Positions 1 to 64,000 of a DNA stretch of 64,000 nt are shown here, one piece after another (positions within the stretch are counted from its first letter, which is position 1; every line of letters begins with the position of its first letter). A program made the translations under genes and the position numbers. The DNA is from an uncultured Flavobacteriales bacterium. GTDB lineage: Bacteria; Bacteroidota; Bacteroidia; Flavobacteriales_E; Vicingaceae. Location: assembly GCA_905479915.1 (NCBI GenBank), contig CAJQOH010000062.1:1-64000 (forward strand), written 5' to 3'. Below the pieces are notes generated by a model, which saw only the letters and a list, made by a program, of their open reading frames with translations, had not been told where the DNA came from and did not search any database.

Positions 1-392
1 TTTTTAGAACTAAAATTTTAAATAAAAACTTATTAGAGAATATAATAGGACCTGATAATTTATTATTATTTGCAACTGCAGAGTTTGGACATATAAAAAG
101 AATACCAAAAATTGGATTTTATAGAAGAGACATCAACCTTAAAGAAGGTAGAGAGGAAAAGTTAAAACGTTACAAAGATTATAAAATAATATCTCCTACT
201 TCAATAGATAAGAATAATCTTTTATTTGTAGGTAGTCATATAAAATATATTCTTAATTCAAACATCTTAACTTCTATAGATAAAATAAAACTCCTAAGAA
301 ATATTATAAACTTATTTAGTAAAACACATCATGTCTCTAAAATAGTTATGTTAACACAAGTTATAACCCATTTTTTTATAAAAAATAAATGA
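1..392 (+). CDS. C-terminal fragment of a glycan-locus protein, possibly a glycosyltransferase
   Basis: The gene is cut by the left window edge. An open frame beginning at base 3 gives 129 residues and ends at TGA 390-392. The visible part contains GPDNLLLFATAEFGHI followed by an FYRR element. This loosely resembles the C-terminal part of GT-A family 2 glycosyltransferases, where a conserved acidic or polar patch precedes an aromatic-Arg stretch. The stop overlaps the next ATG as ATGA, so it is probably co-transcribed and translationally coupled to the following glycosyltransferase. The catalytic N-terminus lies outside the window, so the family assignment is weak. Confidence 0.5.
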   Translation, partial: FRTKILNKNLLENIIGPDNLLLFATAEFGHIKRIPKIGFYRRDINLKEGREEKLKRYKDYKIISPTSIDKNNLLFVGSHIKYILNSNILTSIDKIKLLRNIINLFSKTHHVSKIVMLTQVITHFFIKNK

Positions 393-1441
393 AATTGATA
401 AGCATAATAATACCGACATTCAATAGAGAAATATTTCTTAAAGAAGCTATCAGTTCAATTATTGCTCAGACATATGAAAATTGGGAATTATTAATTATTG
501 ATGATGGTAGTGTTGATAACTCAAAAACCGTTGTTAAAAATTTTAAAGATGATCGTATTAAATATTTTGAACGTGAAAGACTACCGAAAGGTGCTTCTAC
601 TTGTAGAAATATAGGTATACAAAAATCAACGGGAGATTATCTAATTTTTCTAGATTCTGATGATCTTTTAGCTCATTACTGTTTAAAAGATCGAATTACA
701 CATTTTGAGGCCCAAATTAGTTTAGATTACTTAGTGTTTAATGGTGCTTTTTTTGAAAAAAAACCTGGTGATAACGATGTGTTATGGAATAAATTTACCA
801 ATACAGATGACTTAACTCGTTTTTATTCAGGAGATCCCATTTGGCAAACAACTGGAGCTATATGGAAAAGAAACTCAATAATTAATTACAAACTCTTTTT
901 CGATGAAAAAGCTCAATCCTCTCAAGACTGGGAATTTCATATTAAAGCACTTCAAAAAAAAATGATATATGACACAATAGATTCTTACCCCGATTATTTC
1001 GTTAGAAGGAGTAATTCACAATCCATTAACGCTATTAGTAGTAAACATAATTCCAAAAAATTTATTTCAAATAGGATTCAATTATTTAACACTCTATTTA
1101 AAAATAATGAAAGTTTAACTAAAGATCATAAATCACTTCTATTTAAATATCTCTATTTTCAAATTTTTCATACACACAGAACATTCTCATTTTTAGAATT
1201 ACAAGTTACGTTTAAAGAAACAAAAAAAATAGGTCTTACAAATAGTTTTATAACATCATTTTGGTTTCTAATTTTAACATTATCCTTATCTTTAAATAAA
1301 ATAGGATTTAAAAAAATTCATATTATAGCCTACTATTTTAGTAAAGCTTACTTTTCAAAATCTAAAAGTATTATCCATTATAGATACACAATGGACCCTT
1401 TGTTTTATAAAGAATTAAAAATGAAGTTAAATGAAAAATAG
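389..1441 (+). CDS. Family 2 glycosyltransferase
   Basis: A GT-A fold (GT2) enzyme, expected to move a sugar from a nucleotide donor to a growing lipid-linked glycan on the cytoplasmic face of the membrane. The N-terminus has the nucleotide-binding strand SIIIPTFNR (residues 5-13), IDDGS (37-41), the RNIGI element near 73 and the metal-binding DSDD at 89-92. The C-terminal 150 residues are hydrophobic and basic but have no recognised domain. At 350 residues it is normal for the family. It overlaps the upstream gene by ATGA and the next glycosyltransferase by 11 bp, which indicates an operon. Donor and acceptor cannot be predicted. Confidence 0.9.
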   Translation: MKLISIIIPTFNREIFLKEAISSIIAQTYENWELLIIDDGSVDNSKTVVKNFKDDRIKYFERERLPKGASTCRNIGIQKSTGDYLIFLDSDDLLAHYCLKDRITHFEAQISLDYLVFNGAFFEKKPGDNDVLWNKFTNTDDLTRFYSGDPIWQTTGAIWKRNSIINYKLFFDEKAQSSQDWEFHIKALQKKMIYDTIDSYPDYFVRRSNSQSINAISSKHNSKKFISNRIQLFNTLFKNNESLTKDHKSLLFKYLYFQIFHTHRTFSFLELQVTFKETKKIGLTNSFITSFWFLILTLSLSLNKIGFKKIHIIAYYFSKAYFSKSKSIIHYRYTMDPLFYKELKMKLNEK

Positions 1442-2309
1442 CCCATTAGTTAGCATCCTAACAGTAACTTATAATCATGAAAATTATATTGCTGAATGTA
1501 TAGATAGCATTCTTTCTTCTACTTATACAAATTTTGAATTAATTGTGGTTGATGATATTTCTCAAGATAATACTTTTGAAATTGCAAAAAAATATGAGAA
1601 AGTTGATCCTAGAGTAAAAGTTTATCAGAATAACAAAAACCTTGGAGATTACCCTAATAGAAATAAAGCTGCAAATTATGCCAAAGGTAAATATATAAAA
1701 TATGTAGATGGGGATGATTTAATATACCCTCATGGATTGGAAGTATTAATTTTTCATATGGAAAAATTTCCAAATGCAGGTTATGGTCTATGTTCTTTAG
1801 ATCAAGATGATGATTTAGTATATCCATACATACTTCCCCCCCAACAAGCTTATGAAAGACATTTTATAAAAAATAAATGGCTATTTCATAAAGCTCCAAC
1901 ATCTTCAATAATAAATAGAAATTATTTTAATGAATTAAAAGGTTTTACAGGAAGAGCTCTTTTAGGCGATTATCAAATGTGGCTTATCCTTTCACAACAA
2001 AAAAATGTAGTACTAATACCTGGGGGGGTTGTTTGGCATAGAACACACATTAATCAATTATCAAACCAAGCTAAACAATATCAGAATAGTTTTAAATACT
2101 TACTTTTAGAGTTAGAGTATTTAAATCATAGTAAATGTCCTTTAAAGGAAATAAATAAATTACTTTGTATTAAATATAGCAGAATAAAAATAGCGAGATC
2201 TATTTTACGGTGTTTAATTGATAATGGATTAAACAGTGCTCTAGAAATTCAAAAAATATCAAATATGTCAAAAATTGATATAATTAAATATGCTTTAATC
2301 TATAAGTGA
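1431..2309 (+). CDS. Family 2 glycosyltransferase with C7 and G7 tracts
   Basis: A second GT-A family 2 enzyme. It shows VSILTVTYNHENYI at the N-terminus, the acidic VVDDIS element near residue 40 and a DGDD metal-binding motif near residues 93-96 preceded by an unusual NRNKAANYAKGKYIKYV helix. The length of 292 residues is typical. The ORF is intact. It carries a run of seven C at 1836-1842 and a run of seven G at 2022-2028, both rare in such AT-rich DNA and both inside the frame; slippage there would truncate the enzyme. The start overlaps the preceding gene by 11 bp and the next gene begins one base after the stop. Confidence 0.88.
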   Translation: MKNSPLVSILTVTYNHENYIAECIDSILSSTYTNFELIVVDDISQDNTFEIAKKYEKVDPRVKVYQNNKNLGDYPNRNKAANYAKGKYIKYVDGDDLIYPHGLEVLIFHMEKFPNAGYGLCSLDQDDDLVYPYILPPQQAYERHFIKNKWLFHKAPTSSIINRNYFNELKGFTGRALLGDYQMWLILSQQKNVVLIPGGVVWHRTHINQLSNQAKQYQNSFKYLLLELEYLNHSKCPLKEINKLLCIKYSRIKIARSILRCLIDNGLNSALEIQKISNMSKIDIIKYALIYK

Positions 2310-2310
2310 T

Positions 2311-2991
2311 ATGATTGATAAAATAAAATATTACTTGCGAAAACCTCTTCAATTACCTATTAACCTTATTACTAAACTCCCCTATTTTAATTTCATTAAA
2401 GACACATCAACTTATCAATGTCATGTTAATTTTTCAATTTGGTTTAGTCAAAAAATACTAAACAAAGAAGGGAATAGGCAGACGTACTGGCCTGTTAGTA
2501 CTTATAGCCAAGTTTTTGATGCTCAAAATATTTATGCTGGGGTAGATACTTGCCCAGGACTTATGAAAGGTTGTTACATTCAAGGAAAAGGTGGGATTTA
2601 TATTGGAAACTACACTCAAATCGCCCCTAACGTAGTGATAGTCAGCGCAAACCATGACCTTTATGACACTAGAAAGCATAAAAAAAATAAAGTTATCATA
2701 GGAGAATATTCTTGGATTGGTGCAGGAGCAAAAATAATGCCGGGTGTTCATTTGGGAGATCACACTATTGTTGGAGCTGGAGCAGTAGTTACTAAAAGCT
2801 TTAAAAATGGTTATTGCTTAATAGCAGGAAATCCTGCTAAAATAATCAAGCATTATGAAAAAGATAAGTTTAAAAAATATTCATACGACAAAGAATATTA
2901 TGGATATCTTAATAAAACTCAATTTACAAATATTTTAAATGAGAATAATAGATTAAAACAATTACGAGAATATTACCTTTTAAACTCTTGA
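2311..2991 (+). CDS. Left-handed beta-helix acyltransferase
   Basis: Probably an O- or N-acyltransferase of the hexapeptide-repeat (LbH) family, which commonly acetylates sugars of exopolysaccharides using acetyl-CoA. The hexapeptide repeats run from about residue 78 to 175, and the second half shows the IIGEYSWIGAGAKIMPGV and IVGAGAVVTKSF pattern ending in the characteristic AGNPAKII. The catalytic His is probably in SANHDLYD near residue 113. The N-terminal 75 residues are not repeat-like. It starts one base after the preceding glycosyltransferase, so it is the last gene of that tightly packed run before a 237-bp gap. The acyl group and acceptor are unknown. Confidence 0.87.
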   Translation: MIDKIKYYLRKPLQLPINLITKLPYFNFIKDTSTYQCHVNFSIWFSQKILNKEGNRQTYWPVSTYSQVFDAQNIYAGVDTCPGLMKGCYIQGKGGIYIGNYTQIAPNVVIVSANHDLYDTRKHKKNKVIIGEYSWIGAGAKIMPGVHLGDHTIVGAGAVVTKSFKNGYCLIAGNPAKIIKHYEKDKFKKYSYDKEYYGYLNKTQFTNILNENNRLKQLREYYLLNS

Positions 2992-3190
2992 ATAGATCTA
3001 AAATCTACACAAAGATTTATCAATCCAACTATCCTACCTCAATTACTACAGCAATTAGCTTATTTAGCTATAAAGAAAAAAACGAGTAGAGGCTTGGTTA
3101 ATTATTCTAAGAAAATTAACTCCAGATATATTCTCTAAAATTTAGTTTTGAAAACATCCTTTTCTATTGCTTTATCGTAACTAAAGTAGT

Positions 3191-3197
3191 TACTTTG
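3191..3197 (+). promoter_or_regulatory. Possible -7 promoter element upstream of the amidotransferase
   Basis: The 237-bp gap before the amidotransferase (2992-3228) holds no gene. TACTTTG at 3191-3197 is a one-base-short version of the Bacteroidota -7 consensus TAnnTTTG, about 30 bp ahead of the ATG. No convincing -33 TTTG is seen, so this is tentative. Confidence 0.3.
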
Positions 3198-3228
3198 CTA
3201 CTATCAAGTAAAACGACTTTAAAGAGCT

Positions 3229-4359
3229 ATGAATAATTCAAATTATCAGCAGTGTACAAAAACAGTAATGGACAACATAGCTGACCCTGATATTGTATTT
3301 GATAAAGATGGTGTTTGCAATTATTGGCATGAATATCAAATAGCAGCTAAAAAAGGTTTAATTCATGGGGCTAAAGGTGCTAAAAAATGGGAAAACACCA
3401 TATCGTCTTTAAAAAAAGAAGGCAAAACAAAAAAATACGATTGTATAATTGGAGTAAGCGGGGGTGTAGATAGCACCTATATTGCATACATTGTTAAAAA
3501 AGCAAAATTAAGACCACTAGTAGTTCACTTTGATAATGGATGGAATTCTGAGATTGCTGTTAATAATATTACTAAAATAATCGAATATCTTGATGCAGAT
3601 TTATATACTCTAGTTATTAATTGGGAAGAGTTCAAAGATTTACAACGAGCATATTTAAAAGCAGGGGTGGTAGATATTGAAGCGTTAACAGATCATGCGA
3701 TTGTCGGAACCTTATATAAACTTGCGGCACAACACAAAATAAAATATGTGATAAGTGGAAATAACATAGAGACAGAACATCTCTTACCTCCTAGATGGAT
3801 CTTTAATAAGATAGATCCAATTAATATCATCAATATACATGATAAATATGGAGAGGTAAAACTAAAAACATACCCTCTATTTTCTATTCTTAAGAAAAAA
3901 TACTACCTAAACTATAAAAAACTAACATTCATATTCCCTATTAATTTGGCTGTTTACAATAAAGAAAAAGTTAAATCAATTATTTCTAAAGAAATTGGCT
4001 GGGAAGATTATGGAGGAAAGCATCACGAATCTGTTTTTACAAAATTTTATCAAAATTATATTTTACCAACAAAATTTAAGATTGATAAACGTAAAGCTCA
4101 CCTTTCAAATTTAATTTGTTCAGGTCAACTGAAAAGAGAAGAAGCATTAAAAGAATTGGAATTACCATTATATGATCCATCAGAATTAATTAAAGACAAA
4201 GAGTATGTCATTAAAAAATTAGGGTTTACAGAATCTGAATTTAATGATATTATGAGTTCTCTACCTCATAGTCATTATGATTATAAAACTGAAGGACCGA
4301 TTGAGAATCATTACCCTTTTATCAAACCTTTTAAAATGATTTACAAACTATTAAAGTAA
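3229..4359 (+). CDS. N-acetyl sugar amidotransferase (WbuX/PseA/LegX family)
   Basis: An ATP-pyrophosphatase (PP-loop) enzyme that, in its family, converts a sugar N-acetyl group into an acetamidino group. The PP-loop SGGVDST is at about residues 78-84, followed by VVHFDNGWNSE, and the N-terminus has the diagnostic VMD...DPDIVFDKDGVCNY pattern. The 376-residue length fits the family. Characterised members (WbpG, PseA, WbuX) receive ammonia from HisH/HisF-like partners, and none is encoded in this window. The usual N-terminal CxxC pairs are half lost: CTKT and CNYW replace C-x-x-C. It starts a set of sugar-modification genes after a 237-bp gap. Substrate unknown. Confidence 0.87.
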   Translation: MNNSNYQQCTKTVMDNIADPDIVFDKDGVCNYWHEYQIAAKKGLIHGAKGAKKWENTISSLKKEGKTKKYDCIIGVSGGVDSTYIAYIVKKAKLRPLVVHFDNGWNSEIAVNNITKIIEYLDADLYTLVINWEEFKDLQRAYLKAGVVDIEALTDHAIVGTLYKLAAQHKIKYVISGNNIETEHLLPPRWIFNKIDPINIINIHDKYGEVKLKTYPLFSILKKKYYLNYKKLTFIFPINLAVYNKEKVKSIISKEIGWEDYGGKHHESVFTKFYQNYILPTKFKIDKRKAHLSNLICSGQLKREEALKELELPLYDPSELIKDKEYVIKKLGFTESEFNDIMSSLPHSHYDYKTEGPIENHYPFIKPFKMIYKLLK

Positions 4360-4381
4360 TTCAAGTCAAAAAATCAATTTC

Positions 4382-5023
4382 ATGTTAAATGTAAAAAATA
4401 AAGTCGTACTAATACTCGCTCCTCATACAGATGATGGAGAATTGGGTGTTGGCGGGAGCATCTCAAAAATGTTAGAAGAAAACGCAATTGTATATTACGT
4501 TGCTTTTTCTACAGCAGAACAATCAGTCCCCGAAGGATTTCCTAAAGACATTCTAAAATCAGAAGTAAAATTAGCAACACAAGAATTAGGCATTAAGCCC
4601 GAAAATTTAATTATTTTCAATTATGAAGTCAGGAAACTAAACTATTCAAGACAAGAAATTCTAGAAGAATTAATTAAATTAAAAAATAAATTAAGCCCTG
4701 ATATTGTTTTTTTACCCTCAGCAAATGACATTCATCAAGATCATTCAACAATATCTAATGAAGGCATCCGTGCCTTTAAAAATAGCACAATATTAGGTTA
4801 TGAATTAATTTGGAATAATCTAAAATTTGAAACTCAGGCTTTTTTCAAATTAGAGAAAAAACATATTGACAGAAAAATTAAATCATTAAACAAATATACT
4901 TCTCAAGGTAGTAGAGATTATTTATCTTCAGATTTTATTCGATCATTGGCTAAGACACGTGGTGTTCAAATAGGCTCTGAATATGCTGAAGTATTTGATG
5001 TTATTAGATTAGTATGGAAGTAA
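4382..5023 (+). CDS. PIG-L/LmbE-family N-deacetylase
   Basis: A zinc-dependent deacetylase-like protein expected to remove an N-acyl group from an amino sugar. The N-terminal motif is APHTDDGELG at residues 13-22, a variant of the family HPDDE motif with Thr in place of Pro but with the metal-binding His and both Asp kept. The second zinc motif HQDH lies at 118-121. The 213-residue length is normal. It lies 22 bp behind the amidotransferase and overlaps the following formyltransferase-like gene by 10 bp. This suggests a deacetylation followed by a new N-modification of the same sugar, which is an inference from order. Confidence 0.88.
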   Translation: MLNVKNKVVLILAPHTDDGELGVGGSISKMLEENAIVYYVAFSTAEQSVPEGFPKDILKSEVKLATQELGIKPENLIIFNYEVRKLNYSRQEILEELIKLKNKLSPDIVFLPSANDIHQDHSTISNEGIRAFKNSTILGYELIWNNLKFETQAFFKLEKKHIDRKIKSLNKYTSQGSRDYLSSDFIRSLAKTRGVQIGSEYAEVFDVIRLVWK

Positions 5024-5652
5024 AAAAAATAATTCTTCTCACAAATAGAATAGAAGAAATTAAATATTTGACAGATCAGTTTACTAACTTTTCATATAAT
5101 GTAGTCACTACTCTAAAAGAAATAGAAAGCTTTAAGTATTCTGAAGGTATGGTATTATTATCATATAATACAAATGTAATAATTCCAAACACAATTCTTA
5201 ATTCAAAAGCCCTTTGTATCAATGTTCATGCAGCTTCTCCAAATTTCCCTGGAAGAGACCCTCATCATTGGGCGATCTATAGAGGTGCTAAAGAGTATGG
5301 TGCAACAATCCATTTCATGACAAAGTTTGTTGATTCTGGATCAATAATAAATACCATTAAATTCTCAATAAATAATGATGATACACCTGAATTATTATTA
5401 CAAAAAGCTAATGAAAAATCACATGAATTAATTTTCTGGTTTTTAACTAGTTTATCAAAAAAGGAAACGATATGTACTAATAATGAAAAATGGAATGGGA
5501 TAAAAACAACTCGAAAAGATTTAATAAGTATGTTAGATTTAACAAATGTATTAGAAGAAAAGGAATTTATTTTAAGATGTAAGGCTTTCTCAATTTCAGG
5601 GCATAAAAACCTTTATATTCAAAGATCTGGATTTACTTTTTTTTTAGAATAA
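5014..5652 (+). CDS. Formyltransferase-family protein, likely sugar N-formyltransferase
   Basis: Has the fold signature of 10-formyltetrahydrofolate-dependent formyltransferases. The catalytic triad is visible as N70-x-H72 in INVHAASPNFPGRDPHHW and D107 in HFMTKFVDSGSII, with spacing almost identical to PurN. The length of 212 residues matches the catalytic domain alone, without the C-terminal extension of Fmt. Sugar formyltransferases of this fold act on nucleotide-linked amino sugars for O-antigen synthesis. Overlap with the PIG-L gene supports a deacetylate-then-formylate scheme. A PurN role is unlikely because the gene sits inside a glycan operon. The exact amino sugar cannot be read from sequence. 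Confidence 0.82.
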   Translation: MEVKKIILLTNRIEEIKYLTDQFTNFSYNVVTTLKEIESFKYSEGMVLLSYNTNVIIPNTILNSKALCINVHAASPNFPGRDPHHWAIYRGAKEYGATIHFMTKFVDSGSIINTIKFSINNDDTPELLLQKANEKSHELIFWFLTSLSKKETICTNNEKWNGIKTTRKDLISMLDLTNVLEEKEFILRCKAFSISGHKNLYIQRSGFTFFLE

Positions 5653-5799
5653 AATAAAGAAACAAGTTTTAAATTCCATATTTACTTTAGTATATGAGAA
5701 TTAAAATTTTTATTATTACTAATGTATTACTTTTTTCAATCGAAGCCTCTAGAAAATATAACAATTAATGTATCTGTCATTATAACTCTATAATAAAAA

Positions 5800-6480
5800 A
5801 TGATTATTTCAATTCATCAACCAAATTTCTTACCTTGGATAGGTTATTTTTATAAAATATATAAATCAGATGTATTTGTAATATTAGATGATGTACAATA
5901 TTCTAAAAATAGTTTTACAAATAGAAACAGAATAAAAACGTCACAAGGAAATCAATGGATTACATTACCAGTTATTAAATCGGGAAACTTTGGTCAACTA
6001 ATTTCTGAATGTATTATTTTTAACCATGAAAAAACGATTCAAAAGTTGATTAAAACAATCGAACAGAACTATAAAAAAGCTCCATATTACAATAAGCATT
6101 CAAACACCATTAAATCAATCCTAACTAGTACAGGAGATAATTTATGTGAAATAAATATAAAACTTATTAAGTATTTTGTCAAAGAATTAAGAATAGAAAC
6201 AAAAATTATTTGTTCATCTGAGTTTAAAATATCAAATGAATGTAGTACTGAAAGGTTAATCCAAATTTGTCAAAGATTAGGTGGTAAAACTTATTTATCA
6301 GGTAAAGGAGGTGATAATTATCAAGATATTGAAATGTATAAAAATGCTAATATTGATTTAATCTATTCTGATTTCTCACACCCTATTTACCCTCAATTAT
6401 GGCAAGGTTTTATCCCAGGAATGTCTATTATTGACTTATTATTTAATTGTGGAGAAGAATCGAAGAACCTATTTAAATAA
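5800..6480 (+). CDS. WbqC-family protein
   Basis: Matches the WbqC-like family, recognised by the N-terminal IISIHQPNFLPWIGYFYKI, then DDVQYSKNSF, NRNRIK and later YLSGKGG and YPQLWQGFIPGMSIIDLLFN. Members occur in O-antigen loci and are thought to act in amino-sugar acylation, often with amino-acid-like groups, but no mechanism is firmly established. The 226-residue length is typical. A 147-bp gap without recognisable features precedes it. Its TAA shares one base with the ATG of the next glycosyltransferase, placing it at the head of a four-gene overlapping run. Confidence 0.85.
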   Translation: MIISIHQPNFLPWIGYFYKIYKSDVFVILDDVQYSKNSFTNRNRIKTSQGNQWITLPVIKSGNFGQLISECIIFNHEKTIQKLIKTIEQNYKKAPYYNKHSNTIKSILTSTGDNLCEINIKLIKYFVKELRIETKIICSSEFKISNECSTERLIQICQRLGGKTYLSGKGGDNYQDIEMYKNANIDLIYSDFSHPIYPQLWQGFIPGMSIIDLLFNCGEESKNLFK

Positions 6481-7580
6481 TGTCTTTCGAAATTAAAAAT
6501 AAACGCATTTTAATTCTTTCTCCTTGTGACTGGAGTGATTTCCAAGTATCTAAACATCATTATGCAAAAGAGTTAGCAAAGAGAAATAATGATGTCTTAT
6601 TTTTAGAATGGCCTACTTTTTCTAGTACAAAAAAAAACAAAAAAATAAAAATTCAAGAAAATTTACATGTATTAAGAATATATTTTTTCTTTTCTAAAAA
6701 AATATATTTCCATGCTAAATGGATCTATTATTTTTTTCTAAAGCTAAAAATAAAAAGTATTCTTCGAGATGTAGATATTATTTGGTCATTTGATAATACA
6801 GAAAGATATTCATTAAAGTTTTTCTCTAAATCTAAGCTTAAGATATATCATCCAGTCGATACAGGTGATGAACAAATATTAAAGGAAAATGCAGATTATG
6901 CTAACTATATTTTTTCTTGTTCAAATGATATAGTTAATCTTCTATCAAAAGATAGAAAGAGTGTTAAATTCATTAATCATGGACTATCATCTTATTTCAC
7001 AAACCCCATTGAAAAAGTAAATTATTTAAACGGGAAAATTAAGATTGCCATAAGTGGTAACCTAGCTGTTCCTCAGCTTGATTATGAAAATTTATTATCA
7101 ATAATTACTCAAAACACTAACATTGAATTTATTTTCTTTGGGAAGAAAGATCTTACCGGAAATGAAGATGATTTTATTAAAAAAGGAGTCTCCGAATTAA
7201 AAAAGCAACCTAATTGTATCTTTAAAGGAATTATTCATCCCTCTGAATTAGCTAAAGAATTAAATTTAGTTGATGCCTTCCTATTCTGCTATAAAATGGA
7301 TCGATTAAATAGAGGAAATAATTCTCATAAATTATTAGAATATCTTAGCACTGGAAAGGTCATAATTGCTGCTTATTTAGATTTGTATTACGATTCAGGT
7401 TTATTCTCTATGCTTCCCGACATTGACAATTCAAACCTACCAAAACTATTTAATGACACTATTAATAATCTTAAAAAAAATAACTCTCAAAACCTTCAAC
7501 AAAAAAGAATTCAATATGCATTAAATAATACATATAAAAAACAAATTGATCGAATCGAAAGAATAATCAATGGTAAATAA
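6480..7580 (+). CDS. GT-B glycosyltransferase (GT4-like)
   Basis: A 366-residue protein with GT-B features. The N-terminal Rossmann half begins RILILSPCDWSDFQVSKHHYAKEL. The C-terminal half contains IAISGNLA, an FFGKKDLTG segment and the sugar-nucleotide-binding region NSHKLLEYLSTGKVIIA, which corresponds to the E-x7-E area of retaining family 4 enzymes. It overlaps wbqC by one base and the next gene by 11 bp. It is therefore expected to act in the same polysaccharide pathway. Donor sugar unknown. Confidence 0.8.
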   Translation: MSFEIKNKRILILSPCDWSDFQVSKHHYAKELAKRNNDVLFLEWPTFSSTKKNKKIKIQENLHVLRIYFFFSKKIYFHAKWIYYFFLKLKIKSILRDVDIIWSFDNTERYSLKFFSKSKLKIYHPVDTGDEQILKENADYANYIFSCSNDIVNLLSKDRKSVKFINHGLSSYFTNPIEKVNYLNGKIKIAISGNLAVPQLDYENLLSIITQNTNIEFIFFGKKDLTGNEDDFIKKGVSELKKQPNCIFKGIIHPSELAKELNLVDAFLFCYKMDRLNRGNNSHKLLEYLSTGKVIIAAYLDLYYDSGLFSMLPDIDNSNLPKLFNDTINNLKKNNSQNLQQKRIQYALNNTYKKQIDRIERIINGK

Positions 7581-8679
7581 TTTATTCATAATCCATTTTC
7601 AGCCATTAGAAGGATACCCTCCTATTATGAACTTATTGGATTTTTTTTCTTTAAAAAATAAATTCTACAAAATAACCTGTCTTTCTACTAAAGGGCAATT
7701 CAAACATACCTACGCAAATAATAAAATAGATATTAAAAGAAAAGGTAACGCTAATGGTAATAAAATAATGATATGGTTAACCTATTTCTTTTTTAATATT
7801 TCAAGCATATTAAGTTTAATAATAAAAAGGCCTTGCAGTGTAATCTATTACGAAACAATATCTTCCTTTCCTGTATACATTTATAAAACTTTCATCAATA
7901 AAAATGCAAATATATTCATTCATTTCCATGAATACACAACGAAAAATGAATACAAATCTAGTAGTATAATTATCAGATTGTTTCATCATTTAGAAAAAAG
8001 AATATTTGCTAAGACTAAATGGATATCACATACCAATAAAGTACGACTTCATAATTTTTTAACAGATTGGAATATTACATATAATAAGGACGTTCATCAT
8101 GTTTCTCCTAATTATCCTTCTAAAAACTGGGGAATCAAAAATACTTCATGGCATAGTAAAGAACAAATAAAACTAGTTTTTGTTGGTTATTCGGTTGATT
8201 CAAATAGTAGTTTTATTACAGAATTAATCGAATGGCTCTCAGAACAAAAAATAAAATCGAGTATTGACATCTATTGCTTAAAACAAAATAGTTTGTCAAT
8301 AGCTCTTCTTGGAAAAACCGGCAATACGATTGTCAATATGCACAAATCTGTAAGCTATTATGAATTACCAAATATCTTAAAAAAATACCACATCGGCCTA
8401 ATCCTATATAGAGGTTTAACACCTAATTATATACATAATGCGCCCAATAAATTATTTGAATATTTAGCTTGCGACCTTGATGTTTGGTTCCCTAATGAAA
8501 TGAAAGGATGTCATCCTTATGAGAAAACAGATGGGCAACCAAAAATTTTAAATTTAGATTTTAACAACTTAGATCAATACAAACTTGATCAATTAATTGA
8601 TATTTCTAATATTTTACCCAACAAAAACAATTTCTACTACGAAACTGTATACGAAAAAATGATTAATGAAATAATATGA
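7570..8679 (+). CDS. Divergent GT-B glycosyltransferase
   Basis: A 369-residue protein that resembles GT-B enzymes mostly at its C-terminus, where NAPNKLFEYLACDLDVWFP matches the donor-binding segment of family 4 glycosyltransferases. The N-terminal half has a hydrophobic stretch around residues 66-85, FIHFHEYTTK near 122-131, and ISHTNKVRLHNFL. It overlaps both neighbours (11 bp upstream, 4 bp downstream), so it is almost certainly part of the operon. The sequence is divergent, and the family call rests on fold-level motifs and context. Confidence 0.65.
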   Translation: MVNNLFIIHFQPLEGYPPIMNLLDFFSLKNKFYKITCLSTKGQFKHTYANNKIDIKRKGNANGNKIMIWLTYFFFNISSILSLIIKRPCSVIYYETISSFPVYIYKTFINKNANIFIHFHEYTTKNEYKSSSIIIRLFHHLEKRIFAKTKWISHTNKVRLHNFLTDWNITYNKDVHHVSPNYPSKNWGIKNTSWHSKEQIKLVFVGYSVDSNSSFITELIEWLSEQKIKSSIDIYCLKQNSLSIALLGKTGNTIVNMHKSVSYYELPNILKKYHIGLILYRGLTPNYIHNAPNKLFEYLACDLDVWFPNEMKGCHPYEKTDGQPKILNLDFNNLDQYKLDQLIDISNILPNKNNFYYETVYEKMINEII

Positions 8680-9686
8680 AGATTTTAATTGTTGGATCAG
8701 ATAATATTTGGGCAATCGAAAATACCTATATAAAGCATTTAAAAAATAACAATGAAGTCTCTTTTTTTAATGCTCATGGTATTTTTTTAGATTACTACCA
8801 CAAGACTATTATTAATAAATTAAAGTATCGTCTAGGTATTTCCTCCATATTAAAAAAAATTAATAGTGATTTATTAAAAATTGTATCTAAAAAACAACTG
8901 GATGTTATTTGGGTTTTTAAAGGAATGGAGATTTATCCAAAAACACTATTGGTTTTAAAAGAAAAAGGAATTGTATTGGTTAATTATAATGGTGATCATC
9001 CTTTTAAATTTACATCAAGAGGTACAGGTAATCAAAACGTAGTTAAAAGCATTCCTCTATATGATCATCATTTTTCATATTCAAAAAAAATTGTAAATGA
9101 CTTAATTAAAAAATATCAAGTAAATTGTAGCTGGTTACCTTATGGCTATCATACTTCAGTAGCACCTCAACATAATTCAATAAAAAAAGTTTGTTTCATA
9201 GGAAATCCAGATGAAGAAAGAATAAGAATTATACAATTATTAATTGAAAAAAATATTGAGGTTGATGTATTTGGTATAGGATGGGAAAAAATTGTGTTTA
9301 ACGAATCTATCACTATAAATGGACCTATTTTTAATGATGAATTTAATAGCACTGCTCAAAATTACCGAGTACTATTAAACGTTTTTCGTCCACATAATAA
9401 GGGTAGTCATAATATGCGAACATTTGAAATGCCGGCTTTAGGTTGTTTAATGCTAGCACCCTATAGTGAAGAACATCTTGAATTGTTTAATGACAATAAA
9501 GAAGTCTTTTATTATAAAAATGATGAAGAATTAATTAAAAAATGTAATTTCATTTTATCTTTACACGAAGATGAAGTATTCCAAATAGGATTGAATGCAT
9601 TTAATAGGTCTGTAAACTCTAAGTACTCATATAAAGATAGGGCAAATGAGGTTATGAATTGTTTTAAAAAATTAGTTATAACATGA
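8676..9686 (+). CDS. CgeB-like glycosyltransferase
   Basis: Resembles the CgeB/spore-maturation-type glycosyltransferases (GT1-like). The N-terminal MKILIVGSDNIWAIE strand is followed by VIWVFKGMEIYPKTL and NYNGDHPFKF. The C-terminal catalytic part has NVFRPHNKGSHNMRTFEMPALGCLMLAP and FYYKNDEEL, the conserved pattern of that family. At 336 residues it is complete. It overlaps the preceding gene by 4 bp (ATGA), while 47 bp separate it from the FkbM gene. Such enzymes occur both in spore coat and in surface-glycan loci; here the context supports glycan assembly. Confidence 0.82.
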   Translation: MKILIVGSDNIWAIENTYIKHLKNNNEVSFFNAHGIFLDYYHKTIINKLKYRLGISSILKKINSDLLKIVSKKQLDVIWVFKGMEIYPKTLLVLKEKGIVLVNYNGDHPFKFTSRGTGNQNVVKSIPLYDHHFSYSKKIVNDLIKKYQVNCSWLPYGYHTSVAPQHNSIKKVCFIGNPDEERIRIIQLLIEKNIEVDVFGIGWEKIVFNESITINGPIFNDEFNSTAQNYRVLLNVFRPHNKGSHNMRTFEMPALGCLMLAPYSEEHLELFNDNKEVFYYKNDEELIKKCNFILSLHEDEVFQIGLNAFNRSVNSKYSYKDRANEVMNCFKKLVIT

Positions 9687-9733
9687 TCCTTTTTCCAATA
9701 ATAACAACAACTGTCTTAATATACCTTTGATGA

Positions 9734-10630
9734 ATGAATAAAATATTAATTCCTATAATATATATATTGAATCATCCCTTAACTAAGGGAAACCCGATAG
9801 CTGGTTTTTTAAGGTTTTTAAATTGGCAATTAAAATCAAGGTTGGCAAAAAAAACCTTAGATGTAAATTGGATTGAAAATTTAAAACTTTCTCTTTCCCA
9901 AGGAATGCATGGCGCTACTGGTTGTATATATGTAGGATTACCTGAATTTAGAGATATGGCCTTTTTACTTCATTATTTAAAAAAAGATAGTTTCTTTATT
10001 GATATTGGAGCTAATATTGGTGTTTATACATTATTAGCTTCTGGAGTTAAGAAATGTAACTCCATTTGTATAGAACCAATCCCAAAAACATTTAATTCCC
10101 TTAAAAAAAACATTACACTTAATAATATTGATGATAAAGTTACATCTTTAAATATTGGCTTATCAAAAGAAAAAAGCAACCTATATTTTACAAAAGATAA
10201 AGATACCGTAAATCATGTAGTTGACAATGAAAGTAAAAACACTATAAAAGTTGATGTAGATACTCTAGACAATATCATTCCAAAAAATCTTTCTTTGGAT
10301 ACACTAATTAAATTAGATGTTGAGGGCTTTGAATATAATGTTTTAAAAGGAGGAAGTAAATTCCTTCAAACCAAACAACTAAAAGCCATTATTGTTGAAT
10401 TAAATGGAAGTAGTGATCGATATGGTTTTAAAGATTCAATGGTTGACGAAGAACTAGTAAAAAATGGATTTTCAAAATTTGATTACAATCCCTTTGATAG
10501 ATCTTTAACTAAAATAACACAATTCCATAACGAAGAAAACACACTTTATATAAAAAATTCTGAAGTTGAGTCTATTAAAATAAGAATAAAATCAGCCAAA
10601 CCAATTAAAGTCTTAAACAAGATAATTTAA
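9734..10630 (+). CDS. FkbM-family methyltransferase
   Basis: A class I SAM-dependent methyltransferase of the FkbM family, which O-methylates hydroxyl groups of glycans or natural products. Motif I is FIDIGANIGVYTLLAS (about residues 92-107), then CIEPIPKTFNSLKKNI, and the family signature LIKLDVEGFEYNVLKGG near residue 195. The 298-residue length is normal. A 47-bp gap separates it from the upstream glycosyltransferase and 73 bp from the next. It most likely methylates a sugar hydroxyl of the surface polysaccharide, possibly as a cap, though this cannot be seen directly. Confidence 0.87.
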   Translation: MNKILIPIIYILNHPLTKGNPIAGFLRFLNWQLKSRLAKKTLDVNWIENLKLSLSQGMHGATGCIYVGLPEFRDMAFLLHYLKKDSFFIDIGANIGVYTLLASGVKKCNSICIEPIPKTFNSLKKNITLNNIDDKVTSLNIGLSKEKSNLYFTKDKDTVNHVVDNESKNTIKVDVDTLDNIIPKNLSLDTLIKLDVEGFEYNVLKGGSKFLQTKQLKAIIVELNGSSDRYGFKDSMVDEELVKNGFSKFDYNPFDRSLTKITQFHNEENTLYIKNSEVESIKIRIKSAKPIKVLNKII

Positions 10631-10703
10631 TAACTCTAGAATTAAACAATATATAATTTAGACAAAAATAGTCACGTACATAAATACTGTTTTATCATAA
10701 GGC

Positions 10704-11876
10704 ATGAAAAAAGTAAGCTACTTCCTCTCCCACCCTATTCAATACCAAACCCCTCTTCTACAAAAAATAGAAAAAATTAAAGGAATTGATTTAGAAGTAA
10801 TTTATTTTACAGATCATACCATTAATGGACTTGACAAACAATTTGGAAGAAAAATAAAGTGGGACATTCCACTGTTAGAAGGATACAACTACTTTTTTTT
10901 AAAGAACTTTTCTAGAAAACCAGCAGTTTCTGGAGCTTTTTTTGGTTTAATCAATTGGGGGGTAGTTTCATATCTCCTAAAAAAAAGACCCGATAGCATT
11001 GTCATTAACGGTTGGGGATATTTTTCAAATATTCTACTAATATTAACTGCATTTTTTCTAAGAATAGAAGTTATAATGAGAGCTGAAAGTCCTCTAAAAC
11101 AAGAAAAAGGAAAGGGGAAAATAAATCAAATTTTGAAAAAAACTATAGTAAAATTATGTAACAAGTTTTTATATATTGGAAAAGAAAACAAAGCTTTTTA
11201 TCTTGATTTAGGGGTGAAGGAAAATCAATTATTTTATGCTCCATATGTTGTTGATAATGATCGTTTCTTAAAAGACATTAAAAGATATAATCCAGAAAAA
11301 GATAGTTTAAGAAATAATTTTCAAATACCAAAAGAACACAAAATCGCTTTATCCTGTGGGAAATTCATAAACAAAAAGAGGCCACTAGATATACTTAAAG
11401 CCTTAAATAAAAAAAAAGAAATTAATTTAACCATAGTCTTCATTGGTACTGGACATTTAGAAAAAGAACTAAAAGAGTTTATCAGTATCCACAAATTAAA
11501 AAACATCTATTTCAAAGGTTTCGTCAATCAAACTGATCTATACAAATACTATATGGGTGCTGACTTTTTCATACTCCCTTCAGGTTATGGAGAAACATGG
11601 GGTTTAGTAGTTAATGAAGCAATGATATATTCTCTACCATTATTAATTTCTGATATGGTTGGTTGTACAAATGATCTAGTCAATGAAGGTATAAATGGAT
11701 TTATTTACCCTTGTGGTGATATAGATGAATTATCCAAACATTTAAGCTATATTACATCATTATCTAAAAGTGAATTAGATAAAATGGGAAGTCAATCTTC
11801 AAAAATAATACAAAACTATTCTTATAAAGAGGTCATTATTGGTTTAAAAAAAGCAATTAATAATAAGAATAGTTAA
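10704..11876 (+). CDS. Family 4 glycosyltransferase
   Basis: A retaining GT-B enzyme. It starts VSYFLSHPIQYQTPLLQKI, has the family 4 midpiece IALSCGKFINKKRPLDILKAL, then FIGTGHLEKEL, IYFKGFV and the donor site PSGYGETWGLVVNEAMIYSLPLLISD with the conserved E-x7-E pair. At 390 residues it is full length. It is followed by a 174-bp gap containing two small hairpins before the polymerase gene. A G6 run at 10957-10962 lies inside the frame, shorter than the tracts in the gene at 1431. Confidence 0.9.
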   Translation: MKKVSYFLSHPIQYQTPLLQKIEKIKGIDLEVIYFTDHTINGLDKQFGRKIKWDIPLLEGYNYFFLKNFSRKPAVSGAFFGLINWGVVSYLLKKRPDSIVINGWGYFSNILLILTAFFLRIEVIMRAESPLKQEKGKGKINQILKKTIVKLCNKFLYIGKENKAFYLDLGVKENQLFYAPYVVDNDRFLKDIKRYNPEKDSLRNNFQIPKEHKIALSCGKFINKKRPLDILKALNKKKEINLTIVFIGTGHLEKELKEFISIHKLKNIYFKGFVNQTDLYKYYMGADFFILPSGYGETWGLVVNEAMIYSLPLLISDMVGCTNDLVNEGINGFIYPCGDIDELSKHLSYITSLSKSELDKMGSQSSKIIQNYSYKEVIIGLKKAINNKNS

Positions 11877-11884
11877 CCAAATAC

Positions 11885-11900
11885 CTTATTATAGAATAAG
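11885..11900. terminator. Small hairpin after the glycosyltransferase stop
   Basis: CTTATT (11885-11890) pairs perfectly with AATAAG (11895-11900) around an ATAG loop, nine bases after the TAA of the upstream gene. It is short and AT-rich with no T-tract, so a terminator role is only possible. Confidence 0.25.
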
Positions 11901-12013
11901 TACTATAATAGATCAATATGATCCAACCTCATATCTTGTTTAAAGCAAAATCATAGCTTAAAAGTTTTTATTTGAGAACGTATCAAGAAAAAAGAAATAG
12001 TGTAATTTTAGCC

Positions 12014-12034
12014 TATTGATTGATCTAATCAATA
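12014..12034. promoter_or_regulatory. Hairpin in the leader of the polymerase gene
   Basis: TATTGATT (12014-12021) and AATCAATA (12027-12034) form a perfect 8-bp stem with a five-base loop, ending 16 bases before the ATG at 12051. Position suggests either a translational control element or a dyad operator. The remainder of the 174-bp gap holds no gene. Confidence 0.35.
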
Positions 12035-12050
12035 AAAAAGTGATACATTC

Positions 12051-13295
12051 ATGCAAATATATACTTTAATAGGTCTTATTGCTGTACTTTTTGTTTTGAT
12101 GCAATTAGTAAGAGGTGTAAGTAAATCTCTTCCTCTATTAGATTTAATGTTTTTTATTGCTGGTATACAATGGATATTAGGCCCTTACATAGATTATACA
12201 ACTTTAGCAAAACACTACAAGTATTTTATGTACACATCAGAAGATACATACATGTCTGTAATAGTCCCCCTATATTTAGCATTCATACTTCCATATTACT
12301 TATTTAAAAAAAATTATCCATTTAATTTTAAAATTAAGGACTTAAACCATATCGGGTTTCTATTAATTATTTTAGGATTTAGTGTGATATTAATAGGTAA
12401 ATTTATACCTAATTCATTGGCTTTTGTTTTTTATCTACTCGAAAACCTTTTATATGTTGGTGCTGGTATTATCTTACTTCAAGAGAACAGTAGATATAAA
12501 AAATGGGCATACTCAGTTATTGCATGGTTAACATATACTGCAATTAGTTCTGGTTTTTTCCATACCCTAATCCTATGGTCTCTGTTCTTGTTTTTTATAA
12601 TTGCTATAAGGCTAAAAATAAGATGGTACTTCACTATCTTTGTCTTTTTGATTGGCTTTATCAGCTTATCTTTAATACAGAGTATTAAACACGATTTTAG
12701 AAGTAAATTAGCAAAAACAAACAATCCAATAGAACTCTTTACTGAATTAGTTATTACTTCATATAGTCAAGGTTTCGTTAAAGATGAAAAACAAGTGAAC
12801 GAAATAAATGTTCGTCTAAATCAAGGATGGATCATTTCGGCCATCATTCAAAACGTACCAAAAAAAGAACCTTATGCCAACGGTTCTACTATAACTGAAG
12901 CGCTATGGACATCTCTTCTCCCTCGTTTTTTAAATCCAAACAAAAAAGAAGCAGGTGGTAGTTCATTTGTTAAAAGGTTCACTGGGTTAAATATATCTAA
13001 AGGAACTTCTATGGGAATAAGTATTATTGGCGAAGCTTATGTCAATTATGGTAAAAATGGAGGTATCATTTTCATGTTTATTTGGGGGCTATTTTTAACT
13101 CTTTTTTGGAACTTTTTACTGAAAAAATCACAAAAAAATAATCTTCTAATCTTTTTTATCCCTTTAATTTTTTTACAAGTAATGAAAGCAGAAACAGAAT
13201 TATCAGTTGTATTGAACCACCTTGTAAAATCTTCAATTATTAGTTTTTTATTACTATGGTTATTACCATACAGACATAAATTAATGGATACATAA
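12051..13295 (+). CDS. Wzy-like oligosaccharide repeat-unit polymerase
   Basis: A polytopic inner-membrane protein of 414 residues with about ten hydrophobic segments spread along its length. The polar loop between residues about 210 and 330 contains QSIKHDFRSKL, RLNQGWIISAII and FVKRFTGLN followed by ISIIGEAYVNYG. That arrangement is typical of O-antigen and exopolysaccharide polymerases, which join repeat units on the periplasmic face. Sequence identity in this family is always poor, so the call rests on topology, the RLNQGW-type loop and location. It is the only polymerase candidate in the window. Confidence 0.75.
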   Translation: MQIYTLIGLIAVLFVLMQLVRGVSKSLPLLDLMFFIAGIQWILGPYIDYTTLAKHYKYFMYTSEDTYMSVIVPLYLAFILPYYLFKKNYPFNFKIKDLNHIGFLLIILGFSVILIGKFIPNSLAFVFYLLENLLYVGAGIILLQENSRYKKWAYSVIAWLTYTAISSGFFHTLILWSLFLFFIIAIRLKIRWYFTIFVFLIGFISLSLIQSIKHDFRSKLAKTNNPIELFTELVITSYSQGFVKDEKQVNEINVRLNQGWIISAIIQNVPKKEPYANGSTITEALWTSLLPRFLNPNKKEAGGSSFVKRFTGLNISKGTSMGISIIGEAYVNYGKNGGIIFMFIWGLFLTLFWNFLLKKSQKNNLLIFFIPLIFLQVMKAETELSVVLNHLVKSSIISFLLLWLLPYRHKLMDT

Positions 13296-13424
13296 AATTG
13301 ATTTCTTATAAAGAATAGGTATACTAATGAATTTTAGCAGTAAAATCAATAAAATTATTAGAATCTAAAAAGTACAACTAAATATTAAATCAGAAATATT
13401 CGTTAAGAATTACGCGTAAACTAG

Positions 13425-14417
13425 TTAAGATTTAAAAATATGTTGATACAAATCAACATATTGATTCGTGATAGTCTCTACTGAAAAGCGTATTGCATTT
13501 TCTCTTCCTTTTTCTATTAAAATATTTCGATAAGCTTTATCATCAATAATTTTTAAAATACCCCTTTTAATATCTTCAACACTATATGGATCAATTAAAT
13601 GTGCTCCATCCCCTGCGACTTCTGGCATAGATAGCAGATTACTAGTAATTACAGGTCTTCCAACAATTTGAGCTTCAACTATAGGCATACCAAATCCCTC
13701 ATAGGTAGATACAAATGTCAGCATATCTGCTTCTTCGTACTTCTGTTTGAGTTCTTTATTACTAATATTTACAACATTAACATAATCAATATTATTTTTC
13801 TTAAGTGTATTTATTTGCTGATTTGTAAGCTCTCCAACAATCGATAGTTTACAAGTAATTCCTTTTAAGGATTCTGCTAATCGTATGATGTTTTTATTAT
13901 CTTTCGTTCCTATTTGTAATATAGTTGGTTTATCTGTATTAAAATTCTTTGGAGAATACTCCATTAAATCAGCAACAGGTATATAAAGTACTTGAATCTT
14001 TTGTTCATCAACATTTACAAATTTTAATAATTCTGTTTTTGTTGCTGCAGATATTGTTGTAACATAACCTGCTCGCTTAACAGGAATTTGAACCCAAAAT
14101 ATTTGTAAAATTTTTCTTAAAAATGGATTCGGATGATTCATTAGACCCAAATCCAATATAGTCAAAACAGTTTTTTTCTTTCTTAAAAAGTAAGTTGCAA
14201 AAGTAATATCTCCTGTCACATGATTGACATCTCCTTGCTTAAAAACAAACTCTAAAGTAATGTAAATTCGTTTTAAAATGCCTTCACTATAGTAGCGTGC
14301 TATTTCAGTAATTGGTTCAATATCCTTGGATAAATGAGAACGAATTTGTTCAAAAAGGATTTCTATACTAAAATTTTTATTTGGTCGAGGTTTTCTCTGA
14401 AAAAATACTACTTTCAT
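13425..14417 (-). CDS. Family 4 glycosyltransferase
   Basis: A 330-residue GT-B enzyme. It shows DVNHVTGDITFATYFL, the acceptor-domain end VTTISAATKTELLKF, then ILQIGTKDNKNIIRLAESL and the donor site STYEGFGMPIVEAQIVGRPVITS with the E-x7-E pattern. The gene lies on the minus strand directly behind the gmd-like gene, one base apart, and converges with the polymerase gene. The pair interrupts an otherwise plus-strand locus. Pairing with gmd suggests a GDP-mannose-derived donor, for example GDP-rhamnose or GDP-fucose, but this is only inference. Confidence 0.9.
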   Translation of the reverse strand: MKVVFFQRKPRPNKNFSIEILFEQIRSHLSKDIEPITEIARYYSEGILKRIYITLEFVFKQGDVNHVTGDITFATYFLRKKKTVLTILDLGLMNHPNPFLRKILQIFWVQIPVKRAGYVTTISAATKTELLKFVNVDEQKIQVLYIPVADLMEYSPKNFNTDKPTILQIGTKDNKNIIRLAESLKGITCKLSIVGELTNQQINTLKKNNIDYVNVVNISNKELKQKYEEADMLTFVSTYEGFGMPIVEAQIVGRPVITSNLLSMPEVAGDGAHLIDPYSVEDIKRGILKIIDDKAYRNILIEKGRENAIRFSVETITNQYVDLYQHIFKS

Positions 14418-14418
14418 A

Positions 14419-15405
14419 TTAGGTATCTTTTAATTTCCACCTTAAGAAACCTTCTTCATCCTTGATTAAAGTATCTATCAGCTGATCTAAAGAAAGATCA
14501 TAATCCCAACCCAATTCATTTTTCGCTTTAGAATTATCACCATATATAATATCCAATTCCAAATTACGCATCAATGATTCTTCAATTTTTACATGTTTTT
14601 CAAAATCTAAACCTAATTTTTCAAATACACTTTCCGCAATATTTCTAAGGCTAGTAACTTGACCAGAACAAATTAAATATTCATTAAAAGAATCTTGCTG
14701 TAACATTAACCACATTGCCTCTACAAATTTAGGAGCATAACCCCAATCTCTTTGAACGGATAGATTTCCTAAATGAAGTACATCAGTCTTTTTCGCTTTA
14801 ATTTCCAGAGCTGTTCGAATAATTTTCTTTATGACAAAATTCTCCCCTCTCAAACAAGACTCATGATTAAACAAAATACCACAGCAAGCATTTATTCCAT
14901 ATGCTTCTCTATAATTTACAGTAACCCAATGAGCTGAAGCTTTTGAAATTCCATAAGGACTTGCAGGATGAAACAGAACTGATTCTTTCAGCGGTAAATT
15001 ATCTATCCCAATATTTCCAAACATCTCACTACTAGATGCTTGATAATATTTTGTTTCTGAGGATTTGGTACGAATTGCCTCTAATATATTAATAACACTT
15101 ATCGTATTAAATTCAAAAGTAGTTGCAGGTGATTTAAATGATAAACCAACTGAACTTTGTGCTGCTAAATTGTAAAATTCATCAGGCTTGTACTCATCAA
15201 TCAAGTTTTCAACAGAAAGTCTATCTAATAAGTCTATTTCTTTTAACTCTATATCTTGAGTAATCCCTAAGAAATCTAATGTTTGTATAGCCCCTTCCCT
15301 ATTTAACCGTATAAGTCCAACAACCTTATACCTTTTACTCAACAATAATTTTGCTAAATAAGCTCCATCTTGACCTGAAACACCTGTTATTATTGCTGTC
15401 TTCAT
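14419..15405 (-). CDS. gmd: GDP-mannose 4,6-dehydratase family protein
   Basis: A short-chain dehydrogenase that converts GDP-D-mannose to GDP-4-keto-6-deoxymannose with bound NADP. The nucleotide-binding motif ITGVSGQDGAYLAKLLL is at residues 6-22, and the catalytic YGISK lies near 150 after QASSSEMFG. The Gmd-specific NYREAYGINACCGILFNHES and RDWGYAPKFVEAMWLMLQQ follow. At 328 residues it is shorter than E. coli Gmd (about 370) but matches compact family members. No GDP-fucose synthase or RMD reductase is seen in the window, so the next step must be encoded elsewhere. It is the first gene of a two-gene minus-strand unit. Confidence 0.85.
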   Translation of the reverse strand: MKTAIITGVSGQDGAYLAKLLLSKRYKVVGLIRLNREGAIQTLDFLGITQDIELKEIDLLDRLSVENLIDEYKPDEFYNLAAQSSVGLSFKSPATTFEFNTISVINILEAIRTKSSETKYYQASSSEMFGNIGIDNLPLKESVLFHPASPYGISKASAHWVTVNYREAYGINACCGILFNHESCLRGENFVIKKIIRTALEIKAKKTDVLHLGNLSVQRDWGYAPKFVEAMWLMLQQDSFNEYLICSGQVTSLRNIAESVFEKLGLDFEKHVKIEESLMRNLELDIIYGDNSKAKNELGWDYDLSLDQLIDTLIKDEEGFLRWKLKDT

Positions 15406-15502
15406 GAATTTACAAACTAAAAAACGAAAATAACCAATTAATAGTTAATAAATTAATAAGGAAATTTTATATTTAAAATTTAATTGTAAATAATAGTTTT
15501 AA

Positions 15503-16639
15503 TTGAACAAAAAAGTCCTCATTTTCATCGATTGGTATAAGCCCGGTTTTAAAGCCGGTGGGCCAATTCGTTCAATTAGTAATATCGTTGATCACTTACA
15601 TCACAAAACTGACTTTTATATAATTACTTCTAACTTAGATTACTTATCTACTGTTCCCTATACAGGTATTGAAGCAAATACTTGGATAGAAGTAGATAAT
15701 GCATCTGTAAAGTATTTATCAAAAGATAAAATTAATTTTTCAACTATTAAAAATTCAATCAAAGAGGTAACCCCTGATATTGTTTATTGTAATAGTCTGT
15801 ATTCATTTTATTTTAGCTTAAGCCCTCTTTTTATTTCAAAAAAGCGAAACATCAAAACTATTTTAGCAATAAGAGGTATGCTTTCTCCAGGATCTTTATC
15901 CATTAAAAATAAAAAGAAAAGAGCATTTCTTACCCTAATAAAAACACTACAACTCTTTAAGAATTGTACTTTACATGCAACTTCTCTTTCTGAATATCAT
16001 GATATCCAAAAAGAATTTTCAACGAATAAAATTGTTACTATTCAGAATTTACCAGAGAAAAAAGTGATGCCATTTCAAAATAAAGACAAAGAAATTGGTG
16101 AATTAAAAATGGTTTCAATTGGTAGAATTTCTCCCGAAAAAAACACACTATATGCTCTTAAAGCATTAGAAAATGTAACTGCTAAAGTTAGTTACGACAT
16201 ATACGGACCAATATACGCTACTGAATATTGGAAAAAATGTCAAGAAACAATCAACCTATTGCCTTCCAATATCGTTGTTAACTATAATGGTGTACTTAAT
16301 CATAATAAAATTGATGAAACATTAAAAAAATATCACACCCTATTTCTACCATCAACAGGTGAAAATTTTGGACATATAATAATTGAAGCAATGATCAATT
16401 CATGTATTCCAATTATTTCTGATAAAACACCTTGGAGAAATTTAGAAAAAGATAAAATTGGTTTTGATATACCTCTAAATGATATTAAAGAATATGCTTT
16501 AATTATTGATAAGCTAGCTATAATAGATCAAGAGAATTTTAATGAATTGAGTAAAAATTCTCATCAGTACGCATTTAATATTATTAATGACAAAAAAATA
16601 ATTGAAGATTACCATAAACTGTTTCAACTTAACAACTGA
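15503..16639 (+). CDS. Family 4 glycosyltransferase, TTG start
   Basis: A 378-residue GT-B enzyme starting MNKKVLIFIDWYKPGFKAGGPIRSISNIV, a glycine-rich N-terminus common in family 4 enzymes, with VSIGRISPEKNTLYALKAL at mid-protein. The donor site reads PSTGENFGHIIIEAMINSCIPIISD. The start is TTG at 15503; no in-frame ATG or GTG fits the conserved N-terminus. It lies 97 bp from the divergent gmd gene with no clear promoter element between them, and begins a plus-strand run with the carbamoyltransferase and a GT2 gene. Confidence 0.88.
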   Translation: MNKKVLIFIDWYKPGFKAGGPIRSISNIVDHLHHKTDFYIITSNLDYLSTVPYTGIEANTWIEVDNASVKYLSKDKINFSTIKNSIKEVTPDIVYCNSLYSFYFSLSPLFISKKRNIKTILAIRGMLSPGSLSIKNKKKRAFLTLIKTLQLFKNCTLHATSLSEYHDIQKEFSTNKIVTIQNLPEKKVMPFQNKDKEIGELKMVSIGRISPEKNTLYALKALENVTAKVSYDIYGPIYATEYWKKCQETINLLPSNIVVNYNGVLNHNKIDETLKKYHTLFLPSTGENFGHIIIEAMINSCIPIISDKTPWRNLEKDKIGFDIPLNDIKEYALIIDKLAIIDQENFNELSKNSHQYAFNIINDKKIIEDYHKLFQLNN

Positions 16640-16670
16640 ATATCTAATTTAGCCCACTAAACAAAGAATA

Positions 16671-18392
16671 ATGTATATATTAGGAATTAATGCTTTTCAT
16701 GGAGATTCTTCTGCATGTATTTTAAAAGATGGAAAAATCATTGCAGCTTCTGAAGAAGAAAGATTTAGAAGAATCAAACATTGGGCAGGATTCCCTTCTG
16801 AATCGATTAAATTTTGTTTAGAGGAAGCCAATATAGACATTACTCAAGTAGACTACGTAACAATCTCTAGAGACCCTTCTGCTAACATCCATAAGAAAAT
16901 TGTTCATTCAGTTAAGAACCTAGTATCAATAAAAGCATTAAAAGATCGCTTAGCAAACTCTAAAAAGGTAGTTAGTACTAAGAGCGAATTAAGTAAAATA
17001 TTTAATATCCCTGAAGACAAAATCACAGCAGAAATTAAAAATGTAGAACATCATAGAAGCCACTTAGCAAGTGCTTTTTTTGCATCTCCATTTGATGACT
17101 CGGCAATATTATCTATTGATGGATTTGGAGATTTCACTTCAACAATGATCGCTACTGGAAAAGGGAAAAAGATAGACGTAATAGACTCTGTTATTTACCC
17201 TCATTCAGTAGGTATATTTTACACCTCCTTAACACAATACTTAGGCTTTCCTCATTATGGTGATGAATATAAAGTAATGGGATTAGCTCCTTATGGAGAA
17301 CCAAAATATGTTGAAGAATTAAAAAAGGTGATTCTATTTAAAGATAATGGATTATTTGAATTAGATACTAAATACTTTAAACACGCAAAAGAAGGAGTAA
17401 CAATGAGTTGGGAAAATGGAGACCCTTTTATAGAGTCTATATTTTCAACTGAATTAGAATCACTCTTAGGTCCTTCAAGACAAAAAGGAGATGAATTAAC
17501 CCAAAAACATAAAGATATTGCAACTTCCGTTCAAAGGGTTACAGAAGAGTTAATCTTTCATATTCTTAATCATTTACAAAAAAGAACTGGATTAGAAAAT
17601 ATCTGTATAGCAGGAGGAGTTGCTCAAAACTCCGTAGCTAATGGGAAAATTTTAGAACAAACTTCATTTAAAAACATTTACATTCCTTCTGCGGGACATG
17701 ATGCAGGAACTGCTCATGGTTCTGCTTTATGGCTTTACAACCATATTTTAGAAAATGAGAGACTCCCTGCACTTTATAATGCTTATACAGGAGCCAAAGC
17801 TTCTAACGAAGAAATTGAAAAGTTCTTAAATTCTGAAAATATTACTTACAAAAGATTAGAAGAAGATGAACTAATTGATCAAGTATCAAATGCTTTAATT
17901 GAAGGCAATGTGATTGGATGGTTCCAAGGTAGAGCAGAGTTTGGACCTAGAGCTTTAGGACACCGCTCTATTATAGTAGACCCAAGAAGAGATGATGCTA
18001 AAGAATTGTTAAATTCTAAAATTAAAAGAAGAGAAAGTTTTCGACCTTTTGCACCGTCAATATTAGAAGAGTATGTCTCTGAATATTTTGAGAAAACGGA
18101 TAAAGTTCCGTTTATGGAAAAAGTTTATCCTATTAAAAAAGAAAAACACTCAGAAATACCTGCTGTAACACATGTTGATGGCACAGGAAGACTTCAGTCT
18201 GTTGCAAAAGGAGACCGCTATTATGATTTAATTGAAAGATTTAGACAGAAAACAGGCACTCCTATCCTTCTAAATACTTCTTTTAATGAAAATGAACCTA
18301 TTGTTAATACTCCGGCTGAAGCTTTAAGTTGTTATTTAAGAACAGACATGGATATGTTGGTTTTAGAAAACTGTGTTATTAGTCGCAAATAA
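16671..18392 (+). CDS. NodU/TobZ-family carbamoyltransferase
   Basis: Transfers a carbamoyl group from carbamoyl phosphate to a sugar hydroxyl, via carbamoyl-AMP in characterised relatives. The N-terminal ASKHA domain begins ILGINAFHGDSSACIL and EERFRRIKHW. The metal and carbamoyl-AMP motif EHHRSHLASAFFASPF lies near 126-141 and is followed by LSIDGFGDF. The C-terminal YrdC-like region carries GRAEFGPRALGHRSI and RPFAPSIL. At 573 residues it is full length. It lies 31 bp after the glycosyltransferase and its TAA shares a base with the ATG of the next gene. It probably carbamoylates a sugar of the polysaccharide. Confidence 0.92.
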   Translation: MYILGINAFHGDSSACILKDGKIIAASEEERFRRIKHWAGFPSESIKFCLEEANIDITQVDYVTISRDPSANIHKKIVHSVKNLVSIKALKDRLANSKKVVSTKSELSKIFNIPEDKITAEIKNVEHHRSHLASAFFASPFDDSAILSIDGFGDFTSTMIATGKGKKIDVIDSVIYPHSVGIFYTSLTQYLGFPHYGDEYKVMGLAPYGEPKYVEELKKVILFKDNGLFELDTKYFKHAKEGVTMSWENGDPFIESIFSTELESLLGPSRQKGDELTQKHKDIATSVQRVTEELIFHILNHLQKRTGLENICIAGGVAQNSVANGKILEQTSFKNIYIPSAGHDAGTAHGSALWLYNHILENERLPALYNAYTGAKASNEEIEKFLNSENITYKRLEEDELIDQVSNALIEGNVIGWFQGRAEFGPRALGHRSIIVDPRRDDAKELLNSKIKRRESFRPFAPSILEEYVSEYFEKTDKVPFMEKVYPIKKEKHSEIPAVTHVDGTGRLQSVAKGDRYYDLIERFRQKTGTPILLNTSFNENEPIVNTPAEALSCYLRTDMDMLVLENCVISRK

Positions 18393-19144
18393 TGCATCCT
18401 AAAGTATCTATAGTAACCGTTTGTTACAATAGTGCATCTACTATAGAAGACACTATTAAATCTGTTCTATCACAGACTTACACGAATATAGAATATATTA
18501 TAGTTGATGGAAAATCTTCCGACAATACTCTAGATATCGTTTCTAACTATAAAACCAATATAGCTAAAGTAGTGTCTGAAAAAGACAATGGACTTTATGA
18601 TGCTATCAATAAAGGTATAAACCTAAGCACTGGAGAAATTGTCGCAATTTTAAATTCTGATGATTTTTATCAAGATGAACAAGTTATTGAAGACATTGTT
18701 AAACTCTTCGAAAAAGAACAACTAGATGCTTGCTACGCAGATTTAGTTTATGTTGATAAATTAGATACTCAAAAAGTAACGAGACTATGGAAATCTGGTT
18801 ATTATAAAAAAGGGATGTTCTTTAAAGGTTGGATGCCCCCTCACCCTACATTTTTTGTTCAAAAAGCTATTTATGAAAAGTTTGGAACATTTAACCTAAC
18901 ATTAAAGTCAGCGGCAGACTATGAAATAATGCTACGCTTTATTCATAAACACAACATAAAGTTAGGCTATTTACCAAGAGTAATTGTTAGAATGCGTGAA
19001 GGAGGCATAAGTAATATCACTCTAAAAAATCGTATTAAAGCAAATAGAGAAGATAAAAAAGCTTGGATAATTAACGATTTAAAGCCAAAACCTTTTACAC
19101 TTATATTCAAACCACTTTCTAAAATAGGTCAATTCTTTAAATAG
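18392..19144 (+). CDS. Family 2 glycosyltransferase (WcaA-like)
   Basis: A 250-residue GT-A enzyme with VSIVTVCYNSASTIEDTI, the short acidic loop IVDGKSSDNT, EKDNGLYDAINKGI and the metal motif NSDD near residues 89-92. The GLYDAINKG signature is typical of colanic-acid WcaA/WcaE-type glycosyltransferases. It is coupled by a one-base overlap to the carbamoyltransferase and is the last plus-strand gene of the first glycan locus. It ends nine bases from the convergent rlmH gene. Confidence 0.92.
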   Translation: MHPKVSIVTVCYNSASTIEDTIKSVLSQTYTNIEYIIVDGKSSDNTLDIVSNYKTNIAKVVSEKDNGLYDAINKGINLSTGEIVAILNSDDFYQDEQVIEDIVKLFEKEQLDACYADLVYVDKLDTQKVTRLWKSGYYKKGMFFKGWMPPHPTFFVQKAIYEKFGTFNLTLKSAADYEIMLRFIHKHNIKLGYLPRVIVRMREGGISNITLKNRIKANREDKKAWIINDLKPKPFTLIFKPLSKIGQFFK

Positions 19145-19153
19145 AAGATCTTT

Positions 19154-19624
19154 TTATACATGATGATACTTTTCTCCTTTTAGAATGGTAAAAGATCGAT
19201 ATAGCTGTTCAGCAAAAAACAATCGAACCATTTGATGAGAAAAAGTCATTTGAGACAATGCTATTTTCATATTTGATAATAAATATACTTCTTTCGAAAA
19301 GCCAAAAGGACCTCCAATTACAAAAGTTAAATTCATACCTGTATTCATTCTTTTTTGAATAAATTGAGAAAAATTAACCGAATCAAATTCTTTTCCGTTT
19401 TCATCTAGTAAAACCACAAAATCTGATTTAGAAATTAACTTAATTATCTCCCTTCCTTCGGCTTCTTTTTGAAGACCTACATTTAACTTTTTACCCGTTT
19501 TCACATCAGGTAATTCTATAAGCTCAAGATCTACGTAATGTTTTAATCGAGAAAGGTATTTATTAATTCCTTCTTTCAAATACGACTCATCTGTCTTGCC
19601 TATAGTGATCAACTTAATTTTCAT
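19154..19624 (-). CDS. rlmH: 23S rRNA (pseudouridine-1915-N3)-methyltransferase RlmH
   Basis: A SPOUT-family methyltransferase that methylates pseudouridine 1915 in 23S rRNA helix 69. It begins MKIKLITIGKTDESYL, contains LLDENGKEFDSVNF and the knot region FVIGGPFGFSKEV, and ends with the conserved SQMTFSHQMVRLFFAEQLYRSFTILKGEKYHH. I chose the ATG at 19624, giving 156 residues, the usual family length. An upstream in-frame start would add ten residues with no family counterpart. It marks the border between the glycan locus and core genes. Confidence 0.95.
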   Translation of the reverse strand: MKIKLITIGKTDESYLKEGINKYLSRLKHYVDLELIELPDVKTGKKLNVGLQKEAEGREIIKLISKSDFVVLLDENGKEFDSVNFSQFIQKRMNTGMNLTFVIGGPFGFSKEVYLLSNMKIALSQMTFSHQMVRLFFAEQLYRSFTILKGEKYHHV

Positions 19625-19736
19625 GTGTCTATTATTATTTTTTATTTCGGTCACATGGAACTCGCAACAAACAATTCTTCTTTTATTTAATACTTTTATA
19701 TCATGCTCGTTTCATATCGCTAATGTAAAAAATTAT

Positions 19737-19744
19737 TACCTTTG
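19737..19744 (+). promoter_or_regulatory. -7 promoter element TACCTTTG
   Basis: An exact match to the Bacteroidota -7 consensus TAnnTTTG, about 77 bp ahead of the DUF4783 gene in a gene-free gap. No clear -33 TTTG was found at the usual distance. Confidence 0.55.
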
Positions 19745-19820
19745 AATCAGATATAAAAATATCTGATTATTCAAGATTATAAAGTGGCTTGATAATTGTT
19801 CAAGTTTGAAAAACTAATAA

Positions 19821-20204
19821 ATGAGAAAACTATTCATTTTCCTATTCTTAAGCTTAACACTCTTGGTTAATGCTACTCCTGTTTCTGACAATTTAGCAAT
19901 GGCTTTAAAACAAGGAAACTCAACTGAAATTGCCAAACACTTTGGAAAATCTGTTGACATGAGTATTCCTGGAGATGAAGGTGTTTTTAGTCAAATACAG
20001 GCTAAATTGATCCTAAAAACCTTTTTCCTAAAAAATAAACCTTCTGATTTTACAATTGTTCACAATGGTGATTCTAAAAACAATTCTCATTACTCTATAG
20101 GAAACCTTAAAACATCTAAAGGAACATATAGAACCTATATACTCTATAAAGAAGTAGATAAAAAGGTGATTATATTAGAGTTAAAAATTGAGTCAGACGA
20201 ATAA
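19821..20204 (+). CDS. DUF4783 secreted protein
   Basis: A 127-residue protein with a signal peptide (MRKLFIFLFLSLTLLVNA, about residues 1-18). The mature part, with ALKQGNSTEIAKHFGKSVDMSIPGDEGVFS and the later IGNLKTSKGTYRTYILYK, matches the DUF4783 family found in Bacteroidota, probably an NTF2-like fold. The function is unknown. It lies directly upstream of nadC, an arrangement I recall as common in the phylum, but nadC also appears to have its own promoter. No catalytic motif is visible, so a small-molecule-binding or structural role in the periplasm is as likely as an enzyme. Confidence 0.8.
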   Translation: MRKLFIFLFLSLTLLVNATPVSDNLAMALKQGNSTEIAKHFGKSVDMSIPGDEGVFSQIQAKLILKTFFLKNKPSDFTIVHNGDSKNNSHYSIGNLKTSKGTYRTYILYKEVDKKVIILELKIESDE

Positions 20205-20235
20205 AAAAATACTGATCTTACCCTTTATAACAAGT

Positions 20236-20243
20236 TACTTTTG
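20236..20243 (+). promoter_or_regulatory. -7 promoter element TACTTTTG of nadC
   Basis: An exact TAnnTTTG match 19 bp ahead of the nadC ATG, giving an expected short leader of about a dozen bases. It suggests nadC is transcribed independently of the DUF4783 gene. Confidence 0.6.
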
Positions 20244-20261
20244 TAAAAGCAAACGCTTATT

Positions 20262-21098
20262 ATGGATTATATCGATGATTTAATAAATATTGCCATTAAA
20301 GAAGACATTGGTGATGGTGATCATACTTCTCTTTCATGCATTCCACAAAATGCACAAGGTAAAGCACATCTTTTAGTTAAAGAAGACTGTGTTATTGCTG
20401 GGGTTGAATTAGCTGAGAGAATATTTAAAAGAATAGATCCAAATCTTCTTTTTCAAAAAAAGATAAATGATGGTGAATTGGTTAATGTTGGCGATATCAT
20501 TTTTACTATTGAAGGAACAAGCCAATCCATTTTACAAGCAGAACGATTAGTACTAAACTTTATGCAGCGCATGAGTGGTATCGCTTCTAACACAAATTAT
20601 TATGCTAAAATCTTAGATGGATTGGATACCAAAATTCTAGACACAAGGAAAACCACTCCAGGACTTAGAGAAATAGAAAAATGGGCCGTAAAAATTGGTG
20701 GAGGACTAAATCATAGAATGGGATTGTATGATATGATTATGATCAAAGATAACCATGTTGATTATGCTGGTGGAATTGCTGCAGCAATTAACTCAACTCA
20801 TGAATATCTTAAGAACAACAACAAACAATTAAAAATTGAAGTTGAAGCAAGAAATTTAACCGAAGTAAAAGAAATTTTAGCAGAAGGAAAGGTTCATAGA
20901 ATAATGCTGGATAATTTTTCTTTTGAAGAAATGCGCACTGCGGTTAAATTAATTGACGGAAAATATGAGACGGAAGCTTCTGGAGGGATTACATCAGAAA
21001 CAATTCGAGAGTATGCCGAATGTGGTGTAGACTATATTTCTGTTGGAGCCCTAACTCATCAAATAAATAGTGTTGACCTAAGTTTAAAAGCAATTTAA
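20262..21098 (+). CDS. nadC: Nicotinate-nucleotide pyrophosphorylase (quinolinate phosphoribosyltransferase)
   Basis: Makes nicotinate mononucleotide from quinolinate and PRPP in de novo NAD synthesis. Visible family motifs include EDIGDGDHTS (residues about 14-23), ERLVLNFMQRMSGIAS, DTRKTTPGLREIEKWAVKIGGG, HRMGLYDMIMIKDNH, EVEARNL, MLDNF and EASGGI. At 278 residues it is a standard complete enzyme. It is followed after three bases by the YihY-family gene. nadA and nadB are not in the window. Confidence 0.97.
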   Translation: MDYIDDLINIAIKEDIGDGDHTSLSCIPQNAQGKAHLLVKEDCVIAGVELAERIFKRIDPNLLFQKKINDGELVNVGDIIFTIEGTSQSILQAERLVLNFMQRMSGIASNTNYYAKILDGLDTKILDTRKTTPGLREIEKWAVKIGGGLNHRMGLYDMIMIKDNHVDYAGGIAAAINSTHEYLKNNNKQLKIEVEARNLTEVKEILAEGKVHRIMLDNFSFEEMRTAVKLIDGKYETEASGGITSETIREYAECGVDYISVGALTHQINSVDLSLKAI

Positions 21099-21101
21099 GT
21101 T

Positions 21102-22040
21102 TTGAGTAAACTCATTGATAAAATAACTAATAGTCCACTAGTTCAAACTCCATTAACATTTTCTAAGAAACTTATCTTACCAGGTTTTGATGGTTTATCG
21201 ACTTATGAAGTGTTCAGTTTTTTTATTGAAGGAATTCAAAAAAACTCTTTAACCACAAGAGCTTCTTCTCTTGCTTTCCGTTTTTTCTTAGCGTTATTCC
21301 CTAGTATTATCTTCCTGTTTTCCCTTATTCCACATATTCCAATTAGTGGATTTAAAATTCAGTTGTTCCAAATAATTCACGACATGCTACCTGGTGAAGC
21401 TTATGAAATGGCTAGCTCTACAATTGAAGATTTAATGAACAATACGCATGATGGATTACTTTCATTTGGTTTTCTCTTTGCTTTCTATCTAGCTAGTAAT
21501 GGTGTTAACTCAATGGTTATTGCATTTAATGAAACTTCACACTCCTCTAAAAAAGCAAGTTTTATAAAAACAAGATTAAGCTCTTTGTTGCTGCTTTTTA
21601 TTATTGTAACGCTAATGATTGTAGCTATAGGATTAATCGTCTTCAGCTCAACTATAACACATTATTTAACCGATAATCATTATATTCACTATGACTATAT
21701 TTTGTACCTATTAAAAGCAGCTAAATTCATTATATTACTATTGGTTTTCTTTTTAGGGATCTCATCCATCTATTACTTTGGGAATACTCGAAGTAATAAA
21801 TTTAAATTCGTTTCAGCAGGGTCTACTCTAGCAACATTATTAAGTATTCTACTCTCTTCTGGTTTTGCTTTTTATGTAAACAATTTTTCTACTTACAACA
21901 AAGTGTATGGGTCAATAGGAACTTTAATGGTTATTATGCTTTGGCTATATTTCAACTCTTTGGTATTACTTATCGGATTTGAATTAAATGCTAGTATTAA
22001 TCGTGCAAAAGAAATTCGATCAAACAAGAAAGATGCATGA
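21102..22040 (+). CDS. YihY/BrkB-family inner-membrane protein, TTG start
   Basis: A 312-residue polytopic protein with six hydrophobic segments. It shows the YihY/UPF0761 pattern TRASSLAFRFFLALFPSIIFLFSLIP near residues 50-75, then FYLASNGVNSMVIAFNETS and the C-terminal YGSIGTLMVIMLWLYFNSLVLLIGFELNA. The family was once called ribonuclease BN in error, and its function remains poorly defined. The start is TTG at 21102, three bases after nadC. Its end overlaps the next gene by ATGA, which suggests a nadC-yihY-membrane protein operon. Confidence 0.88.
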   Translation: MSKLIDKITNSPLVQTPLTFSKKLILPGFDGLSTYEVFSFFIEGIQKNSLTTRASSLAFRFFLALFPSIIFLFSLIPHIPISGFKIQLFQIIHDMLPGEAYEMASSTIEDLMNNTHDGLLSFGFLFAFYLASNGVNSMVIAFNETSHSSKKASFIKTRLSSLLLLFIIVTLMIVAIGLIVFSSTITHYLTDNHYIHYDYILYLLKAAKFIILLLVFFLGISSIYYFGNTRSNKFKFVSAGSTLATLLSILLSSGFAFYVNNFSTYNKVYGSIGTLMVIMLWLYFNSLVLLIGFELNASINRAKEIRSNKKDA

Positions 22041-23452
22041 ATAGTATATTGAAACGTTATACAATCGTTTTGCTATTATTGATTCATTTAATAGGATCTA
22101 CTCTTATTTTATTTTTATTTGATGGCACTGGAGAGCGAGGTTCTGCTGATAGCGTACTTCACTACCTTTTCTCTAAAGATGCCGTAAATACCCCTTCTCT
22201 ATTTTTTAACCATTGGGCAAAACCTTTATTTGTATTGTTGTCATTTCCTTTTGCTCAATTTGGCATTATTGGAATCAAAGTGTTTAACATCATTCTTGCA
22301 TCATTAACAATCTTATACACTTATAAAACTGTTTCAGCGTTAAAATATAAAAACCCTTTTATAGCACCAATTGTATTAATTTTTACACCACTCTATTTTG
22401 TGCTCACTTTTTCTGGATTAACAGAAATTTTATTTAGTTTTTTAATCATTTATTCTACCTATTTATTTATTAAAAACAAATACATTCTAGGCGCAATAAT
22501 TATTTCTTTTTTACCATTTGCAAGGTCTGAAGGGTTAATCATAATTGGTGTCTTTGGTTTTTTTTTACTTCTTAAAAAGGAGTGGAAAATAATTCCTTAC
22601 CTCATCCTCGGCCATTTAGTATATTCCTTTGCTGGCTATTTTTATTATGATGATATACTATGGGTGTTTACCAAAATACCCTATGCAAAAATGAGTAGCA
22701 CCTACGAAAATGGAAACCTTTTTCACTTTGTTCATCAACTTTTTTATGTGATTGGCGCACCGATATACCTACTTTTAATTGCTGGAATAACAGCATTAAT
22801 AAAGAAGTATATTAACGATAGAACAAGCTTGTTTAACGAAGTTTCTGTATTAATTTTTGGAGGTTTCCTAAGCTTCTTTGTTTCCCATTCTTTATTTTGG
22901 TATTTGGGCATTTTTAATTCAATGGGATTAAAGAGAGTTCTAATTGCAGTTGCTCCATTCATTGCAATCATTGCTTTAATGGGTTATAATTTCTTAACTA
23001 ACTTCTCTTTTAAGAACAATACTTATCTCAAAAGAGGGATTCAATTCAGTTTAGTCTTAATCGTTATTGTTTTTCCATTTACTTCTAATAAATCTGCCAT
23101 TCATTGGGAAAAGGATTTTAAGCTTGTAAAAAATCAAGAATTAGCAATAGAAGTTATCAATTATATTGAAAACATAAATTCTGAAAAAACATACATTTAT
23201 TCCTATCCATACTTTAGTGATCTACTCAAAATAAACCATTCAGATAAAAGTATTAGAGTTAACTTAAGCAATGACAATCTAAAAAATATAAAAGAAAACG
23301 ATATAGTTATTTGGGATAGCTGGATTTGTGCCATTGAAAATGGCATTTCTGAAAAAAACATAAGAGAAATTCCTTACTTAAAAGAACTCAAAACTTTTAG
23401 AATTCAAGATGAAAATGGAGAATACAGCTTTATTGTTTTTTCAAAAAAGTAA
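22037..23452 (+). CDS. Polytopic membrane protein, GT-C glycosyltransferase-like
   Basis: A 471-residue protein with roughly ten membrane segments and a soluble C-terminal tail of about 110 residues. The first periplasmic loop contains FDGTGERGSADSVLHYLF, with acidic residues at the place where GT-C mannosyl- and arabinosyltransferases carry their catalytic Asp. FARSEGLIIIGVFGFFLL further resembles those enzymes. I do not recognise a named family. It overlaps the YihY gene by ATGA and converges base-to-base with the head-GIN gene. A polyprenyl-phosphate-sugar-dependent glycosyltransferase is the best guess. Confidence 0.65.
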   Translation: MNSILKRYTIVLLLLIHLIGSTLILFLFDGTGERGSADSVLHYLFSKDAVNTPSLFFNHWAKPLFVLLSFPFAQFGIIGIKVFNIILASLTILYTYKTVSALKYKNPFIAPIVLIFTPLYFVLTFSGLTEILFSFLIIYSTYLFIKNKYILGAIIISFLPFARSEGLIIIGVFGFFLLLKKEWKIIPYLILGHLVYSFAGYFYYDDILWVFTKIPYAKMSSTYENGNLFHFVHQLFYVIGAPIYLLLIAGITALIKKYINDRTSLFNEVSVLIFGGFLSFFVSHSLFWYLGIFNSMGLKRVLIAVAPFIAIIALMGYNFLTNFSFKNNTYLKRGIQFSLVLIVIVFPFTSNKSAIHWEKDFKLVKNQELAIEVINYIENINSEKTYIYSYPYFSDLLKINHSDKSIRVNLSNDNLKNIKENDIVIWDSWICAIENGISEKNIREIPYLKELKTFRIQDENGEYSFIVFSKK

Positions 23453-23461
23453 TCACTTTTT
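23444..23461. terminator. Hairpin spanning two convergent stop codons
   Basis: AAAAAGT (23444-23450) and ACTTTTT (23455-23461) pair perfectly around AATC, covering the stop codons of the two convergent genes that abut at 23452/23453. With A- and T-rich arms it could act as a minimal bidirectional terminator. Confidence 0.35.
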
Positions 23462-24193
23462 AGTTATTTCTCCTGATCCAGTATGAACATTTACATTAAG
23501 ATTTGGATTACCGTAATAAAATAAGCTTCCTATAGCTCTAAGTTCTACTCCTAAGCTTGTAACAGCATTCACAAAAACATCTCCAGTACCGTTATGACTA
23601 ACATGAGATCTATTAGCTACTAAATCATTTAAATAAAACCAACTGTTCCCTAAAGTATACACGTAAGAATCATTAGTATTTCCAGCAATATTAAAATCTG
23701 TATAACCTGAATTCTCTATCAATTCAAAATTATCAACATTAACATTTAAATTGATAGTACCAGTACCTCCAGAACTTTCAATTCTTAATGAAGTCAAATT
23801 AAGTACTCCTGAAGAAGTAATGATTCCTTGTCCTGTATAATTAATATGCGTGATGTTTGGAAGGGTTAAATAAGCTGTAATAGGTATACTATAATCCCTA
23901 AACAAACTACACTTATTGTCACTAGAAATAGAAAGCTCAGAGCCTGAAACGTCAGTTTTAATATAAGGCACTAAATTCTCACCTCCTTCAATAGTTAAAC
24001 TAGCCTCATTACCTTGAGTAATTTGAATATCAATATTATCTTCTGTTCTAATCATTGTTACTTCTGACGATATAACGCGTTGTTCTTGAATAATTTTTCC
24101 TGTTCCTTTAAAACAGGCAGAATCCTTACCACAAGAAGAACATAATGATACAATCAAACAAAGAAATAAGTGATATTTAAATTTAAAACGCAT
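23453..24193 (-). CDS. Head-GIN domain (DUF2807) lipoprotein
   Basis: A 246-residue lipoprotein. The signal peptide ends in a lipobox (SLCSSC, acylated Cys at about residue 21). The mature region has repeated beta-strand units such as IRTEDNIDIQITQGNEASLTIEGG, INYTGQGIITSSG and IESSGGTGTINL, which fit the putative auto-transporter adhesin head GIN family (DUF2807), a beta-helix. The function is unknown; it is probably anchored in the outer or inner membrane. Its ATG directly follows the TAG of the upstream PagL-like gene, so the two are likely co-transcribed. Confidence 0.85.
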   Translation of the reverse strand: MRFKFKYHLFLCLIVSLCSSCGKDSACFKGTGKIIQEQRVISSEVTMIRTEDNIDIQITQGNEASLTIEGGENLVPYIKTDVSGSELSISSDNKCSLFRDYSIPITAYLTLPNITHINYTGQGIITSSGVLNLTSLRIESSGGTGTINLNVNVDNFELIENSGYTDFNIAGNTNDSYVYTLGNSWFYLNDLVANRSHVSHNGTGDVFVNAVTSLGVELRAIGSLFYYGNPNLNVNVHTGSGEITKK

Positions 24194-25315
24194 CTAATTA
24201 AAATTATACCCTACTCCAAATTCTACAAAATCAGCAACAACAATATGTGTTTTCATTGCAAGCCTTAAAAACAGTTTATCATTTACTTTAAATCTTGTTC
24301 CTAATCTATTATAAATTAGCCCATTCCCTTTATACGTAGAAACCATATACCCTCCCACCCCAACAAAAACAGAGAATTTTCCAAAATCAAAAGAATACAT
24401 CCCTATCAAACCCAATCTAAAATTGTTTAACCCATTAGAGGTACTTGTAGAGTCTCTTGCTATTAAATCTGTTAATGAGGTATTGTAAAAAAGATCTGCC
24501 CCAAAGCCAAATGAACTCTTCTCTGCTCGAGTTTTAATAAAATTAAAAGAGTATGTAGAAACAACATACTTCTTTCCATCAACAGGTGGAATTTCTTTTA
24601 ATCCAACACCTATTATCATTTTCTTAGTCCATTTATGAGGTCTTTCTTCAAACTTAGTTGAAACTCTTGGCCTTTTTTCTCCAAAACTATAAGTCAAGCC
24701 AGTATTTAATGAGAGAATATTAATTCCTAAGTTAGGTCGCTCAAATGACCCATTAGAAAAATGAATTAACGAAGTTCCTAAAGAAGCGTTGAATGCTTCG
24801 GTTAATTTAATATCTGCCAATACATTCGCATAAATTATTGCATTTACATAAGAGCCAATTGCAACATTCTTGTTATTTGTTTCTCTATTAAAAGGTTTTT
24901 GAATATAACTTAAACCATAACCAACTTTAAATCTCCAATGAATTTTCCCTTGATTTAATGGCAATTCAATAAAAGGAAACAATCCAAAACCCATTCCTAA
25001 TTCCTTTTCATTCCCTAAGTCAATAGCAAGTAAAGAAACACCTCCTTTAGGATAACTATACAATTGCTGCCATTTTCTTTTACCACTGGTCGATTTATTA
25101 AACGACAACTCATAAGCCTGTGTATGACCTTCTATTACTTCATTTACTTCAGATCTATGTGGTAAAATTGCTCCATGATGAAATGTAGCTTTTATTCCGA
25201 AAGGGGAATAGCTTGAGGAAGGAGATTCTTCATCCTCTATATTTTGTGTAAAACCTTTCACAAAAAGAAAAGTTAACAAAACCATTAAAATATATTTATG
25301 ATGTATTTTTATCAC
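24194..25315 (-). CDS. PagL-like acyloxyacyl hydrolase (outer-membrane beta-barrel)
   Basis: A 373-residue outer-membrane protein with an N-terminal signal peptide. Its central motif IHFSNGSFERPNLGIN has the His-x-Ser-Asn pair of PagL, which removes the 3-O-acyl chain of lipid A. Repeated amphipathic strands such as FGLFPFIELPLNQGKIHWRFKVGYGLSY follow barrel alternation. The C-terminus ends in an aromatic-rich strand. The annotated start is GTG at 25315; an internal ATG at 25285 would leave the signal peptide without a basic N-region. Lipid A deacylation is inferred from the family; in Bacteroidota the substrate is untested. Confidence 0.78.
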   Translation of the reverse strand: MIKIHHKYILMVLLTFLFVKGFTQNIEDEESPSSSYSPFGIKATFHHGAILPHRSEVNEVIEGHTQAYELSFNKSTSGKRKWQQLYSYPKGGVSLLAIDLGNEKELGMGFGLFPFIELPLNQGKIHWRFKVGYGLSYIQKPFNRETNNKNVAIGSYVNAIIYANVLADIKLTEAFNASLGTSLIHFSNGSFERPNLGINILSLNTGLTYSFGEKRPRVSTKFEERPHKWTKKMIIGVGLKEIPPVDGKKYVVSTYSFNFIKTRAEKSSFGFGADLFYNTSLTDLIARDSTSTSNGLNNFRLGLIGMYSFDFGKFSVFVGVGGYMVSTYKGNGLIYNRLGTRFKVNDKLFLRLAMKTHIVVADFVEFGVGYNFN

Positions 25316-25319
25316 AAAA

Positions 25320-25327
25320 CAAATTTA
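25320..25327 (-). promoter_or_regulatory. Possible -7 element for the PagL-like gene
   Basis: Read on the minus strand this is TAAATTTG, an exact TAnnTTTG match. It lies only five bases before the GTG start, so transcription would begin at or inside the assigned start. Either the transcript is leaderless or the true start is downstream. Confidence 0.35.
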
Positions 25328-25348
25328 GAATAAAAATTGACTGAATCA

Positions 25349-26119
25349 ATGAATGAAAAATTAGTTGCTTTTGAGAGGTTATTAACCATTATGGATGAGT
25401 TAAGGGAAAAATGTCCGTGGGATAAAAAACAAACCATGCAAAGTTTAAGGCACTTAACTATTGAAGAAACTTACGAACTCACTGATGCCATTCTTGAGAA
25501 TGATTTAAATGAAGTTAAAAACGAATTGGGTGACATTATGCTTCACCTTGTTTTTTACGCTAAAATTGCTTCAGAAACAAACACTTTTGATATATCTGAT
25601 GTATTAAATGCTATCTGTGAAAAGTTAATCCATCGCCATCCACATATCTATGGTGATGTTGAAGTTACGGATGAGGAAGAGGTAAAGGCAAACTGGGAAA
25701 AATTAAAATTAAAAGAAGGAAAACAATCTGTTTTAGAGGGAGTGCCAAAATCGTTACCCGCTCTAGTAAAAGCAATAAGAATACAGGACAAAGCTAAAGG
25801 TGTTGGTTTTGATTGGGACAATAAAGATCAAGTTTGGGAAAAAGTAAATGAAGAAATTGATGAACTTCAAGTAGAAATAAAAGCAAAAAGCAATAAAGTA
25901 GAGGATGAATTTGGCGATGTCCTTTTTTCGTTAATTAATTATGCAAGATTTTTAAATATCAATCCAGAAGATGCTTTAGAAAAAACAAATAAAAAATTTA
26001 TTAAACGTTTTCAGTATTTAGAGTCCGAATCAAAAAAGGATGGAAAAGAGCTTTCTGATATGAGTTTAGAAGAAATGGATCTTTATTGGAATAGGGCTAA
26101 ATCAATCAACAAACTATAA
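25349..26119 (+). CDS. mazG: Nucleoside triphosphate pyrophosphohydrolase MazG
   Basis: Hydrolyses (d)NTPs to monophosphates and pyrophosphate, cleaning the nucleotide pool. It has two MazG domains: the first with CPWDKKQTMQSLRHLTIEETYE and the helical ELGDIMLHLVFYAKIA metal site, the second with VEDEFGDVLFSLINYAR. KLIHRHPHIYGDVEV and KGVGFDWDN join them. The ATG at 25349 gives 256 residues and places RLLTIMDELR near the N-terminus as in relatives. A TTG 12 bases upstream is an alternative start. It is divergent from the PagL-like gene with only a short shared spacer. Confidence 0.93.
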   Translation: MNEKLVAFERLLTIMDELREKCPWDKKQTMQSLRHLTIEETYELTDAILENDLNEVKNELGDIMLHLVFYAKIASETNTFDISDVLNAICEKLIHRHPHIYGDVEVTDEEEVKANWEKLKLKEGKQSVLEGVPKSLPALVKAIRIQDKAKGVGFDWDNKDQVWEKVNEEIDELQVEIKAKSNKVEDEFGDVLFSLINYARFLNINPEDALEKTNKKFIKRFQYLESESKKDGKELSDMSLEEMDLYWNRAKSINKL

Positions 26120-26173
26120 CATAAATTTATCTTCTTGCTGCAATATACTATCAATAAAAGTAATATAATATTA

Positions 26174-26203
26174 CACTTTCCTATTTTCAATAAGAGGAAA
26201 GTG
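26174..26203. terminator. Hairpin between convergent mazG and methyltransferase genes
   Basis: CACTTTCCT (26174-26182) pairs perfectly with AGGAAAGTG (26195-26203) around a 12-base loop, in the 164-bp gap between mazG and the end of the minus-strand glycan operon. The place and perfect stem suit a bidirectional terminator, although there is no long T-tract. The rest of the gap has no gene. Confidence 0.5.
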
Positions 26204-26283
26204 CCTCTACTCTAATAACTTCTATCTTAAATAGCTAAGAGTCGCAAGAAAAATCACTAAAAAACCTCCTTACATTATGAATT

Positions 26284-27186
26284 TCAGCTAAAACCAAAAT
26301 AACGTCTCATAATAGCCAAAATTACTTGTTTTAATAAGTGACTTATCGGTTGTTTAAAGAAGGTAACTTTCTTCGTTCTCTTTTTTTTCCATAGAGTTTT
26401 AAAATGAGTAAATGATTCCAGATCTTCAAAAGAACCAGTTCTCACATTCATATTTTTAACAATACCTTCATCAATTTTAAATGGATTTTGCCTCCTATTT
26501 GTAATATTCTCAATAGCAGTAGCTTTGTCTACTTTTTTAATAATAATATTGAAATGTGGTTCAGGGTCATGTTCATCAAAATAAATTTGAACTAGTTCAT
26601 GCCCCGTTTTATTTAATACTTTTTCAATATCTGTAGCTCTAATTTGAGCCCCAACTCGATCTCCATGAATTCCTCCCTTTCTGATGATCATCCAGACTTG
26701 AACACTATAGTTCAGTACCCCATTCACCTTTAACACTCTTAAGCCTTCTTCAAAATAGTTGGTAATAATATTAATATCTGGTATATGCTGAATAACCCCA
26801 CCACTATAGACACAATCAAATGAATTATCATCACTAGGAATCATTTTTCCATCGTTGTTAATGAATTTTATATTTTCAGCGGGCTTAATATATTCTTCAG
26901 CTTCTTTCAAAATGTCAGCATTAACATCAATACCTACAACATTTTTAAACTTTCCTGCAAAAGGTTTTGATACTCTTCCTATTCCACAACCAACATCTAA
27001 AACGGAAGAATCTTTTAATGGTAACTCTACAAAATTCTCAAACATTTCTATTTGTTTCTCTGCTAATCGATTCCCATAAACCACAAAGTCTGAAGCTGAA
27101 ATAGTAGGGTCTAATGTAATTCCTGCCATAGCAGACTCCCCTTTAAGCTCTCTCCAATACTTATTATCTAATTCTTTTTTTTTCAT
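26284..27186 (-). CDS. Class I SAM-dependent methyltransferase
   Basis: A 300-residue methyltransferase with motif I VLDVGCGIGRVSKPFA near residues 60-75, acidic motif II GIDVNADILKEAEEYI, and the post-I segment FDCVYSGGVIQHIPD. The C-terminal 90 residues are basic and not recognised. It is the last gene of the long minus-strand operon, 54 bp behind the GT42-like gene, and it converges with mazG. Substrate unknown; methylation of a sugar or acyl group made by this locus is the natural inference. Confidence 0.82.
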   Translation of the reverse strand: MKKKELDNKYWRELKGESAMAGITLDPTISASDFVVYGNRLAEKQIEMFENFVELPLKDSSVLDVGCGIGRVSKPFAGKFKNVVGIDVNADILKEAEEYIKPAENIKFINNDGKMIPSDDNSFDCVYSGGVIQHIPDINIITNYFEEGLRVLKVNGVLNYSVQVWMIIRKGGIHGDRVGAQIRATDIEKVLNKTGHELVQIYFDEHDPEPHFNIIIKKVDKATAIENITNRRQNPFKIDEGIVKNMNVRTGSFEDLESFTHFKTLWKKKRTKKVTFFKQPISHLLKQVILAIMRRYFGFS

Positions 27187-27240
27187 GACTTTTAATTATT
27201 TCTTCAATTATCTTTTCCTTACTCCAGCGCTAATATATTC

Positions 27241-28059
27241 TTAAAATAAGTTATCGAAGTCTACTCTATCAAATACCTCTAATTTACCGCCTACTGTAGC
27301 ATTTGTAACTTTTCGTCCATCCAACTCAAACATTAGCTTAGCCAAACGGTAACTTTTTAAAACATTAAACAACTTAGGATCATGCCATTTCTTTCCTTTC
27401 CCGAAATAATCTGGATGGAAATGATTTACATCATCTTCTGTACTTTCAATAACGTTTCCATCAACCTTAGCGCTATCTGGCACATTATAACTAAAATCCA
27501 TGCCTATTAAATAAACCTCACTAAATCCTAAATAATAAGCTAATTGTAAATTTACTATAGTTACAGATTGTCCACAAAATGCCTCTTCCGATAAATCTTG
27601 TGAAAATCGTGGAACTTCAAAATACGAACTAACATCGTTATAAAATGAATAATCTAAGTTCAAAAAATAACGATTATTTGCTTTATTAAATTTAGATTTA
27701 AACTTACTAGGAAAAAACATGTAATCACATTGATAAGCATTAATTTCTTCTATATTATCATTAATTACATGCGGGTCTTCTACAACATAAAAAGTTGGTT
27801 TATATCCCATTTCACGTGTTTTATAATAAATTGAATTTACTGCAAAACTATACTCACCATCTAATTTTGACATATCAATATCATTTAATGAAGGCCCATT
27901 TCCAACAATGAAACAACGCTCACCTTTAAATTTGTTTTGAAGTTGAGCTATTTCTTTTTTACTCCTCCTTGATCTACCAGGTTGATCAATAAAGCTAGAT
28001 GGTACAAATTGCTTTATTTTTTGTTTTATTGATGACGATTTTTCCAATTTAAACTTCAA
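27241..28059 (-). CDS. GT42/Maf-like Rossmann protein, candidate CMP-sugar-acid transferase
   Basis: A 272-residue protein of the DUF115/Maf/GT42-like group. GNGPSLNDID at residues 53-62 matches the start of sialyltransferase CstII (GNGPSLKEID). Further parallels are CGQSVTIVNLQLAYYLGFSEVYLIGMDF (162-189) against the SGVYM...ALGYKEIYLSGIDF region, and a His-rich loop (H213, H215) where CstII has its catalytic His. These enzymes transfer sialic-type acids from CMP donors. With a cytidylyltransferase in the same operon, this is a likely user of the CMP product. The start is TTG, overlapping the VOC gene by 11 bp. Pfam naming as MptE/6-hydroxymethylpterin-like is possible but misleading here. 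Confidence 0.68.
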   Translation of the reverse strand: MKFKLEKSSSIKQKIKQFVPSSFIDQPGRSRRSKKEIAQLQNKFKGERCFIVGNGPSLNDIDMSKLDGEYSFAVNSIYYKTREMGYKPTFYVVEDPHVINDNIEEINAYQCDYMFFPSKFKSKFNKANNRYFLNLDYSFYNDVSSYFEVPRFSQDLSEEAFCGQSVTIVNLQLAYYLGFSEVYLIGMDFSYNVPDSAKVDGNVIESTEDDVNHFHPDYFGKGKKWHDPKLFNVLKSYRLAKLMFELDGRKVTNATVGGKLEVFDRVDFDNLF

Positions 28060-28450
28060 TTATTTCAATCATATGCATTTCTTCTGTATATAAAAATGCA
28101 CATTGTTTATTATTAAAAGCTTCCGATTTAAAGGTTGTTATAATGTGTAACCCCTTATTCGTAAGATCTTCTAGGGTTTTAGAAAAACTTTCCGTTAAAT
28201 AACCAATATGGTAGTATGATTGCTTTTTCTTTAAAAGCTTGGCTATTGCTGAAGTTTCATTTAATGGTTCAATTAATTCCATGTAAGTATTCTCTCCTAT
28301 CTTTACAAAACATACATTAACATCTTGTGATGAAACATAGGTCGTTTTTGAGCATTCCTTAAACCCTAACGTGTTTTTGTATATTGATATTGATTGTTCA
28401 ATGTTTTCGACAACACAACCAATATGATGTATTTTTAAATTTAGTTCCAA
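28049..28450 (-). CDS. VOC-superfamily (glyoxalase-like) protein
   Basis: A small metalloprotein of the vicinal oxygen chelate fold: LKIHHIGCVVENIEQSISIYKNTLGF at the N-terminus, TYMELIEPL in the middle and a KLHIITT-like GLHIITTFKSEAFNNKQCAFLYTEEMHMIEIIEV at the end. Metal ligand candidates are the first His (HHIG), Glu of MELIEP, His of YYHIGYL and Glu of MIEIIE, the order seen in methylmalonyl-CoA epimerase. Two TTG starts are possible: 28471, overlapping the ACP gene by 19 bp, or 28450, two bases after it. The second fits the packing of this operon. Its place beside an ACP hints at action on an ACP- or CoA-bound acid. Confidence 0.78.
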   Translation of the reverse strand: MELNLKIHHIGCVVENIEQSISIYKNTLGFKECSKTTYVSSQDVNVCFVKIGENTYMELIEPLNETSAIAKLLKKKQSYYHIGYLTESFSKTLEDLTNKGLHIITTFKSEAFNNKQCAFLYTEEMHMIEIIEV

Positions 28451-28452
28451 GT

Positions 28453-28689
28453 CTATTTTGCCAATATACAAGCTATTATTTCACCAATGTTTTTGAACTT
28501 TGCAATCTCAGATGAAGTAAATTTTATTCCAAATTGTTTTTCAACAGAGAACAACAATTGAACATGCGTAATAGAGTCCCAATCCTCTACATCGTTTGCC
28601 GTTGTATTTTCTGCAAGTACAATGTTTTCATCATCAAAAACATCTTTTGCAATTTCGTTTATCTGTGCTAAAACTTCTGTCATTTCCAT
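28453..28689 (-). CDS. Acyl carrier protein
   Basis: A 78-residue acidic carrier protein. The phosphopantetheine attachment serine is S39 in VEDWDSITHVQLLFSVEKQFGIKF, with the family Asp-Ser pair kept (DSI in place of DSL). It is not the fatty-acid ACP locus, as no fab genes are near. It sits between a methyltransferase and a VOC protein and close to the FkbH-like gene, so it probably carries the acyl unit made by FkbH. Spacing to the upstream gene is two bases. Confidence 0.93.
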   Translation of the reverse strand: MEMTEVLAQINEIAKDVFDDENIVLAENTTANDVEDWDSITHVQLLFSVEKQFGIKFTSSEIAKFKNIGEIIACILAK

Positions 28690-28691
28690 TT

Positions 28692-29591
28692 TTATTGTTT
28701 TTTTAAGAATGCACCATACATAAGTGCTATTTTATACTGCTCAGCTATTTCTGGGCTTACATCTTCAACAAATTCTGCATATTCTTTCGTTATGGTTAAA
28801 CCTGCCGCAGTAATAACATCTCTGATATCCTCTGCATTTTTAAACAAATAAATATGGTCAATTGCTGGTGCATTGGCTGGTGCGGTTATAAATAAAGTAC
28901 CACTATCCTTTAAAAGTCCAGATACACACTTTAATAAAGATATCGGATCTTCAACATGTTCTAACACCTCCCCCATCGTTATAAAATCATATTTCTCTGA
29001 AGGCTCGTACTCATAAATGTCAGAAAGCATATAGTTGATATCTTGTTTTTCTATAAAACTCTTTGATATTTCTAAAGACGTTGGACTGATATCTACTACA
29101 TCAAAAGATGTAGTATCACTTAATAATTTTGTTGCCTCAGAAATATACATTCCATGTCCTGCACCAATTTCCAAATAGTTACTTACTTCGGTTTTATGCT
29201 TAGTAATGTTACCTACAAAGAACTTATAGATATCGTTATGATGCACCCATAGATATTGAGACATCAATAATCCATGCATGTAATATTCCATTACCTCAGG
29301 GTTGTTATACACTCTTCTATTGGCATCTTCGAACGATTTTGTGGTATACTCTCCTGTTTCTAAGAAAGCAATATATTCTTGATTTACATCGGCTAACATT
29401 CTTAAATAACATGCAATTCCATAATCTAAATCTTTATCGGTTTTTTTTGCAAAAGAAATATAGGTACTAAAAAATTCGTTAGCCTTATCTTTATATTCTT
29501 GAGATTGTTTGCCTATATTCTTTCTTAATTTCTTTCCGTGCACCGGATTTTCAGTAGCTATTTTAGCTATTATATCGTCTAAATAATTCAT
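28692..29591 (-). CDS. Class I SAM-dependent methyltransferase
   Basis: A 299-residue protein. Its N-terminal 140 residues are helical (NANRRVYNNPEVMEYYMHGLLMSQYLW type). The methyltransferase core follows: YLEIGAGHGMYISEATKLL near residues 145-163, VVDISPTSLEISKSF, FITMGEVLEHVEDPISLLK and LFITAPANAPAIDHI. The helical front half may bind the acceptor. It overlaps the FkbH-like gene by 4 bp and lies two bases before the ACP gene. In FkbH systems an O-methyltransferase often acts on the ACP-bound acid, and this is a candidate for that role here. Confidence 0.8.
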   Translation of the reverse strand: MNYLDDIIAKIATENPVHGKKLRKNIGKQSQEYKDKANEFFSTYISFAKKTDKDLDYGIACYLRMLADVNQEYIAFLETGEYTTKSFEDANRRVYNNPEVMEYYMHGLLMSQYLWVHHNDIYKFFVGNITKHKTEVSNYLEIGAGHGMYISEATKLLSDTTSFDVVDISPTSLEISKSFIEKQDINYMLSDIYEYEPSEKYDFITMGEVLEHVEDPISLLKCVSGLLKDSGTLFITAPANAPAIDHIYLFKNAEDIRDVITAAGLTITKEYAEFVEDVSPEIAEQYKIALMYGAFLKKQ

Positions 29592-31318
29592 TCCCCTATA
29601 GTTTTAATGAAACATTTTAGCTCACCACTATCTTCCATTTTTAAAATCCAAATATCGTCTTTTTTTTCAAAGTTTAAATCTAAGTAAAGATCTTTAACCA
29701 AATGGTTTTTAGCTGTTGGAATAACCTCGGCTTCAACTTGTTTTATTCCGTCTATTTTTTTTGCCAAATTAATTATATAATTAGCAATAAAACCTTCTAC
29801 TCCTCTCTTCAGTACTCTACAACTCATAACCCAAGTATCAATAAACAAATTATCTTCGCTCTTTTTTAAGATTATCACCGAAATAAGACCTGTATCTCCA
29901 TAAACATCTTTTAAAGATACACTAAAACAAATATGGTTTTCAGATTTTGCTAGTTCTGATAATTCTTGTTCGGAATATCTAATAGTTCTAACATTAAATT
30001 GGTTTGACCGTTGAATGAGTTGAGCGATTCTTGGTAAATTAAAATCATTAAATGGTTCTATTTTGGCCTCCATATTAAGGCTTTTTAAAAAATCATCTTG
30101 ATTAGAAAATTTCATTTCTTCATTTTTCCTCTTCGATTCTTCTTGATATTGCAAAGTTCTTTTCAAATCATTTTGCGAGTAACTGGCTGTTTCAAATAAG
30201 TTTAGTCCTTTTAAATAGTTTATGTATTCTGCAGGATCTTCCGGTAATTCTGGTACTTCTAAATTTGGAATATTTGATTTAACCAATTCTCTTTCAAACT
30301 TATTGTCATCTAAAAAAACCATAGAATCAAAACCAATGTTTAAAATACTCTGAATATATTTAATATTGTCTGCTTTATTATTCCAATTAGCAACAAAAAC
30401 GGAAATATCTTCAAGTTTCAATATCATGTCAGGATGACGTTCAAACGGTGTCTTAGCAACATCTTCAAAATTTTTAGAACAAACTGCTAAAATAATCCCT
30501 CGATTTTTTAACTCTTTGGCCCATTTCTGAAAATTCGTAAACGCTTTCCCTATCCCTAAACTACCAATTTCAATACCTTTTAAACCGTCATCTCCTATAA
30601 CCCCTCCCCACATTGTATTATCTAAATCCAGTATTAAACATTTTTTAAATTTACCCAACAACGTGGTTGAAATATCACAAACGTTTTTTGCTATTATTGG
30701 AGTAATATCTAAACTAAATAATATATCAGTACTGATATATGTATTGTATGAAAACGACTGTTTATCACCAAGTCTTTGATGAATTTTTTTTACATCAACT
30801 ATATGTAATGAAGGGTTTTGGATAGCTAAATCCATCAATAAAAAATTTATTTTTCGAATTTGATACAGAAATGATGATGATACTTTATTTCCAAAGTTTC
30901 CAAAAACACCATCATCCTCCTCTATTATATTGAATATCATTACCGCCTTGGGAGCTATAGCATCATTGATATTTTGATGTAAGTTAGCTATTCTGTTCAC
31001 ATAGTCAGTCGCAAAATTATGTCGTTCACTTAATGGCGACTTATAAAAAAGTTTTTGAATTTTTAAGTAACTTTCTGCAAGAAGTACAAATTCGGATTGT
31101 TTTGAATAAAGCTCTGACTCCGAATTAAAAACCTGTAGATCTACCTGGTCATAATCAGCTTCATAAATCTCAAAATTGTATCCATACTCAAAAGCATAAC
31201 CTTTTATCGCCTTAACTAAAAATTGAGTTGAAAAATCTCCTAAAACCGAGAAATTAATTCTAGGCAATAGGTCATTCTCCTTTTTGAGATTTTTTATAAG
31301 TTGATTAATGGTTTTCAC
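29588..31318 (-). CDS. FkbH-like HAD-IIIC protein (glyceryl-ACP-forming type)
   Basis: A 576-residue three-domain protein. Residues 1-200 form an SGNH-like domain beginning with GDFSTQ (27-32). The HAD-IIIC core has the nucleophile D231 and D233 in DLDNTMWGGVIGDDG, C280 in AVCSKN and MVFLDDNKFERE. A GNAT-like C-terminus has QRSNQFNVRTIRY and YGDTGLISV. FkbH-type enzymes take 1,3-bisphosphoglycerate and load D-glycerate on an ACP through the conserved Cys. An ACP gene lies 0.9 kb downstream. Related proteins may load other acids, so glycerate is a family-based inference. The start is GTG in a GTGA overlap. Confidence 0.88.
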   Translation of the reverse strand: MKTINQLIKNLKKENDLLPRINFSVLGDFSTQFLVKAIKGYAFEYGYNFEIYEADYDQVDLQVFNSESELYSKQSEFVLLAESYLKIQKLFYKSPLSERHNFATDYVNRIANLHQNINDAIAPKAVMIFNIIEEDDGVFGNFGNKVSSSFLYQIRKINFLLMDLAIQNPSLHIVDVKKIHQRLGDKQSFSYNTYISTDILFSLDITPIIAKNVCDISTTLLGKFKKCLILDLDNTMWGGVIGDDGLKGIEIGSLGIGKAFTNFQKWAKELKNRGIILAVCSKNFEDVAKTPFERHPDMILKLEDISVFVANWNNKADNIKYIQSILNIGFDSMVFLDDNKFERELVKSNIPNLEVPELPEDPAEYINYLKGLNLFETASYSQNDLKRTLQYQEESKRKNEEMKFSNQDDFLKSLNMEAKIEPFNDFNLPRIAQLIQRSNQFNVRTIRYSEQELSELAKSENHICFSVSLKDVYGDTGLISVIILKKSEDNLFIDTWVMSCRVLKRGVEGFIANYIINLAKKIDGIKQVEAEVIPTAKNHLVKDLYLDLNFEKKDDIWILKMEDSGELKCFIKTIGE

Positions 31319-32286
31319 TGTTTTCTATTTAACGACTTCGCTATTTCTATTGAAAATAATTTTGCACCTTTCCTTGATAGATGATTACCGTCACAAAATT
31401 CATACTGAGCTCCATCTTCAGCGAAGTTAATATATTTTACAGAATTAGTATCACTTATTTTTTCAATCATTTGATTAAACGATGGATACTTACTAATTTC
31501 ATATTGAAATACTTTAGGATGAACTGGTAACCTGACTAAATAGACAGTTCCATGGCCTTTTAAAAACGTAATCATTTCATTCAAATAACTAAATCTTAGT
31601 GCAGATAATTCATAATTCTTTTCTTTGGTTTCATTGATAAAATCATCTGCTTGTTTTTGTATTTTTTTATTAATTTGAGAAAAATCATTGTTGGTTGTTT
31701 TTATTTCAAGTGATCCATCATTGTGTACATACGACCATTTTCCATCTAAGCCCAGCCCCATTTCATTTACAGTCGATATTATTGGGGGTTCAACCTTTTT
31801 CAATAAAATATTACCCCAACCATAACCGTATCCGTTTAACAAATACTCGTAATTGGGGCTAGAAGAAAAATTCGAAAGTTTAGCTAGTCCAAAATTTTGT
31901 TCTCTGAGAACAGTTGCATCTCCATTATCATTACCATAAGAAGAAAGGCCCCACGGGCTCACGGATACCAGGAAAATTCCATTAGTAGATTTAGATAACA
32001 CCTTATTTTTAACGGCATTTAAATAAACTGGGCCTATACCAGAGTGAGAGTTGGTAAAAGCAAAGTTATAAAGCTCATTCTCAGGTTTTTCTAATATCGA
32101 ATCTATAACCTGAGGAATTATTGCTTGACTCATTCTTGAGCCCCCTAAGGCTAAAGATTTTTTTTTACCACTCGACACCTTTTCATAAACAGAGTCAGTA
32201 TATCCATCGGCAAAAAAAGACAATAACATGTGTAAAAGAACCACTACTACTATTGCAAGAATCGATTTATGTAAAAATAATTTCAT
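31315..32286 (-). CDS. SGNH-like membrane-anchored partner of the MBOAT protein
   Basis: A 323-residue protein with an N-terminal membrane anchor (about residues 8-27) and a periplasmic domain. LGGSRMSQAI near residues 47-56 and DGNHLSRKGA near the C-terminus supply the Ser and Asp-x-x-His elements of an SGNH hydrolase/transferase. This is the pattern of DltD- and AlgX/AlgJ-like partners of MBOAT proteins. It starts two bases after the MBOAT gene and overlaps FkbH by 4 bp. It probably takes the acyl group delivered by the MBOAT protein and places it on the exported glycan or lipid. Confidence 0.75.
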   Translation of the reverse strand: MKLFLHKSILAIVVVVLLHMLLSFFADGYTDSVYEKVSSGKKKSLALGGSRMSQAIIPQVIDSILEKPENELYNFAFTNSHSGIGPVYLNAVKNKVLSKSTNGIFLVSVSPWGLSSYGNDNGDATVLREQNFGLAKLSNFSSSPNYEYLLNGYGYGWGNILLKKVEPPIISTVNEMGLGLDGKWSYVHNDGSLEIKTTNNDFSQINKKIQKQADDFINETKEKNYELSALRFSYLNEMITFLKGHGTVYLVRLPVHPKVFQYEISKYPSFNQMIEKISDTNSVKYINFAEDGAQYEFCDGNHLSRKGAKLFSIEIAKSLNRKQ

Positions 32287-32288
32287 TT

Positions 32289-33731
32289 CTAAAATTGAAA
32301 ATAAATAAAGTCATTGTTATTAAATCTACCAAATACTATTATTAATAGAATAAATAATGAATAAACTCCCCATCTTTTAAAAGTTGGCAAATTAGCCACA
32401 TCTAACACATGATCCTTATTGCGATTAAACCATTCTAAGAGTATAAATACAATAATCAACAGCAAAGTATAAATCATACGGTATTTCGGAGCAATTATCA
32501 TTGGCAAAGTGAATAAACTCCTATCTATCAGGTGCTGAGTATACCCAATTGCATCTGTTAAAGTGTTAGATCTAAATAAAATCAAGGTAAACAGATAAAA
32601 ACCCATTGTAAGCCCTAAACTTAAGACAAAATAGAGTCTTTTATTTACTTTTTTCTTCCACCTTTTACGCTGTTTAGTAGTTAATATTTCATAACTAATA
32701 ATTATCCCGTGAAATAATCCAAAAACGATATACACCCAATTTGCCCCGTGCCAAAAACCAATTATCGTAAATGATAATATTGTTGAAACTATAATCCCCA
32801 TCATTCCCCAAGCTCTTAATTGAATAACAATAGGTGTATATAAATAATCTCTCAACCATGTACTTAGTGAAATGTGCCAACGTCTCCAAAATTCAGTAAT
32901 ACTGGTTGAAAAATAAGGGAATTTAAAATTCTCCATTAACTTAATACCAAACAACTTTGCAGTTCCAATCGCGATATCAGAATAACCAGAAAAATCCCCA
33001 TATACCTGAAAAGCAAATAATATTACCCCTAAAAGGAGTGTACTACCCGATTGATCTGGATAATTATCAAAAATATTATTCACGAAAAAAGCACAATTAT
33101 CAGCTATTACCACCTTTTTAAAAAAACCCCATAATATCAGTCGTGCTCCTTCGGCTCCATCATGATAAGTAAATGTTCGTTTTTTTAAAAATTGTGGTAT
33201 TAAATTACCAGCTCTTTCAATTGGTCCTGCCACCAATTGGGGGAAAAAACTTACAAAAGCCAAAAAAGTAATTAAGTCTTTAGTTGGTTTTATTTCTTTT
33301 CGATAAATATCAATGGTGTAACTTAAAGTTTGAAAAGTGTAAAAACTAATTCCTATTGGTAAGATCACTTGCAAAGTGGACCCCTCTAATTCGATACCCA
33401 TTGACGTAAAAAGAGAGACAAAATTCTCAACAAAAAAATTATAATATTTAAACAAAAATAAAGTACCAAGGTTACTCACCAAACTCAATATAAGAAGTAT
33501 ATTTCTTGACTTTCTATGATCTACTTCAGAAATTCTCTTTCCAATGAAGTAATCAATTATAGAGCTAAAAAAAATGAGTCCAAGAAATCTCCAATCCCAC
33601 CAACCATAAAAAAAATAACTAGCTATGATTAAAAAAAAGTTCTGTCCTTTAATATTCTTATTTACAATAAACCAATAAATAAAAAAAACGATAGGTAAAA
33701 AGAAGATGAATATCAACGAATTAAACAGCAT
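32289..33731 (-). CDS. MBOAT-family O-acyltransferase (AlgI/DltB-like)
   Basis: A 480-residue polytopic membrane protein with about eleven hydrophobic segments. The family core is complete: VAGPIERAGNLIPQF, YGDFSGYSDIAIGTAKLFGI, FWRRWHISLSTWLRDYLYTPI with the first conserved His, and GFWHGANWVYIVFGLFHGI with the catalytic His. Family members move an acyl group across the membrane, from a carrier protein in DltB and probably from an acyl donor in AlgI. The adjacent SGNH protein, FkbH-like enzyme and ACP make an ACP-bound acyl donor likely here. Confidence 0.93.
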   Translation of the reverse strand: MLFNSLIFIFFLPIVFFIYWFIVNKNIKGQNFFLIIASYFFYGWWDWRFLGLIFFSSIIDYFIGKRISEVDHRKSRNILLILSLVSNLGTLFLFKYYNFFVENFVSLFTSMGIELEGSTLQVILPIGISFYTFQTLSYTIDIYRKEIKPTKDLITFLAFVSFFPQLVAGPIERAGNLIPQFLKKRTFTYHDGAEGARLILWGFFKKVVIADNCAFFVNNIFDNYPDQSGSTLLLGVILFAFQVYGDFSGYSDIAIGTAKLFGIKLMENFKFPYFSTSITEFWRRWHISLSTWLRDYLYTPIVIQLRAWGMMGIIVSTILSFTIIGFWHGANWVYIVFGLFHGIIISYEILTTKQRKRWKKKVNKRLYFVLSLGLTMGFYLFTLILFRSNTLTDAIGYTQHLIDRSLFTLPMIIAPKYRMIYTLLLIIVFILLEWFNRNKDHVLDVANLPTFKRWGVYSLFILLIIVFGRFNNNDFIYFQF

Positions 33732-33748
33732 AAATGACTTCTTTTACC

Positions 33749-34672
33749 CTATTTTTGGTTCTGTTGATTTAATAAATGTGTGATAGCACTCATTCCCATT
33801 GCTAAAACAGCTTCTCTTGCATTTCCTCCGATATGTGGTGTACAAATCAGGTTAGGTAATTTTAACAAGTTAAGGTTTGTTGGTGGTTCTTCCTCATAAA
33901 CATCTATTGCAGCAGCTTTTATTTTATATGAAGTTAATGCTTCTAACAAATCATCTTCCTGTATGATGCCCCCACGAGCAGTATTCAATACAATTGCATT
34001 TTGTTTCATTAAATTGAGTGAATCTCGATTTATCAAATGCATTGTTTCTTCTGTAAGTGGTGTATGAACAGTAATAACGTCTGCTTGCTCAAATATTTCC
34101 TTTTTTGTTGCTTCTATTAGACCATGCTCTTTATAATAGTCTGTTTGATCAATAATATCATTTACCAATACCTTACAATTGAAAGGCTTTAACATTCTAA
34201 CAACTTCTTTTCCAATAAATCCAACACCAATAATTCCAACCGTTTTTCCGGTAAGCTGTTCTCCTCCATCCTTTTTCCAAGTTCCTTCACTTAGCAAAGA
34301 AGAACTCTGATAAAGGTTACGCAATAATGAAATAGCATTTCCTATTACCATTTCTGCAACAGAAACTTTATTAACCCCTCCTGTCCATCCTATTTTTACA
34401 TTTCTTGATTTGCAAGCATCTAAATCTATATTATTTAGTCCTACACCGTATTTAGCTATAATTTTTAATTCTGGTAATTGGTCCAATACTTCTGAATCGA
34501 TTTCATCTAACCCAACTATTGCTGCATCAAAACCTTTTAGATAATTTATTAATTCTGCCTTAGAGAATTTTAGTCCTTCTGAATTTAATTTTGCATCAGA
34601 AAATTCAACTCCCATCTTACGAATTAAATCAGGATGTTTTGAAAAAGATGGTGATGTTACTGCAACTCTCAT
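33749..34672 (-). CDS. D-2-hydroxyacid dehydrogenase
   Basis: A 307-residue NAD(P)-dependent enzyme of the D-isomer 2-hydroxyacid dehydrogenase family, close to phosphoglycerate dehydrogenases but without a regulatory ACT domain. The Rossmann motif is GKTVGIIGVGFIGKEVV (near 143-159). The catalytic Arg is in NTARGGII, the Glu in DVYEEEPP and the His in TPHIGGN. It shares one base with the upstream HAD gene. A housekeeping SerA role is less likely given its place inside a glycan operon. It may reduce a 2-keto acid or oxidise a 2-hydroxy acid made or used by this locus. Confidence 0.87.
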   Translation of the reverse strand: MRVAVTSPSFSKHPDLIRKMGVEFSDAKLNSEGLKFSKAELINYLKGFDAAIVGLDEIDSEVLDQLPELKIIAKYGVGLNNIDLDACKSRNVKIGWTGGVNKVSVAEMVIGNAISLLRNLYQSSSLLSEGTWKKDGGEQLTGKTVGIIGVGFIGKEVVRMLKPFNCKVLVNDIIDQTDYYKEHGLIEATKKEIFEQADVITVHTPLTEETMHLINRDSLNLMKQNAIVLNTARGGIIQEDDLLEALTSYKIKAAAIDVYEEEPPTNLNLLKLPNLICTPHIGGNAREAVLAMGMSAITHLLNQQNQK

Positions 34673-35322
34673 TATTCAATATTTTTTATTACTTCAGCCA
34701 AACTTAGTAAATCATTAATTTTTAAGACGTTTTTTTCACTAAAAAGTAGCCTGTTCTCTTCATGCTCTCTTAAAACAAAATAAAACCCATGGTGTTTTGC
34801 AGCTTCATAATCAGTTGTAGCATCTCCAATAAAAACGATTTCAGTATTATCTAAACTAAACCTTTGCATTAATTCTGTTGACCAATTAATTTTATTGGTC
34901 GGTGATCCTGCAATTAACTTAAACAGATCGGTAATCTTTAATTCCTCACAAATTGTTTCAATTTCATTTTGAGGCGTTCCTGTTATAATGTATTGATCAT
35001 AAGTAGAACCTAATGTACTAATTGCTTCCTTAGCTCCTGTAACGTACGGACTATCTATCACTCTTTTTAATACCAACTCAGAAAACCGATTTGTCCACTT
35101 TTCCAATTCAGCATCTGTAATATCAATTCCTAAATGGGTTTTATGCCAATATTTAATTTTTTCAAACCGAGAAATACCTCCATTTGCGATATGATACTCT
35201 TCTACTTTATTTGCGATATCTTCTCCAAACTCTTCATATAAATCGTAGAATGCTCTAGATTTAATATCTGTAGATTCTTTGATTACACCATCAAAATCAT
35301 AAAATATCGCTTTTATACTCAT
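34672..35322 (-). CDS. HAD-superfamily phosphatase (subfamily IA)
   Basis: A 216-residue hydrolase. The nucleophile motif is FYDFDGVIKEST (D9 and D11), motif II is YIITGTP, the lysine lies in SPTNKINW, and motif IV is VFIGDATTDYEAAKHHG. A helical cap follows motif I, as in beta-phosphoglucomutase and phosphoglycolate phosphatase relatives. The expected job is to remove phosphate from a sugar or sugar-acid phosphate intermediate. It overlaps the cyclase-family gene by 4 bp and the dehydrogenase gene by one base. Confidence 0.87.
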   Translation of the reverse strand: MSIKAIFYDFDGVIKESTDIKSRAFYDLYEEFGEDIANKVEEYHIANGGISRFEKIKYWHKTHLGIDITDAELEKWTNRFSELVLKRVIDSPYVTGAKEAISTLGSTYDQYIITGTPQNEIETICEELKITDLFKLIAGSPTNKINWSTELMQRFSLDNTEIVFIGDATTDYEAAKHHGFYFVLREHEENRLLFSEKNVLKINDLLSLAEVIKNIE

Positions 35323-35987
35323 CTTACTTTTGCTATTATAGTTACTGGAGCTCCATCCGCTCCATCCAATAATAATGGTGCCACAATAACTTCTTCAAAA
35401 ACTGTTGTTTCAAACACATTTGTTAAGTCTACTTCTTCTACTATAAGAACATCTTGTTCTATTAAAAACTGTTTATGTGCTTCTCTCCCTATCTCTCTAT
35501 TTTGATAAGAGTTTAATGAAATCAAATCAAAAGCTATTGCTTTTAAATTAGGGAAATTGCTCTTCAAAAAAGCTGCAACTTCAGGATGAAATCCAAAACC
35601 ATATTCCCAATAGTCATTGGTATACCTTTTATTACAAAAACCTGTTTTAACAAAAAGCAGTTCTACATTTCGGTCTAAATTATTTGTATTAAGATCTTTA
35701 TTTTGAATAAGGTAATTGTCTACTTTGCCTGCATTGATTTCAACACAAGCCACATTCTTATATATAAAATCACTTGCCTTGTATGCTGAAGATTTCTTCC
35801 CTTCTGAAGAAAAATGATAGGGAAAATCAATATGAGTTCCATAGTGAGTTGGCATTTGAAATACTGAGTTGTTACTAGTATCTCCACAACACATATCCCT
35901 AACTTGAGTCAGTTTAAACCGATCTCCATTACCATAACCAAATGCCTTATCATTTAAGGGATAAGATAAAAATAATGTTTTACTCAT
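35319..35987 (-). CDS. Cyclase-family (kynurenine formamidase-like) hydrolase
   Basis: A 222-residue protein of the metal-dependent cyclase family (PF04199 type). The metal motif HYGTHIDFPYHF matches H-x-G-T-H-x-D-x-P-x-H, and AFDLISLNSYQNREIGREAHKQFL carries the later conserved His. Family members hydrolyse amides such as N-formylkynurenine or act on cyclic lactams and lactones. In this context it may open a lactone or remove an N-acyl group from a sugar intermediate, but I cannot tell. It overlaps the SDR gene by 8 bp. Confidence 0.83.
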   Translation of the reverse strand: MSKTLFLSYPLNDKAFGYGNGDRFKLTQVRDMCCGDTSNNSVFQMPTHYGTHIDFPYHFSSEGKKSSAYKASDFIYKNVACVEINAGKVDNYLIQNKDLNTNNLDRNVELLFVKTGFCNKRYTNDYWEYGFGFHPEVAAFLKSNFPNLKAIAFDLISLNSYQNREIGREAHKQFLIEQDVLIVEEVDLTNVFETTVFEEVIVAPLLLDGADGAPVTIIAKVR

Positions 35988-36864
35988 TATTCTTAATTAT
36001 ATCGTGTGCTTGCTGAATGCATGCTAATAAACCTTGTCCCATATCAACATAAGGGTTAGGCGTTAATTTTTGACTTGTCTCTGGTGTAAAACTATATGGT
36101 GTATACTTATAATGGTTCTTATAACCATCTGCCGATAAATTGATTTTTAATGAATCTCCTAAGATTTCATTTATCATATTAAATAAATCACCCCTTTTTA
36201 TTCTTTCTACTCCTGTAAGAACTAAATGTTTGTTTTTATATTCATCGCCATTTATTATATCTGCAGAAAGCTTTGCAGCATCTAATGCATGGATGTATTC
36301 TCTAATTTCATTTCCATCACCTGCATGGTTAATTTCCCGAGATCTTATAGCATTCTTTACCAAATTAAAAATGTAATTATTTTCAAAATCACGATCACTA
36401 TATACAGAACCATATCGCAGTATGGTATAATCTAAATCAAATTTCTCCTTATACTCTTCTACTATTTTTTCAGACGATAATTTTGACAGCCCATAAAAAG
36501 AACCTTTATTACTCATCGCATATGCACTACTAGCAAAAACAAAATGCTTGACATTGTGTTTAACGCACTGATCAATAATATTTAAGTTTCCTATAACATT
36601 TAATTCAAAAGTAGAAACAGGATTGTTAACTGCATTATCTAAACTAGAGTAACCAGCTAAGTTATATACTATGTCAAATTTATTATCTGTAAATACTTTT
36701 TCAATTTGTTCTTTATCTAGTATATCAATTTTTATAAACTTTTCTGAAGGGATATACGCTGATTCTTCTATATCAAGAGCTATAACATTATGCCCTCTTT
36801 CTAAAAGTTCTGTGACTACATAACTTCCTAAAAAACCTGTTCCTCCAAATACTGCTATACTCAT
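35980..36864 (-). CDS. NAD-dependent epimerase/dehydratase (extended SDR)
   Basis: A 294-residue extended short-chain dehydrogenase. The NAD-binding motif is VFGGTGFLGSYVV at residues 4-16, and the active site is YGLSK with the upstream Ser of ASSAYAM. YTILRYGSVYSDR and REYIHALDAA are the usual substrate-domain motifs of sugar-nucleotide epimerases. It probably modifies a nucleotide-bound or phosphorylated sugar. It begins 10 bp after the aldolase gene and overlaps the cyclase gene by 8 bp. Confidence 0.87.
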   Translation of the reverse strand: MSIAVFGGTGFLGSYVVTELLERGHNVIALDIEESAYIPSEKFIKIDILDKEQIEKVFTDNKFDIVYNLAGYSSLDNAVNNPVSTFELNVIGNLNIIDQCVKHNVKHFVFASSAYAMSNKGSFYGLSKLSSEKIVEEYKEKFDLDYTILRYGSVYSDRDFENNYIFNLVKNAIRSREINHAGDGNEIREYIHALDAAKLSADIINGDEYKNKHLVLTGVERIKRGDLFNMINEILGDSLKINLSADGYKNHYKYTPYSFTPETSQKLTPNPYVDMGQGLLACIQQAHDIIKNNE

Positions 36865-36874
36865 ATAATTCTAT

Positions 36875-37636
36875 TTAAACGCTTTTTTTAAGAATATCCA
36901 TTTGTTCTCTTGCTTTATCTCCTAAAAAGAAAAAATCTAAAGAAAATGCTAGGAATGTATAACCTAAATCCATTTTCGCACGAGTAAAAGATTGATCTGA
37001 TTGAATTACATGTGCTCCCTTAGGTTTATTTAATTCATCACAAATTTTATCATACTTAGCTATTACTTCTTTTACCTCCGGAAGGTCATACTTTCCTGGT
37101 TGGTTCATTGATGCAGACAGATCATAAGGTCCAATTAACGTAGAATCTATTTCTTCTACAGAAAGTATTTCTTCTAAATTGTTTATTGCATCAATATGTT
37201 CAATTTGAGCAATAACAACGATATCTTTTTTCAATCTTTCCTGATACTGATCAAAGCCTATTCCATATGCTTGAGCTCTTGATAAACCAACGCCTCTTTT
37301 ACCCATCGGAGGGTAATATACATAACTCACCAACTGCTCTGCTTCCTCTTTAGATTTTATCATAGGAACAATAATTCCATCAGCTCCTGCATCCAACACT
37401 CGTTTAATAATGACTTCATCATTCGCATAAACTCTAACAAAGGCTTTTATTCCTTTGCCCTGAATGTAACCTATTAAATTCTGAACACTTTCAATATTCA
37501 CTGCTGAGTGTTCGATATCAATAGTTAACCAATCAAATCCAGCAGTTGCCATAATCTCTATAACAGCTTGATTTGGTATAGTCACCCAACTACCAAGAGT
37601 AACTTCTTTATTTCTTATTTTTTGTTTTAAGTTCAT
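36875..37636 (-). CDS. HpcH/HpaI-family class II pyruvate aldolase
   Basis: A 253-residue metal-dependent aldolase. H43 in DIEHSAV, R68 in FVRVY, E146 in QIEH and D172 in GPYDLS correspond to the catalytic His, Arg and the two metal ligands of HpcH. PPMGKRGVGLSRAQAYG is the conserved substrate loop. Family members add pyruvate to aldehydes, or cleave the products, giving 4-hydroxy-2-keto acids. Catabolic partners are absent. Instead it shares one base with a cytidylyltransferase gene and sits next to an SDR and a HAD phosphatase. Synthesis of a 2-keto-3-deoxy sugar acid is therefore the reading I favour. Confidence 0.9.
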   Translation of the reverse strand: MNLKQKIRNKEVTLGSWVTIPNQAVIEIMATAGFDWLTIDIEHSAVNIESVQNLIGYIQGKGIKAFVRVYANDEVIIKRVLDAGADGIIVPMIKSKEEAEQLVSYVYYPPMGKRGVGLSRAQAYGIGFDQYQERLKKDIVVIAQIEHIDAINNLEEILSVEEIDSTLIGPYDLSASMNQPGKYDLPEVKEVIAKYDKICDELNKPKGAHVIQSDQSFTRAKMDLGYTFLAFSLDFFFLGDKAREQMDILKKSV

Positions 37637-38301
37637 TACTTAACCAAATTTAATTTATGTATCGTTTCTGCTAAAACAAAATCACGAGGATCATCAATAT
37701 CTATAGCTTCAATCTTATCAATTTCAAATAACATTGGATTTAAACCAATACGTTTATTTCCAGCTTTATGAAATGATTCTTTGGTAAAAATAAAGATATT
37801 AGAATTCTCTTCAAAAAGAGGTGGTAAATCTTGTGTTCTTAATAACTCTTCTGGGTTATGATTTACTGGCTTTCCATCTCTCCAATACAATCGCGTTTGA
37901 AGCTTTGTAACTGAAAAAAGAGAATCACTTGTGGTTGAATTCTTAAATTCTTCTATTGCTTTATCTATTGTCTCGGTTTTTAACAAAGGGTTTGTGCTAT
38001 GTGTCTGCAAATAAATGGTTCCATCCGAGTTTTCCAAATCATTAGCAATAACATCATTCATCGAAACTAAATCACCACATATTTCTTCAGGGCGTTCATG
38101 AATTTTAACTTTAGAGTATACGGCTGTAATTTGAGAAATTTCATCGCTATCTGTATTTATTATAATCTCATCGATAAGGTCACTCTCTTGCAAAGAAGTT
38201 AAAACATAATGAAATAAGGGTTTCCCATTGAAATTTTTAATGTTTTTCCCAGGAACTCTTTCAGAGTTTCCTTTCATAGGTATAAGTGCTACTACTTTCA
38301 A
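37636..38301 (-). CDS. CMP-sugar-acid cytidylyltransferase (NeuA/KdsB superfamily)
   Basis: A 221-residue nucleotidyltransferase. The N-terminal CTP-binding loop is ALIPMKGNSERVPGKNI, followed by IIINTDSDEI, YLQTHSTNPLL and the metal site IDIDDPRDFVLAE near the C-terminus, all in the order of acylneuraminate and KDO cytidylyltransferases. PMKGNSERVP differs from the usual PARGGSKG/R form, so it belongs to a separate clade and need not act on sialic acid or KDO. The start is TTG in a TTGA overlap with the flippase gene. Its product is expected to be a CMP-linked acid for the transferase at 27241. Confidence 0.87.
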   Translation of the reverse strand: MKVVALIPMKGNSERVPGKNIKNFNGKPLFHYVLTSLQESDLIDEIIINTDSDEISQITAVYSKVKIHERPEEICGDLVSMNDVIANDLENSDGTIYLQTHSTNPLLKTETIDKAIEEFKNSTTSDSLFSVTKLQTRLYWRDGKPVNHNPEELLRTQDLPPLFEENSNIFIFTKESFHKAGNKRIGLNPMLFEIDKIEAIDIDDPRDFVLAETIHKLNLVK

Positions 38302-39791
38302 TTTTTTCCTGTTATTTTTTTAAAATTCTTAATTATTAAGTGATTTAATTCTTCAGATGATTTCATCAGAATATTACCTCCAATAAACACTAAAGTAATT
38401 AACGCACTATTTATAATTATCTCTAAAAAGTTATTTTCTGCCCACCTTGTTTTAAACATAAAAATTAAAACCACTAACAAGGTGTTTATTCCTATAAAAA
38501 TATGTCTTTTAGTTAATAAATTCATTTTAATTAAAAATAACACAGAAAAATACTTTGCACAAGAATACACCAACAAAACTATTGACGTTGCGATAGCTGC
38601 TCCAGTGATCCCATATAAATCAATTAAAAAGTAATTAGAAACAATGGTTAAAATGATCAAAAACGGAACCAGAATTCCATTTAATTTGTAGTATTTAGTA
38701 GCATTAATCATCAAATCAGAAGTGCCAAAAATAGCATCTATTACCTTAGCTAACCCAATAAAAAAAACAACCCATTTACCTGCAGCGTATATTTCTCCAT
38801 TTGGAATTATTAAGAATAATTCATCAATATTATACCAAATAAGCAAAAACAAAAACACGCCTATTATAGATAAATTTATTCCTGATTGCTCGTATATTTT
38901 TTTTAACTCTTCATCGTTACCTTCTGAAACTAGTCTAGACATTATTGGATAAGATAATTGAAAAACTATTCGTTTAGGCATTTCAATAACAGCTGCTATA
39001 AAAAAAGCAATCGCATAAACCCCCAACAACTTAAAATCATCGGTTATACTACTAATCATAATAGTGTCAATTTTCCCAACCATTACAGCACCACTTATAC
39101 CAATAAATAAAAACAATGTATATGATATTATCGCTTTCTTCTCAGAGTGTTTAGTTATCATTTTAGGTGACCTAAACTTAAAATTCACACTTTTCTTAAA
39201 AAAAACAAACAACATTAACAGCTCAATAAAATGAGCAATGGTATACCAAAATATTAATTCATAAAAGTCAAAAACATTAAACGAATAAAATATTAACAAA
39301 ATCATCAAACTTAACCTTCTGTATATAGTTTTTAAGAATGATGGGAAAACAATTAATGATTTTGTTACCAAAATAGCTTCCAAAATAGACAAATAAACGT
39401 AACAGAATACCAATGGAAAAATAAAAACCAAATAGGACTTATAATTCATTACATTATCCCCCATAAGAGCAACAACATTATCCTTAAATAGAAGGGTTGA
39501 AACACTTAATATAAAAAATACAATTAGTGGAACTATAAGCAATAGACTAATAAAACCATCATGCTCTTTACCTTCTGTAAAGTGATGAATAAATCTTCCT
39601 GGCAATCCACTCATTCCGAACATCACAAATGGCAATACCAATATAGTAACGTCCATTACATAACTTAATATTCCTACTTGCAATTCTGTAATTATTGCAG
39701 TTTGCAACCATAAGACATTGATTACTCCCAGTATAACACCAACATAATTAATAACAGTTGTTGATATAGCTTTCTTTATAACTATCCCCAT
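38298..39791 (-). CDS. Oligosaccharide flippase (Wzx-like)
   Basis: A 497-residue polytopic protein with about fourteen hydrophobic segments and the MOP-superfamily N-terminus KKAISTTVINYVGVILGVINVLWLQT. YAIAFFIAAVIEMPKRIVFQLSYPIMSRLVSEG is typical of polysaccharide exporters. It should move undecaprenyl-linked repeat units to the periplasm. It is the only flippase in the window and is paired in the same operon with glycosyltransferases and the CMP-sugar genes, overlapping the upstream GT2 gene by 10 bp. Confidence 0.88.
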   Translation of the reverse strand: MGIVIKKAISTTVINYVGVILGVINVLWLQTAIITELQVGILSYVMDVTILVLPFVMFGMSGLPGRFIHHFTEGKEHDGFISLLLIVPLIVFFILSVSTLLFKDNVVALMGDNVMNYKSYLVFIFPLVFCYVYLSILEAILVTKSLIVFPSFLKTIYRRLSLMILLIFYSFNVFDFYELIFWYTIAHFIELLMLFVFFKKSVNFKFRSPKMITKHSEKKAIISYTLFLFIGISGAVMVGKIDTIMISSITDDFKLLGVYAIAFFIAAVIEMPKRIVFQLSYPIMSRLVSEGNDEELKKIYEQSGINLSIIGVFLFLLIWYNIDELFLIIPNGEIYAAGKWVVFFIGLAKVIDAIFGTSDLMINATKYYKLNGILVPFLIILTIVSNYFLIDLYGITGAAIATSIVLLVYSCAKYFSVLFLIKMNLLTKRHIFIGINTLLVVLIFMFKTRWAENNFLEIIINSALITLVFIGGNILMKSSEELNHLIIKNFKKITGKN

Positions 39792-40672
39792 AACCCCTTA
39801 CTAATCCACCATCTAAACTTAATTAACATAACTCCTTTAGGCAACTGACCTTTAACTAAATATATTACAAATAATCCAAATGTTCCTCCCCATTTATACA
39901 TTTCTATAATCCACCTTTTAAAATACTCTCCTGATTTTTTAGTTCTTAATCGTTCTGACACCCCAATTCCTTCGGCTTGTATTTTAATAAATTCAACCGT
40001 AAGCCTTTTTTTTGGTATCACATGATTTACAAGCATTTTAGGAAAGTAATAAATGGGAATATTGGCTTGTTTAATTCTAAAAAAAAAGTCTTTTTCTTCT
40101 CCTCCCAACATAGAATCACCACTCCTCCCTAATTCTTCATTAAAATCACCAATTTTATCTACCACACTTTTTGACACCCCCATATTAGCACCTATTGGAT
40201 ATTTTTTACCCCCAAACAATACTACCTCCTTGCCTAAATCAATTATTGACATTAACGTTGAAAGGTATGTAGACATCCAGTTTGGTAATTCACATTCTAA
40301 ATAGGGAAGAATTTTACCTCCAAAACCAATCATATCAGGAGTATCTTCTAAATACTTTTCTAATTCCTCAACATAATTTGCATCTAAAAAAGCATCATCA
40401 TCTACAAAAACATAATAATTTCCTGAAGCCTCCTTAAGACCTCTATTTCGAGCATAAGACAAGCCCTGTTTTTCTTCTAAATAGTAGTTAAAATTAATCT
40501 CTTTATTTTTCTCTTGATAAGCTTTACATATTTGCTCTGTATTATCTCGAGAGTTATTATTAACTAAGATCACTTCAAACTTATTTGGAGAACAGTTTTG
40601 ATCTAAAATGCTTTGTAACATTTTAGGTAAATAGATTTCTCTATTATATGTACATACTATAATTGAAATCAT
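39782..40672 (-). CDS. Family 2 glycosyltransferase
   Basis: A 296-residue GT-A enzyme with ISIIVCTYNREIYLPKMLQSIL at the N-terminus, ILVNNNSRDNT, LSYARNRGLKEASGNYYVFVDDDAFLD with the metal motif near residues 92-95, and GGEEKDFFFRIKQA as the catalytic-base region. A hydrophobic C-terminal segment (GTFGLFVIYLVKG) may touch the membrane. It overlaps the flippase gene by 10 bp and follows the YfhO gene by 16 bp, so it belongs to the operon. Confidence 0.92.
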   Translation of the reverse strand: MISIIVCTYNREIYLPKMLQSILDQNCSPNKFEVILVNNNSRDNTEQICKAYQEKNKEINFNYYLEEKQGLSYARNRGLKEASGNYYVFVDDDAFLDANYVEELEKYLEDTPDMIGFGGKILPYLECELPNWMSTYLSTLMSIIDLGKEVVLFGGKKYPIGANMGVSKSVVDKIGDFNEELGRSGDSMLGGEEKDFFFRIKQANIPIYYFPKMLVNHVIPKKRLTVEFIKIQAEGIGVSERLRTKKSGEYFKRWIIEMYKWGGTFGLFVIYLVKGQLPKGVMLIKFRWWISKGLWG

Positions 40673-40688
40673 TCCTTTAACTAACTAA

Positions 40689-43373
40689 TTACTCTTCTTC
40701 TTTCGGATTCCCTAGCTTAAATTCACGATATCCTCCATAAATCAATGCCGCCATTATTAACAAGAAGACACTTACTCCAATAGCATTACCTGCTCTATAC
40801 ATACTTGGTTCAAACTTAAATTCAACTAAGTGATCTCCTGCAGGTATTGGTAGTCCTCTTAAAATATAGTTTGCTCTAAAATGTTTAACTTTTTCTCCAT
40901 CAACATAAGCATTCCAACCATCTTCATAATACACTTCTGAAAAAATAGCCAATTGATTCTTAGCTGATTTTGTTTGGTAAGCTAATTGATTAGGAGCATA
41001 AGAAGTTAATGTTATTGTTGAATTCATATCTTTAGGATAAGAATCAGCAACTACAACATCCTTAAACATATTGTTTACAATGGCGGTCTTCTTAGGGTCA
41101 ATATCATTGATTGACAATATTTCTTCGTTTGGATGATTAACAAATTTAACATCTTCTACAAACCATGCATTCCCATAAGCATATGGATTTTGAAGAGCTA
41201 AATTCCCTTGATACAAATAATATTTAGTATTCAACATATTCAACACTTTTACTTGTTCTGGATTCTGCAATAGAGGTATTTCCTTTTGTAAATAAAAATC
41301 AATCACATCTTGATATCTAGCCATTTTAGCCGCACTATATCCTCCAGGTGATTTATGAAAATATGAAACTGCTGCACTATTAAACGGGTTATCCAAATTT
41401 AAAACCCTATAATTTGAATTTAAATTTAAAGTCGAAAACCGGGCACTCTCCTCATCTCTAAAATTCAATCTACCTTTTTCTTTTTTCATTTCTTTAATAG
41501 CCTCTAGTGAAAGCTGTTCTATTTTTGGATTTAAAGAAGATTCTATCTGATATATTTGCTTATCACCAGCTGATGCCACAAATGTATTTCCATAACCTGC
41601 ACCTTTTTCCCAAGCCAAATATTCTCTTTTATTATTAGGATTCTTTTCGTTATTCAAATAACGTTTATCCACGTCCCAAATATCAACTAAACAAGCTAAA
41701 GTTAAAAGAGGGAGCACATATTTATACTTTACCTTACCTGAAATCCATAAAAACAATAAGGCTAAAGCAGCTAAAAGAAACATTAATGTTCTATATGAAT
41801 CGGCTTTAAAAACATCAATTCTAAATGAACGCAAAGCATCTTCAGCATCAGCAGGATTTATACCAGAATTAGTTTGAGAAAAGGTCTGGTATAATTGAGC
41901 GAAAATACTATCCTCAATATCACTAGTGAAATCAAAAAGATTAGGCATTAAAGCAAAAAGTAAAACAACTCCTGCCAAAGAACCACCAACAATTAAAATC
42001 TTTTTAAGGTTAGCTTTTGCCCATTCAAGATTTTCATAAATATGATTTAAAAATAGAATAGACATTAAAGGGAAAGTCAAGTTTACAATCACTAATATCG
42101 AAGAAACTGTTCTAAACTTATTATAGAGAGGAACATAATCGATAAAAAAGTTTGTTAACCACATTTCCTCAACTGACCCTCCTAGATTCTTTCCCCAACT
42201 CAACATTATTGCTAGGATACTTACCAATAGTAGAGCCCATTTCAATTTGGTTTTCACAAAAACCAAATACAAGAAAGCAAGTAATACGATAATTGCCCCA
42301 ATATAATTTGCCCCTGAAGTAAATGGTTGATCCCCCCAATAACCTCCAAATATTTTCCCTCGGTTACTTTGATATTGTTGAACTGCGTAATTAAAAAGAC
42401 TAGGATTATTTTCCTTTAAATAATCGAAAAATGCATTTGTTTGATTTTTACTGTCTCCTTTTGCATTTGGCACTAATAGATTATATGTTTCTTGTTTTCC
42501 ATAACACCAATTCACAATATAATCACGGTCCAACCCCCCGGACTGATTCGCTACTTTTTCAGATCCATCAGGGTTAATAGTAATTTCGGGAACACCCCTC
42601 ATAGAGTGTTTCGCATAAGACTGCATATTGTAGTACTCATTAAAATTAGCCATCAACGCAATAAAAGAACATACAATAAGGATTAAAGATCTTGTAGCAA
42701 ATCGAGTAACAGTTTTTTCTTTTATTGCTTCATACAGCATAAAGCCTCCTATAGCTATTAATATGAAAGCAAAATAATAGGTCATTTGAATGTGGTTCAT
42801 TCTAATCTCAAGCCCCATAAAAAAAGTAAATAAAGCAGCTGGAAGTAGTATGTTTTTATTGCTTCTATACACCCAAAGGAACATGCCCAAAACCGCAGGA
42901 ATATAAGCCAATGCTTGAGATTTTGTATTATGACCTGCTTCAATAATTAACACGTGATAGGAAACAAAACCATATGCGATCGCACCCAGTACAGCTATCA
43001 AGTTTTTTACTCTTAGAGTTTTTCCGAGAATAAAAAAGCTCAACATTGCAATAAACAAAACAGATATAGGTAACTGTGTAAAGCTAAGCCCCAGTGAAAA
43101 TATTCTATCAATAAAGGTGAACCCATTCATGTTCTTAACACTAACAAAATAACCAGGCATACCACTAAACATAGAATTAGTCCATATGGCTTCTTCCCCA
43201 TTAACTGATCTATAATCAACCAATTCTTTAGCTGCAGCTTTCCAACTAGATACATCACCTTGTTTCAGTGAAAATCCGTTTAATGCTGGTGAAAAATAAG
43301 CAGCCGCAAGAACTATAAATATTAATATTACAACGATGTAATTTATGTTCTTATAATAAAACTCTTTTATCAT
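40689..43373 (-). CDS. YfhO-family polytopic membrane protein
   Basis: An 894-residue protein. Its first 560 residues hold roughly thirteen membrane segments with FSPALNGFSLKQGDVSSWKAAAKEL in the first periplasmic loop. The C-terminal third is periplasmic and ends with a last membrane helix, preceded by the family signature YYEDGWNAYVDGEKVKHFRANYILRGLPIPAGDHLVEFKFEPSMY. YfhO proteins are GT-C-like and in Firmicutes are needed to glycosylate lipoteichoic acid. Here it may transfer a sugar from a polyprenyl carrier outside the cytoplasm. A 192-bp gap without visible features separates it from the preceding GT2 gene; a promoter there is likely but not evident. Confidence 0.9.
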   Translation of the reverse strand: MIKEFYYKNINYIVVILIFIVLAAAYFSPALNGFSLKQGDVSSWKAAAKELVDYRSVNGEEAIWTNSMFSGMPGYFVSVKNMNGFTFIDRIFSLGLSFTQLPISVLFIAMLSFFILGKTLRVKNLIAVLGAIAYGFVSYHVLIIEAGHNTKSQALAYIPAVLGMFLWVYRSNKNILLPAALFTFFMGLEIRMNHIQMTYYFAFILIAIGGFMLYEAIKEKTVTRFATRSLILIVCSFIALMANFNEYYNMQSYAKHSMRGVPEITINPDGSEKVANQSGGLDRDYIVNWCYGKQETYNLLVPNAKGDSKNQTNAFFDYLKENNPSLFNYAVQQYQSNRGKIFGGYWGDQPFTSGANYIGAIIVLLAFLYLVFVKTKLKWALLLVSILAIMLSWGKNLGGSVEEMWLTNFFIDYVPLYNKFRTVSSILVIVNLTFPLMSILFLNHIYENLEWAKANLKKILIVGGSLAGVVLLFALMPNLFDFTSDIEDSIFAQLYQTFSQTNSGINPADAEDALRSFRIDVFKADSYRTLMFLLAALALLFLWISGKVKYKYVLPLLTLACLVDIWDVDKRYLNNEKNPNNKREYLAWEKGAGYGNTFVASAGDKQIYQIESSLNPKIEQLSLEAIKEMKKEKGRLNFRDEESARFSTLNLNSNYRVLNLDNPFNSAAVSYFHKSPGGYSAAKMARYQDVIDFYLQKEIPLLQNPEQVKVLNMLNTKYYLYQGNLALQNPYAYGNAWFVEDVKFVNHPNEEILSINDIDPKKTAIVNNMFKDVVVADSYPKDMNSTITLTSYAPNQLAYQTKSAKNQLAIFSEVYYEDGWNAYVDGEKVKHFRANYILRGLPIPAGDHLVEFKFEPSMYRAGNAIGVSVFLLIMAALIYGGYREFKLGNPKEEE

Positions 43374-43565
43374 TATCTTTCTTTTTAACTATTCTTATTA
43401 TATCTTTTCTCTTTTTAAACCGAAAAAAAATCGATTGTAAATATAAATAATTAAGCCTAAAAAGTAGAGATCACGATGCTTTTAATAGAAAAATTATACA
43501 TCTCTTAATTCTCGAAGGTTTGGATATTACAATGCAGTAAAGGCTACTTAAATTAAAACCAGTAT

Positions 43566-44279
43566 TCACATGTTAAAAAGGCCATACTTCAGAATACAAT
43601 ACAGCGCTCTAAAACCATCCTTCCAACCAATCTTCTTACCTTCATCATAGGTTCTACCATAATAAGAAATTCCAACCTCGTAAATTCTGATGTTAGCCAC
43701 CTTAGATAACTTTGCAGTTAATTCTGGTTCAAAACCAAATCGGTTTTCTTTCAATTGAATCTTTTTTGCTACATCAGACCTCATCAATTTGTAACATGTT
43801 TCCATATCTGTTAAATTCAGATTGTTAAACATATTTGATAAGCGAGTCAAAAATTTATTTCCTATTGAATGCCAAAAAAACAAAATCCTATGTGCATTTC
43901 CTCCAATAAATCTAGATCCATATACTACATCTGCAAAACCATCCAAGACAGGCTTTAACAGCAAGTTATACTCTTCTGGATCATATTCTAAATCGGCATC
44001 TTGAACAATTAAATATTCACCCGTAGCTAATTCTATGGCTTTACGAATAGCTGCTCCTTTATTTTTATCCTGATTGTATAATTTTATATCCAAATGAGAA
44101 TTTTCAGCTATATACTTTTGTAAAACCGCCTCAGTATTATCAGAAGAAAAATCATTAACAATAACAATTTCCTTTATGAGACCTCGAATTAACTTAACCT
44201 TACTTACCTTATCAAGTATCAAATGAATAGTATTCTCTTCATTATAAGCTGGTATAAGTATCGATAATTTAGTTTCCAT
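43566..44279 (-). CDS. Dolichyl-phosphate-mannose synthase-like family 2 glycosyltransferase
   Basis: A 237-residue GT-A enzyme with LSILIPAYNEENTIHLIL, IVIVNDFSSDNT, GKAIRKAI-like GAAIRKAIELATGEYLIVQDADLEYDPEEY and DMETCYKLMRSDV. These are the features of DPM1/GtrB enzymes that charge polyprenyl phosphate with a sugar. It lacks C-terminal membrane helices. I chose ATG 44279; the longer TTG reading from 44321 overlaps a good promoter element. Its product may be the polyprenyl-phosphate donor for the YfhO-type GT-C protein next to it. Confidence 0.9.
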   Translation of the reverse strand: METKLSILIPAYNEENTIHLILDKVSKVKLIRGLIKEIVIVNDFSSDNTEAVLQKYIAENSHLDIKLYNQDKNKGAAIRKAIELATGEYLIVQDADLEYDPEEYNLLLKPVLDGFADVVYGSRFIGGNAHRILFFWHSIGNKFLTRLSNMFNNLNLTDMETCYKLMRSDVAKKIQLKENRFGFEPELTAKLSKVANIRIYEVGISYYGRTYDEGKKIGWKDGFRALYCILKYGLFNM

Positions 44280-44318
44280 AATATTATTTATGGCTCCAGT
44301 TTTAATGAATCCACTTGA

Positions 44319-44326
44319 CAAAGCTA
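44319..44326 (-). promoter_or_regulatory. -7 promoter element TAGCTTTG (minus strand)
   Basis: An exact TAnnTTTG match on the minus strand, 40 bp ahead of the GT2 ATG at 44279. It marks the probable start of the transcript and supports the short start for that gene. Confidence 0.5.
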
Positions 44327-44391
44327 TTAAAATCTGCTTAGGCTTCTTTTATTCTTTAATTTTTTCTCTCCAAGATCTATTTTTGAGGCAA

Positions 44392-45210
44392 TTAGTACTT
44401 CAACAAAAAATCCTCTTTACTTAAGTCTGTATTGAAAAAAACTATCCCCATGAAAAAAATATCTATTGTAGATGTAACCTTAGGGTGCTTTTTAATTTCT
44501 TCCCAAGCAGCTACCATTCCTTTACTCCAATGAATATCATCAAAAACAAAAACAGTTTCATTATGCGTTTTTTCTACACACCAATTAAAATAATTTAGGG
44601 TTGCTTCTTTTTGATGATTCCCATCAAAAAACACAAAATCTAATTGATTTACTTTAGATAAATAGTTCGGTAAGAAATGATCAAAATTGTCATTAACTAA
44701 CTTAATGTTCTTAAATCCAATTTTATCAAAATTAACTTGAGCAACCTTAGCCGTATTAGGACAACCTTCTACTGTTGTTACTTCCATTTTTTTATTTGAA
44801 CCAGCTAAGTACAACGTACTAACACCTAATGAAGTTCCTAATTCTAATACCGATGATGGTTTTAAATGATTCACTAGTCTAAACAACAATTGCCCATACT
44901 TAGGTGCTTTAACTGTATTTTTAGCAATGTCTTTTATCTTCCTCTTATTCGATTTATTCACCTTAGATCCTGCCCCATGATCTTCTATGGAAATTTGCAT
45001 ATCCGTCATTAACAGTTTAGCCCGAATAGATTCTATATCCTCATATACATAAAAAGGAGATTCATCCTTTATTACATCTAAATAAAAACGGTACAAATAT
45101 GGGGAGTGAATACCATGCTCGTTTCTTGATTTAAAACGATAACTTAAATATTTTATTAAAAAAATTAACTTACTCACTCCACAAAAATAATCGAATTTAA
45201 TTGACTTCAT
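44392..45210 (-). CDS. Class I SAM-dependent O-methyltransferase-like protein
   Basis: A 272-residue protein with SVLELGTSLGVSTLYLAG as motif I (about residues 120-137), VTTVEGCPNTAKVAQVNF, FVFFDGNHQKEATLNYF and FVFDDIHWSKGM. This is the Methyltransf_24-like pattern also found in rhamnosyl O-methyltransferases. The N-terminal 100 residues contain SRNEHGIHSPYLYRFYLDVI, which I recall as common in Bacteroidota homologues. It lies alone between trkA (divergent) and the GT2 gene. The substrate is unknown and it may not belong to the glycan pathway. Confidence 0.8.
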   Translation of the reverse strand: MKSIKFDYFCGVSKLIFLIKYLSYRFKSRNEHGIHSPYLYRFYLDVIKDESPFYVYEDIESIRAKLLMTDMQISIEDHGAGSKVNKSNKRKIKDIAKNTVKAPKYGQLLFRLVNHLKPSSVLELGTSLGVSTLYLAGSNKKMEVTTVEGCPNTAKVAQVNFDKIGFKNIKLVNDNFDHFLPNYLSKVNQLDFVFFDGNHQKEATLNYFNWCVEKTHNETVFVFDDIHWSKGMVAAWEEIKKHPKVTSTIDIFFMGIVFFNTDLSKEDFLLKY

Positions 45211-45262
45211 AATTTAGATCCAAACTCTACTGCCTTATTCTTTACAAATAAGAAAATAAAAC

Positions 45263-45270
45263 TACTTTTG
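45263..45270 (+). promoter_or_regulatory. -7 promoter element TACTTTTG of trkAH
   Basis: An exact TAnnTTTG match 17 bp ahead of the trkA ATG in the 76-bp divergent gap. It predicts a leader of about ten bases. Confidence 0.6.
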
Positions 45271-45286
45271 CTAAAACTTTAGTGGT

Positions 45287-46627
45287 ATGAAAATAGTTAT
45301 TGCCGGTGCTGGAGAAGTAGGTTTCCATTTGGCAAAAATGATGAGTCATGAAGCTCAGAACATCTATATAATAGATGACAATGAAGATAGACTAAACTAT
45401 GTTCAATCTCACCTTGATGTCTTTGGAGTGCACGGAAACGCAAAAAACATCAACATCCTTAAAGAAGTAAAAGCCGATAGTTGTGATCTTTTAATCGCAG
45501 CAACCTCATCAGAAGAAACTAATCTTTTGGTTTGTATAAACGGTAAAAGATTAGGTGCAAAAAGAACCATTGCAAGAATTAGTAACTATGAAGGCATAGG
45601 ATCAGATATGCGTGAATTCTATAGTAAACTTGGTGTAGATACCGTTATATCTCCAGTAGAATTAGCTTCAAAAGAAATTAAACGGTTAATAGGACAATCT
45701 GCTTTCACAAATGATTATGAATTTGAAGGAGGAAAACTTACTGTTTTTGGAATCACTATTTCTGCGAATTCTCCACTGAAAGATAAATCTATAGTAAATA
45801 CTCAACACCTCAATCCAAATAGGTCATTTAAACCTATTGCATTACTAAGAAACGATAAAACAATATTGGTTCAAGGAGATACCACGTTACTTGAAAATGA
45901 TATTGTTTACTTTATATCTACTCCAGAAAGCATAGAACACATTACATCTATATGTGGTCAAGAATGTTATGAAATTAAAAACATAATGATTCTTGGAGGA
46001 AGTAGAATGGGAGTTCTAACGGCTGAACTTTTAGAAAAAGATTACAAAGTTATCTTAATAGAGAAGGATAGAAAAAAAGCAGAATTAATTGCTGAAAAGC
46101 TAAAGAAAACCTTAGTTATTAATACTGACGGAACAGATGTTCAAGCCCTAGAGGAAGAAAATATTGAAGATATGGATGCTTTTATTTCTGTAACAGGGAA
46201 TTCCGAAACAAACATTATTACTTCTCTTGTAGCAAAATCTCACGGTGTTAAAAAAACAATTGCCGGAGTAGAAAACATAGACTACATCAACCTTTCTCAC
46301 AATATTGGTATCGATACGCTAATCAATAAAAAAATGATTGCTGCTAGTAACATTTTCAAGTTTATCCGAAAAGGTGAAGTTGAAGAAATAGCAAGTTTAC
46401 ACGGTGTAGATGGTGAAATAATTGAGTTTAATGTAAAAGCAAACTCAAAAATCACATCAAAACCACTTAGAGAATTAAAAATTCCAAGAACAACAACCAT
46501 AGCTGGTGTAATTAGAGGTAAAGAAGGTTTTATCCCTTTTGGAGGATTTCAAATGCAAGAAGGTGATAAAGTTGTGGTATTTACACACACTGACGCTATA
46601 CGAGAAATAGAGAAGTTTTTCCAATAA
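45287..46627 (+). CDS. trkA: Trk potassium uptake regulatory subunit TrkA
   Basis: The cytoplasmic NAD-binding regulator of the Trk K+ channel. It has two RCK units: the first Rossmann motif IAGAGEVGFHLAKMM starts at residue 4 with acidic YIIDDNEDRL, and the second is MILGGSRMGVLTAELL with VILIEKDRKKA. Each is followed by a TrkA-C domain (for example EFNVKANSKITSKPLRELKIPRTTTIAGVIRG). At 446 residues it is a complete double-RCK protein. trkH starts three bases after it, so the pair is an operon. Confidence 0.96.
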   Translation: MKIVIAGAGEVGFHLAKMMSHEAQNIYIIDDNEDRLNYVQSHLDVFGVHGNAKNINILKEVKADSCDLLIAATSSEETNLLVCINGKRLGAKRTIARISNYEGIGSDMREFYSKLGVDTVISPVELASKEIKRLIGQSAFTNDYEFEGGKLTVFGITISANSPLKDKSIVNTQHLNPNRSFKPIALLRNDKTILVQGDTTLLENDIVYFISTPESIEHITSICGQECYEIKNIMILGGSRMGVLTAELLEKDYKVILIEKDRKKAELIAEKLKKTLVINTDGTDVQALEEENIEDMDAFISVTGNSETNIITSLVAKSHGVKKTIAGVENIDYINLSHNIGIDTLINKKMIAASNIFKFIRKGEVEEIASLHGVDGEIIEFNVKANSKITSKPLRELKIPRTTTIAGVIRGKEGFIPFGGFQMQEGDKVVVFTHTDAIREIEKFFQ

Positions 46628-46630
46628 AAA

Positions 46631-48091
46631 ATGTCTAAAAAACAGTTAATTAATATTAAAGTTGTTACCAATATTGTTGGGAGCTTAATAATAATTTCTG
46701 GAGCTTTAATGCTGCTTTCTATTCCTATTTCTATTTATTATGAAAGCAATGATTTAACTGCAATAATACTATCCTCTAGTATTACTTTAATCACTGGTTT
46801 AGGTTTAAAATTCATTACCAAGAACCATAAAAATGATGAAGTAAAAAAAAGAGAAGGGTACTTAATTGTAGCTTTGGGATGGTTATCAATGACTTTATTT
46901 GGAACCCTCCCCTATGTTCTATCTGGTGCAATACCTGACTATACCAATGCCTATTTTGAAACCATTTCAGGACTAACAACAACAGGTGCTTCAATCTTAA
47001 ATGACATAGAAAGCTTACCTAAGGGAGTTCTGTTTTGGAGAAGTATGACCCAATGGATTGGAGGTATGGGAATTATCGTTTTAACAATAGCTATTCTCCC
47101 TCTTTTAGGTGTTGGAGGTATGGAGCTTTTTGCCTCAGAATCTCCAGGTCCTACAAAAGATAAAATACATCCGAGAATTAAAGAAACTGCCAAACGATTA
47201 TGGCTAATTTATTTTTCACTAACGCTATTACAATGTATTCTATTAATGTTTGCTGGCATGGATTTTTACGATGCCATCAATCATTCACTTACAACAATGT
47301 CTACCGGAGGTTTTTCTACTAAACAAACTAGTATTGCTGCTTTTAATTCTCCAATAATCGAATACATAATTATTGCTTTTATGTTTATTGCAGGAACAAA
47401 CTTTACACTACTTTATTTTGGTTGTAAATTAAAGTTTAAAAAGATTTTAGAAAATGATGAGTTCAAATGGTATGCTGCTGCTGTAACTATTCTTTGTTTA
47501 GTGATAACACCTATTATTTACGACAGTAATTTTGAAGAATCTTTTAGAAGTGCCTTATTCCAAGTAGTTAGTATTCTAACCACCACAGGATTTGCTACAA
47601 CAGATTTTACTACCTGGGGATCCTTTGTTACCTTCATTTTCTTCTTATTACTTTTTACTGGTGCCAATGCAGGATCTACAAGTGGAGGAATGAAAATTGT
47701 TCGAATTGTTTTATTGATGAAAAATGGTTTCTTAGAATTTAAAAGGCGTTTACATCCAAATGCAATTGTACCGGTAACGCTAAACAATCAAGCAGTATCT
47801 TCTAAAATCATATACAACCTTTTAGCATTCGTATTCTTTTACCTTTTCTTATTTGTTGTTGGGTCTATAGCATTAACATTTTTTGGATTAGAATTTAAAG
47901 AAGCACTAAGCGCTGCAGCCACTTCTATTGGTAATGTTGGTCCTGGAATAGGAGAATTAGGCCCGGCAGGAAACTTTTTCAATTTACCTAGTCCAGCCAA
48001 ATGGATATTGTCCATTTTAATGTTGATGGGAAGATTAGAACTTTTTACTATTGCGATTCTATTTACTCCATATTTCTGGAGAAGAAATTAA
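46631..48091 (+). CDS. trkH: Trk potassium channel membrane subunit TrkH
   Basis: A 486-residue K+ channel with four pore units. Filter-like loops are visible as ETISGLTTTGASIL, NHSLTTMSTGGFS, VSILTTTGFATTDF and ATSIGNVGPGIGELGP, each with the conserved Gly after a Thr/Ser-rich or Asn-rich turn. FWRSMTQWIGGMGIIVLTIAILPLLGVGGM is the diagnostic first pore helix region. It follows trkA by three bases and pairs with it for K+ uptake. Confidence 0.96.
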   Translation: MSKKQLINIKVVTNIVGSLIIISGALMLLSIPISIYYESNDLTAIILSSSITLITGLGLKFITKNHKNDEVKKREGYLIVALGWLSMTLFGTLPYVLSGAIPDYTNAYFETISGLTTTGASILNDIESLPKGVLFWRSMTQWIGGMGIIVLTIAILPLLGVGGMELFASESPGPTKDKIHPRIKETAKRLWLIYFSLTLLQCILLMFAGMDFYDAINHSLTTMSTGGFSTKQTSIAAFNSPIIEYIIIAFMFIAGTNFTLLYFGCKLKFKKILENDEFKWYAAAVTILCLVITPIIYDSNFEESFRSALFQVVSILTTTGFATTDFTTWGSFVTFIFFLLLFTGANAGSTSGGMKIVRIVLLMKNGFLEFKRRLHPNAIVPVTLNNQAVSSKIIYNLLAFVFFYLFLFVVGSIALTFFGLEFKEALSAAATSIGNVGPGIGELGPAGNFFNLPSPAKWILSILMLMGRLELFTIAILFTPYFWRRN

Positions 48092-48167
48092 GCTTCCGTG
48101 CAGCTACAATTTTCAAAGAATACTTTATTGCCTTTTTATATGTAACTATTATTATTAATTCACGTAT

Positions 48168-48175
48168 TAATTTTG
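48168..48175 (+). promoter_or_regulatory. -7 promoter element TAATTTTG
   Basis: An exact TAnnTTTG match 17-23 bp ahead of the candidate ATGs of the OmpA-family gene, in the 100-bp gap behind trkH. Confidence 0.55.
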
Positions 48176-48191
48176 GTTTTGCACTAAGTTC

Positions 48192-50678
48192 ATGTACATG
48201 AAAAAACAGTTATTAGTCCTACTAGTATTTTTAACACTAAGTGTTATTACTTCTGCCCAAGAGTTTTTAGGACTAAGGCAAAGTAATTACTCTGGTATAA
48301 TGGGTTCAGATTTAAACCCAGCTTCCATTGCAGACAGTAGATTTAAATTTGACATGGTCATTTTTAGTGGACACCTAAGTGGTTACAATAACCACATGCA
48401 ATTTAACACACGTAAAATGCCTTACTGGTGGATCAATTCATTCAATACAGATGATCCTGTAGCTGATGAATGGATGAACAATGGCGATCTTGATAAACTG
48501 GTATCAGTAGATTCTACAGACTCTTTTAAAGCTAGAGGTTTAGGTCAGTTATTTGAAATAAATGATGGAAACAAAAATCGATCTGTCTTTTTAAATGCAG
48601 AATTTGACATCTTAAATTTTATGGTAAGTCTTGGAAGAAAAAGAGCCATAGGCTTTCAAGTAAGAAGCAGAACACTTTTTAATTTAGACAACGTTTCTCC
48701 AGAACTAATAAGATTAGGTTCTAATGAATTTGAATTTCCTAATGTATTTGATCTCAACATTAAAGATGAAGAAATTAACATGTCCATGAATTCTTGGATA
48801 GAATACAATCTAAATTATGCGCAAGTTATTTTTGATCAGGATCAACACTTTGTAAAAGCCGGTGGTAAAATAAAATTTTTACAAGGTATTGCTTCAACCT
48901 ACTTACACTCATCTGATTTAAATTTCAATATTAAAGATGATACTACAGCCAATTCTCTTTCTGGAAGTTTTGATTATGGATACTCTGAGAATTTAGGTGG
49001 ATTTATAGAAAGTAATAATCCTAATGAAGAGTTTTCTGGAGGAAACATCACCGATTTTACCTCAAAATTAGGTCTAGGTTTTGATATTGGAGTTGTCTAT
49101 GAATGGAGACCTAAATTTCAAGATTATAAATACGATATGGATGGTGAGACCGATTTATGGATGAGAGACCAAAACAAATACAAATTAAAAGTTGGGTTGG
49201 CTGTTAACGATATAGGAGGAATGCGCTATCAAAAAGGTGGTGGAAGTAACAATTTCAACATCAATGTTGGTCTTTTTGATTTACAAAAGTTTGATAATAC
49301 TGAAGGTTTTAGATCTCTTGATTCTACGCTACAAAATTTTGCTGATTCTAATTTTGTAACATTCGATAATAAAGATGATAAAGAGTTTTACATGAATCTA
49401 CCTACACACATTAACTTAGATGTAGATTATCATATTTTCAAGAATTTTTATGCCAACTTCTATACTAGAATCAACATGAAATTTGGAAATGATGAAAACA
49501 CTGTTCACTATCCTACCAGTTATGCAGTAACACCACGATTTGACCATAGAAGATGGGGAGTTTCTCTTCCTTTATCATACAGTAATGTAGCTGGGTTTAG
49601 AACCGGATTAGCTTTAAGATTGGGAAGCTTCTTTAGTATTGGAACAGGAGATTTAAAACCTTTCATAGCTCCAGGAAGAGACATGAATGTTAGAGGTATG
49701 GATATATTCTTTGCCTTAAGAGCTCCTATCCTATTTAAAGCTCCAAAAGATAGAGACAAAGATAAAGTTTCTGACAAGTTAGATAAATGTATTGATACAC
49801 CTGGAACATGGGAATTATTAGGGTGTTCTGATATTGATAAAGATGGAATTTTAGATCATAATGACAGTTGTGTAACAGACTCTGGTTTAGTTAAGTTTAA
49901 CGGTTGTCCTGATAGAGATAATGATGACATTATGGACAAAGAAGATGATTGTCCGGACACCCCTGGAATTCCTGAATTTAATGGTTGCCCAGATACTGAT
50001 GGTGATGGTATAATGGACAAAGAAGACAATTGTCCAGAATTTCCCGGACCAGTAGAAAATAAAGGTTGTCCATACAAGTTATTACATACAATTGACGAAA
50101 TGGGTGAAATTATTGAAACTGATACACTACTAGAAAACCAAACCTTCCACAGGTTTGAAAACTTAACAGCTGACGATAATCAACTATTTATGCTAGGAGA
50201 AGATGATGGCAGCGATTTTATTAGAGTAGTGTTAGGAAAAGACACCATTACAGCCATTAGGAATGATAAAGGCTTCTTTTATTACAAACCACTCCCTCCC
50301 GCTCCAATAGAAATTGAACTAATAGAAGAGGAAGAAGAAATTTTAAAAGCTGCTTTTGACAATCTTGAATTTAAAACAGGAAAAGCTATTATTAAAGAAA
50401 GTTCATTTGCCTCTTTAGAAGACCTTGCAAAGCTATTATTGCAAAAACCAGAATGGAGAATTTTAGTATCAGGCCATACAGATAGCCAAGGTAAAGCATC
50501 AAGCAATTTAAGGTTATCTAAAAAACGTGCAAAAGCCGTTGCTACATTCTTAATATTAAATGATGTAATTAAAGATAGAATTGATGTTAAATGGTTTGGT
50601 GAAACAAAACCTATTGCAGATAATAAAACAAAAGAAGGTAGACAGAAAAATAGAAGGGTTGAAATGGAAATTCTATAA
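48192..50678 (+). CDS. DUF5723-type outer-membrane protein with TSP3 repeats and OmpA C-terminal domain
   Basis: An 828-residue outer-membrane protein. The signal peptide ends near ITSAQ (about residue 23). Residues 25-510 form a predicted barrel of the DUF5723 type, starting EFLGLRQSNYSGIMGSDLNPASIADSRF. Residues about 515-635 hold calcium-binding thrombospondin type-3 repeats (DTDGDGIMDKEDNCP units). Residues about 725-828 are an OmpA/MotB domain with SGHTDSQGKASSNLRLSKKRA and GRQKNRRVEM, which binds peptidoglycan. It should tie the outer membrane to the cell wall. ATG 48192 or 48198 can both be the start. Confidence 0.92.
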   Translation: MYMKKQLLVLLVFLTLSVITSAQEFLGLRQSNYSGIMGSDLNPASIADSRFKFDMVIFSGHLSGYNNHMQFNTRKMPYWWINSFNTDDPVADEWMNNGDLDKLVSVDSTDSFKARGLGQLFEINDGNKNRSVFLNAEFDILNFMVSLGRKRAIGFQVRSRTLFNLDNVSPELIRLGSNEFEFPNVFDLNIKDEEINMSMNSWIEYNLNYAQVIFDQDQHFVKAGGKIKFLQGIASTYLHSSDLNFNIKDDTTANSLSGSFDYGYSENLGGFIESNNPNEEFSGGNITDFTSKLGLGFDIGVVYEWRPKFQDYKYDMDGETDLWMRDQNKYKLKVGLAVNDIGGMRYQKGGGSNNFNINVGLFDLQKFDNTEGFRSLDSTLQNFADSNFVTFDNKDDKEFYMNLPTHINLDVDYHIFKNFYANFYTRINMKFGNDENTVHYPTSYAVTPRFDHRRWGVSLPLSYSNVAGFRTGLALRLGSFFSIGTGDLKPFIAPGRDMNVRGMDIFFALRAPILFKAPKDRDKDKVSDKLDKCIDTPGTWELLGCSDIDKDGILDHNDSCVTDSGLVKFNGCPDRDNDDIMDKEDDCPDTPGIPEFNGCPDTDGDGIMDKEDNCPEFPGPVENKGCPYKLLHTIDEMGEIIETDTLLENQTFHRFENLTADDNQLFMLGEDDGSDFIRVVLGKDTITAIRNDKGFFYYKPLPPAPIEIELIEEEEEILKAAFDNLEFKTGKAIIKESSFASLEDLAKLLLQKPEWRILVSGHTDSQGKASSNLRLSKKRAKAVATFLILNDVIKDRIDVKWFGETKPIADNKTKEGRQKNRRVEMEIL

Positions 50679-50698
50679 CTGAGAAACTTTATCAGTTA
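50676..50698. terminator. Hairpin between convergent genes
   Basis: TAACTGA (50676-50682) pairs perfectly with TCAGTTA (50692-50698), with a nine-base loop, overlapping the TAA of the OmpA-family gene and three bases before the end of the convergent gene. A bidirectional terminator is likely although the flanks lack a long T-run. Confidence 0.45.
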
Positions 50699-50701
50699 CA
50701 T

Positions 50702-51256
50702 TCATTCTTTGAAATCAATAAAATTGATATTCTTACCATCAGGTTTATAATCTCTAAGAAAAACGCCTAACATAAAAGTAATACATCCAGGAAAAGTTGC
50801 ATCCTTTATTTCATACTTTATCAGTATCCGTGTTCTAGGAGCAGCAAACGTAATATCGAACATAGCATTCTCATCCATCTTATCTTCAGAAGAAGTATAT
50901 AAAAGTGTTGGTTCAACAGCCTCTTTTTTCTTTTTAGGACCTAAATCATAGAGTTTAATAACAACCCCTTCTGATTTATCCTTCATATCAAACACTAACT
51001 TATAAACGAAGTTTTTTAAAAGGTCAACTCTAAACTCGATATCATGAGGATTTTCAGAATTTTCAATTTCCGTTCTTCTAAAATTATCATAGATAGATTC
51101 CCCTAAGAGATCTTGAACTATAGCTTTATTTATCTCTCCACAAGGTGTTTTTTTCTGAGCTTTAACAGAAGTGAAAAAAGCAAGTATTATTATCGATATA
51201 GATAAGTATTTATACACATTGTGAAAATAGTACTTTTTGGTAAAACTCAAAAGCAA
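50702..51256 (-). CDS. Secreted protein of unknown function
   Basis: A 184-residue protein I do not recognise. A hydrophobic signal segment (YLSISIIILAFFTSVKAQ) ends near residue 34, followed by KKTPCGEINKAIVQDLLG and a beta-rich region with FRVDLLKNFVYKLVFDMKD, KLYDLG and RTRILIKYEI, then FPGCITFMLGVFL. Two Cys may form a disulfide. The long basic N-region suggests the true start could be the GTG at 51214, giving a short standard signal peptide. It is convergent with the OmpA-family gene and follows the STAS-like gene by 26 bp or more. Confidence 0.75.
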   Translation of the reverse strand: MLLSFTKKYYFHNVYKYLSISIIILAFFTSVKAQKKTPCGEINKAIVQDLLGESIYDNFRRTEIENSENPHDIEFRVDLLKNFVYKLVFDMKDKSEGVVIKLYDLGPKKKKEAVEPTLLYTSSEDKMDENAMFDITFAAPRTRILIKYEIKDATFPGCITFMLGVFLRDYKPDGKNINFIDFKE

Positions 51257-51282
51257 AAAACTAAGCGTTTACTTGAAAAAGT

Positions 51283-51669
51283 CTATCTAAATGAATTCAA
51301 CCACTTAATTGCATTCTCTTCCTTTTTAAACATTTTAGTTGGAGAAAATGGTTTATTAAAATTAATAAAAAAGTTGCCTATTAATGTTGTTGCTAAAGAT
51401 GTTCCTGCCAATATTGCCATTGCAGTTGATAAATCTGACACTTCCTTAGAAGCGCCATACTCCCTAGCTTCTTTAGATACTTGAAATACATTCCTTGTAT
51501 CAATAAGTACTAACATCTTTTTGTTTTGCTGTAATTTTTTTCTCACTTCTATTCCCTCTATAGAAGCTTCTAAAGTAAAATCAGCATCTTCTTTAGCACG
51601 CATAAAAAGAATATCATTTTCTACATAAAAAGTAGCTGTAGATGTTTCTATTTTTTTCGATACAGACAT
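51283..51669 (-). CDS. STAS/SpoIIAA-like small protein
   Basis: A 128-residue soluble protein with a pattern compatible with the STAS/SEC14-like SpoIIAA fold: ATFYVENDILFMRAK, a helix ASIEGIEVRKKLQQ, the strand KKMLVLIDTRN and helix SKEAREYGASKEVSD. A hydrophobic stretch (TAMAILAGTSLATTLIGNFFI) comes next and KMFKKEENAIKWLNSFR closes it. I chose the ATG at 51669 because the upstream alternative adds ten residues with no fold role. No phosphorylatable Ser is obvious. The link to the SpoIIE phosphatases 4 kb away is speculative. Confidence 0.72.
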   Translation of the reverse strand: MSVSKKIETSTATFYVENDILFMRAKEDADFTLEASIEGIEVRKKLQQNKKMLVLIDTRNVFQVSKEAREYGASKEVSDLSTAMAILAGTSLATTLIGNFFINFNKPFSPTKMFKKEENAIKWLNSFR

Positions 51670-51758
51670 TATTTCACAAAGTACAATAATTTTTAACAAA
51701 ATGAAATTAAAATTAAAAGGCCTCCTTATTTATTGGATTAACCCGCAGTAATCATTAA

Positions 51759-51774
51759 CTTCGCTTTCGCGAAG
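51759..51774. promoter_or_regulatory. Hairpin in the icmF leader
   Basis: CTTCGC (51759-51764) and GCGAAG (51769-51774) form a perfect stem with loop TTTC, 15 bases before the icmF ATG. It overlaps a possible -7 element, TAACTTCG at 51756-51763, with one mismatch to TAnnTTTG. Its role is unknown; the 119-bp gap shows no cobalamin-riboswitch-like structure that I can recognise. Confidence 0.35.
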
Positions 51775-51788
51775 AAAAAGAGAGATAT

Positions 51789-54700
51789 ATGGAACAAGTC
51801 AAAAAATATACACCTAAAAATAAAGTAAGAATTGTAACAGCTGCCAGTCTATTTGATGGACATGATGCTGCTATCAATATTATGCGAAGAATTATCCAAT
51901 CTACAGGATGTGAGGTAATTCACTTAGGACACGATAGAAGCGTTGAGGAAGTAGTGAATTGTGCCATTGAGGAAGATGCTAATGCCATTGCAATGACTTC
52001 TTACCAAGGTGGTCATGTGGAATACTTCAAGTACATGTATGACTTACTAAAAGAGAAAGGATCTGAACACATCAAGATTTTTGGTGGCGGTGGTGGAACT
52101 ATCCTACCTTCAGAAATTGAAGAGTTACAGGCATACGGAATTACAAGAATTTATCATCCAGATGACGGAAGAGAGATGGGGTTACAAGGGATGATTAATG
52201 ATATGATTGAGAAGGCTGACTACCCTACCGGAGCCAATCTTAATGGAGAAATTAACCACATACAAAACAAAGAGGTAAAAGCAATTGCCAAACTGATTTC
52301 TGCTGCAGAAAACTTTCCAGAAGAAAGTAAAGCAGAAATGGAGAAAGTACATACCATGGCAGCTAAAACAGAAACACCTGTTTTAGGAATTACAGGTACT
52401 GGTGGAGCTGGTAAATCTTCTTTAGTAGATGAGTTAGTAAGACGATTTTTAATTGACTTTCCTAAAAAAGAAATTGCCATTGTATCTGTAGATCCATCAA
52501 AAAGAAAAACTGGTGGAGCTTTATTAGGTGATAGAATTAGAATGAACTCTATCAGAAATGAAAGAGTTTACATGCGTTCTTTGGCAACTCGTCAAAGTAA
52601 TTTAGCATTATCTCAACACGTTGCTGAAGCTTTAGAAATTTTAAAAGCAGCATCTTACGATTTAATCATTTTAGAAACTTCTGGTATCGGACAATCCGAT
52701 ACAGAGATTATGGATCACTCTGATGTTTCGTTGTATGTAATGACTCCAGAATTTGGAGCTGCAACGCAGTTAGAGAAGATTGACATGTTAGATTTTGCTG
52801 ATGTGATAGCATTAAACAAATTTGACAAACGTGGTGCTTTAGATGCCATTAGAGATGTAAAGAAACAATATATGCGTAACAATGATTTATGGGATACTCC
52901 TATGGATCAGATGCCGGTTTACGGAACCATTGCTTCTCAATTTAACGATCCAGGAATGAATTCACTTTACAAAGTGATTATGGATAAGTTAGTAGAGAAA
53001 GTTGGAGCAGATTTACCATCAAGCTTTGAGATTACAGAAGAAATGTCTGAAAAGATATTTGTAATCCCACCAAAGCGTAACCGTTACTTATCAGAAATTT
53101 CTGAAAACAACAGAGGTTATGATGAATGGGTAAATAAGCAAGTTGAGTTAGCAGATAAATTATGTGCTATTGATAGAACTATGACTACCCTATCTGACGA
53201 ACCAGATACAGTAAAAGTATTACAAGCACAGTACGATAAATTGAAATTGGATTTCGATCCAAAGAACATGTTGATTATCGAAAACTGGAACGATAAAGTA
53301 CAGAAATACAAAGAGCCTGTTTACAAGTTTAAAGTAAGAGATAGAGAATTAGCAATTGAAACGCATTCAGAAAGCTTATCGCATTTACAAATTCCTAAAG
53401 TGGCGTTACCAAAGTACACCGGTTGGGGAGATGTTTTAAGATGGAGCTTACAAGAAAATGTTCCTGGAGAATTTCCTTTTACAGCAGGTTTATTCCCATT
53501 TAAAAGAGAAGGAGAAGATCCTACAAGAATGTTTGCTGGTGAAGGTGGACCAGAAAGAACAAATAGACGTTTCCACTACGTTTCTAAAGGAATGCCTGCA
53601 AAGCGTTTGTCAACAGCTTTTGATTCGGTAACACTTTACGGAAACGATCCTCACTTAAGACCAGATATTTACGGTAAAATTGGTAATGCTGGGGTTTCTA
53701 TTGCATGTTTAGATGATGCTAAGAAGTTGTATTCTGGATTCGATTTATCACATGCAATGACATCTGTAAGTATGACCATTAATGGTCCTGCACCAATGTT
53801 GTTAGGTTTCTTTATGAATGCTGCTATCGACCAAAATTGTGAGAAGTACATTAAAGAAAATGGTTTAGAAAAAGAAGTGGAAGCAAAAATTGCTGCCATT
53901 TATAAAGCTAAAGGAACAGTAAGACCAACTTACCAAGGAGATATTCCTGAAGGTAATGATGGTTTAGGATTATATTTATTAGGAGTAACCGGAGATCAGG
54001 TTTTACCTGCCGATGTTTACAATACGATAAAAGCAGAAACTTTAACTAAAGTTAGAGGTACTGTACAAGCAGATATCTTAAAAGAAGATCAGGCACAAAA
54101 CACCTGTATTTTCTCTACAGAATTTGCCCTACGTTTAATGGGTGATGTTCAAGAGTATTTTATTGATAAAGGGGTACGTAACTTCTACTCGGTATCCATT
54201 TCTGGCTACCACATTGCAGAAGCTGGTGCCAACCCAATTACACAATTGGCATTAACACTATCTAACGGATTTACTTATGTAGAATACTACTTAAGTAGAG
54301 GAATGGACATTAACAAATTCGGTCCTAACCTATCGTTCTTCTTTAGTAATGGTATCGATCCAGAATATTCTGTTATTGGACGTGTAGCACGTAGAATTTG
54401 GGCCAAAGCAATGGACAAGAAATACGGAGCTGCTGCAGGAGCACAAAAATTGAAGTATCACATCCAAACTTCTGGACGAAGCTTACACGCACAAGAGATT
54501 GATTTTAATGACATTAGAACAACTTTACAAGCGTTATACGCGATTAACGACAACTGTAACTCTTTACATACCAATGCTTACGATGAGGCCATTACAACAC
54601 CTACAGAAGAATCTGTAAGAAGAGCAATGGCCATACAGTTAATTATTAACCGTGAGTTAGGATTATCTAAAAACGAAAACCCGATACAAGGAGCCTTTAT

Positions 54701-55154
54701 TATTGAAGAATTAACTGACTTAGTTGAAGAAGCTGTATTGATGGAGTTTGATCGTATTACCGAGCGTGGTGGTGTATTAGGTGCCATGGAAACAATGTAC
54801 CAACGTAGTAAAATACAAGAAGAAAGCTTGTACTACGAAACACTAAAACACAATGGTGAGTTCCCAATTATTGGTGTAAATACTTTCTTAAGTTCTAAAG
54901 GTTCTCCTACTGTTGTACCAGCAGAGGTTATTAGAGCTACTGAAGAAGAAAAACAATACCAAATTGAAATGTTGGGTGAACTACACAAAGGTAATGCTGA
55001 CAAAGTAGCTGATGAGTTGAACAAAGTGCAAAAAGCAGCCATACAAAACGAAAACATTTTTGAATACCTCATGGAAGCATCTAAATATTGTTCTTTAGGA
55101 CAAATTACTGATGCCCTATTTGAGGTTGGTGGACAGTACAGAAGGAATATGTAA
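51789..55154 (+). CDS. icmF: Fused isobutyryl-CoA mutase IcmF
   Basis: An adenosylcobalamin enzyme that interconverts isobutyryl-CoA and n-butyryl-CoA, with its G-protein chaperone built in. Residues 1-150 are the B12-binding domain with DGHD at 23-26. The MeaB-like GTPase follows, with P-loop GTGGAGKSS near 202-210, ETSGIGQSD and NKFD. The mutase barrel fills the C-terminal half. F569 (GLFPFK) and Q770 (AQNTCIF) sit where methylmalonyl-CoA mutase has Tyr89 and Arg207, which marks isobutyryl-type specificity. At 1121 residues it is complete. Base composition is less AT-rich than the glycan loci, consistent with high expression. Confidence 0.95.
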
Positions 55155-55200
55155 GCGATTCACACAAAATTTGCAAAAGCAAATTTTGTGTGAATCGCTT
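55153..55200. terminator. Perfect 22-bp-arm hairpin overlapping the icmF stop codon
   Basis: Bases 55153-55174 and 55179-55200 are perfect inverted copies with an AAAA loop. The first two bases of the left arm are the last two of the icmF TAA. Arms begin AAGCGATTCACAC and end GTGTGAATCGCTT. No T-tract follows, so it may end transcription, stabilise the mRNA 3' end or be a repeat insertion. Confidence 0.6.
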
Positions 55201-55259
55201 ATCCCAATATTACTTGACTTTAGGAAAGTAAACAATTGGGATCTACAGAGAGCCCCCGC

Positions 55260-55280
55260 TGGCAATTATTGATGTTGCCA
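55260..55280. repeat. Short inverted repeat in the icmF-phosphatase gap
   Basis: TGGCAA (55260-55265) and TTGCCA (55275-55280) are perfect inverted copies with a nine-base loop, just ahead of the longer repeat element. It may be part of the same mobile or dispersed repeat. Confidence 0.35.
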
Positions 55281-55286
55281 ACGAGA

Positions 55287-55384
55287 TGTCATTCCGATTG
55301 GAGTGACGAAGGAACGAAACAGAGGAATCTTTTAAATTAAACACTACCAACTCAAAAGATAACTTCGCTGCTGTCAGTATGACA
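55287..55384. repeat. Intergenic hairpin-type repeat element
   Basis: The ends TGTCATTCCGA (55287-55297) and TCAGTATGACA (55374-55384) are imperfect inverted copies, and inside them CGAAG/CTTCG and ATCT/AGAT also pair. The motif of GTCATTCCGA with GAGGAATCT is one I recall from repeated intergenic elements in many Bacteroidota genomes, but copy number here cannot be tested. The 3' end supplies an ATG (55379) in frame with the following gene, which is probably not the true start. Confidence 0.55.
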
Positions 55385-55411
55385 AAAAATATTATAACTG
55401 AAAGTAATACT

Positions 55412-57805
55412 ATGAAAAACTTAAAATACATACTACTACTTATTATCACGCTGAACTTATCTAAGGATAAACAATGTTTTTCTCAAAATAAAGTAGAAAA
55501 TAATATCTTAGACTCTTTAAAAATTGAAATAAACAAAACCAATATTGAAGACACCACCTACGTTGACTTATTATTAAAAATAGGAAAAGAATCTTATGCA
55601 AATAAAATTTCTTATTGGGACAGTATTGCTATAATAGCAGAAAAAAAAATATCAACAAACACAATACCTGTTGTAAAAAACAAGTTAAAACTAACCTTAT
55701 CTGACATCCTAGAAAGAGGGGGAGCTGTTTATTACCAGCAGGTGAAATTAAAAGAAACACTTAAATATTTTCTTAAATCATTAAAAATTAGAGAAGAAAT
55801 AAATGATAAAAAAGAACTAGGCTTTTCATACATCAATCTTTCATTTGTTTATTCCGACTTAAATGAATTAGATACTGCTCTTGAATATTGTCATAAGAGT
55901 TTAAGTCTATTTAAAGAAATTAACGCTGAAGTTGAAATTTTACAATGCTATGGTAGACTAGCTTCTATTTACGAAGAAAAAGGAAATATTTACAAATCAC
56001 TAGATTATAATTTTAAAAAACTTGAGATAGAAAAAGAAAAAAAAATGATATTAAAAGAAGCTAATACACTTAATAATATTGCTTCGACATTCAAAAGGCA
56101 AGGAAAAATTGTAGAAGCGCTTGAATATCATTCTAAATCATTAAAAATATCAGAGGAAAATAATGATATGTATGGAAAGGCTAGTTCTTTTAATAATATT
56201 GGCACTATCTATTTAAATCAAAACAATAATAAACAAGCTCTTAAACATTTTTTTAAAGCGTATAAAATTTATGAAGAAACTAAAGATATAAAGGGTACAG
56301 TAATCTCATTAAACAATATCAGTGAAACATATAGATTATCCGGAGAATTAGATAGCGCTCTAAAATACCAATTTAAATCTTTAAAAATAAAAGAAAAAAT
56401 AGACTATAAAAAAGGAATTGCAACATCCTTTAACAATCTAGGCCTAATTTACTTTCAACAAGGAGATACTAATAAATCAGGAGAGTATTATTTAAAATCT
56501 TTAAACTTAAGGAAAAAAATAAATGATAAATATGGAATTTGTTCCTCCTTAAATAATCTTGGTGCAAATAATTTTGATAAAGGAAATTTGAAAATTGCAA
56601 AAAAATATACATTAAGAAGTTTACAAATATCGCAAGAACTTGGGTTTCCACATATGACTGAAATTGCAGCTGAGTTACTAAGCAAAATTTATAAAAAAGA
56701 AGGTAAAGGCCTTAAGGCTCTAGAGATGTATCAACTTTCTATAACAATGAAAGATAGCTTAAGCAACAAATCAACTCAAAAAGCTACTGCACAACAACAG
56801 GCCAAATGTGAGTATGAAAAAAAGAAAGCTTTAGATGATGCCTATAATGATAAACAATTAGCCATAGAACGAGAAGCTAAAGCCAAACAAAAAGTAATTA
56901 CTATTGCTATTGGTGTTGGTTTAGGCTTGGTAGTGGTATTTTTAGTTTTTGTATTTAACCGTTTACAAGTAACTAAAAAACAAAAAGTTGTTATAGAAGA
57001 GCAAAAGCGAGTAGTTGAAATTCAGAAACAGGAAGTAGAAGAAGCACATAAAGAAATAACCGATAGTATTAACTATGCAGAACGAATTCAAAGAAGTTTT
57101 TTAGCAACCTCTGAATTATTAAATAAAAATTTAAATGACCATTTTGTATTTTTTCAACCTAAGGAAGCAGTGAGTGGAGATTTTTATTGGGCAGGGGAAT
57201 TAGCTAATGGAAATTTTGCTATGGTAAATGCAGACAGCACAGGTCATGGTGTACCAGGAGCTATTATGAGTATTTTAAATATATCATCAATTGAAAAGGC
57301 AATTGAAAAAGGACAAACTAAACCTTCAGAAATTTTTAATGATACTAGAGCAACCATTATTAATAGATTAAAAAATGATGGTAGTGATGAAGGTGGTAAA
57401 GATGGTATGGATGCAAGCATTATCTGCTTTGATTTTGAGAACAACAAATTTACATACGCTGCTGCTCAAAACCCTATTTGGATTATTAGAGATAAAGAAG
57501 TTATCCAGATTAAAGCAGAAAAAATGCCAGTTGGTAAACATGACCATGATCATATTCCATTTGAAGGAGGAGAATTTGAAACAAAAAAAGGAGATCAAGT
57601 TTACACCTTAACTGATGGATTTCAAGATCAATTTGGAGGACCTAAAGGAAAGAAGTTTATGATCAAGAAAATGCGTGATTATGTGCTATCTGTTTCACAT
57701 TTACCAATGCAAGAGCAACACATAAAAATTAAAGACACCTTTAATAATTGGAAAGGTGATTTAGAACAAATTGATGATGTTTGTGTTATTGGTGTAAGAA
57801 TATAA
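55412..57805 (+). CDS. TPR-repeat SpoIIE-family protein phosphatase
   Basis: A 797-residue sensor-type PP2C phosphatase. It has a signal peptide or anchor (MKNLKYILLLIITLNL), then about nine tetratricopeptide repeats (residues about 90-430, each like SLKIREEINDKKELGFSYINL). A coiled coil, a membrane helix near 505-525, a second coiled coil and the SpoIIE/PP2C domain follow. Metal-binding Asp residues are visible in SGDFYW, NADSTGHGVPGA, KDGMDASI and QIDDVCVIG. The periplasmic repeats probably sense a partner and control dephosphorylation of a cytoplasmic protein. I chose ATG 55412 because an upstream ATG lies inside a repeat element. A paralogue lies at 59433. Confidence 0.9.
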   Translation: MKNLKYILLLIITLNLSKDKQCFSQNKVENNILDSLKIEINKTNIEDTTYVDLLLKIGKESYANKISYWDSIAIIAEKKISTNTIPVVKNKLKLTLSDILERGGAVYYQQVKLKETLKYFLKSLKIREEINDKKELGFSYINLSFVYSDLNELDTALEYCHKSLSLFKEINAEVEILQCYGRLASIYEEKGNIYKSLDYNFKKLEIEKEKKMILKEANTLNNIASTFKRQGKIVEALEYHSKSLKISEENNDMYGKASSFNNIGTIYLNQNNNKQALKHFFKAYKIYEETKDIKGTVISLNNISETYRLSGELDSALKYQFKSLKIKEKIDYKKGIATSFNNLGLIYFQQGDTNKSGEYYLKSLNLRKKINDKYGICSSLNNLGANNFDKGNLKIAKKYTLRSLQISQELGFPHMTEIAAELLSKIYKKEGKGLKALEMYQLSITMKDSLSNKSTQKATAQQQAKCEYEKKKALDDAYNDKQLAIEREAKAKQKVITIAIGVGLGLVVVFLVFVFNRLQVTKKQKVVIEEQKRVVEIQKQEVEEAHKEITDSINYAERIQRSFLATSELLNKNLNDHFVFFQPKEAVSGDFYWAGELANGNFAMVNADSTGHGVPGAIMSILNISSIEKAIEKGQTKPSEIFNDTRATIINRLKNDGSDEGGKDGMDASIICFDFENNKFTYAAAQNPIWIIRDKEVIQIKAEKMPVGKHDHDHIPFEGGEFETKKGDQVYTLTDGFQDQFGGPKGKKFMIKKMRDYVLSVSHLPMQEQHIKIKDTFNNWKGDLEQIDDVCVIGVRI

Positions 57806-57895
57806 CACTATTTAAACAGGATAAAACCCAAATTACTATACCTTTTTATTTGCTCGTTGATTGGAGTTGAAACGCCAAATACAAAAGAATACAAC

Positions 57896-58603
57896 TTACT
57901 CCGTAGAATTTAAAATATAAAATGGATGTTTTTCATTATATTTTTTCAGGTAAATAAACATCATGTCCTTTTGTTTTTTTGTCCCCTTTATTCTAGAATA
58001 TTCAGTAAATAGTTTTCTATCTCTTTTTAGAATTGATTTAAAATTAGTTGTGTTATACATAAAAACATTCCCGTTTTCAGCATCTACTAATCTCAATTTC
58101 ACCTTAGTTACTTCTTCTCCAATTGTTATAGAATTACGTCCATCTCCGTAAGCTGTAGCTCCACCACCACCAATTTCTTCTTGAAATGAAGTCAGCATCA
58201 TTCCTCCAATAATATCTAATTCAAAAAACATTTTAGATCCAAAAGCAACATCTGAAAACACGTATATATTTCCGTCCTTAGAATAACCCCAAACTTTCTT
58301 TCTCATCAATTTGTTTGGTAGGTTTTCATCTATTCCATAAAGAACAAGATTAGTATCCTTTCTGGACTCAGAAATTTCACCTTCTTTTTTAATTTCTTCT
58401 CTATATTTATATTGTATGGAAGGTGCATTGTGTTTAAATTCATTAAAAGTTCTATATGCTCCATCCTTAAACTTAAAGCTTTTCGCATATTCAATTCCCC
58501 CTTCTTTTTGCACCTCAGGCGAAGATTCTTCTTGGCGAGTGTACTGTCCGTAAGTTGCATTACAAAAAAAGAAAATCAATAAAATAAGTAAGCTGTTCTT
58601 CAT
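57896..58603 (-). CDS. Secreted protein of unknown function
   Basis: A 235-residue protein that I do not recognise. A signal peptide ends at NATYGQ (residue 20). The mature protein is polar and includes YAKSFKFKDGAYRTFNEFKHNAPSI, KVWGYSKDGNIYVF, FFELDIIGGMMLTSFQEEIGGGG, LRLVDAENGNVFMYN and LKRDRKLFTEYSR. No Cys is present in the mature part. It lies on the minus strand between the two TPR-SpoIIE phosphatase genes, convergent with the first. Expected location is periplasm or outer surface. It may be a partner of the phosphatases, but only position suggests this. Confidence 0.72.
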   Translation of the reverse strand: MKNSLLILLIFFFCNATYGQYTRQEESSPEVQKEGGIEYAKSFKFKDGAYRTFNEFKHNAPSIQYKYREEIKKEGEISESRKDTNLVLYGIDENLPNKLMRKKVWGYSKDGNIYVFSDVAFGSKMFFELDIIGGMMLTSFQEEIGGGGATAYGDGRNSITIGEEVTKVKLRLVDAENGNVFMYNTTNFKSILKRDRKLFTEYSRIKGTKKQKDMMFIYLKKYNEKHPFYILNSTE

Positions 58604-58718
58604 TATTCAAAAATAATTATGAAAATAGTCACTTGCAAACAAATAGATATCTTCTGAACCCTAACCATATCTTTTTCACCCTTTTTTCATTCTACTATTT
58701 TAAGCTTAAACTATTTCT

Positions 58719-58726
58719 TACCTTAG
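58719..58726 (+). promoter_or_regulatory. -7-like element TACCTTAG
   Basis: Matches TAnnTTTG in seven of eight positions and is identical to the element ahead of the second phosphatase at 59416. It lies 52 bp before the PH-domain gene in a 175-bp gap that otherwise shows nothing. Confidence 0.4.
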
Positions 58727-58778
58727 TATCCAAATTAATTTTCGGAGTTAAAATTTACAAGCAATTCACAACAAAACA

Positions 58779-59309
58779 ATGTCACAAGAAAACAAAATCA
58801 TACAAAAGGCCGAATTCAACCCTAAAATAAAAATTTACATTTTACTCACAGTCGGATTGTTCTTGCTCATTTCTGTTGCAGGAATTCCATTTCTTATCAT
58901 TTGGTTTTTAGGATTGGGGCAATATATTGGTAAACGCTTCTATGAAAATTTACAGTGTCAACTAACTACCCAACATTTAGAATATAAAAAAGGAGTTTTG
59001 TTTAAAGTTGAAAAAACCATTCCCTTAGAAAACATACAAGATCTTACCTTTATTCAAAACCCACTACTCAACCTCTTTGATTTACGCATCCTTAAAATTG
59101 AAACTGCTGGAAATAGCAACCCTAGAGGTACAGATATGAAACTCATTGGGATTTTAGAAACTGCTAGTTTCAAGAAAAAAGTATTGGAACAAAGAGAAAT
59201 CTTAAAAAATGGCCGGCAATCGGAATCCAATCCAGCTAACGCGGGTAGTGAAACCAATCAACTTTTAACGGAAATTCGCGATCTATTAAATGACATTAAG
59301 AACAAATAA
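58779..59309 (+). CDS. Bacterial PH-domain (YdbT/YdbS-like) membrane protein
   Basis: A 176-residue protein with two adjacent membrane segments (residues about 17-50, IYILLTVGLFLLISVAGIPFLIIWFLGLG) followed by a bacterial PH domain of the bPH2 type: YENLQCQLTTQHLEYKKGVLFKVEKTIPLENIQDLTF and LRILKIETAGNS. The last 35 residues are polar with a coiled-coil-like end (NQLLTEIRDLLNDIKN). The function in bacteria is not well defined. It sits alone between the two SpoIIE phosphatase genes on the plus strand, 123 bp before the second. Confidence 0.83.
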   Translation: MSQENKIIQKAEFNPKIKIYILLTVGLFLLISVAGIPFLIIWFLGLGQYIGKRFYENLQCQLTTQHLEYKKGVLFKVEKTIPLENIQDLTFIQNPLLNLFDLRILKIETAGNSNPRGTDMKLIGILETASFKKKVLEQREILKNGRQSESNPANAGSETNQLLTEIRDLLNDIKNK

Positions 59310-59415
59310 GGTTGCACAGCTTATTCACTACTGGCTTCTAAACCCTTATTATCTGAATTAATTAAAAGTTAAAAACGTTCATTTTATTAGTAGAAATTTT
59401 TCTTTCAATTTTTAC

Positions 59416-59423
59416 TACCTTAG
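59416..59423 (+). promoter_or_regulatory. -7-like element TACCTTAG ahead of the second phosphatase gene
   Basis: Seven of eight matches to TAnnTTTG, ending ten bases before the ATG at 59433. A TTG at 59424 that would extend the ORF by three codons lies at the transcription start, so the ATG is the better start. Confidence 0.45.
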
Positions 59424-59432
59424 TTGCATTCA

Positions 59433-61514
59433 ATGAAAAAATACGCTGCATATATCATTTGCTTTTTTTTAAGCTTCAGTCTTCAAGCCAATAGTGTTAT
59501 TGATAGCTTAGAAAACCTTATAGAGAACAGTTCAGATACAACTAAAATCAAAGCGATTTTAGCTTTAGGAGAAAAATACCAAGCTTCTGATTTCAACAAA
59601 TCCCTTAAGTACGCTCAAGAAGCCTTAGCATTAAGTAATAAACAACAATATTCTTTCGGTATAGGAATGGCACACAGTTACATTGGTTATTCATTAACCG
59701 ATTTAGGAAAATACAATGAAGCCATTGATAATTATGAAGAAGCTATTAAAATATTTATAGAAATTGGTGAGCAAAATGGCGAAGCCATAGCCTACAATGA
59801 TATGGCCTACATCTATCAAAGTCAGGGCTTAATTGAAAATGCTATTGGAACCTATGTTAAAAGTTTAAAACTATTAGAAAAACTTAATGATAAAGGAAGT
59901 GAAGCCGCTTGTTTAAACAATATTGGGCTATTGTATCATGACCAAAATAATTTTGAAAAAGCCTTAGAGTATTACCTTAAAAGTTTAAAATTAAAGGAAG
60001 GTTTAGGCAATGAAAAAAGCATTGCAACATCATTAAATAACATTGGTAGTTTATACTATTCTAACCAGCAATATATTGAAGCAGAAGAGTACTTTTTTAA
60101 AAGTTTAGCGAAACGAAAGAAAACAAACGACAAACATGGCATTGCTCAAAGTTTAACAAATTTATCTGGAGTTAATAGAGAACAAAAAAAATATGATATA
60201 GCTTTAGAGTACTTAATTAAAGCAGAAAAAATTCAACTTGAAATAAATGACAAAATTGGGTTGGCCAACACATTTAATAGCCTAGGAGAAAATTATCGTT
60301 TAAAAAAAGACACTAAGCAAGCCTTAAAGTATTTAAAGAAAGCCTACAGTTATTCAAAAGAAATAGGATCACCTCTTTTAATAAAAAATTCTGCCATAAC
60401 ATTGAGTTCTGTTTATTGCGACTTAAAAGAATATAAAAAAGCTTACCCACTGCTATCTGAACATTATAGAATGGCAGATACTCTTGAAAATACTAACAAT
60501 ACAAGACAACTCACCCAAATCGGATTACAATACGAGTTTGAAAAAAAATTACACGAAAACGAACTGGTTCAAATTCAAGAAAGTCACAAGCATGAAATTG
60601 ATATGAAAGAGCAAAAGATAATGACGTATTCTTTTGCTACAGGTTTAGTCGCCCTAATTATCTTATCTATAGTTATTTTAAAATCTTTAAATGATAAGAA
60701 AAAAGCACACTTAAGAATTACCCAGCAAAAATTAGAAATTGAAGAGAAAAGTCACAAACTTGAAGAAGCACTAACAGACATAACCGATAGTGTAATTTAT
60801 GCAAAACGAATACAATCAGCTATCCTTCCACCATCAAAAAGGGTAAAAAAACATCTTCCAGAATCCTTTATTCTTTATAAACCAAAAGATATTGTAGCTG
60901 GAGATTTTTATTGGTTAGAACAAAAAAACAATTCAATTTTATTTGCTGCAGCAGACTGTACAGGACATGGTGTTCCTGGAGCCATGGTAAGTGTTGTTTG
61001 TAACAATGGATTAAATAGATCTGTTAGAGAACATGGATTAATTGAACCTGGTAAAATATTGGATAAAACACGAGAGATTGTAATTGAAGAATTTGAAAAA
61101 AGTGATGACGCTGTACAAGATGGAATGGATATCGCATTATGTTCATTAACTGATAAAACACTTCAATACGCTGGAGCTCATAATCCGCTTTGGATTATAA
61201 GAAATGGAGAAATAATAGAAGTTAAAGCCAATAAACAACCTATTGGTCAATTTGATAAATTAGAACCATATACAACACATACTATTCAACTTGAACATAA
61301 GGATAGTATCTATATATTTTCTGATGGTTATGTGGATCAATTTGGAGGCGAAAAAGGAAAGAAATTCAAATCAAAATCATTTAAATCTCTGTTACTTTCA
61401 ATACAAGACCAACCTATGGAAGAACAGAAAAAAATAATTGATGCTACTTTTGAAAAATGGAAAGGGAGCCTAGAGCAAATTGATGATGTTTGTGTAATTG
61501 GAGTAAAGATTTAA
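59433..61514 (+). CDS. TPR-repeat SpoIIE-family protein phosphatase
   Basis: A 693-residue paralogue of the protein at 55412 with the same plan: signal peptide (MKKYAAYIICFFLSFSLQANS), about seven tetratricopeptide repeats (residues 40-340), coiled coil, membrane helix near 405-425, coiled coil and SpoIIE/PP2C domain. The metal residues are kept: AGDFYW, AADCTGHGVPGA, QDGMDIAL and QIDDVCVIG. The catalytic domains of the two proteins are clearly related, for example both carry ITDS-x-x-YA-RIQ just before the domain. It likely answers to periplasmic signals. No cognate kinase or sigma factor gene is visible nearby. Confidence 0.92.
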   Translation: MKKYAAYIICFFLSFSLQANSVIDSLENLIENSSDTTKIKAILALGEKYQASDFNKSLKYAQEALALSNKQQYSFGIGMAHSYIGYSLTDLGKYNEAIDNYEEAIKIFIEIGEQNGEAIAYNDMAYIYQSQGLIENAIGTYVKSLKLLEKLNDKGSEAACLNNIGLLYHDQNNFEKALEYYLKSLKLKEGLGNEKSIATSLNNIGSLYYSNQQYIEAEEYFFKSLAKRKKTNDKHGIAQSLTNLSGVNREQKKYDIALEYLIKAEKIQLEINDKIGLANTFNSLGENYRLKKDTKQALKYLKKAYSYSKEIGSPLLIKNSAITLSSVYCDLKEYKKAYPLLSEHYRMADTLENTNNTRQLTQIGLQYEFEKKLHENELVQIQESHKHEIDMKEQKIMTYSFATGLVALIILSIVILKSLNDKKKAHLRITQQKLEIEEKSHKLEEALTDITDSVIYAKRIQSAILPPSKRVKKHLPESFILYKPKDIVAGDFYWLEQKNNSILFAAADCTGHGVPGAMVSVVCNNGLNRSVREHGLIEPGKILDKTREIVIEEFEKSDDAVQDGMDIALCSLTDKTLQYAGAHNPLWIIRNGEIIEVKANKQPIGQFDKLEPYTTHTIQLEHKDSIYIFSDGYVDQFGGEKGKKFKSKSFKSLLLSIQDQPMEEQKKIIDATFEKWKGSLEQIDDVCVIGVKI

Positions 61515-61602
61515 CCGTTTCCCAACACGTTATAACACCTGTATTTTCATAGCATCCCCCTATCCTAACTTAATACCAATATCCATAAAATTTAATTTTC
61601 AA

Positions 61603-61632
61603 CTAATTTACTTACCATGGTAAATAAATTAG
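61603..61632. promoter_or_regulatory. Near-perfect 30-bp palindrome, probable MarR operator
   Basis: Half-sites of 15 bp match at 14 positions around the centre 61617/61618, with the core TTACCATGGTAA. It ends four bases before the -7 element of the MarR gene and so covers the region of the -33 box. Binding there would block transcription, which suits autorepression. Confidence 0.65.
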
Positions 61633-61635
61633 TCT

Positions 61636-61643
61636 TACATTTG
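61636..61643 (+). promoter_or_regulatory. -7 promoter element TACATTTG of the MarR gene
   Basis: An exact TAnnTTTG match, 18 bp before the MarR ATG and directly beside the 30-bp palindrome. Confidence 0.6.
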
Positions 61644-61660
61644 TCCCAGATATAAATGTA

Positions 61661-62110
61661 ATGGCTTCAATTGAAAAAGAAATAAACAGTAAAATTATAG
61701 ATGACAAACAACGGTTTGTCGTTAATTTGGTCTATACCTCTGGTTTAATCAAAAGCATGTTCAATGATTTTATAAGCCCTTACGAAATCTCACCTCAACA
61801 ATTCAATATTTTAAGGATTTTAAGAGGAGATGGAGATTGGTTATCCATGAACATTGTAAAAGAGAGAATGATTGAGAAATCACCTAACGCAACAAGATTA
61901 GCGGATAAACTCATCCAAAAAAAATTAATTGAAAGACAACGATCAGATGCGGACAGACGAGTTGTATTTGTTAAAATTACAAAATTAGGATTGGAACTAT
62001 TGGCTAAAATTGACACTAAGGACAATATAAAATTTGAAGAATTAATCAGTAAAATATCACCTGAAGAAGCAAAATTAGTCAGTGATATTTTAGATAAAAT
62101 GAGAGGTTAA
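61661..62110 (+). CDS. MarR-family transcriptional regulator
   Basis: A 149-residue winged-helix repressor with ISPQQFNILRILRG (helix 2 region), MIEKSPNATRLADKLIQKKLIERQRSDADRRVVFVKITKLGLELL, the recognition helix plus the DxRR wing typical of MarR. The dimer helices are at both ends. No Cys is present, so it is not a thiol-switch OhrR/YodB type. It is followed by a nitroreductase and a DoxX gene, and CCATGG-centred palindromes lie on both sides of it. It likely represses itself and the nitroreductase, released by a small electrophile or phenolic compound. Confidence 0.92.
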   Translation: MASIEKEINSKIIDDKQRFVVNLVYTSGLIKSMFNDFISPYEISPQQFNILRILRGDGDWLSMNIVKERMIEKSPNATRLADKLIQKKLIERQRSDADRRVVFVKITKLGLELLAKIDTKDNIKFEELISKISPEEAKLVSDILDKMRG

Positions 62111-62125
62111 AAAAAATTTACAACA

Positions 62126-62145
62126 ATATTTTCCATGGAAAATAT
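62126..62145. promoter_or_regulatory. Perfect 20-bp palindrome in the MarR-nitroreductase gap
   Basis: ATATTTTCCA and TGGAAAATAT meet at 62135/62136. It shares the CCATGG centre with the palindrome ahead of the MarR gene. A further CCATGG with partial symmetry lies 16 bp downstream at 62149-62154. This is a probable second binding region for the same repressor. Confidence 0.6.
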
Positions 62146-62189
62146 AACCATGGAAATAAACAAATAAATTAAACAATAAATTAAGAAAC

Positions 62190-62822
62190 ATGAAAGCATT
62201 AGAATCATTAAAATGGAGAGCATCAGTAAGAAAATTTGATAATTCATTAAAAGTAAGTGACAAAGATTTAGAAACCTTATTAGAGGCTGGAAACCTAGCC
62301 GCAACATCAGGAGGGCTACAACCTTTTAAAATTGTTGTAGTAAGTAACAATGAATTAAAAAAACAATTGGTACCCATGTCATACAATCAAGAACAAGTAG
62401 CTACAGCTTCTCACCTATTGGTATTTGCAACTGAGACAGCCTTGGGTAAAAACACTGTTGATGCTTATGTTGATAGAGCTGCTGAAGTAAGAGGTTTAGA
62501 GCATTCTGCTTTAGAAGGTTATAAAAACTCGATGTACGGGTACATGGATATGATGGATGAAAATCAACAACAAGCATGGGCTAGAAATCAAGCATACATT
62601 TCATTAGGTACTGTAATGACTATTGCTGCAGACATGAAGATTGACTCTTGTGCAATGGAAGGTTTTGAACCTCTTAAATATCAAGAAGCATTAAATTTAA
62701 AGTCAAAAAACTTAATGCCAGTAGTAATTCTTCCAATTGGCTATAGATCTGAAGAAGAAGTAATGGCAGATGCACCAAAAGTTAGAAAAACAACAGAAAA
62801 TTTTATAGTAGAAATCAACTAA
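62190..62822 (+). CDS. Nitroreductase-family NAD(P)H oxidoreductase
   Basis: A 210-residue FMN enzyme of the NfsB/NfnB-like nitroreductase family. KWRASVRKFDNSLKVSDKDLETLLEAGNLAATSGGLQPFKIVVV holds the FMN-phosphate Arg pair and the Ser-rich binding turn. AYISLGTVMTIAADMKIDSCAMEGFEP is the conserved dimer and flavin segment. Such enzymes reduce nitro compounds and quinones. The gene follows marR by 79 bp with palindromes between, and DoxX follows after 31 bp. Regulation by the MarR protein is likely. Confidence 0.93.
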   Translation: MKALESLKWRASVRKFDNSLKVSDKDLETLLEAGNLAATSGGLQPFKIVVVSNNELKKQLVPMSYNQEQVATASHLLVFATETALGKNTVDAYVDRAAEVRGLEHSALEGYKNSMYGYMDMMDENQQQAWARNQAYISLGTVMTIAADMKIDSCAMEGFEPLKYQEALNLKSKNLMPVVILPIGYRSEEEVMADAPKVRKTTENFIVEIN

Positions 62823-62853
62823 TAAATCATACAAACCTTAAAACATAAAAATC

Positions 62854-63219
62854 ATGAATACTAAAAGAAACAAAATAATTTATTACATCACAACAGGTCT
62901 GTTTACTGCATCTATGTCCATTTCTATTTTAATGTACTTTTTTGCACATGATATGGCAGCTGAAGCTTTCACCAAATTAGGCTTTCCTACCTACATCATC
63001 TACCCATTAGCTATTGCTAAACTATTAGGTTTAACTGCCATTTGGACGGGTAAATCTAAACTTTTAAAGGAATGGGCCTATGCAGGGTTTTCGTTTAACC
63101 TTGTTTTAGCTGCTTCTGCACATTTAGCTGCAAATGATGGAGAATTTGCTCCTGCTCTAGTTGCACTTGTTTTGATATTAACCTCTTATATTTTCAATAA
63201 GAAAATCACTTCAGAATAA
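62854..63219 (+). CDS. DoxX-like membrane protein
   Basis: A 121-residue protein with four membrane helices. IYYITTGLFTASMSISILMYFF, LGFPTYIIYPLAIAKLLGLTAIW, KEWAYAGFSFNLVLAASAHLA and ALVALVLILTSYIF fit the DoxX-like family. Members are often encoded beside quinone- or electrophile-stress enzymes. It is the third gene after marR and nitroreductase. Its last nine bases overlap the end of the convergent minus-strand gene. Confidence 0.87.
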   Translation: MNTKRNKIIYYITTGLFTASMSISILMYFFAHDMAAEAFTKLGFPTYIIYPLAIAKLLGLTAIWTGKSKLLKEWAYAGFSFNLVLAASAHLAANDGEFAPALVALVLILTSYIFNKKITSE

Positions 63220-63591
63220 ATGTAAAACGCTAAGAATTCGTTCTTGAATCATTGTTAAAATTCGTTTATTAAAATCGCTTTTATTTTTACAATAAACAGT
63301 AAACTCTGAAACCGTAAAATGACCTATAACCAAGCCTTTAAGTTCTGATTTAAAAGAATTGTCTTTTTTAAAAGCTGCATGAATAAATTCCTCTTGCTTT
63401 ATTTGAGTTAAGTTATCAAAACGACATTTTTTAGAGTAGATATAATCCATAAAGAATTGGACTAATAAATCATGTTTCATTTTAATAATTGGTCTCAGCG
63501 TATTATTTTGAAAATTTTCTTCAATACTAACAGGAGCGTTTAAACTTTTCAACTTAATAATTGGCCGTATATCAGTTCTATCAATAGTCAT
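63211..63591 (-). CDS. Conserved hypothetical protein
   Basis: A 126-residue protein of a type I recall from Flavobacteria but cannot name. It has RPIIKLKSLNAPVSIEENFQNNTLRPIIKMKHDLLVQFFMDYI followed by a helical region and ELKGLVIGHFTVSEFTVYCKNKSDFNKRILTMIQERI. It has no signal peptide or membrane segment. I chose ATG 63591 because it forms an ATGA overlap with the stop of the upstream gene; a start at 63609 is possible. Database labels such as glyoxalase for similar proteins would not be supported by this sequence. Confidence 0.75.
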   Translation of the reverse strand: MTIDRTDIRPIIKLKSLNAPVSIEENFQNNTLRPIIKMKHDLLVQFFMDYIYSKKCRFDNLTQIKQEEFIHAAFKKDNSFKSELKGLVIGHFTVSEFTVYCKNKSDFNKRILTMIQERILSVLHLF

Positions 63592-64000
63592 AAGCTTACT
63601 TTTTTCCATATTTTATCATTATTTAAAATGTAAGATCCTATGTATTCCATTTTCCAACTTGTGGGAGGAATTAATGAAAGAAAGTTCTCACCTTTTTTTT
63701 GTGAAAAATAAAGGTGATAGGCTGTGCCTATTATTGGTTCAAAACTCATGCTAGCTTTATAAAGCATATCGTTTATCTCATACTCATCGATAAGAGCTTG
63801 ATATTCTTCTTTTATTAATTCTATTTTATTTTGAAATGAATGATTAAAACTACTAACACTTGTATTTACCCAAGTAGAAACTCCTGAAGGCTTAATATTA
63901 GGCGCCCCAATATTTGTTCCATATGGAAGAATATTAGCATTATACGATTGTGAATCTTCATCAAAAACAACATTATCTGGTCGTTCTTTTGCATTAAAAT
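63588..64000 (-). CDS. DUF2452 protein, C-terminal part
   Basis: Only the C-terminal 136 residues are inside the window; the start lies beyond 64000. The frame shows RPDNVVFDEDSQSYNANILPYGTNIGAP, then KIELIKEEYQALIDEYEIND, SFEPIIGTAYHLYF and FLSLIPPTSW, which match the DUF2452 family of Bacteroidota. The function is unknown. The TGA stop (63588-63590) overlaps the ATG of the next gene, so both are probably translated from one mRNA. Confidence 0.82.
   Translation of the reverse strand, partial: FNAKERPDNVVFDEDSQSYNANILPYGTNIGAPNIKPSGVSTWVNTSVSSFNHSFQNKIELIKEEYQALIDEYEINDMLYKASMSFEPIIGTAYHLYFSQKKGENFLSLIPPTSWKMEYIGSYILNNDKIWKKVSL

Follow-up and report, generated by a model that had tools for sequence, protein, structure and literature searches.

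Can a CMP-activated sugar acid be made without a PEP-dependent synthase? As far as is known, biosynthetic CMP-ulosonic acids all come from synthases of the NeuB/KdsA type, whether the sugar is sialic, legionaminic or pseudaminic acid, Kdo or Kdn. The question was raised by a 64,000-nt stretch of an uncultured marine Flavobacteriales bacterium (the window), in which a cytidylyltransferase gene adjoins an aldolase gene. As a reading of the sequence alone had noted, neither NeuB nor KdsA is among the annotated genes of the window. The features considered are:

27241-28059, minus strand: Maf/CstII-like predicted CMP-sugar transferase (PF01973, fold match)
33749-34672, minus strand: DHG, D-2-hydroxyacid dehydrogenase, phosphoglycerate-dehydrogenase-like (PF02826/PF00389; R233/E262/H280 conserved)
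34672-35322, minus strand: HAD phosphatase (PF13419; D9/D11/K144/D167/D171 conserved)
35319-35987, minus strand: CYC, cyclase-family metal hydrolase, probable sugar lactonase (PF04199; H48, H52, D54, H58, H171 and E184 conserved)
35980-36864, minus strand: SDR, extended short-chain dehydrogenase (PF01370; S112/Y124/K128 intact)
36875-37636, minus strand: ALD, class II pyruvate aldolase of the HpcH/HpaI family, placed in a clade of its own (PF03328, clade tree, GPYDL signature motif with Y171)
37636-38301, minus strand: CMPT, NeuA/PseF-type cytidylyltransferase with a TTG start, predicted CMP-ulosonic acid maker (PF02348)
38298-39791, minus strand: Wzx-type flippase upstream of CMPT (PF01943; synteny in three relatives)
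39782-40672, minus strand: family 2 glycosyltransferase (upstream position kept in three relatives)
40689-43373, minus strand: large YfhO-like membrane protein (upstream position kept in three relatives)

The cassette comprises six consecutive, intact open reading frames on the minus strand (33749-38301), in the order CMPT-ALD-SDR-CYC-HAD-DHG. In transcription order the junctions are -1, +10, -8, -4 and -1 bp, and an MBOAT gene lies 17 bp further on. These positions match the tight spacing described in the sequence-only reading (+10 to -8 bp, and 17 bp to the next gene), and Pfam concurs with its family assignments for all six proteins. Sought in other genomes, the gene set was found to co-occur: three genomes of the same family carry the identical gene order at 62-90% identity, and a contig scan with two short peptide patterns, which gives non-exhaustive carrier numbers, revealed a recognisable cassette around 45 non-redundant ALD homologues from about ten phyla. 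Plasmid homologues were distant only (at most 41%).

ALD matched the PF03328 superfamily profile at 120 bits (cut-off 25), and scored under the NCBIfam cut-offs for HpaI (187.8 vs 368.8), GarL (161.3 vs 406.75) and RhmA (NF007521; 145.7 vs 441). It shares with these enzymes the metal and catalytic residues H43, R68, E146 and D172; all four are intact, as the earlier reading had stated, and invariant in relatives. It differs from them in phylogeny: the cassette aldolases formed a single clade, with HpaI, GarL, RhmA and unlinked homologues outside it. Tyr171, beside the metal ligand Asp172, was private to this clade and present in 45 of 45 members, whereas outside it the position was Ala, Ser or Asn. 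A cytidylyltransferase (NeuA/PseF- or KdsB-type) adjoined 43 of the 45 clade aldolases and none of the eight outside the clade, which rules out chance adjacency (Fisher p = 5e-8). This difference and the gene order kept in three relatives indicate linkage beyond chance. The clade is found in glycan loci, not in catabolic operons; from family and context, ALD is predicted to be a pyruvate aldolase working in the synthetic direction. Two points weigh against this: characterised HpcH/HpaI enzymes mainly perform catabolic cleavage, and to our knowledge no enzyme of the ALD clade has been assayed.

CMPT matched PF02348 at 113.7 bits. Its top NCBIfam match was PseF (TIGR03584; 101.5 bits, under the cut-off of 205.7), and the closest solved structures were CMP-Neu5Ac synthetases. 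The genome of the window encodes three PF02348 genes, CMPT and two more. It also encodes a PseI-type NeuB, in a separate PseB/PseC operon (contig C3) with a PF02348 protein of its own, and KdsA (contig C41). The PseI and KdsA genes of this genome count against an aldolase route; a number of other carriers lack NeuB, KdsA or both. NeuB lay within 9 kb of one of the 45 clade loci. Genome-wide, it was absent from 14 of 35 cassette genomes and from G129, G390 and G214 (at least 17 carriers), among them Polaribacter glomeratus and Maribacter flavus; the NeuB-free genomes G043, G129, G390 and G214 are 98-100% complete. Most NeuB-free genomes contained two PF02348 genes, one KdsB-like and one in the cassette. 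In G064 the cassette gene was the only PF02348 gene, and neither NeuB nor KdsA was present. KdsA was absent from three carriers with a cytidylyltransferase beside ALD; in Syntrophomonas (G070) and Nealsonbacteria (G068), KdsB adjoins ALD and KdsA had no match over the cut-off. CMPT as a Pse-pathway enzyme was ruled out by the NeuB-free relatives that carry the cassette, and CMPT as KdsB by the separate KdsB-like gene in the genome.

CYC matched PF04199 at 52.7 bits with the family's metal and catalytic residues in place and scored under the NCBIfam arylformamidase cut-off; the nearest structures were those of kynurenine formamidases. Relatives carry a 6-phosphogluconolactonase in its place, so CYC is probably a lactonase; the sequence-only reading had the hydrolase family right and gave it no role. 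HAD was not of the KdsC type by TIGR01670 (34.0 vs a cut-off of 106.95 bits), and no close solved structure was found for it. DHG, nearest to phosphoglycerate and glycerate dehydrogenases, occurred in 38 of the 45 clade loci; it is nearly universal, yet has no obvious job in a simple pyruvate aldol route, a point against such a route. Nine related clusters carried a Gfo/Idh gene, a GmhA-like SIS gene, a short SDR and a dehydroquinate-synthase-like gene in place of the SDR/HAD pair, and retained ALD, DHG and CMPT/KdsB. Two loci (L087 and L088) held a CMPT-DHG-SDR triad without an aldolase. A gene for a YhcH-type anomerase (PF04074) was present in 18 of 45 relatives, and cassettes with it between CMPT and ALD were observed; none was found in the window or its genome, a further point against the aldolase route there. 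YhcH is a Neu5Ac anomerase that serves Neu5Ac aldolase (PMC8141875).

A further gene, at 27241-28059, was overlooked in the sequence-only reading, whose six genes were otherwise all confirmed. Its product matched PF01973 at 84.1 bits (cut-off 34.6), and its structure model matched Maf (5mu5; Z 14.3, rmsd 3.3, 183 aligned) and CstII (Z 12.4, rmsd 3.8, 186 aligned). An MptE-type HPPK also matched (Z 11.4); a folate/methanopterin role was ruled out by the glycan context and by Maf and CstII as top fold matches. In Maf, PF01973 forms the central domain, which resembles CstII, and CbMaf takes CMP-Neu5Ac and CMP-KDO (PMC11339370). From its family, the product would therefore use a CMP-ulosonic acid donor. 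This gene is the sole PF01973 gene of its genome. A lone PF01973 copy, located at the cassette, was found in each of G000, G023, G042, G043, G390 and G067, and all copies were at the cassette in G065 (4/4) and G447 (3/3). In L009 and L010 the transferase gene directly abuts DHG. Against the main reading, a PF01973 gene was near only 19 of the 45 clade loci.

Taken together, the cassette rather probably yields a 2-ulosonic acid in CMP-activated form, an acidic sugar of the sialic-acid or Kdo kind, with no need of a PEP-dependent synthase, and the transferase would place this sugar on a surface glycan or glycoprotein. The genomic evidence supports such an aldolase-based route well: conserved linkage, NeuB-free carriers, KdsB beside ALD without KdsA, the anomerase and the Maf/CstII-like transferase. 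The reactions themselves, the direction and sequence in which they run, and the sugar's identity are predictions. SDR, CYC, HAD and DHG would ready the ALD substrates: the aldehyde that serves as acceptor and, possibly, a 2-oxo acid as donor. ALD would couple the aldehyde to pyruvate or an analogue such as hydroxypyruvate, and the open-chain product would cyclise, in many relatives with help from the YhcH-type anomerase. CMPT, or KdsB in other lineages, would use CTP to form the CMP-activated acid, which the Maf/CstII-like transferase would move onto its target. The adjacent Wzx-type flippase suggests that the glycan is lipid-linked. The route in outline had been proposed from the sequence alone; the order given there, aldol addition, dephosphorylation and CMP activation, was not upheld, since the nine clusters that replace the SDR/HAD pair have no HAD.

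A choice of donor lies inside this reading. DHG, with HAD, may turn glycerate or 3-phosphoglycerate into hydroxypyruvate; the ulosonic acid would then be of the 3-hydroxy rather than the 3-deoxy kind. The nearest relatives of DHG and the private Tyr171 are in keeping with this, and HpcH aldolases accept hydroxypyruvate, aided by an aromatic active-site residue (PMC7610986). That residue may, however, differ in position from Tyr171, type 2 clusters have no HAD, and a 3-deoxy acid is suggested where type 3 clusters carry KdsB; the variant is unlikely. A more distinct alternative, which we consider unlikely, is oxidative: SDR and the lactonase would convert an aldose (phosphate) to an aldonate, HAD would dephosphorylate it, DHG would oxidise C2 to the 2-keto-aldonate and CMPT would activate the product, leaving ALD to trim it or supply a side compound. 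SDR, lactonase, HAD and DHG suit such a series, DHG is widespread, the lactonase is interchangeable and at times absent, as if its reaction were also spontaneous, and the triads of L087 and L088, which also count against the main reading, lack an aldolase. Such an accessory role sits poorly with an aldolase that is set apart by clade and active-site residue and is kept, with DHG and CMPT/KdsB, in the nine clusters without HAD or extended SDR.

Two other explanations are highly improbable. CMPT could activate a PseI or KdsA product made elsewhere in the genome, with the other cassette genes encoding tailoring enzymes, as the PseI and KdsA genes and the PseF match would allow; but relatives with CMPT identities of 71% (G043) and 56-60% (G129 and G390) have no NeuB, NeuB-free genomes carry a KdsB-like gene apart from CMPT, and the Pse operon has its own PF02348 protein. 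There is similarly little prospect that CMPT conjugates CMP to a small non-sugar acid from ALD for a non-glycan polymer: characterised HpcH/HpaI enzymes do take small aldehyde acids, but the YhcH anomerase, the replacement by KdsB and the Maf/CstII-like transferases indicate a cyclic ulosonic acid.

The aldolase route would share with the NeuB/NeuA, PseI/PseF, LegI/LegF and KdsA/KdsB systems a PF02348 cytidylyltransferase as the final step, a phosphatase in some versions and PF01973 or CstII-like transferases that consume the product. It differs in that the cluster has no PEP-dependent synthase, many carriers have none of the NeuB type, and the C-C bond would be formed by a class II aldolase. 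Neu5Ac catabolism (NanA and YhcH) likewise acts on a cyclic ulosonic acid with an aldolase and an anomerase of the YhcH family, but NanA is class I and degradative, whereas the CMP-transferase, flippase and transferase of the cassette loci point to synthesis. Maf flagellin glycosyltransferases and CstII (GT42) share the PF01973 domain and sialyltransferase fold with the 27241-28059 product; the cassette transferases are compact (261-383 aa), and no flagellin context was seen. In a literature search mostly outside subscription journals, no papers were found that join HpcH/HpaI to ulosonic or nonulosonic acid biosynthesis or YhcH to a cytidylyltransferase in a biosynthetic cluster, nor did the search turn up a pathway like this one.

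The wider reading is evenly poised as a whole: that a separate route exists in about ten phyla, with a dedicated class II aldolase replacing the PEP-dependent synthase and with one Gram-positive and one Patescibacteria carrier pairing it with KdsB without KdsA, and that three gene architectures exist among the clusters, probably for different, undescribed ulosonic acids of surface glycans. Surveys for "sialic-acid-like" sugars search for NeuB. If the aldolase route is correct, such surveys would overlook an entire class of carriers, NeuB-free marine Flavobacteria among them, with surface sugars of undescribed structure built by a class II aldolase in the synthetic direction. The cassette offers a ready test system, with some seven genes, type strains that grow in culture and an assay of CMP transfer.

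The six consecutive genes that the sequence-only reading had taken as an aldolase-based route to a CMP-activated sugar acid were located exactly where it placed them. Their junctions measure -1, +10, -8, -4 and -1 bp, and the next gene follows after 17 bp. Pfam assigned them as follows:

37636-38301, minus strand: PF02348 cytidylyltransferase (CMPT)
36875-37636, minus strand: HpcH/HpaI aldolase (ALD)
35980-36864, minus strand: extended SDR (SDR)
35319-35987, minus strand: PF04199 'cyclase' hydrolase (CYC)
34672-35322, minus strand: HAD phosphatase (HAD)
33749-34672, minus strand: D-2-hydroxyacid dehydrogenase (DHG)

None of the six proteins reached a specific NCBIfam equivalog cut-off; CMPT scored 101.5 against the PseF model (cut-off 205.7) and ALD scored 187.8 against the HpaI model (cut-off 368.8).

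ALD homologues above E 1e-30 were found in six of 46 genomes of the order, the window genome (a Bacteroidota assembly of 74 contigs) included. Three were syntenic at ~60-90% identity: YfhO-like, GT2, flippase, CMPT, ALD, SDR, CYC, HAD, DHG and PF01973 protein. G005 and G006 contained all six genes in reshuffled order at 36-58% identity. A GTDB genome scan with the ALD alignment yielded 49 loci, and a further ten came from 392 surveyed genomes of the phylum; all were annotated against reference proteins. Three gene architectures were seen:

Type 1: CMPT, sometimes YhcH, ALD, SDR, lactonase, HAD, DHG; in the window, Flavobacteria and Deferribacterota
Type 2: DHG, Gfo/Idh, GmhA-like SIS, short SDR, dehydroquinate-synthase-like TIGR04425, YhcH, CMPT, sometimes CYC or YhcH, ALD; in Bacteroidia, Sphingobacteria and one unclassified MAG, with a partial version on a Planctomycetota contig
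Type 3: ALD, KdsB, DHG, SDR, HAD, sometimes CYC; in Syntrophomonas, Omnitrophota, Nitrospirota, Ratteibacteria, Nealsonbacteria, a gammaproteobacterium and some Bacteroidota

The cassette recurs across genomes. The CMP-linked aldolases formed one group (support 97/87), with a few deep members on long branches, in a tree of 55 sequences that included aligned chains of RhmA (2vws), GarL (1dxe) and HpaI (4b5s). CMPT or KdsB lay within 9 kb in 43 of the 45 non-redundant loci of this clade; the two exceptions, L049 and L051, were on contigs no longer than about 4 kb. DHG was present in 38, SDR in 29 and HAD in 26 of the 45. None of eight ALD homologues outside the clade had a cytidylyltransferase (Fisher p 5e-8, which overstates independence because the loci are related by descent). 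Since loci were gathered mainly by ALD similarity, this linkage was not selected for. Tyr171, beside the metal ligand Asp172 (GPYDL), was found in 45 of 45 clade aldolases; nine of ten non-clade aldolases had Ala, Ser or Asn, and the tenth did not cover the position. H43, R68, E146 and D172, noted earlier as intact in ALD, were kept throughout the clade, as were the catalytic residues of the other cassette enzymes across loci.

The PEP-dependent synthase NeuB (PF03102) was missing from 14 of 35 genomes with the cassette and also from G129, G390 and G214, and NeuB-free carriers of known completeness were at 100% (G043), 99% (G129) and 98% (G390 and G214). KdsA, which serves lipid A Kdo, was present in most cassette genomes, and the window genome has PseI. 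NeuB-free genomes typically had two PF02348 proteins over cut-off, one KdsB-like and the cassette CMPT. In G064 both synthases were absent and the sole PF02348 protein was the cassette CMPT; in Syntrophomonas and Nealsonbacteria KdsB adjoins ALD, with no KdsA over cut-off. Incomplete MAGs make any single absence less certain but leave the overall pattern standing. Therefore, the CMPT substrate in many carriers comes from neither NeuB nor KdsA, and we infer that the adjacent aldolase is its natural source. The window genome has three PF02348 genes: KdsB-like, CMPT and one within a PseB-PseC-PseI operon. This operon lies on another contig, C3 (L014:1743-8893), and also encodes an SpsF-like cytidylyltransferase and a protein resembling glutamate-1-semialdehyde aminomutase; a pseudaminic-type acid is probably a further product of this genome.

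YhcH and the PF01973 protein were parts missing from the sequence-only reading. At 18 of the 45 loci a YhcH gene (PF04074) either separates CMPT from ALD or adjoins CMPT. In Escherichia coli, YhcH acts as a Neu5Ac anomerase, providing the aldolase with its substrate in the open form (PMC8141875). This combination of aldolase, anomerase and CMP-transferase is consistent with a cyclic ulosonic acid.

CYC occurred in 14 loci and 6-phosphogluconolactonase (TIGR01198; cut-off exceeded in the one tested) in 12, never together. In type 1 clusters the two take the same position, and some clusters lack both. Given this replacement, CYC would most simply hydrolyze a sugar lactone made by SDR; lactone hydrolysis can also proceed uncatalyzed. 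In loci L037, L038, L041-L043, L045, L084 and L085 a conserved block of Gfo/Idh, GmhA-like SIS, short SDR and TIGR04425, a putative cyclizing sugar-phosphate phospholyase, joins the CMPT-ALD core; these clusters perhaps make an ulosonic acid that is carbocyclic or unusual in some other way.

Further genes lie in the same glycan-rich region:

27241-28059: PF01973 protein, predicted CMP-sugar transferase (Pfam, AlphaFold model)
28049-33731: MBOAT, DltD-like, FkbH-domain (glyceryl-ACP type) and methyltransferase genes and a small glyoxalase-like ORF
24194-25315: PagL-type lipid A deacylase domain
16671-18392: carbamoyltransferase (NodU type)

In Maf flagellin glycosyltransferases PF01973 forms the central domain; it resembles the sialyltransferase CstII, and CbMaf accepts CMP-Neu5Ac and CMP-KDO as donors (PMC11339370). 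The AlphaFold model (pLDDT 88.9) best matched Maf (Z 14.3, rmsd 3.3, 183 residues), then CstII bound to a CMP analogue (Z 12.4; 186 residues at rmsd 3.8) and, close behind, MptE-type HPPK (Z 11.4). A Campylobacter coli MptE-like (PF01973) protein was taken as a folate enzyme (PMC12102941); the domain in Campylobacter more likely belongs to a Maf flagellin glycosyltransferase. PF01973 genes were found near 19 of 45 loci. They were single-copy and always near the cassette in G000, G023, G042, G043, G390 and G067, and inside the cluster in G065 (4/4) and G447 (3/3). The gene directly follows DHG in L009 and L010; in the window the 28049-33731 stretch, absent at the same place in close relatives, separates the two and may serve to decorate the glycan with O-acyl (glyceryl or lactyl) groups.

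HpcH aldolases are able to use hydroxypyruvate (PMC7610986), and the ALD donor may be either pyruvate or hydroxypyruvate. Dephosphorylation of the aldol product before CMP activation, as first proposed, is not general, because type 2 clusters have no HAD. The main rival is a pathway by C2 oxidation, which DHG would carry out, and is favored by CMPT-DHG-short SDR triads without ALD (L087:8661-11012 and L088:839-3235). Each triad has a PF01973 transferase nearby and may represent a related route to a CMP-acid. No described pathway of the aldolase-based kind was found in the open-access literature, and we know of none comparable. The cassette would work similarly to CMP-ulosonic acid pathways but lacks their defining PEP-dependent synthase, and we therefore regard it as a variant of these pathways.
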